IMG/VR virus record: IMGVR_UViG_3300005515_000059
Span: 1 to 23,233 of that record
Direction: 5' to 3' (one strand)
Length of the DNA stretch: 23,233 nucleotides
From: a virus
Part shown: positions 1-23,233 of the stretch, piece by piece
How the letters are laid out: each line of letters begins with the position of its first letter
Position numbering within the stretch: the first letter of the stretch is position 1
Program-made: the position numbers and the translations under genes
Notes under the pieces: generated by a model
What the model was told of the DNA's origin: nothing
Database searches by the model: none
The model's input: only the letters and a program-made list of their open reading frames with translations

Positions 1-1
1 C

Positions 2-760
2 AGCGCTTCGGCCACCGACCTGACGCAGCTCAAGCATTCGTCGGTCAAGGTCGCCGGTGGCTTCGGCCCGGTTCGCTACGAGCCGTCGCAGATGACCTGG
101 CTGGACAAGCCGACCGCCGAAGGCATCGAAGTTGCATCGCGCAATTTCGCCGAGGCACTGCTTCGCGACCAGCTCAACACCGCTGTGTCGGCTCTTGTCG
201 CCGCGATCAGCAACCAGGCCGGCGCCACCAATGACGTATCGGCCACCCTCGGTGTCAGCTACGTCACCATGAACGACGGTCACGCAAAGTTCGGTGACCA
301 TTCCGGCAACCTCATCACGCAGGTGATGAACGGCACGGCCTATCACAAGCTGATCGGTCTGAACCTCGGCAACGCCCAGCAGCTTTTCCAGGCCGCCAAC
401 GTTCGCGTCGTCGACATCCTCGGCAAGATGGTCGTCGTCACCGACGCACCGGCCCTTTACGAGGCTGGCACGCCGAACAAGCTCAAGGTGCTCTCGCTGG
501 TGGCCAATGCTGCCACCGTCTCGGACAGCCGCGACATCATCTCGAACATCGAGACGAAGAACGGCCAGACCCGCATCGAGACCACGCTGCAGGTCGACTA
601 TTCGTTCGGCCTCGGTCTCAAGGGCTACACCTGGGACGAGGGCAACGGCGGCAAGTCCCCGACCGACGCGGAACTCGCAACCGGCACGAACTGGGACAAG
701 GTCGCGACCGACATCAAGCACACCGCTGGTGTCATCACCATCGGCGACGCGACCAAGTAA
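2..760 (+). CDS. Phage major capsid protein, 5' end cut off by the window
   Basis: The reading frame is open from the first bases of the window and the protein continues upstream of the internal ATG at 92, so the gene is 5'-partial and 252 residues are visible. The product would be the main shell subunit of the phage head. The visible part ends with a Gly- and Lys-rich region (GLKGYTWDEGNGGK) followed by a hydrophilic tail, a style common in capsid proteins of alphaproteobacterial siphophages. The assignment rests on that resemblance and on position, since it lies directly upstream of connector and tail genes. No fold-defining motif can be checked by eye. A strong hairpin follows the stop codon, as is usual after highly expressed capsid genes. 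A different capsid-associated protein is possible but less likely. Confidence 0.72.
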   Translation, partial: SASATDLTQLKHSSVKVAGGFGPVRYEPSQMTWLDKPTAEGIEVASRNFAEALLRDQLNTAVSALVAAISNQAGATNDVSATLGVSYVTMNDGHAKFGDHSGNLITQVMNGTAYHKLIGLNLGNAQQLFQAANVRVVDILGKMVVVTDAPALYEAGTPNKLKVLSLVANAATVSDSRDIISNIETKNGQTRIETTLQVDYSFGLGLKGYTWDEGNGGKSPTDAELATGTNWDKVATDIKHTAGVITIGDATK

Positions 761-765
761 CCGAA

Positions 766-791
766 GCGGGGCGGGCTACGGCCCGCCTCGT
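766..791 (+). terminator. Strong hairpin with UACG tetraloop after the capsid gene
   Basis: Bases 766-776 pair with 781-791 (11 pairs, two of them G-U) around the loop TACG at 777-780, closed by a C-G pair, which is the exceptionally stable cUNCGg type. It lies just after the capsid stop codon and before the ribosome binding site of the next gene. No run of T follows, so it may be a partial terminator or an mRNA-stabilising 3' end rather than a full intrinsic terminator. Confidence 0.55.
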
Positions 792-818
792 CTCCATTCT
801 CCGTTGAGGAACAGAGAC

Positions 819-1244
819 ATGACCAAGCAACGTGAAATCATTTATGAGCCGCACCCGGTCTCGATCGAGCGCAAGCGCGAACTGCTCGCCTCCGGCTTCA
901 AGATCATTGACGCCCGGTTCGATCCGGATCGGCGAGAGGCGGCAGCTGACGAGGGCGAAGGCAGCAAGGACGGCGGTTCCAAGCCGGCTGACGGCGAAGA
1001 CCTTAGCACCGCTCGCACCCGATACCTCGAAGTGGTCGGTAAGCGCCCGTTCAACGGCTGGGACCTCGAAACGCTCAACGCCAAGATCGCGGAAGCCTCC
1101 CAAGAAGAAACTGCCGCCAATGGCCTGACGCGCCGCGAGATCGCCGCCGAACTCGAAGCTATGCAAGTCGAGTTCGATCCGAACGACGGCATTGAGGATC
1201 TTTCAGCGCTGCGCGAGTTGGCTCGCGAAGAGCGGGACAAGTGA
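819..1244 (+). CDS. Small acidic phage protein with HeH/LEM-like motif
   Basis: This 141-residue protein starts at the ATG at 819, preceded by a GAGGA-type ribosome binding site at about 806-810. The frame is open further upstream, but that part is antisense-like arginine/serine-rich sequence inside the capsid gene. The middle is acidic and low in complexity (about residues 40-60). It is followed by a YLEVVGKRPFNGWDLETL segment and a C-terminal LTRREIAAELEAMQVEFDP stretch, both resembling the short helix-extended-loop-helix (HeH/LEM) motif found in small phage head-region proteins. Its position between capsid and connector genes suggests a head decoration or accessory role, but the function is unknown. 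It overlaps the next gene by one base (TGATG). Confidence 0.75.
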   Translation: MTKQREIIYEPHPVSIERKRELLASGFKIIDARFDPDRREAAADEGEGSKDGGSKPADGEDLSTARTRYLEVVGKRPFNGWDLETLNAKIAEASQEETAANGLTRREIAAELEAMQVEFDPNDGIEDLSALRELAREERDK

Positions 1245-1756
1245 TGTTCTACGGCACCTTGGCCGGCGCGCTGGCCTATCATCAAGCCCGTGGCAACGCG
1301 GCGTGGTCTGCTGGCGCGGTCACCGACCCGCAGCGCGAGGCCGCACTCCTCCGGGCCTCGGAAGCGTTGGACGGCATCTACGGCCCGCGCTTCCCCGGCA
1401 AGAAGGCGGCTCGCACGCAGGATCGCGCATGGCCGCGTGTGGGCGCCGTCGACCACTGCGCCGATGAACCGATACCAGAAAACGAAACGCCGCCGGCCGT
1501 GGAGACGGCGGCCTACGCGCTCGGGCTCGCCGAACTGCTGGCCCCCGGCTCCTCGACGCCGACGCTCACGCTCGGCAAGTCCGTCAAGCGGCAGAAGGTC
1601 GGCAGCATCGAGCGCGAGTTCTTCAGTCCGGAAGAGGGCGTCCCGATCACCATTGAGAGCCTGCGCCCGGTGCTGACGGCGGTTGAGGACGCGCTTCGCT
1701 GCATTCTCACGCCTGATACCAGCAAGGGCGGCACCTTCACGCTGGATCGTTTCTGA
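1244..1756 (+). CDS. Head-tail connector, DnaT-like ssDNA-binding family
   Basis: This 170-residue protein is read from the ATG at 1244, one base into the preceding stop codon. A GTG at 1241 is the alternative start. The N-terminal half carries the pattern A-L-L-R-A-S-E-A-L-D-G-I-Y-G-x-R-F-x-G, followed by aromatic and proline residues (AWPRVGA) and a helical ETAAYALGLAELL segment. This pattern is typical of phage proteins annotated as DnaT-like single-stranded DNA-binding proteins, which occupy the head-tail adaptor slot next to capsid genes. The likely role is a connector ring protein between portal and tail, and the DnaT name is historical. It is translationally coupled to the next gene by a TGATG overlap. 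Confidence 0.72.
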   Translation: MFYGTLAGALAYHQARGNAAWSAGAVTDPQREAALLRASEALDGIYGPRFPGKKAARTQDRAWPRVGAVDHCADEPIPENETPPAVETAAYALGLAELLAPGSSTPTLTLGKSVKRQKVGSIEREFFSPEEGVPITIESLRPVLTAVEDALRCILTPDTSKGGTFTLDRF

Positions 1757-2115
1757 TGTCGTTCTACAGCGAAATGCAGGAGATGGCCCACGAGCTCATC
1801 ACCGAGTTCGGCCAGGCCGGCGCCGTGAAGCGGGTAACTCCGCCCGACCCCATCCTCGGCGGTGACCCTGTCGTCACGTCATACGCGGCAACGCTCGTCC
1901 CTATGGCCTACGAGACCCGGTACATCGACGGCACGGTGATCAAGACCGGCGACATGCAGATCTACATTTCCGCCGTCGGCCTGGCGATCGAGCCGACCGT
2001 CGGCGACGTCGTCACGGCCAACGGTACCGACTACGCCATCGTGAATGGCGACCCGAACAAATACGACGGCGTGACCAACGTCGTGTTCATCGTCCAAGGG
2101 CGGATTGCGGCTTAG
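1756..2115 (+). CDS. Probable head-closure (stopper) protein
   Basis: This 119-residue protein begins at an ATG overlapping the upstream stop by one base. After a helical N terminus (SFYSEMQEMAHELITEFGQAG) it looks like an all-beta protein: alternating valine, threonine and tyrosine stretches, then VGDVV and a C-terminal IVQGRIAA strand. Length, beta content and position after a connector gene match small head-closure proteins of long-tailed phages, which plug the head and dock the tail. The family cannot be fixed by eye, so function is inferred from position. Confidence 0.6.
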   Translation: MSFYSEMQEMAHELITEFGQAGAVKRVTPPDPILGGDPVVTSYAATLVPMAYETRYIDGTVIKTGDMQIYISAVGLAIEPTVGDVVTANGTDYAIVNGDPNKYDGVTNVVFIVQGRIAA

Positions 2116-2133
2116 CCGGCAGCAACCTATTCT
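2105..2133 (+). promoter_or_regulatory. Possible weak sigma70-like promoter
   Basis: TTGCGG at 2105-2110 and TATTCT at 2128-2133 are separated by exactly 17 bases. The matches to consensus are weak (3 of 6 and 4 of 6). It could drive a short transcript of about 140 bases ending at the terminator at 2256-2279, or readthrough into the downstream genes. No protein-coding sequence is convincing between 2116 and 2255. Confidence 0.2.
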
Positions 2134-2255
2134 GAGGAAGACTAAGCGCGGTGGAATTCCATATGGGCGGCAGGCCGGTAAGCCCGCACCGGGAGCCAAC
2201 TGCATACCGCGACGACCGGCCACTATTCCCCTCACCACATCTCTGTCCAATGTGC

Positions 2256-2279
2256 GGCTCGCTCTCTGCGGGCCTTTTT
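2256..2279 (+). terminator. Intrinsic terminator inside the head module
   Basis: GGCTCGC at 2256-2262 pairs with GCGGGCC at 2268-2274 (7 pairs, one G-U) around the 5-base loop TCTCT, followed directly by TTTTT at 2275-2279. This is a classic rho-independent terminator layout. It ends 20 bases before the next start codon and would lower transcription of the tail genes relative to capsid and connector genes. Confidence 0.72.
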
Positions 2280-2299
2280 CTCGTCGGAAGGATCGCAGC

Positions 2300-2473
2300 A
2301 TGAAAATCCGCTTCGTGAAGGCCTACACGCACTATGAGGTTGGCAAGGTCGTCGACGAGTTCGAGGTCGGCGGTGCCACCATGGCCAAGGGGCTGATCAA
2401 TCTCGGCCTCGCCGAGCAGATGCCCGAGGAGAAGCCGGCGAAGAAGGGCGAGAAGGCCGGCGCGGCGGAATAA
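2300..2473 (+). CDS. Small phage protein, 57 residues
   Basis: The ORF starts at the ATG at 2300, with a GGAAGGA ribosome binding site at about 2286-2292. The product begins MKIRFVKAYTHYEVGKVVDEFEVGG and ends in a Lys/Glu/Ala-rich tail. Small proteins opening with a similar MKIRFLKA-type beta strand occur in connector regions of other phages, but no function is established that I know of. Its stop codon is followed directly by the ATG of the MuF-like gene, so the two are cotranslated. It sits just after a terminator, so it may be the first gene of a lower-expressed transcript. Confidence 0.65.
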   Translation: MKIRFVKAYTHYEVGKVVDEFEVGGATMAKGLINLGLAEQMPEEKPAKKGEKAGAAE

Positions 2474-3526
2474 ATGGCCACCCTTCGCCAGCAACTCGAG
2501 GCACTCATCGACGAACTTTCACCGAACATGGAGAAAGCATTCCGCGAGGCGATCGAGGACATCAAATCCGAGATCGTGCTCAAGGAGGTCGTCGAGCGGC
2601 TTGAGCGCCAGGACATCGAGGGCGCCATCGCAGCGCTGCATATTGACCCGGCAGCATTCCGTCCGCTCTCCGAAGCGGTCCGCGAGGCCTTCAATGCTGG
2701 CGGCTTTCTGGTGACGAAGAACCTGCCGCGCCTCTCCGATCCGACCGGTGGCCGTGTCGTCGTTCGATGGGACGCGAGCAATCAGCGCGCCGAGCAGATC
2801 ATCCGCGAGCAGTCCTCGCAGTTGATCACCCGCGTAACGGAAGACACGAAGGAAATGGCCCGTGAGGCTATCCATGCCGGTTACGCTCAAGGGCAGGGGC
2901 CGCGCACGATCGCGCTGGACCTCGCCGGCAGGCTGAACCGCGTAACCCAGCGCCGAGAAGGCGGGTTGATCGGTCTGACGTCGCCGCTGGCTCGCACCGT
3001 TGAGAACGCGCGCGCCGCGCTGCTGTCTGGCGACGCCGAGGGTATGAAGCACTACCTGACGCTCAGCAGACGCGACAAACGTTTCGATCGGCAGGTGATG
3101 AAGGCAATCCGCGAGGGCAAACCGCTCCCGGCTGACGCCGTCGCCAAGATCACAGGCCGCCTGGCCGACCGCTATGTCCAGCTTCGCGCCGAGACGATAG
3201 CGCGGACGGAAACGCAGTCATCGGTTCACGCCGCCAAGCATGAGGCTTATCAGCAGGGGCTGGATCGATCGGGCAGGGATGCCGCACTGGTCACGCGCCG
3301 CTGGCGCTCGGTCGGCGACGGCCGCGTCCGCCACACGCACCAGGTACTGAATGCGCAGGAAGTCACCGGTATGGACCTGCCGTTTCAATCGCCGTCGGGC
3401 GCTCTGATGAGATACCCGGGCGATACCAGTCTCGGCGCCGGCCCGGGCGAGATCATCGCCTGTCGTTGCCATGTCGAATACAACTTCGATTTCGCTGAGG
3501 AATACGCGCGCTCACGGGGTCGCTGA
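2474..3526 (+). CDS. Phage head morphogenesis protein (MuF / SPP1 gp7 family)
   Basis: This 350-residue protein starts at the ATG directly after the previous stop. The N-terminal 100 residues are charged and helical. The C-terminal third has the MuF/SPP1 gp7 pattern: ARTETQ near residue 242, a helix (HAAKHEAYQQ), RRWRSVGDGRVRHTH near 275-288, then GDTSLGAGPGEIIACRCHVEY near 315-336, with the conserved CRC motif. Proteins of this family bind the portal, enter the head in small numbers and help DNA delivery or head assembly. The gene normally lies beside the portal, upstream of the capsid gene. Here it is downstream of the capsid and connector genes. It overlaps the next gene by one base. Confidence 0.88.
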   Translation: MATLRQQLEALIDELSPNMEKAFREAIEDIKSEIVLKEVVERLERQDIEGAIAALHIDPAAFRPLSEAVREAFNAGGFLVTKNLPRLSDPTGGRVVVRWDASNQRAEQIIREQSSQLITRVTEDTKEMAREAIHAGYAQGQGPRTIALDLAGRLNRVTQRREGGLIGLTSPLARTVENARAALLSGDAEGMKHYLTLSRRDKRFDRQVMKAIREGKPLPADAVAKITGRLADRYVQLRAETIARTETQSSVHAAKHEAYQQGLDRSGRDAALVTRRWRSVGDGRVRHTHQVLNAQEVTGMDLPFQSPSGALMRYPGDTSLGAGPGEIIACRCHVEYNFDFAEEYARSRGR

Positions 3527-4005
3527 TGGCTGAGAACCTATCCTTCGCCGCACAGGTCTCTGAATGGGTGAAACAGGAGAAGGAGCGCGAGGCCGCTGTC
3601 TTGCGCACCGCAGCGCAGATGGTGGCGAACGACGTCAGGATTGCGCGCGAGGCCGGCGGACGGATGCCGGTCGACACCGGTAACCTGAAAAACTCGCTGA
3701 TGGCTTCGACCACGGCCATGCCGACGGTCGACCAAGGTGAGAAAGAGTATCCGGACAACACCGGGGAGATCGAGCTCATCATTGCCGACCTATCGATCGG
3801 CGAGACGCTCTACCTCGGCTTTCAGGCCGCCTATGGGCCTCGCATGAACTACGGTTTCGTCGGGACCGACAGTCTCGGCCGCCTCTACAATCAGCAGGGC
3901 TTCGGCTTTGTCGATGCAGCCGCCCAGGATTGGCCGCAGACGGTCAAGCGGGCGGAGGAGAAGGTTCGCGGTCGCTTTGAAGCGGGTCCGAGCCCTCGGT
4001 CATGA
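3526..4005 (+). CDS. HK97 gp10-like tail completion protein
   Basis: This 159-residue protein starts at an ATG overlapping the previous stop by one base. It has an N-terminal helix (QVSEWVKQEKEREAAVLRTA), then GGRMPVDTGNLKNSL (about residues 44-58). The R-x-P-V-D-T-G-x-L-x-x-S signature is the hallmark of the HK97 gp10-like family. Further on are beta strands ending in LGFQAAYGPRMNYGF and a C-terminal helix (AAAQDWPQTVKRAEEKV). Members complete the head-proximal end of the tail. The last 62 bases overlap an opposing short gene, so the extreme C terminus (GPSPRS) is probably not conserved. Confidence 0.85.
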   Translation: MAENLSFAAQVSEWVKQEKEREAAVLRTAAQMVANDVRIAREAGGRMPVDTGNLKNSLMASTTAMPTVDQGEKEYPDNTGEIELIIADLSIGETLYLGFQAAYGPRMNYGFVGTDSLGRLYNQQGFGFVDAAAQDWPQTVKRAEEKVRGRFEAGPSPRS

Positions 4006-4159
4006 TGATCAAGGCCTTTTGAAGAATATCAAGATCCCGGATCGCAGCCGAGAGCACCTGACGTCCTGTTTCGGTGCGCACGGTCTTGTTGCTCATGAGC
4101 AGGATCGCCTCATGCAGCAGTTCATGCACATCGGTGTCTGACAACACTTTGTCGGCCAT
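3944..4159 (-). CDS. Opposite-strand small helical protein, unknown function
   Basis: I do not recognise this 71-residue product. It is encoded against the direction of all neighbouring tail genes and fills the only sizeable gap between the gp10-like and tail terminator genes. In its favour, codons are strongly GC-ending like those of real genes here (GTG, CTG, ATC, ACC, GCG). The protein also looks natural: helical and balanced in charge up to about residue 57, then a Pro-rich tail where it overlaps the gp10-like gene. Against it, there is no clear ribosome binding site upstream of the ATG at 4159 and no obvious promoter. It could be a small accessory (moron-type) gene. Confidence 0.5.
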   Translation of the reverse strand: MADKVLSDTDVHELLHEAILLMSNKTVRTETGRQVLSAAIRDLDILQKALIIMTEGSDPLQSDREPSPPPA

Positions 4160-4185
4160 CCGGAAGAGGTAGCAGATGGCCGATA
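4150..4185. repeat. Inverted repeat joining two divergent start codons
   Basis: TCGGCCATC at 4152-4160 is the exact reverse complement of GATGGCCGA at 4175-4183, with further G-U and T-A pairing at 4151/4184 and 4150/4185. Each arm contains the start codon of one divergent gene. The 14-base loop holds the AGAGG ribosome binding site of the rightward tail terminator gene. A hairpin here would bury both start codons. Confidence 0.55.
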
Positions 4186-4607
4186 CCGTGGAAATGAAAA
4201 TCTACCAGGCGTTGGTGTTGCGCGCGCAGGCGTTCGTTCCGCCAGCCGGCGTCACGGTAGTGCTGCCGGGGGTGGCCTTTGCTCCGACGGCGACCAGCAA
4301 GTTCGTTGTCAGCGAGGTCCATTTCAATCGCTCGATGGAGACTGACCTGTCGCTTGAGATGGACCCGATCCGGCAAGGCTTCATGCGCACGAACGTCATG
4401 TGGCCGAAGAGCCTGGCAATCGTGAACGGTTACGACCTTGCCGGCCAGCTTCGCGCGCACTTTCGCCGCGGCACCAAACTCTTCCGGACCGACACGCAGG
4501 TCCGCATCGACGAGGATCCCGAAATCGGTGTCCTCGTCACCGGTGACACCCACCACAACATCCCCGTCACCACCCGGTGGCGCTGCTACCCGCAAGTTCC
4601 GGCCTGA
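4176..4607 (+). CDS. Tail terminator protein, DUF4128-like
   Basis: This 143-residue protein starts at the ATG at 4176, with AGAGG about eight bases upstream. It shows the pattern of DUF4128 phage proteins: an N-terminal helix (IYQALVLRAQAF), the beta strand FVVSEVHFNRS around residues 43-53, and a C-terminal QVRIDEDPEIGVLVTGDTHHNIPVTTRWRC ending in alternating strands. Such proteins form the ring that stops tail-tube growth at the head-proximal end. Its place between a gp10-like gene and the major tail protein gene is the expected one. Confidence 0.75.
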   Translation: MADTVEMKIYQALVLRAQAFVPPAGVTVVLPGVAFAPTATSKFVVSEVHFNRSMETDLSLEMDPIRQGFMRTNVMWPKSLAIVNGYDLAGQLRAHFRRGTKLFRTDTQVRIDEDPEIGVLVTGDTHHNIPVTTRWRCYPQVPA

Positions 4608-4609
4608 TT

Positions 4610-4643
4610 GGCCCTGCCGTTTCCCGCCCCTTCGGCAAGGGCC
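4610..4643 (+). other. Hairpin before the tail tube gene
   Basis: Bases 4610-4619 pair with 4633-4643 as ten pairs with one bulged A (4637) and a 13-base pyrimidine-rich loop. No T run follows. It lies between the tail terminator and tail tube genes, 10 bases before the AGAGGA ribosome binding site. It may protect or separate the tail tube mRNA. Confidence 0.45.
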
Positions 4644-4665
4644 TCCCTGACAAGAGGAAATGACC

Positions 4666-5403
4666 ATGGGTCAGCTCTATCCAGTCGCCGGCGCCAAGAT
4701 CTTTATGGGCCCGGCCGTCTCCAACGTGCCCGATGATGCAGACATCAACGAGGCGCTGTTTTCGTCGACGGTCTTCACCGAAATCAAAGGCTGGCAGACC
4801 ATGGGCGCGATCGGCGATGCGGCCGCGCTCATCACAGAATCCATCATCTCCTCCGGTCGCGACTGGAAGGGTAAGGGCACCCGCAACGCCGGCTCGATGC
4901 AGAACAACTTCGTCATCCTACCGGAAGACGACGGCCAGATTGCCCTGATCGCGGCCGAGAAGACGGATTACAACTATCCCTTCAAGCTCGCCTTCGACGA
5001 TGCGCCGCCAGCCAAGACGGCAACGGTAACGATGACGATCGCCGCGCCGGGTGTCATCTCGTGGAACGCTCACGGCCTCGTCGCTGGCACTGCCGTCAAG
5101 TTTACGACGACAGGTGCCCTGCCGACCGGTCTAGTCGCCGGCACCACCTATTATGTGGTCAACCCGAGCGCCAACGACTTTCAGGTCGCGGCGACCAAGG
5201 GCGGCTCTGCCATCACCACGACTGGCACTCAGAACGGCGTCCACACCGCCACGACCGCTCCGACCGGCACCTTCAAATACTTCTATGCGATCGTCATGAC
5301 CGCACAGGAGAACGGCGGCGGCGCCAATACGGCTCGCCTCCTGCAGGGCAACGTCGAGGTCAACTCGATGGTTCTGACCGTACCGCCGGTAGGTGGCGCG
5401 TGA
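4666..5403 (+). CDS. Major tail (tube) protein with inserted beta domain
   Basis: I place the start at the ATG at 4666 because AGAGGA ends seven bases before it. The ATG at 4660 would be only one base from that site. The 245-residue product fits a siphophage tail tube subunit: N-terminal MGQLYPVAGAKIFMGPAV, a central strand-rich part with GSMQNNFVILPEDDGQIALI, and C-terminal FKYFYAIVMTAQENGGGANTARLLQGNVEVNS. Residues about 117-196 form an extra Thr/Ala/Gly-rich domain with the pattern AHGLVAGTAVKF and GTTYYVV, which recurs in various virion proteins and probably projects from the tube surface. The gene is followed by the tail chaperones with a TGATG overlap, the standard arrangement. Confidence 0.85.
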   Translation: MGQLYPVAGAKIFMGPAVSNVPDDADINEALFSSTVFTEIKGWQTMGAIGDAAALITESIISSGRDWKGKGTRNAGSMQNNFVILPEDDGQIALIAAEKTDYNYPFKLAFDDAPPAKTATVTMTIAAPGVISWNAHGLVAGTAVKFTTTGALPTGLVAGTTYYVVNPSANDFQVAATKGGSAITTTGTQNGVHTATTAPTGTFKYFYAIVMTAQENGGGANTARLLQGNVEVNSMVLTVPPVGGA

Positions 5404-5816
5404 TGGCTGGTGAATTCGTCGACCTTTCCGGCCTCGAAGCCCTCGTCCAGTCTCAGGAAGCGGGCATCGAGATCACCATCTTCAATGAGAAGGGCGAGCC
5501 GATCGGTCTCAAGATCGGTGTTGTCGGCCCGGACAGCGAGCGCATGCAGAAGGCCATGCGCGACGTCGCGGCTGAGTTCGCAAAAGCTGCCGCCGAGCGC
5601 GATAACCTCGGCGAGGCAGCCGCAGATGAAGCCGAAGCCCGCCTGATTGCCATCCTCGCAAAGGCAACCACGCATTGGAGCCCGGACCCGAAGATCGGTG
5701 GCCAGGTCGTTCCCTTCTCCGAAGAAAACGTCCGGAACCTCTATACCCGGTTCAAGATCATCCGTGATCAGGTGGAGGCGAAGGCTGCGCGCCGCGCGTC
5801 TTTTACAAAAGGCTGA
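5403..5816 (+). CDS. Tail assembly chaperone, G-like part
   Basis: This 137-residue protein starts at an ATG overlapping the tail tube stop by one base. It begins MAGEFVDLSGLEALVQSQE, contains a beta segment (GIEITIFNEKGEPIGLKIGVVGPDS), and then long helices ending RDQVEAKAARRASFTKG. Position and size match the first of the two tail chaperones made by lambda-like phages (gpG), which coat the tape measure during tail assembly and are absent from the virion. Its last codons contain TTTT and AAAA runs immediately before the stop. The following reading frame (-1) stays open for 118 codons without any ATG, GTG or TTG near its start, so this gene probably also yields a longer G-T fusion. Confidence 0.82.
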   Translation: MAGEFVDLSGLEALVQSQEAGIEITIFNEKGEPIGLKIGVVGPDSERMQKAMRDVAAEFAKAAAERDNLGEAAADEAEARLIAILAKATTHWSPDPKIGGQVVPFSEENVRNLYTRFKIIRDQVEAKAARRASFTKG

Positions 5817-5848
5817 TCGATCGGCTCTGCCGGCTTATCGTCGATCAG
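5801..5848 (+). promoter_or_regulatory. Programmed -1 frameshift site with downstream stem-loop
   Basis: The zero-frame codons TCT TTT ACA AAA GGC TGA contain two places where a tRNA can re-pair one base back: TTTT at 5801-5804 and AAAA at 5807-5810. From 5813, CTGATCGA pairs perfectly with TCGATCAG at 5841-5848 (8 bp), with an inner CGGC/GCCG stem at 5822-5832 around a three-base loop. The zero-frame stop TGA lies within the outer stem. Slippery bases, a stem and a stop just before an uninitiated -1 ORF are the usual parts of tail-chaperone frameshifting. The exact slip codon is not certain, and the spacer of two bases from AAAA to the stem is short. Confidence 0.7.
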
Positions 5849-6166
5849 CACGAGGGTAAAAAGCTCTTCGTTCCGGCGGCCGGCCAGCAGGTCTGGTTCT
5901 GGTTCCAGGAACTCGATGCGCAGCGCACCGGGAACGGCTACGGACCCAACGCCCTTGGCTTCGTCGCAATCGCAGAGTGGGCGAGGCTTCGCGGCCTCGT
6001 CCTCAAGCAATGGCAACTCGACGCCATCCTTGCTCTCGACATCAAGCGCCGCGAAGTCATGGCGCGGAAGGTTGAAGAGCAGGCCGAACCCGAGAAGCAA
6101 CAAGTCTCCGAGCGACCGCTCACCGCGCGCCTGTTCGACGCGCTTTTCCCGTCAAAACGGCGGTAA
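5810..6166 (+). CDS. Tail assembly chaperone, T-like extension made by -1 frameshift
   Basis: This frame is open from 5768 to the TAA at 6164-6166. It lacks any usual start codon until an ATG deep inside (about 6059), so it is most likely translated only as a fusion. Through the AAA at 5808-5810 the ribosome would read 136 residues, then 118 more in the -1 frame, giving about 254 residues. The extension contains VWFWFQELDAQRTG, GPNALGFVAIAEWARLRGL and QLDAILALDIKRREVMARK. This matches the W-x-W-F-x-E-L-D, I-x-A-W-A-x-L and L-x-x-L-D pattern of T-domain tail chaperones in alphaproteobacterial phages. The role is to bind the tape measure and recruit tail tube subunits. Frame, coding quality and family pattern all agree. 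Confidence 0.8.
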   Translation, partial: RLIDRLCRLIVDQHEGKKLFVPAAGQQVWFWFQELDAQRTGNGYGPNALGFVAIAEWARLRGLVLKQWQLDAILALDIKRREVMARKVEEQAEPEKQQVSERPLTARLFDALFPSKRR

Positions 6167-6170
6167 GGTG

Positions 6171-6458
6171 TCAAGCCTTGGCGTCGTAAGCCTTCCGCAT
6201 GTTGTCCATCTCGTAGAGCCATTGCCGGAGTACATCCACCATTCGGCGATGGCCTTCGGCAACCATAGCATCAAGCGTGCCTTCTGGTTGCGGAGCAACA
6301 TCAACCCAGAATGACCCGACGTGATCGTGATCTTCGTCGAAAAAGCCAAATTTTAAACGCACGTCGCTTTCGCCAGTGGTTTTTTCCAGGCCGATGAATT
6401 CCACGAAAGAGTTCGTCAGGCCTTCGGTTGGCACCAAGTGGTCGTCAATTTCTGCCAT
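6171..6458 (-). CDS. Opposite-strand small acidic protein, unknown function
   Basis: I do not recognise this 95-residue protein. The ATG at 6458 is chosen because GGGGCAG lies close upstream. The frame extends to 6497, but that extension (MIHCFRIILWGSL) looks non-native. The protein begins MAEIDDHLVPTEGLTNSFVEFIGLEK, has strand-like VRLKFGFFDEDHDHVGSFWVDV at about residues 33-54, and ends in a helix (HRRMVDVLRQWLYEMDNMRKAYDAK). Codons are coding-like but less GC-ending than in the tail genes. It lies in reverse orientation between the chaperones and the tape measure gene, ending 4 bases after the T-like stop, with its own possible promoter. This is the usual profile of a moron gene. Confidence 0.65.
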   Translation of the reverse strand: MAEIDDHLVPTEGLTNSFVEFIGLEKTTGESDVRLKFGFFDEDHDHVGSFWVDVAPQPEGTLDAMVAEGHRRMVDVLRQWLYEMDNMRKAYDAKA

Positions 6459-6477
6459 TAGGCTGCCCCATAAGATG

Positions 6478-6505
6478 ATCCTAAAGCAATGGATCACACT
6501 TACAA
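6478..6505 (-). promoter_or_regulatory. Possible promoter for the opposite-strand gene
   Basis: On the reverse strand TTGTAA (6500-6505) and TAGGAT (6478-6483) are 16 bases apart, each matching 4 of 6 sigma70 positions, about 20 bases upstream of the ATG at 6458. The match is modest, and the rest of 6459-6574 shows nothing else beyond the GAAGG ribosome binding site of the tape measure gene. Confidence 0.33.
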
Positions 6506-6574
6506 CCGAGAGTCGATCTGCCTTTTTCGTGGCCGTCGATTTTGCGTATTTGACCGTTGTGAAGGTAAGACGCG

Positions 6575-9400
6575 ATGTCCGAAGCTACCCTTGGTTTCAA
6601 GATCGACAGCACGCCGGCAGCTACCGGCGCCGCTGATCTCGACAAGCTGACAGCGGCGGCCGTGCGTACCACGCAGGCCGTCGACAAGCTCGAGGCGGAA
6701 GCTGCTGGCCTCGGCACGGTGTTGAAGAAGGCTGGCGACGACGCACGCACCGCCTTACCACCGGTCGAAAGCCTTGGCCGTTCGTTTGGATCGCAGGATG
6801 ATCACGTCCGCGCCTTCCGTATGGAAGTCGAGCGTCTGACGTTGAAGTTCCGCCCGCTCGCCCAGGCAACGCAGCAGTACGAGGCCACGGTCAACGAGAT
6901 CCAGCGGGCGCATAAGCTCGGCGCTATCACCGCGCAGGAGATGACGGCTTCCCTCGACCGGGAGCGGCAGGCCTTCGAACGGCTGAAGACCTCTGCCACG
7001 GCTGCCGGCTCTGCCGTGAAGGCCGCGAACAGCAACCGGGGCGGCGCGCAGGGCTTCAATTCGGCCAATGCCGCGTTCCAGTTTCAGGATATCGCCGTCA
7101 CGGCGGCCATGGGCATGAACCCGCTCATGATCGGCCTGCAGCAGGGCACGCAGCTTGCGTCGGTCGTTGGATCGATGGAAAAGCCTGTATCGGGGCTGGC
7201 AGCGGCATTCGGCGCGCTGGTCAATCCAGTATCATTGAGCACGATTGCCCTGACTGCTGGCAGTGCTGCCCTGATCCAGTACTTCATGACCGCGGAAAGC
7301 GGTACCGAGAAGACGAACAAGCTGTTCGAAGAGCAGAACGACATCATTCGTCGCGCCGCTGCTTTGTGGGGAGACGCCGCGCCGCAGTTGAAGGCTTATG
7401 TCGACGAACTCGACCGCGCCGACAAGATCACGCAGGGTCGCGAGGCGAGCAGCATCCTCGCCGGCCGCGAGCTTGAGGAAATGGGTGCGAAGCTCGAAGG
7501 ATTGCGCGACCAAGCCATCACCGCGTTTTCAGCTTTGCGCGCGCGTCCCGGTACCGACGAGACCGTTCGCACCCTCGGTTATGCTTGGGATGACCTTCGG
7601 GAGCGGGTTGCCAAGGGCACTGCCACAGTTGCCGATTTCGACAATGCGAAAAGCGCCCTTGCTGATGCCATCGAGAAGCACGGACTTCCGGCGCTTCAGG
7701 ATTTCAGCAAGAGCGTCGATGCCGTCACGGCCTCTTTCTATCGCAGCCTTGAGGCCGCGAGAAAGGCCCAGAGCGAGTGGATCAAGAGCATTGCCGGCGC
7801 TGATAACGTCCAAGACATCATCAGTGGCTCCACCTTCACCGAAGGCGGTCGCACGTTCCGCTCCGCCGACTTCGTGCCGTTCAACGTCCCGACGCCCGGC
7901 CGTCGCCCGAACATCGAACTTAGCGGCGACGCTGATCAGGAGCGTATTCTAAACGGCGATGGCCGCCTGACCGACATTCCGGTACCAGGGCGCCGTCCGA
8001 ACTTCTTCGAGCTCGAAGAGCAGAAAGAGAAGGTCGACGACGTCACGAAGGCGTATCGTCAGGCGCAGGACGCAAAGGCCGACTTCTGGCTCGACATGTC
8101 GTTTCAGGAGCGTCAGGCCGAGCGTAGCGCTATGGACCGGCAGGTTGCGAGCACGCTCAACCGCTATGGGTTCGACGAGAACCTACAGTCGCCGGAAGCC
8201 AACGCTATCCGCGGCCAGCTGCGGCGCGAGCAGAACAAGGAAATGATCGGCGGGTTCATCACCGAGCTGCGCGACGGTCTCCTGTCCAGCGGCGGCGATA
8301 TCGGAAAGGCCCTCGGCGACGCGATCAAGAACGCCTTGATCAACGCGCTGGCAAAGGCAAGCGATCAGGCAATCGAGCGTATCACCAACTCGCTGGTCAA
8401 TGCGATGTTCGGTGGCACGTCCCTGTCTTCGTCGTCTTCGGGTTTTGCCACGTCTGGTATCTCCGGCGCCACGACCACGCTCGGCGCTGTCCTCGGGTAC
8501 GGTGGCGCTGCGAACGACAATCGCTCCGGCGGTGGCATCTCGGCCTATGCCAAGGCGATCCAGTCGATCGAGAGCAGCGGCAACTATGGCGCCCTCGGGC
8601 CGATCACTCGCAGTGGTGACCGTGCCTATGGTGCCTATCAGGTTATGGGCAACAACATTGGCCCATGGTCGCAAGCCGCGCTCGGACGCACGATGTCGGC
8701 CTCCGAGTTCCTGACAGACAAAGGCGCGCAGGATGCGATCTTCAACCATCGCTTCGGCGGCTATGTCGATCGGTATGGGGCTTCCGGCGCCGCGCAGGCG
8801 TGGTTCGGTGGCCCCGGCTCGGTCGGCAAGGGCGGCATGGGCGCAGACGTCCTCGGGACGACTGGCAACGCCTATGTGGCGAAGTTCAACGGCGCACTCG
8901 AAAAGGCCAGCGGGAACCTCGGCCAGTTCGGCAACGGTCTCGGCCAGCTCGGCACTACCCTTGCCGCCGGCGCGTCCGGGGGCGGTGGTGGCCTCCTGTC
9001 GGCTCTATCCGGTATAGGTCGCAGCATCTTCGCCTCGTCAGGCCAATTCGCGAGCGCCTGGATGAGCGGCGGTATCGGCCTCTATGCCAACGGGACGGAC
9101 AACGCCCCAGGCGGTCTCTCGATCGTCGGCGAGCGCGGGCCGGAACTGCTGAACCTGCCGCAGGGCTCTGGCGTCGTGAGCAATCACAAGCTCATGGAAG
9201 CGCTGAACGACAACCGAGGCCAGTCCGGTCCATCTGGGGCCGGCACGCTGAACGTCCACATCATCGGCGCCAACGGTGATGATCATGTTCGTTCCCTCGT
9301 CCAACAGGGCGTGAGCCAAGGCCTGTCGCAATACAACGAGCAACAGCGCCGGGGCGGGTTCGGCACTACGCAGAAGCTCTATTCATCGCAGAAAGGCTGA
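6575..9400 (+). CDS. Tail tape measure protein with lysozyme-like domain
   Basis: This 941-residue protein starts at the ATG at 6575 after GAAGG. Its length sets tail length, and it is probably injected with the DNA. The N terminus (MSEATLGFKIDSTPA) and heptad-like helices to about residue 160 are typical of lambda gpH-type tape measures. Residues about 170-240 (AAMGMNPLMIGLQQGTQLA to ALTAGSAALIQYFM) are hydrophobic and may insert into the host membrane. Residues about 650-770 form a transglycosylase/lysozyme-like domain: SIESSG with the candidate catalytic Glu666, then GAYQV at 686-690. The C terminus (YANGT, APGG, VGERGPELLNLPQGS) is the standard tape measure ending. PxPGRRPN occurs twice, 30 residues apart (439-446 and 469-476). 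It follows the chaperones, as expected. Confidence 0.92.
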   Translation: MSEATLGFKIDSTPAATGAADLDKLTAAAVRTTQAVDKLEAEAAGLGTVLKKAGDDARTALPPVESLGRSFGSQDDHVRAFRMEVERLTLKFRPLAQATQQYEATVNEIQRAHKLGAITAQEMTASLDRERQAFERLKTSATAAGSAVKAANSNRGGAQGFNSANAAFQFQDIAVTAAMGMNPLMIGLQQGTQLASVVGSMEKPVSGLAAAFGALVNPVSLSTIALTAGSAALIQYFMTAESGTEKTNKLFEEQNDIIRRAAALWGDAAPQLKAYVDELDRADKITQGREASSILAGRELEEMGAKLEGLRDQAITAFSALRARPGTDETVRTLGYAWDDLRERVAKGTATVADFDNAKSALADAIEKHGLPALQDFSKSVDAVTASFYRSLEAARKAQSEWIKSIAGADNVQDIISGSTFTEGGRTFRSADFVPFNVPTPGRRPNIELSGDADQERILNGDGRLTDIPVPGRRPNFFELEEQKEKVDDVTKAYRQAQDAKADFWLDMSFQERQAERSAMDRQVASTLNRYGFDENLQSPEANAIRGQLRREQNKEMIGGFITELRDGLLSSGGDIGKALGDAIKNALINALAKASDQAIERITNSLVNAMFGGTSLSSSSSGFATSGISGATTTLGAVLGYGGAANDNRSGGGISAYAKAIQSIESSGNYGALGPITRSGDRAYGAYQVMGNNIGPWSQAALGRTMSASEFLTDKGAQDAIFNHRFGGYVDRYGASGAAQAWFGGPGSVGKGGMGADVLGTTGNAYVAKFNGALEKASGNLGQFGNGLGQLGTTLAAGASGGGGGLLSALSGIGRSIFASSGQFASAWMSGGIGLYANGTDNAPGGLSIVGERGPELLNLPQGSGVVSNHKLMEALNDNRGQSGPSGAGTLNVHIIGANGDDHVRSLVQQGVSQGLSQYNEQQRRGGFGTTQKLYSSQKG

Positions 9401-9403
9401 TCG

Positions 9404-10138
9404 ATGGCAGTCTACACCGGTCAGCCTACAGTACCGATCATGTATCTCCGCCCGACCAGGGCAAGTTTCGACAATCCCGGGTCGGCTCTCGACGGCGGCG
9501 TCAACGGCCTCGGCGAATCGATCACGATCGAGACCAGCGGCGGTGGTATCGTCGTCGCGACCTATGAGCGGTGCGTCTTGCAGGCCGATGATCCGGAGCG
9601 ACACGAGGTCATCAATTGGCTCGGCGCGCGCGGAAACGGCGGCTATCGCTTTTTCAACGTGCCGATCATCAACGACGGTATCGGCCCGTTCCCGATCATT
9701 GACGGGAAGCGTCGGACGCACATCACTGGCATCCCGCATTCCGACGGGGCTATGTTCTCCGATGGCGCAGGCTACAGCCAGGCGACCGTCTATGGTGAGA
9801 TCACCGAGGCGGCGGCTGTGGGGGCTGGCATCATAAAAATGCGGGTCTATGGCGCGGCTCGGCCGCTTCGCTGGTCTGATTGGTTCTCGATCTACCACCC
9901 GACGAAAGGCTGGCGTGCCTACCGATACTGGGAAGTCATCAGCAAGACGGACGAGGCAAACCCGGTATACACGCTCGCGATCGCGCCACCCTTGCGCGAG
10001 GCGGTCACCGTCGGCACCCACGTCGAGCTCGCTCGGCCGATGTGCGTCATGAAATTCCCGCGCGGCTTCACGCTGCCGTGGGACTACGAGGGCTGGTACC
10101 AGTCGCGGCCGACGCTGCAGTTTGTGGAGGCGTTCTGA
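9404..10138 (+). CDS. Distal tail protein
   Basis: This 244-residue protein starts three bases after the tape measure stop. It is strand-rich with many aromatic residues and no signal or membrane segment. Notable stretches are YERCVLQADDPERHEVINWLGARGNGGYRFF (about residues 54-84) and a C-terminal MCVMKFPRGFTLPWDYEGWYQSRPTLQFVEAF. Position right after the tape measure, followed by a hub-like and a peptidase-like gene, is that of the distal tail protein joining tube and tip (compare the gene-transfer-agent order DUF2460 - DUF2163 - NlpC/P60 - tip). I cannot assign it firmly to one Pfam family. It abuts the next gene with no gap. Confidence 0.65.
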   Translation: MAVYTGQPTVPIMYLRPTRASFDNPGSALDGGVNGLGESITIETSGGGIVVATYERCVLQADDPERHEVINWLGARGNGGYRFFNVPIINDGIGPFPIIDGKRRTHITGIPHSDGAMFSDGAGYSQATVYGEITEAAAVGAGIIKMRVYGAARPLRWSDWFSIYHPTKGWRAYRYWEVISKTDEANPVYTLAIAPPLREAVTVGTHVELARPMCVMKFPRGFTLPWDYEGWYQSRPTLQFVEAF

Positions 10139-10741
10139 ATGGAGTTCGTCCCCGCCAACATCATTGAGGAGATGCGGGGCAGCCACCAACTCGGCATCTT
10201 CCTCCGGATCGATACCGACCCGGGCCTGCATCTCTGGTTTGGGATCAACGATATCCCGGCCAATTTCGACAGCATCGACCCTACGGGAACTGTTTACCTC
10301 GGAGGCGGCCGCCTGATCGGCGTGCCCACGTTAGAGGTCCTGGTCAACGGTACCGCCGATAGCGTCGAGTTCTCATTGTCGGGCATCGATCCGGCGACCT
10401 CGGCGAAGACGATCGAGAGCCTGCCGCCGGTGCGCGGCGCCGATGTTCACATGGGGCTGACGACGCTCGATCGGTATTTCCAGCCGATGAGCGCCATCAT
10501 TCCTATCTGGCACGGAACGGCCTCACATACAGGTGAGATCAGCCCGCCAGTCGAGGAAGGGCAGAACCGAACCGTGACGCTGTCTCTCTCAGTTGTTTCC
10601 GGCGAGGCGACCCGCTCACGGGCCGCGCGTTCTTTGTGGTCGTCACCTCATCAAAAGGCGATCTCGCCGACCGATTTGTTCTGCGACGGGACCGCGCGTC
10701 TCGCCCGCGGCGTCCAGCCCACTTGGACCTTGGGATACTGA
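10139..10741 (+). CDS. Tail hub protein, DUF2163-like
   Basis: This 200-residue protein has its ATG directly after the preceding stop. It contains LHLWFGINDIPANFDSID near residues 30-47, then YLGGGRLIGVPTLEVLVNGTADSVEFSLSGIDP around 54-87, and a C-terminal SRAARSLWSSPHQKAISPTDLFCDGTARLARG with a final tryptophan strand. A reverse-turn-rich strand protein with a 'trivial-geometry' W/R-S-x-x-D-Q-like end in this position resembles the DUF2163 or lambda gpL-like hub family that caps the tail tube. The family call is by resemblance and gene order. Confidence 0.65.
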   Translation: MEFVPANIIEEMRGSHQLGIFLRIDTDPGLHLWFGINDIPANFDSIDPTGTVYLGGGRLIGVPTLEVLVNGTADSVEFSLSGIDPATSAKTIESLPPVRGADVHMGLTTLDRYFQPMSAIIPIWHGTASHTGEISPPVEEGQNRTVTLSLSVVSGEATRSRAARSLWSSPHQKAISPTDLFCDGTARLARGVQPTWTLGY

Positions 10742-10746
10742 CATCG

Positions 10747-11154
10747 ATGGAAATTCACGAGTTTCTGGCCTGCCAGCACCGTTTCAGGTGGGGCGGGGTG
10801 GATGGCGACGACTGCACGACCTTCTGCGCGTCCTGGGTGGCGGCACGGCTCGGCATCGACCCGGCGGAGGAGCTTCGCGGCTCCTACCGGGATGCTGAAA
10901 GCGCGCGTGCCATCATCGACCGGGAAGGCGGGCTTGTCGCTCTCTTCGGGAGCAAGCTTGAGACACTCGGCTTTGTCCGTGTCGACCAGGCGCAGGACGG
11001 CGACATCGGCGTCGTGGTCGCGCCGTCGGGCATTGACGGTTCCCTCGTCGAGGTTGGTGCCGTCGCGTTCGGCCCGCTCTGGGCGACGCTGGCGCCGTCG
11101 GGCGTGGCTGCGAAGAAACTGGAATCAGTCGCTATCTGGAGAATGCCGGCATGA
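10747..11154 (+). CDS. NlpC/P60-like small tail protein (DUF6950 type)
   Basis: This 135-residue protein is read from the ATG at 10747. The longer upstream frame overlaps the hub gene and is not used. Near the N terminus are the patterns F-R-W-G-G-V-D-G-D-D-C-T-T-F (residues 13-26, with Cys23 in the position of the NlpC/P60 nucleophile) and later LRGSYRDAESARAI and DGDIGVVVAPSG. The usual NlpC/P60 histidine after the D-I/H-V-x-I strand is not visible. That agrees with the DUF6950-type family of phage proteins, which may have lost peptidase activity or use another residue. It lies just upstream of the tip protein gene, where cell-wall peptidases are usual, and overlaps it by four bases (ATGA). 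Confidence 0.72.
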   Translation: MEIHEFLACQHRFRWGGVDGDDCTTFCASWVAARLGIDPAEELRGSYRDAESARAIIDREGGLVALFGSKLETLGFVRVDQAQDGDIGVVVAPSGIDGSLVEVGAVAFGPLWATLAPSGVAAKKLESVAIWRMPA

Positions 11155-13730
11155 GAACCCGTTACATCCTCAACGGGCTCGACCTGGCAAACTGCAGTGC
11201 GCTTTACAGCGGTATCGCGTTCGATCCGATCTTCACCCCGTTGTTCACGTCGCTCTTTACCAGTATCGGGTTCACCGCGGGCGCGGCATCCTTCGCGGCT
11301 TCGGTCGCAACGGCGATCACGACGACGGCTCTCACGATCGGACTGCAACTTCTCATGGCTCCGAAGCCTCCAAAGGCCGAGGCGCTCAAGGTGCCGCTTG
11401 CCCAGGCCATCCCTTACCGGATCTGGGGAGTGGGGCGTGTCCGGACTGCCGGCGCCTTCATGCTCTACGAGAGCTCTGGGCCGAACCTTCACGCGGTGCA
11501 GGCTCAGTTCGGGCATCGGATCAAGTCGTTAAACCGATATTGGCTTCATGACGATGAAGTGACACTCGTCGGCGGCGTGGTCCAATCACCGGGCGGAGGG
11601 CGCTACGGTAACGGCAACGTCACGATCGAAAGCCGTCTCGGCTTGCCGACCGAGACGCCCTATGCGGCGGCGGTGGCTGCGTTCTCCGGCGTCGGCCTCT
11701 GGACGAACAACCACCGTGGCGACGGCCAGGCATCGACCTTCATGGTCGCCTCCGCCACCCGCCAGAAGGACCAGAACAAGGTTTTCCCGTACGGACACCC
11801 GCAATTGTCCGTGGAGGCAGATGCTGCGCTTTGCTGGGACTTCCGCGATCCCGCTCAGGATCCTGACGACCCGGCCACCTGGCAGTGGACGCGCAACAGC
11901 GCCGTCATCATCGCATGGCACCTCTGCTTCAACGAGTTCGGCTATGGCCTCGACTATAGCAAGGCCCTGTTGCCCGTCATCGACCTTTGGAAGGAAGAGG
12001 CCGACATCTGCGACGAGGACGTTCCTCTCGCCGGCGGCGGTACCGAGAAGAGGTACCAGTGCAACGGCGTCGACACGACCGAAAACGGGCCGAAATCCGG
12101 CCTGAATGCGATGCTGGCCACCTGCGACGGTCACCTCGTCGCCCGCGGCGATGGCGCACGCATCCTGACTGTCGGTAAGTTCCGCGAAAGCCGCTGCGCA
12201 ACCCTGACCGATGGAGACATCGTCGGCTACAACAAGCAGAACGACGTGCTGTTTGAGGACGAGATCAACCGCCTCATTCCGAAGTTCACCTATCCGGCAA
12301 CTGATTACTCCACCTCGGACACCGACTATTTCGAGGACGTCGATGCTCAACTGAAAGCGGGGCGTGTGCTGGCCGACGAGGCCGAATATCCATGGGTGCA
12401 TCAGTGGCGCCAGGCGCGCCGGCTGGGCAAGCGTGATTGGCTCCGGCTTCGTGAGAAGGTGAGAGGCTCAATCGACGTTCGCCTCTCTGGCATCAATGCT
12501 GTCTATGCCCGCTGGGTTCGGATGGAGACACCTAATCAGCTGCCGTCGTTGAACGGCAAGCTGGTCGAGAACCGCCGATCTGTTCTCGCTCTGTCGAAGG
12601 CGGCCGGCTTCACGATGGACATTGTGGGGCATCCCGACAACATCGACGCCTGGACACCGGCCACAGACGAGGGGACACAGCCTCCCGTCCCGTCGGCGCC
12701 GAACGCGGCCGGGATCCCCACGCCGGTCATCAACCTGGTGCAGGCGAAGCCGAAGAACGGAACGGTCTACATCCGTGTCGTCATCATCGACCCGGAAAAT
12801 GCGAGCCTGACGCCGCACGTGCGGTATCGTGTCAAAGACATCGACGGCCTAGGGACGCATGGTGCGTGGGTTGAGCAGGCCTTTCCGGATGCTGATCCCT
12901 CCGGAGGCTTCGTCAACCTGAATACCAACGTAGTGCCATCTGACCAGGTGCTTGAAGTCCAGGCGGCATTCACGACGGCAGGCGGTGCCTATTCGGACTG
13001 GTCGGCGATCGAGGAAGTCGTTTCTACGGCTGACCCTGTCGCGCCGATCGCACTGACGTCGTTCACGGTGACCGACGGAACACCACACCTCGGCCGCGTC
13101 TCGTTCTCGTTGGCAACCGGAAACGATTCGCACGTGAAGACGGTGCAGCTTTATCGCGTCGCGACCGGGGCTGCCTTCGATCCCAATACGGCAACAACAG
13201 TCGGCCCGCCAATCGAGGTGGTTCGATCGACCAGCTACTCCTACACCCACGGCGACCCGACCAGAACTAACCTCGTATCCAATTCGGGGTTTGACACCGA
13301 CACGGCCTGGACGAAGGGCAGCAACTGGACGATCTCCAGTTGCAAGGGAAACAAGGCTGTCTCCGCGTCCTCTTCCTACCTCACGCAGTTGTTCAGTGTG
13401 ACGGCAGGCAAGGTTTACCGGTCGATCTTCACGGTATCCGGCCGTACCGCCGGCAACTTCACCGCGGCACTGATCGGCGGCAGCAACGTGCTCGGCGCGA
13501 CACAGGCGGCAAACGGGACGTTCTTGTTCTCTCTGACCGCTGTGTCTGGGAACAACGGCGGCGGCATTCGTGCTTCCAATGACGCCGTTGGCAGTGTCGA
13601 CGACTGCTACATCTTCGAAGAAACACCAACCTGCGCGCCTCAGGGCGTCTGGGACTACTACGCCGTTCCGTACAACGGGTCCGGCGTGCCGGGGCCGCAA
13701 TCCGGGCCACTCACCGTCACGGTCGTCTAA
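11151..13730 (+). CDS. Tail tip attachment protein (J-like) with carbohydrate-binding-like end
   Basis: This 859-residue protein starts in an ATGA overlap. Residues about 28-70 form a long hydrophobic stretch (FTSLFTSIGFTAGAASFAASVATAITTTALTIGL), as often seen in J-like proteins. The body to about residue 510 (IPYRIWGVGRVRTAGAFMLYES, GYGLDYSKALLPVIDLWKEEADICDE, LIPKFTYPATDYSTSDTDYF) resembles the phage tip family with baseplate-hub-like folds. It is followed by fibronectin-III-like strands (about 515-700) and a module at about 707-823 (NLVSNSGFDTDTAWTKGSNW) that has the look of a jelly-roll carbohydrate-binding domain. The role is to bind the host surface and trigger DNA ejection. A hairpin follows the gene. 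Confidence 0.85.
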   Translation: MRTRYILNGLDLANCSALYSGIAFDPIFTPLFTSLFTSIGFTAGAASFAASVATAITTTALTIGLQLLMAPKPPKAEALKVPLAQAIPYRIWGVGRVRTAGAFMLYESSGPNLHAVQAQFGHRIKSLNRYWLHDDEVTLVGGVVQSPGGGRYGNGNVTIESRLGLPTETPYAAAVAAFSGVGLWTNNHRGDGQASTFMVASATRQKDQNKVFPYGHPQLSVEADAALCWDFRDPAQDPDDPATWQWTRNSAVIIAWHLCFNEFGYGLDYSKALLPVIDLWKEEADICDEDVPLAGGGTEKRYQCNGVDTTENGPKSGLNAMLATCDGHLVARGDGARILTVGKFRESRCATLTDGDIVGYNKQNDVLFEDEINRLIPKFTYPATDYSTSDTDYFEDVDAQLKAGRVLADEAEYPWVHQWRQARRLGKRDWLRLREKVRGSIDVRLSGINAVYARWVRMETPNQLPSLNGKLVENRRSVLALSKAAGFTMDIVGHPDNIDAWTPATDEGTQPPVPSAPNAAGIPTPVINLVQAKPKNGTVYIRVVIIDPENASLTPHVRYRVKDIDGLGTHGAWVEQAFPDADPSGGFVNLNTNVVPSDQVLEVQAAFTTAGGAYSDWSAIEEVVSTADPVAPIALTSFTVTDGTPHLGRVSFSLATGNDSHVKTVQLYRVATGAAFDPNTATTVGPPIEVVRSTSYSYTHGDPTRTNLVSNSGFDTDTAWTKGSNWTISSCKGNKAVSASSSYLTQLFSVTAGKVYRSIFTVSGRTAGNFTAALIGGSNVLGATQAANGTFLFSLTAVSGNNGGGIRASNDAVGSVDDCYIFEETPTCAPQGVWDYYAVPYNGSGVPGPQSGPLTVTVV

Positions 13731-13755
13731 CCACAACAAACAATCGGGATTCTAA

Positions 13756-13781
13756 GCTCTGCCGGGTCTTCCTGGCGGAGC
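13756..13781 (+). other. Hairpin between tip and spike genes
   Basis: Bases 13756-13765 pair with 13772-13781 (10 pairs, two G-U) with a 6-base loop. It stands in the 72-base gap before the spike gene, ten bases before its GGAG ribosome binding site. No T run follows, so it is more likely an mRNA-processing or attenuating hairpin than a full terminator. Confidence 0.45.
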
Positions 13782-13802
13782 GCTTCCCTATGGAGTGCTT
13801 TA

Positions 13803-16406
13803 ATGGGTGAAATTATGAACGCCTTCAACACGGTCTATGCAGACGGCCCGACGTCGAGCCCCACTCAGCCCGACAAGGCAGCCATCCGCCCGATCGGCGG
13901 CGTCATCGAAGGCGCGCTCGACGATCTTGCGACTAACGTGCAGGCGCAACTCGACGACTTCGAGGTCGACGCCGATTCCGTCACCAATGGGACGTGGACA
14001 GAGCTTTCTGGCGTGACCGGAACCCGCAACGGGCAGAAGGGCAGCGTTACGAACGACGCCGGCACGCATACTGATCCAGTGACCGGCGCGACGGTTTCCA
14101 ACCGGGGCACCTATAGCTGGTCGGTTTCGCCTGCAGGCTGGAAGTGGGTGGGCGCTGACGACTACGGCAGCATCATCGGTCTCGGCTCGGAAATCGGACT
14201 CAGCGATAGCTATTCGATTGCCGTAATGAACTGGGATTCCTCCATCCTTACGGACGGCTTCGGCAACACGATCGGCCTGTCATTTGCCGTCGGGCAGAAC
14301 GGTGTTGATGGCTCGAACATCGCCAACATCCTGATCAGCGACACGTATGTGGCGCCGAAGAAGGGCGCCGGTTCCAAGGTTCGGACTGCCTTTTACCTCG
14401 ACATTTCAGCATCGTTCGCTCGCGTGACGACGCCTTTCATGTTCGTTACCAGGAACGGCGCGCAAGTGACTCTGACCTTGGCCGGAAGCGTCTCCGATGC
14501 GACCCAGTTCCGGGTCGTCAACAACGTTCTGATCGGCCAGCGTCGGTTCTACGAGCTTGAATGGATGCTAGACGGTACCGAGACTGGGTTGAGCGCGCAG
14601 GTTCGTTTCACCGGTTCGGACGCCGTCGCGCCGGAGAGCGTGCAGTTCTCTGGCGTCATCGCGACCACGATCTCGACCGCTGGCAGTTCGGATTTCAGCA
14701 TATTTGACCTTGCACTCGCGGCCGCCAACAAGACGACGCGAAAGCTGGCCGTAGCGGAAGCTATCGCCAAGATCCTCGGCACCATCCCCTACATTATCGA
14801 AAAGACCTTGGCCGTTTCGGGTGGCGACTACTCTACGGTTCAGACGGCCAACAGTGGAGTTGGCAGCGGCACAGTGGCTGAGCCGAAGGCTGTCCGGCTC
14901 AAGCCCGGTGTCTATCAGAACCTGGCGCTCACCACGACGCAGGCATGGCGGGCCTATCTCGATTGGATCGGCCCCGGCGGCGATCGGGCAGTGATCGAGC
15001 ACATGAACCCGGATGACACGGCTGTCGCGAACACGGTCAGTGATCAGCCGATCATCTCCTGGTACACAGCGGGCTACCGTGATTTCAGCGGCCGGGTGAA
15101 AAATGCTCGCTACGTCATCCACTCCGACAGTGATGGAACCCGCGTCGACCAAAAGTTCACCTACGAAAATCTCCACCTCGAGCATTTGGGGAACCAGGGC
15201 GCGATAGACTACCAGACCAGCCTTGGTGGCGGCGGCAACCCCTCGGGCGTGTGGGCTCAGGACAATTGCCGTCCCATCGGAATTGGCACGTCATCCGGCA
15301 ACGAATTTGATATCCGCGGCTGCACCCTGCACGGGCCACGCAGCGTCATCGGCATCCACGACAACAAGGATTTTGCGAAGCCGAACCGCGTGCTGATCGA
15401 GGATTGCGACCTCATCTGCACGGAAGGGCACGACACGGCACGAGCCCTTATCCTTGGCGCTTTCGGGAGCGGCCAGGTCTCAACGATTGAGGTTGTGGGT
15501 TGCCGCTCGAATGGCGACGTCGTTCTGTACGGTATGCCTTGGCTGTCGGCCGCGACCGATAACCAGCCCGCCGACCCTTTCACGCAGTTGGTGGTCTCCG
15601 GTCACGGTAACTCGCCAATGGTATCGTCGATCCTTATCAACAGCACGCCCCAGCGCGCTCTGAAAATCGCTTCTGCTGATACGACCGCGGCGTCCTCGGT
15701 CACGATCAGCGGCACGCAAGCCTTGCTCGACGCTCTGTTCGGCACGATCTACTCGCGCAAGGGCGGGGGCGGTCTGCCGGGGCAAACATGGGGATACAAC
15801 AACATCGCTGAGATGGGTGTCGGTGCTGGCGCCGCAACCTTCATCACCGCCTTGGGCAAGCGCTTGGGGAACCGGACTGGCAGCCCGTGGGCGCTCTCGG
15901 TTTCCTTCCAGGGCGGGCCCGCCATCAACATAACGTTCAGCACTGACTACACGAGCGCTTCGAATGCATCGATCTTGTCTACGATCAACGCGGCGCTCGG
16001 TGCGGCCGGCGTTGCATCTGAATACAATATCGCCGCTCGACATCGTCCGCGGTTTGCCGACGAGGAGCGCTCGATGTCAGTCACCGCGGCCAACTCGATA
16101 CCGATCTGGTCGTGGGTCGCCTACGACGGCTCGCGCAACAAGGGCAGATTGATGACGAGCGCCGATGCGCTCACGGTTTCCGCTGGCGCCGCTTATGGCG
16201 ATGACATCGTCACCGGCGGAGCGGGTAGGGTGAAGACGAGGGGGCTTTTCGGAGTTGCCGATGTCATCATCAACGGCGCGCCGACGATCAACTTCGGCGA
16301 TCTGCTCGAAATCGACGCATCCAACCCTGGGCAGTTCGTGAAAAACAACGCATCTACGCGTGCTGTGCTGCGAAGCGTTAGAAGCGGCGTATTTGAGAGG
16401 GCATGA
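13803..16406 (+). CDS. Tail spike or fibre with beta-helix domain
   Basis: This 867-residue protein is read from the ATG at 13803, seven bases after GGAG. An in-frame ATG at 13818 is the alternative. The start (MNAFNTVYADGPTSSPTQPDKAAIRPIGGVIEGALDDL) is typical of the anchor region of Rhizobiales phage fibres. Residues about 118-315 look like a beta-sandwich. From about 336 (LAVSGGDYSTVQTA), repeated short strands with GTSSGNEFDIRGCTLHG, IEDCDLICTEG and IEVVGCRSNG indicate a right-handed parallel beta-helix to about 580. These enzymes or binders often attack surface polysaccharide. The last 110 residues have a compact strand-rich domain (GAAYGDDIVTGGAGRVKTRGLFGVADVIING). No catalytic residues can be named. 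It ends 42 bases from the opposing gene. Confidence 0.85.
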   Translation: MGEIMNAFNTVYADGPTSSPTQPDKAAIRPIGGVIEGALDDLATNVQAQLDDFEVDADSVTNGTWTELSGVTGTRNGQKGSVTNDAGTHTDPVTGATVSNRGTYSWSVSPAGWKWVGADDYGSIIGLGSEIGLSDSYSIAVMNWDSSILTDGFGNTIGLSFAVGQNGVDGSNIANILISDTYVAPKKGAGSKVRTAFYLDISASFARVTTPFMFVTRNGAQVTLTLAGSVSDATQFRVVNNVLIGQRRFYELEWMLDGTETGLSAQVRFTGSDAVAPESVQFSGVIATTISTAGSSDFSIFDLALAAANKTTRKLAVAEAIAKILGTIPYIIEKTLAVSGGDYSTVQTANSGVGSGTVAEPKAVRLKPGVYQNLALTTTQAWRAYLDWIGPGGDRAVIEHMNPDDTAVANTVSDQPIISWYTAGYRDFSGRVKNARYVIHSDSDGTRVDQKFTYENLHLEHLGNQGAIDYQTSLGGGGNPSGVWAQDNCRPIGIGTSSGNEFDIRGCTLHGPRSVIGIHDNKDFAKPNRVLIEDCDLICTEGHDTARALILGAFGSGQVSTIEVVGCRSNGDVVLYGMPWLSAATDNQPADPFTQLVVSGHGNSPMVSSILINSTPQRALKIASADTTAASSVTISGTQALLDALFGTIYSRKGGGGLPGQTWGYNNIAEMGVGAGAATFITALGKRLGNRTGSPWALSVSFQGGPAINITFSTDYTSASNASILSTINAALGAAGVASEYNIAARHRPRFADEERSMSVTAANSIPIWSWVAYDGSRNKGRLMTSADALTVSAGAAYGDDIVTGGAGRVKTRGLFGVADVIINGAPTINFGDLLEIDASNPGQFVKNNASTRAVLRSVRSGVFERA

Positions 16407-16412
16407 TATTGG

Positions 16413-16439
16413 CTGGCGCCGGTTGTGAGACGGCGCCAG
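16413..16439. terminator. Hairpin between convergent spike and glycosyltransferase genes
   Basis: CTGGCGCCG at 16413-16421 is the exact reverse complement of CGGCGCCAG at 16431-16439, with a 9-base loop. It fills most of the 42-base gap between two converging genes. It may serve as a terminator for both, although no long T run is present on either side. Confidence 0.6.
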
Positions 16440-16448
16440 ATTATCGGG

Positions 16449-19415
16449 TTAGATCGCGAAGAGACTGGCGCGCATGTTGCTGTACGCGTTGGTGACGTTG
16501 CGATCTTCGTAGCAGTACCGTTCAGCAGCGGTTCGGGCGTCAGCGCCGGTTTCCAGGTCACCTATCAGTCTGCTCAGTTCGCTCGCCCATGCTTCGACGG
16601 TGTTATCGACGAGGACGCCGCCACCTGAGCGGCTCACGGTCTGGCTATACGACGGACCCTTGGAGACCACCGGGAGAATGCCGAGGGCACCATAGTCGAG
16701 GAGTTTGAGGTCAGATTTCGCGTCATTGAACCGGTTGCTTTTGAGCGGGGCGAGGCCGAGATCAAACGGGCCTTGTTCTCGGAACCATCGAACGAAGTGT
16801 GGATACGACTGGGCCGTGCGCGGTGGCGGCAGGACTTTGATCCAGTCTCGTTTCGGTGGGTTCCTGACGGCGCCGATGATGGTCAGCTTGAACTGGTGAT
16901 TTTGTGCCACCTGGTCCAGCGCCTCGGCGATCATCTCGAAATCGGCGTCATGTGTGGCCGTACCAGCATAAACGAGGGTCGGAACCTCGTTCTTCTTCGC
17001 CGGAGGCCTACGGTAGTCGCGCCACAGCCTGGGGTCGATCGCATTTTCCATGACGATCGGCTTCTTCGCCAGATGCGAGTATGCATCCCGCAGAACGTCC
17101 GTGGAGACCCAGTTCGCGTCGGCATTGTCTAGCAAGAGGTCGAGGCCGGCGATGCGGGGCCTATAGAGATCGAACTCTGCATGTTCCTCGTCGAGGTAGC
17201 AGAAGGCGTCGTCATTGTCGGTGATGAGCTTGCTTCCGCGGGTACGGACCTGCGCCAGCAATGCTTGTGCCTCCTCGAGGGTATCGAAAGCTGTCCGCTG
17301 AACGATGGTAACGTCTGCCCGCCTGCTATCAACAGCGGATCGAGCCGGGACGAGTTGGAAATCGACTTCGCCGAAAGCCAAATCGGTTGTGAGGGGGCAC
17401 AGAAGGCGGATGAACGCGCTGCTCTGCGGGAATTCGCGATCCTGCCGAACCACCGCATTGACGGTCATCTTTTTGCCGCGCGGGACGAAAGGAGAGGCCA
17501 TAGGCGCGTGTTCGATGGCCAAGAGGTTGTAGATGTCGGACAGAATTGTCTTTGCGCGGTGGTCGAAGCTATGCGCCAGTGAGACATCCTGGCTCAGAGC
17601 GAGATGATCGACGCGATGACCGTTCTTTACAGCCTTGGCGAGGTCCTCTTGGCTGCTGATCTGTTTGACCGCGTCGCCGAAGACATAGCTGATGGCCGGC
17701 ACTCTATCGGAAACGACGATACCGCCGGCCGACAGGACATCGAAAATCCGGTTGGAAATAAAGCCGAAGTCACGCATGGACGGCCAATGGTCGTTCAGCA
17801 CCATTCTTGCAGAATGATAGTGGCCACCGAGTTCCTTGTTCGGGACGTTGGTGCCCTTGATGTAAGCCGAAGGAATGAACTGTTCCCAACGCGTGCCGTA
17901 GACCGAAAGGTCGACCTTTTCGGCGACCGCCCAACGGACGATATCGCGATACTCGTTTCGAGAGTTGCCGACGAAGAGGATATCGGCCGGAACTTCGGGA
18001 GCCTTGCGGGTCGGGTTGAACCGATGGACGTCGGTGGCTTGCAGGAGGGCCTTGGCTTTGGCGTTGCTGGTGGCCTTTAGGAAGGCCGCATAGCTGAGCG
18101 AGGCGATATAGGCGACGTCAAAGGATTCGTATTCCTCAAACGAAATCTGATCCGGATGGCTGATGTTCCAGAGGATGTTGATATGCCCGGACAGCGGCTT
18201 GTACTGAGTGAGCCCGCGAATGGCTATGACCACGTCGTCTTCTTCAGGCCGGGGTCTGTCCCATTTGCCATGGAAGTCGATGCGTACTTTGTGCCCCATT
18301 CTGGTCAATGAACCGGCCAACGAATCCGCGTAGTGGAAGTCGCCCCATTCCTGGCGCTTTTCGTAAGGTGCCGGGACCTTGATCGCAAAGTTGAGAGATA
18401 TGTTCTCCGCAATCTTCGACCGGTCACCGTCAGCCTTCGCCTTCGCGACAACCACGCGGCGGAATGCACGGAACTCCTTTACGGAGATCCGGTTCTTGTC
18501 AGTTTCCGTGTTCGTATATTCGCAGCCAACGAACGGGGCGTAGCCGATCTTTGACGCCTTCATGGTCTGGCGGATGATCAGATCCCAATCGACCATTCGA
18601 CGCAACTTCTCATCGAAGCCGCCGTGCATCACATAGAGATGCCGAGTGTGGCAATACACGTTGAGATCGATGTAGTTGCCTTTGAGCAGTTTCTCGCCAT
18701 CGAAAGGCTGCCCGCGGATAACGCGGTCGGTATCATTCACCACCTCGTCCTGAGCGTACGCGACGTCAGATTTGGTTTCGGTCATGAACCCCACCATCTT
18801 ACCGAGGTAGTGTGGGAACCAAACGTTATCCGAATCCAGATAGGCTATGATGGGCGATCTAGCAGCTTTGAGGCCGACGTTTCGCGCGGCACTGACGCCG
18901 GTGTGTGGTCCTTTCAGCAGATGAACTCGCCGGTCCGAGAGGTACTTCTGGACAACCTCTGCCGTCTTGTCGGTACTACCGTCGTCAACGATGAGAAGCT
19001 CCCAATTCCTATAGGTTTGGGCGACCACCGATTCAATCGACCGGGCGATAGTCGCCTCGCGGTTGTAGGCGGGCATGATGATGCTTACGCGGGTTTGCTG
19101 GTCTGCCTCAGCCCGCTTCCTCATTTCACGCAGTTTGAGGATGTATTGGGAGGAAAGCTGAACCTTGCGCTTTTCCCGGCGACCGTGCCGCTCGTAGTGC
19201 ACGAGCGGGTTCTTGCCCTTATGAGCGATGTCTGGGTTGTCCTTGAGATAGGCGGTCGTGGAGAACTCGAAAGACGGATCGCGAGACAGCTTCCAGCCCA
19301 TCCAAAGATAGTGCTCGATTGGGTCCATCCCAATCATGTCCACGTCGCGGTATTGAGTGCGATAAAATTCAGAATCAAAAAGAGGAGAACGTTTTAACAA
19401 CTCCCGGTCGTTCAT
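16449..19415 (-). CDS. Three-domain glycosyltransferase (GT2 plus two GT-B domains)
   Basis: This 988-residue protein is read from the ATG at 19415. The upstream extension starts with TTG and has no native look. Residues 13-48 and 51-83 are two copies of a short repeat (F-x4-Y ... D-P/N-P-x2-H-Y-x3-G). Residues about 110-330 are a GT2 family domain: SIIMPAYNREATIARSIESV, IVDDGS at 142-147, LDSDN at 193-197 as the metal-binding DxD-type motif, and DWDL at 276-279. Residues about 345-632 look like a GT-B (CgeB-like/GT4) domain ending NRIFDVLSAGGIVVSDR. Residues about 650-985 form a second GT-B domain (DLKLLDYGALGILPVVSKG at 902-920). No signal peptide or membrane segment is seen, so it should act on cytosolic polysaccharide precursors or lipid-linked acceptors. 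It is the last gene of the cassette. Confidence 0.85.
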   Translation of the reverse strand: MNDRELLKRSPLFDSEFYRTQYRDVDMIGMDPIEHYLWMGWKLSRDPSFEFSTTAYLKDNPDIAHKGKNPLVHYERHGRREKRKVQLSSQYILKLREMRKRAEADQQTRVSIIMPAYNREATIARSIESVVAQTYRNWELLIVDDGSTDKTAEVVQKYLSDRRVHLLKGPHTGVSAARNVGLKAARSPIIAYLDSDNVWFPHYLGKMVGFMTETKSDVAYAQDEVVNDTDRVIRGQPFDGEKLLKGNYIDLNVYCHTRHLYVMHGGFDEKLRRMVDWDLIIRQTMKASKIGYAPFVGCEYTNTETDKNRISVKEFRAFRRVVVAKAKADGDRSKIAENISLNFAIKVPAPYEKRQEWGDFHYADSLAGSLTRMGHKVRIDFHGKWDRPRPEEDDVVIAIRGLTQYKPLSGHINILWNISHPDQISFEEYESFDVAYIASLSYAAFLKATSNAKAKALLQATDVHRFNPTRKAPEVPADILFVGNSRNEYRDIVRWAVAEKVDLSVYGTRWEQFIPSAYIKGTNVPNKELGGHYHSARMVLNDHWPSMRDFGFISNRIFDVLSAGGIVVSDRVPAISYVFGDAVKQISSQEDLAKAVKNGHRVDHLALSQDVSLAHSFDHRAKTILSDIYNLLAIEHAPMASPFVPRGKKMTVNAVVRQDREFPQSSAFIRLLCPLTTDLAFGEVDFQLVPARSAVDSRRADVTIVQRTAFDTLEEAQALLAQVRTRGSKLITDNDDAFCYLDEEHAEFDLYRPRIAGLDLLLDNADANWVSTDVLRDAYSHLAKKPIVMENAIDPRLWRDYRRPPAKKNEVPTLVYAGTATHDADFEMIAEALDQVAQNHQFKLTIIGAVRNPPKRDWIKVLPPPRTAQSYPHFVRWFREQGPFDLGLAPLKSNRFNDAKSDLKLLDYGALGILPVVSKGPSYSQTVSRSGGGVLVDNTVEAWASELSRLIGDLETGADARTAAERYCYEDRNVTNAYSNMRASLFAI

Positions 19416-19528
19416 TATTTCAATGCCCCGGTTGAAAAAGAATAGTGGCGTATTCGGTTGTGCCCTAGCAAAGGGGAGGGTTGTGCACAAATGAAATATT
19501 GCCTTCTGCCGGCCTCGTGCGACCAGCA

Positions 19529-19557
19529 GATATAGTTGTGCAACTTGCAGTAGACAA
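19529..19557 (-). promoter_or_regulatory. Possible promoter for the three-domain glycosyltransferase
   Basis: On the reverse strand TTGTCT (19552-19557) and TATATC (19529-19534) are 17 bases apart, each matching 4 of 6 sigma70 positions. They lie about 115 bases upstream of the start at 19415. The leader also holds the perfect 10-base palindrome TTGTGCACAA (19481-19490). The 175-base gap 19416-19590 has no coding sequence that I can support. Confidence 0.33.
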
Positions 19558-19590
19558 TTTTGCTAATGATTTCAGGGGCCTGCAGTCGCG

Positions 19591-20547
19591 TTATTGGCTA
19601 TAGAGGGCAAGCATTCTTTGTACGTTCGCAAAGATCGCTTCGTTGCGCACGTGGACGAGATCGTCCTCCCAAGCAACGTTCGGGTGAGAAAGTGTAACGC
19701 TCTCAAAGCTTGGATAATAGTTTACCCAGTCTAGCGCGGAAACAGCTTTATGTGCTGCGACGCGCAACACAGCCTTCGAATATGTATTGGCGACTATCAC
19801 ATCGTCTGCGGTGAAGGTTCGCTGAAGAGGTACAGGGGAGACGGTCAAAAGAACTCTCTGCTCCGGATGCCCGTTGGCCTTCATAATCCGTAGGGTTTCT
19901 AGAACAGTATCGATCGTATTCTCTGGGGAAAGAACTTCGAATTGGAAACGGCCCGAGTTATTTCTTACCATCTTACTCAGAGGCGTTTCGTTCAAGTATC
20001 TCCCCGAATCACTATCAAACCAGGCCTCAATCAAGCCCAACGTCACCACGATGACCCTGCAGTCCTTGATAGCCGAACGATAAAGTTCCCTTACCTGGGC
20101 TCTCCGCTCGATCCCTCGCTCGAGACTTACAGCGACGTTCGTGTGAAGCTGGGTATCAATGTACAAGCCCTCCGACTCCGGCACGAGGAATTCTTCTCCG
20201 GTCGTGTTGCCGAATGCGAACTGGACCTCGTTCAACATCGAATGAGGGGTGTACTTGTTGAGCAGGCCGGACGTCATTTTCGTGCCGAGCCAGAGTTCCT
20301 CTTTCGGAGCGCTAAATTCGAGCGCTGGTACCTCGTAGCCGTTTTGCTTGAGGGCAACTTCGATATTGCGAGCGAAGCACGATCCAATGGTGAAGATAGA
20401 CTCGCCTGGGACCAGAGTGAAGTTCGAGGTCGTGACCGGCGTACAGATCTCGCTTAGCCGCGAACCTTCCTGTCGAGAGGGCCATTTCGCGCCGGCATTC
20501 GATGCTGAAACTTTGAATGCCGCCTCTGCGGTCATGCGATCTGTCAT
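19591..20547 (-). CDS. GSCFA family protein (SGNH-like)
   Basis: This 318-residue protein is read from the ATG at 20547, which has AGGGGA five bases upstream. The frame stays open to 20640, but that part lacks a good site. The signature FTIGSCFARNI at residues 52-62 names the GSCFA family, with Ser56 in the position of the SGNH block I nucleophile. Near the C terminus D-D-L-V-H places Asp296 and His299 in the SGNH block V spacing (DxxH). Family members are found in polysaccharide gene clusters, and esterase or acyltransferase activity is suspected but not shown here. No signal peptide is visible, so it should be cytosolic. It follows the DUF616 gene after 89 bases. Confidence 0.85.
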   Translation of the reverse strand: MTDRMTAEAAFKVSASNAGAKWPSRQEGSRLSEICTPVTTSNFTLVPGESIFTIGSCFARNIEVALKQNGYEVPALEFSAPKEELWLGTKMTSGLLNKYTPHSMLNEVQFAFGNTTGEEFLVPESEGLYIDTQLHTNVAVSLERGIERRAQVRELYRSAIKDCRVIVVTLGLIEAWFDSDSGRYLNETPLSKMVRNNSGRFQFEVLSPENTIDTVLETLRIMKANGHPEQRVLLTVSPVPLQRTFTADDVIVANTYSKAVLRVAAHKAVSALDWVNYYPSFESVTLSHPNVAWEDDLVHVRNEAIFANVQRMLALYSQ

Positions 20548-20567
20548 TTTCGTTCCCCTGAATTGCA

Positions 20568-20580
20568 ACGTCTCAGACGT
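20568..20580. repeat. Perfect palindrome upstream of the GSCFA gene
   Basis: ACGTCT and AGACGT flank a single central base, giving a perfect 13-base palindrome 20 bases upstream of the GSCFA start codon. It could be an operator or part of a short RNA hairpin, or it could be chance. Confidence 0.3.
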
Positions 20581-20636
20581 GGGAATTGTCTTATTGATCG
20601 ACCTTGTTCTCGGCAACCGATTCCTGTGCGGCAGGT

Positions 20637-21458
20637 TCATCGATACTTCCGACCTTCGGCATGGCCGAAGTGCAGGTAGTGTTTCCTGGGATCGATGTCC
20701 AACTGCCTTACGTCCTCGTTGAGCGACAGATAGCGCTCGTTGTCGAAGTCGCGGGGCACTCGAACCGGGTTGGTGAGGGCCGGCCAGTCGAAGATTGAAT
20801 TATTGTGCACATCCTCGTCTACTGTCGTGAATGCCACACCTGTGGCCCATGCCGCGAAGTTCCAGCCGAGTTGATCCCGCTTGGAATAGAGAAGCAACTG
20901 CGAATGCCACTCCAGCATGGCTTTCGCGACACTTTCATTCGCATGGGTCCTGAGAAGAAACCCGGCGGCGTTCAACCCATTCTTCTCCGGATATCCTGAC
21001 TTTTTATAGACCTCCATTTGGCGCTGAACGATGGCGGGATCATCGAGTTGATACCGAGAGACGGCAACAGCCTCCTCGTAGACACATTCTCTGCGGGGGT
21101 GCTTAAACATCACGAGGCTGTCGTCGGCGTACCGCTCGAAAATGGATGAGGGCTCGACCTTCAGCTTAACAGTGTTGTCGACGTAAATGCTCCTCTCGTA
21201 TCCGGCCAGGTGGAGGTGCGGCAGATGCTTATGTCTCTTCGAGAACCTCGCCGGATCCATAGTTGGATGCTGAACCAGGATCGGTTGCCAGTTTTTGGGG
21301 GCCAGCTCGGCGTCGTCGGTAAAGCAGATATAGTCGACGTTCCGGTCTCCGTAGTCTCGGTCCTCGAAATGCTCCGAGTGGCCGAACATACAGGTGTATA
21401 CAACGTTTCGGGTCCTTTTCTGCTTTGGCCCGAAAAGACGCCTCAATTTTTCCTTCAT
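20637..21458 (-). CDS. DUF616/TOD1-MUCI70-like glycosyltransferase
   Basis: This 273-residue protein starts at the ATG at 21458. It has the pattern VVYTCMFGHSEHF (19-31), VDYICFTDD (41-49), RFSKRHKHLPHLHL (71-84) and SIYVDNTVKL (90-99, with the D94 position as the DxD-like centre), then KNGLNAAGFLLRTH (159-172). This is the TOD1/MUCI70 glycosyltransferase-like family, formerly DUF616, seen in bacterial polysaccharide loci. Residues 238-270 add one copy of the FD-x3-Y ... DP-x2-HY repeat found twice in the neighbouring three-domain enzyme. The tail residues (EGRKYR) complete that unit. It has no signal peptide. The donor and acceptor sugars cannot be predicted. Confidence 0.82.
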   Translation of the reverse strand: MKEKLRRLFGPKQKRTRNVVYTCMFGHSEHFEDRDYGDRNVDYICFTDDAELAPKNWQPILVQHPTMDPARFSKRHKHLPHLHLAGYERSIYVDNTVKLKVEPSSIFERYADDSLVMFKHPRRECVYEEAVAVSRYQLDDPAIVQRQMEVYKKSGYPEKNGLNAAGFLLRTHANESVAKAMLEWHSQLLLYSKRDQLGWNFAAWATGVAFTTVDEDVHNNSIFDWPALTNPVRVPRDFDNERYLSLNEDVRQLDIDPRKHYLHFGHAEGRKYR

Positions 21459-21535
21459 CGATGCTCAGCCCCGATTATTGCCCCGATGGTGAGTATTTGA
21501 TCGCCGCCGTTGCCGCAACTCAATTGCGCTATGCG

Positions 21536-22933
21536 CTACGGCACGAAGATAAGTGGTGAGGGAGGAGGGTTGCAGGCCGTCGGCTGCGAGGAGGTGCATT
21601 CCCGCGCCTTGTCGCGATTTATTCCTTGCGAGAAGTAGACAATTGAGCCGGCCAGCTTCCCCGCAACTCCATCAACCCTGACGCTGCGAGAGTTCTTGCG
21701 AACTTCGACCAGGCCACTGGGCGGTGATACGTTCAGTGGGCGCGCTGCTATAGGGTTGGCTTGTGCCTCCGGACGGCTGACAACATTGAGTGTATCCGTG
21801 TCGAAGAAGATGCGCTTTCGCGCTTCTCCTGGAAAAGCAATGTCTATGCTTCCCAATGTACCGCGGCTCACATCCGGGTCACCGAAGGCCGGGAGATTTG
21901 GCACTGTCCCGCCACCGGCAATGACCGTTTGTTGCTCCGCCGTCGCGACAATGGAGCGATGCCAACCATCACCAGACGGAGACGCCAGAAAGAGGCTGTT
22001 TTTCCCGTCGGGGCCGTACCGAGTATAGGCAATGAGAGGCTTGCCGGCGGTTGAGATGCTCACCCGAGCGAGATTGACCAGCCCTTGGCCCTCACCGGTA
22101 ACTTCGATCACGTCGCTATTGCCAGGATCCAGCGGGGGCGTAATTGGTCGCCCTTCGTGGTCCTCCCAGTGAACGAAATCATGCGTGCGAGCGTAGGTGA
22201 TTGCATAATTGCTGGCGACGTCAGGGGTGCGACGCCAGATGATAGCGATGTGCACATAGCCGTCCTGGAATACCCGAAACACCGTCGGATAGGCATTTGT
22301 CGGCGAACCCTCCCAGGTCGAGGAAAATACTGGGCCTTCCAGCGCTCGTTTCCACGTCTGACCGTCACGCACATTGACGAACCAATCGCCGTTTCCGCTC
22401 ACGCCGCTTCGATATGCGAAATACAGCTTACCGTCCGGATCGTTGATGAAGTTGGGATACGTGGCCTTGTCCTCATCGCGGCCAACCATCGGGGACAGGG
22501 ACATGTCGGATATGCTGTCCGAACTGGCGGCAGCACCATAAACGAGAGGGCTCGCGTGCATGTTGCCAGCGACTTGAAGCTGTCCATTGCCGTCAAAAGC
22601 GAGAGCCACACTGTTGTGGCTATCCCAGCCTCCGAATTGGGAGGGAAGCCGGGAGCGGCACACAACGCCGGAAGCTGGATCGAGTTCAGCAACTGTTAGC
22701 CATCGCTCTGCGTCGTAGTACCCGAAGTAGATCATCTTGCCGCGGGCAATTGCGTCAAACGTGACGGTGGCGCCCGACCACGCATTGTCGATCTCTATGC
22801 CATGACGGCCGCCTCCCACCGGAACGAGCGTCCCTTGTTGGCATGTTGAGGCGATGGCTGGTGCGCTGGCCAGCAGTTGCAGCAGCATGGTTCCAACGAG
22901 AAGCCAGGGGCTTTGCGGCAGTACTTTGGTCAT
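21536..22933 (-). CDS. Secreted BNR-repeat protein (BNR_4 family)
   Basis: This 465-residue protein is read from the ATG at 22933, where a clear Sec signal peptide begins (MTKVLPQSPW, a hydrophobic core, then ASAPAIA before STC, cleavage after about residue 28). The upstream frame to 23077 only adds a hydrophilic extension from a GTG. The mature part has the BNR_4 signature GGWDSHNSVALAFDGNG (101-117) and VAGNMHASPLVY (121-132), with His106 and His126 conserved. It is followed by sheet repeats such as YPNFINDPDGKLYFAYRSG, YPTVFRVFQDGYVHIAIIW and KPLIAYTRYGPDGKN. Related proteins include polysaccharide lyases and other beta-propeller enzymes, so it may cut or bind surface polysaccharide outside the cytoplasm. 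It leads the minus-strand cassette. Confidence 0.8.
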   Translation of the reverse strand: MTKVLPQSPWLLVGTMLLQLLASAPAIASTCQQGTLVPVGGGRHGIEIDNAWSGATVTFDAIARGKMIYFGYYDAERWLTVAELDPASGVVCRSRLPSQFGGWDSHNSVALAFDGNGQLQVAGNMHASPLVYGAAASSDSISDMSLSPMVGRDEDKATYPNFINDPDGKLYFAYRSGVSGNGDWFVNVRDGQTWKRALEGPVFSSTWEGSPTNAYPTVFRVFQDGYVHIAIIWRRTPDVASNYAITYARTHDFVHWEDHEGRPITPPLDPGNSDVIEVTGEGQGLVNLARVSISTAGKPLIAYTRYGPDGKNSLFLASPSGDGWHRSIVATAEQQTVIAGGGTVPNLPAFGDPDVSRGTLGSIDIAFPGEARKRIFFDTDTLNVVSRPEAQANPIAARPLNVSPPSGLVEVRKNSRSVRVDGVAGKLAGSIVYFSQGINRDKARECTSSQPTACNPPPSPLIFVP

Positions 22934-23089
22934 TTTTGAAGCCGGAATTGTATGTGTTGAATCGCTATCACTTCGACAGAAACAAGATGGCTGGAAGTAG
23001 GCGCCTTCCGTAAATTTTGCGCGATCGATGCCCGTCAGAGCCGACCGCTCGATAGATACTACGTTCACTAACCACACAAGGACATTGCT
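22934..23089. other. Divergent gap between BNR and amidase genes
   Basis: This 156-base gap must hold the 5' ends of both the leftward cassette and the rightward lysis gene. On the reverse strand a TACAAT hexamer (22947-22952) lies 13 bases before the BNR start, but no good -35 fits it. On the forward strand AAGGA (23078-23082) is the amidase ribosome binding site. I see no convincing promoter or operator otherwise. Confidence 0.4.
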
Positions 23090-23233
23090 ATGAAATACCG
23101 CCTACCGCTGGAATGGCTCCAGCCGGTGAAGATGTCGCGTATCATCGCGCATTGGAGTGCCGGCGCCTATCGAGCATCCGAGCTCGACAAGGAGCACTAT
23201 CACTTCATCGTCGAGGGTTCAGGAACCGTGGTC
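23090..23233 (+). CDS. Endolysin-type N-acetylmuramoyl-L-alanine amidase, 3' end cut off
   Basis: The window ends inside this gene, and 48 residues are visible. It starts at the ATG at 23090 with AAGGA seven bases upstream. The sequence MSRIIAHWSAGAYRASELDK holds the H-W-x-A-G motif (His21, a likely zinc ligand), followed by EHYHFIVEGSG, as in amidase_2 enzymes such as phage endolysins. It would cut the bond between muramic acid and the stem peptide and release progeny at lysis. Finding an endolysin on this side of the cassette shows that phage genes resume after 22933. Confidence 0.8.
   Translation, partial: MKYRLPLEWLQPVKMSRIIAHWSAGAYRASELDKEHYHFIVEGSGTVV

Follow-up and report, generated by a model that had tools for sequence, protein, structure and literature searches.

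Why would a phage carry four genes that read against its own tail operon, between a tail spike and an endolysin? The question is raised by a record of the IMG/VR collection (IMGVR_UViG_3300005515_000059), a linear fragment whose entire 23,233 bp make up the window analysed here. A sequence-only reading had named the four leftward genes as encoding a secreted BNR protein, a DUF616 glycosyltransferase, a GSCFA protein and a three-domain glycosyltransferase (GT3), and ORF calls with Pfam support all four names (BNR_4, TOD1/MUCI70, GSCFA and a three-domain glycosyltransferase). Likewise, the cassette does lie opposite in strand, with a spike-like gene on one side and the beginning of an amidase endolysin gene on the other, as that reading described.

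Positions 1-16406 form a rightward tail module that includes a tape measure gene (6575-9400, plus strand; phrog_19914 over its full length, 1358 bits) and a J-like tail fibre gene (11151-13730, plus strand; phrog_5616). The tail fibre shares 64% identity with its counterpart in Sinorhizobium phage phiLM21 and 53-78% with those of 80 IMG/VR relatives. The tail module has the gene order of KJ743987, to which it is collinear and homologous, so the window belongs to a phiLM21-like phage of rhizobia, the root-nodule bacteria. We take the phage to be temperate from its relatives, since this fragmentary record includes no integrase. GC content drops from 0.622 in 1-16406 to 0.560 in the cassette, giving the latter a foreign composition.

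The left border is the gene of the spike-like receptor-binding protein (13803..16406, plus strand), in which a conserved N-terminal adapter (phrog_32336, residues 3-117, 1.4e-29) is joined to a unique C-terminus. The N-terminus is 30-58% identical to the post-tail-fibre gene of many relatives. For the C-terminus, IMG/VR held no relative except one 47-residue match, databases returned no useful match, and a single-sequence structure prediction reached a pLDDT of 35 and was not used. The name "tail spike" rests on the conserved adapter and on position, and is used below in this putative sense. The convergent junction between spike and cassette (16407..16448) contains a perfect 9-bp GC-rich inverted repeat at about 16414-16440, with a predicted RNA folding energy of -24.2 kcal/mol (z -4.2). 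This hairpin, spotted by eye and supported by folding, is a candidate two-way terminator. At the other end, a divergent intergenic region (22934..23090) presumably holds the cassette promoter; a consensus scan of the window for promoters and terminators gave nothing above chance. The right border is the amidase endolysin gene (23091..23233, plus strand), whose first 48 codons are present before the contig end cuts it. These 48 residues are 94% identical to an intact Amidase_2/PHROG endolysin at the same place in a related phage (L064), which rules out a host-chromosome gene as the right border and confirms the earlier assignment of the amidase to the phage.

The first cassette protein is an exported BNR_4 beta-propeller (21536..22933, minus strand; PF15892, 4.5e-51), a predicted uronate lyase of the PL42/GH145-like kind. 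Its start is most likely the ATG at 22933, which gives 465 aa with a signal peptide as in a chromosomal homologue, and not the GTG at 23077. The signal peptide is visible in the sequence and common to this homologue, which is 35% identical and occurs in 1 of 298 related genomes; a pattern search of IMG/VR found no relative. The best PDB matches are the GH145 propeller BT3686 (6e-28) and the L-rhamnose-alpha-1,4-D-glucuronate lyase FoRham1 (1.4e-6). Residues that matter in FoRham1 are D83, H85, H105, Y150, R166, Y202 and R220 (PMC10951650, PMC8377490). The window protein has the complete catalytic set (D104, H106, H126, Y159, R175, Y215 and R234), and thereby the His-His-Asp motif, neutralising Arg and Tyr residues of PL42/GH145. 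N287 is also kept. Because the rhamnose-contacting Q276 of FoRham1 is replaced by L288, and because the score for the NCBIfam BT3686 equivalog, 126 bits, falls short of its cut-off of 700, we claim no exact specificity. From its signal peptide and full catalytic set, this predicted lyase would act at the host surface and not on the virion.

At the other end of the cassette, GT3 (16449..19418, minus strand) has 989 aa when read from the ATG at 19418 (989-1013 aa over the possible starts). It combines a GT2 domain (PF00535, 9e-37) with the GT1/GT4-type domains Glyco_trans_1_2 (PF13524) and Glyco_trans_1_4 (PF13692). PDB sequence matches are to polysaccharide glycosyltransferases such as chondroitin synthase, and GT3 resembles enzymes that polymerise or extend polysaccharides. 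Next to it lies the gene of the GSCFA protein (19591..20640, minus strand; PF08885, 1.4e-44), a predicted carbohydrate O-acyltransferase or esterase that may start at an internal ATG near 20547. The Gly-Ser-Cys-Phe-Ala motif is invariant in three GSCFA sequences. A structural model (pLDDT 66) has an SGNH-like fold, with Z scores of 10-12 to SGNH carbohydrate esterases and to the O-acetyltransferase PatB, and a Foldseek search with this model is weak by itself (best E 8e-4). Pfam clan, motifs and VIA-align taken together allow a placement in the SGNH clan with moderate confidence. According to a 2022 review, the GSCFA family of this clan has no characterised member (PMC9487903). Chromosomal GSCFA relatives reach at most 41% identity, and a few (L093, L094) adjoin genes that look by eye like polysaccharide genes.

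The fourth protein is TOD1/MUCI70, glycosyltransferase-like (20637..21458, minus strand), with matches to PF04765 (4.6e-13) and to the glycosyltransferase family phrog_26101 (1.4e-15); TOD1_MUCI70 PF04765 is the family formerly named DUF616. Two further matches (L109, L110) at 20% identity were disregarded. A short module, Y-x-x-x-N-x-D-V ... D-P-x-x-H-Y-x-x-x-G, is found both at the TOD1 C-terminus (window 20637-20730, minus strand) and at the GT3 N-terminus (about 19180-19380, minus strand). It recurs in a GT3 homologue (L086 9926-13063) and in two RgpF-type slot proteins (L066 14580-15641, L079 14547-15608), and was absent from all other ORFs of the loci scanned. Perhaps surface-glycan enzymes use it to dock to a substrate or a complex. 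PADLOC defence models matched none of the four cassette proteins.

We examined what relatives carry at the same place by calling and clustering ORFs 3' of the tail fibre in 75 readable relatives. The interval between spike and endolysin, hereafter the slot, is hypervariable and low in GC. Both borders are present in 62 records, where the slot measures 67-7258 bp with a median of 3339, so that some slots are almost empty (67 bp in L034). All 40 slots longer than 2 kb have a GC content below that of the tail module, by 6.4 points on average. Of the slot ORFs with 200 aa or more, 71 are leftward and 46 rightward; leftward orientation is a tendency and no rule. Across the 75 relatives the slot holds extra genes inside the phage genome that virion and lysis can do without and that differ from relative to relative, as would be expected of lysogenic-conversion cargo (morons).

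Surface-glycan genes occupy the slot in at least 36 of the 75 relatives by our own tally (Pfam on representatives), and about half of the relatives have a slot without a recognisable glycan gene. Capsule-type glycosyltransferases among the Pfam families are GT8 with Capsule_synth and GT2 with Capsule_synth and TPR. Those connected with sialic acid are CST-I sialyltransferase with GT8, GT29 and alpha-2,8-polysialyltransferase. Further families are ABC-2 membrane protein, RgpF, GT2 with CDP-glycerol phosphotransferase, WcbI, DUF6270, heparinase-like, FkbM methyltransferases, Acyl_transf_3, sulfotransferase and radical SAM, and polysaccharide exporters and membrane O-acyltransferases also occur. 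One slot protein (L062 13988-15946, plus strand) is a fusion of WcbI and GSCFA, which ties GSCFA to capsule-type acetylation enzymes. Two slots without a glycan gene encode an AAA ATPase resembling AriA/PtuA-type defence proteins (L046 14656-16608, minus strand) and a PDC-S45 candidate defence protein (L054 14982-15863, minus strand). Swapping also affects the right border itself: in the loci L002-L081 and L083-L086 its endolysin is of several types with no relation to each other, among them amidase, GH108 and chitinase-like.

The sequence-only reading had suggested that the four genes could be a new type of conversion island. As a recurring island they do not hold up: the set is unique, one filling of a slot whose content differs in nearly every phage. 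No chromosomal locus with the four genes together was found either, and the scan for GT3 yielded prophage only. The sole IMG/VR relative of the GSCFA protein (66% identity; L082) comes from a phage with another architecture, where its gene is the only one between those of a beta-helix spike and a GH108 endolysin and runs counter to both. For GT3, the one relative that a pattern scan over 84,980 species genomes brought up, 54% identical over its full length, belongs to a Mesorhizobium prophage (L086; L111 is identical to it, and the two were counted once) with just 24% identity in the tail fibre. There it lies between spike and GH108 endolysin, on the phage strand, adjoining a methyltransferase and a sulfotransferase. 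A search with GT3 at E<=1e-80 in 395 genomes of the same family gave no match beyond this prophage. The nearest relatives of the cassette genes thus sit at the same place in other phages, and what recurs is the position, not the gene set.

The spike of this Mesorhizobium prophage (L086 6291-9359, plus strand), which adjoins the GT3 homologue, itself contains a distant BNR_4 domain at residues 651-912 (6e-21), in which a D-H...H...R pattern is seen. BLAST and HMM comparison gave no significant direct match between this domain and the window BNR_4 protein; they have the Pfam family in common. The arrangement suggests, without proof, that GT3 and BNR_4 share one polysaccharide.

Other phages also have cargo at this position. 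In phiLM21 a leftward FkbM methyltransferase gene lies between the second tail-fibre gene and a chitinase-type endolysin, in AP-16-3 a leftward FkbM gene directly follows the second tail gene, and in phi3LM21 an FkbM gene occupies the slot position, but on the plus strand. In Rhizobium phage RHph_N28_2 the leftward gene there encodes 693 aa and has no Pfam match, and Agrobacterium phage Rivra has leftward genes for a GT99-type glycosyltransferase and a methyltransferase between tail and lysozyme. In phage 16-3 the immX region directly follows the second tail-fibre gene, which is the slot position (L119 6307-6741, equal to 16-3 18306-18740), and its record labels immXl as an acetyltransferase. 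The immX region is cited as one of superinfection immunity (PMC10460002).

Glycan-related families are concentrated in the slot. In 50 non-redundant whole records (2.22 Mb), where the slot makes up 6.8% of the DNA, 23 of 25 matches fell inside it (FkbM 13/13, GT2 8/10, Acyl_transf_3 2/2), as against 0 of 12 for the control DNA methyltransferase PF01555. Fisher's test gives p 5e-8, a value inflated by kinship of the records, yet the matched genes span many unrelated sequence groups. Four of the 50 records lack the right border and their slot was left open rightward, which affects one counted match (GT2, L041). FkbM methyltransferases can have other substrates, which counts against reading them as conversion genes.

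Spike and cargo are exchanged separately. Eight relatives whose spike C-termini are 82-99% identical have at least four different cargoes. Conversely, a cargo of methyltransferase, FkbM and GT2 genes that is 92-99% identical stands beside unrelated spikes (L006 versus L055/L070), as does an FkbM gene that is 97% identical (L004 versus L044). This reassortment rules out a fixed partnership of spike and cargo. The cargo is therefore no lock matched to the key of its own spike, and does not by itself imply that phages of the same kind are excluded.

We propose, at a probability of about 0.72, that the cassette is cargo of a lysogenic-conversion slot between spike and endolysin in phiLM21-like and some other rhizobial phages. 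A conversion island that alters the receptor had been suggested before; the surface-glycan cargo found slot-wide in relatives strengthens this idea, whereas the four-gene set as a recurrent island does not survive. Comparison supports the reading as surface-altering conversion cargo well. In the lysogen, the cargo would be transcribed leftward from a promoter of its own. GT3, TOD1 and the SGNH enzyme would add or acylate sugars on an envelope polysaccharide of the host, and the exported propeller lyase would cut a uronate linkage at the cell surface. A lysogen displaying the altered polysaccharide would be a poor target of adsorption for phages that use the old one, and may also meet plants and soil differently. 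Resident viruses thus probably repaint their host and exclude rival phages through the slot. The defence-like slot proteins (L046, L054) and the position of immX in 16-3 fit an exclusion role. For surface modification, defence-like genes and immX, we infer protection of the lysogen from other phages as the common denominator. It is conceivable, if rather unlikely, that the Sec-exported lyase, being of the virion-depolymerase kind, strips the receptor of its own lysogen while glycosyltransferases and SGNH enzyme repaint it, the whole being an exclusion module in a swap slot of several rhizobial lineages.

The cargo could instead serve the host's niche, altering contact of the lysogen with plant or soil by taking rhamnose caps off plant arabinogalactan or by glycans that affect symbiosis, with exclusion secondary. 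The lyase is related to enzymes that act on gum arabic, a plant arabinogalactan (PMC8377490), the hosts of the relatives are plant-associated, and BNR_4 has its one chromosomal homologue among the 298 related genomes. However, relatives' slots hold envelope-synthesis and defence-like genes and not sets for degrading plant glycans, and the rhamnose-contacting glutamine of FoRham1 is a leucine in BNR_4; we consider this improbable. Slightly less probable still is that the glycosyltransferases and the SGNH enzyme decorate the spike or other structural proteins at assembly, a modification of the virion that the neighbouring spike and the cytoplasmic nature of glycosyltransferase and FkbM enzymes would suit. 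Against it, most slot genes run counter to the late operon and cargo does not follow the spike; the exported BNR_4 protein and the exporters, membrane O-acyltransferases and capsule enzymes of relatives are predicted to act on the envelope, not on virions. That the gap between late tail genes and lysis gene simply tolerates random inserts, the cassette being decaying passenger DNA, would suit the high turnover, low GC, lack of obligatory content and near-empty slots, but is very improbable given the concentration of glycan families (23/25 in 6.8% of the DNA versus 0/12), the full-length GT3 (54%) and the GSCFA protein (66%) at the same position in other phages, and the intact catalytic residues of the lyase.

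The proposed conversion slot resembles gtrABC of P22/epsilon34-like phages, where prophage genes that are mobile between phage types alter surface polysaccharide and tailspikes bind polysaccharide (PMC2629481); in enterobacteria such mobile conversion loci are well known (PMC2629481). gtrABC is a fixed trio making one modification with a flippase, GtrA, and a bactoprenol transferase, GtrB (PMC2629481), whereas the slot lies before the endolysin, lacks a flippase in the window, where it includes an exported lyase, and holds different enzymes in almost all phages. That the cassette is not gtrABC had been recognised from the sequence and holds: Pfam, PHROGs and NCBIfam detect no GtrA-type flippase among the four proteins and no gtrABC set. 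Nor is a GtrB-type bactoprenol glucosyltransferase among them: GT3, with its 989 aa and three domains, matches GtrB-like PHROGs through its GT2 core only (1.8e-14). The Ant moron region of P22 likewise consists of hypervariable, independently expressed late-region inserts beside a spike, but it lies 5' of the tailspike gene, on the other side, and carries antirepressor and regulatory genes, not glycan genes (PMC2629481). An Acinetobacter prophage pairs a tailspike depolymerase with a capsule-changing Wzy gene proposed to protect the lysogen from related phages; it has one polymerase gene and another host, and the accessible part of that report describes no hypervariable slot (PMC13228068). BT3686 and FoRham1 (GH145/PL42), homologous to the window BNR_4 protein and sharing its complete lyase catalytic set, differ in being secreted gum arabic enzymes that are not phage-borne (PMC8377490, PMC10951650).

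The FkbM genes of phiLM21, phi3LM21 and AP-16-3 belong to the same phages or relatives and share the post-tail-fibre position, but were published as isolated auxiliary genes without a slot or a link to surface glycans (PMC5537653, PMC10460002). FkbM and one LPS glycosyltransferase are mentioned singly for these phages (PMC5537653, PMC12429752, PMC10460002). The literature searched, with most subscription journals outside its scope, holds single genes only and no prior description of the slot. Surface conversion as a kind is already known; new are a cargo slot spanning several lineages and an exported lyase with an intact predicted active site.

A 2025 survey could not determine functions for over half of the ORFs in phiLM21-like prophages. 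Part of this "dark matter" cargo, carried by the prophages most common in Sinorhizobium, now becomes readable as one slot filled largely with envelope-glycan genes. Prophages are predicted to make nitrogen-fixing symbionts more varied in their surface polysaccharides, which matter for susceptibility to phages, for nodulation and for how well inoculants survive, and the slot offers a simple test bed for whether phages carry such genes to exclude competitors.
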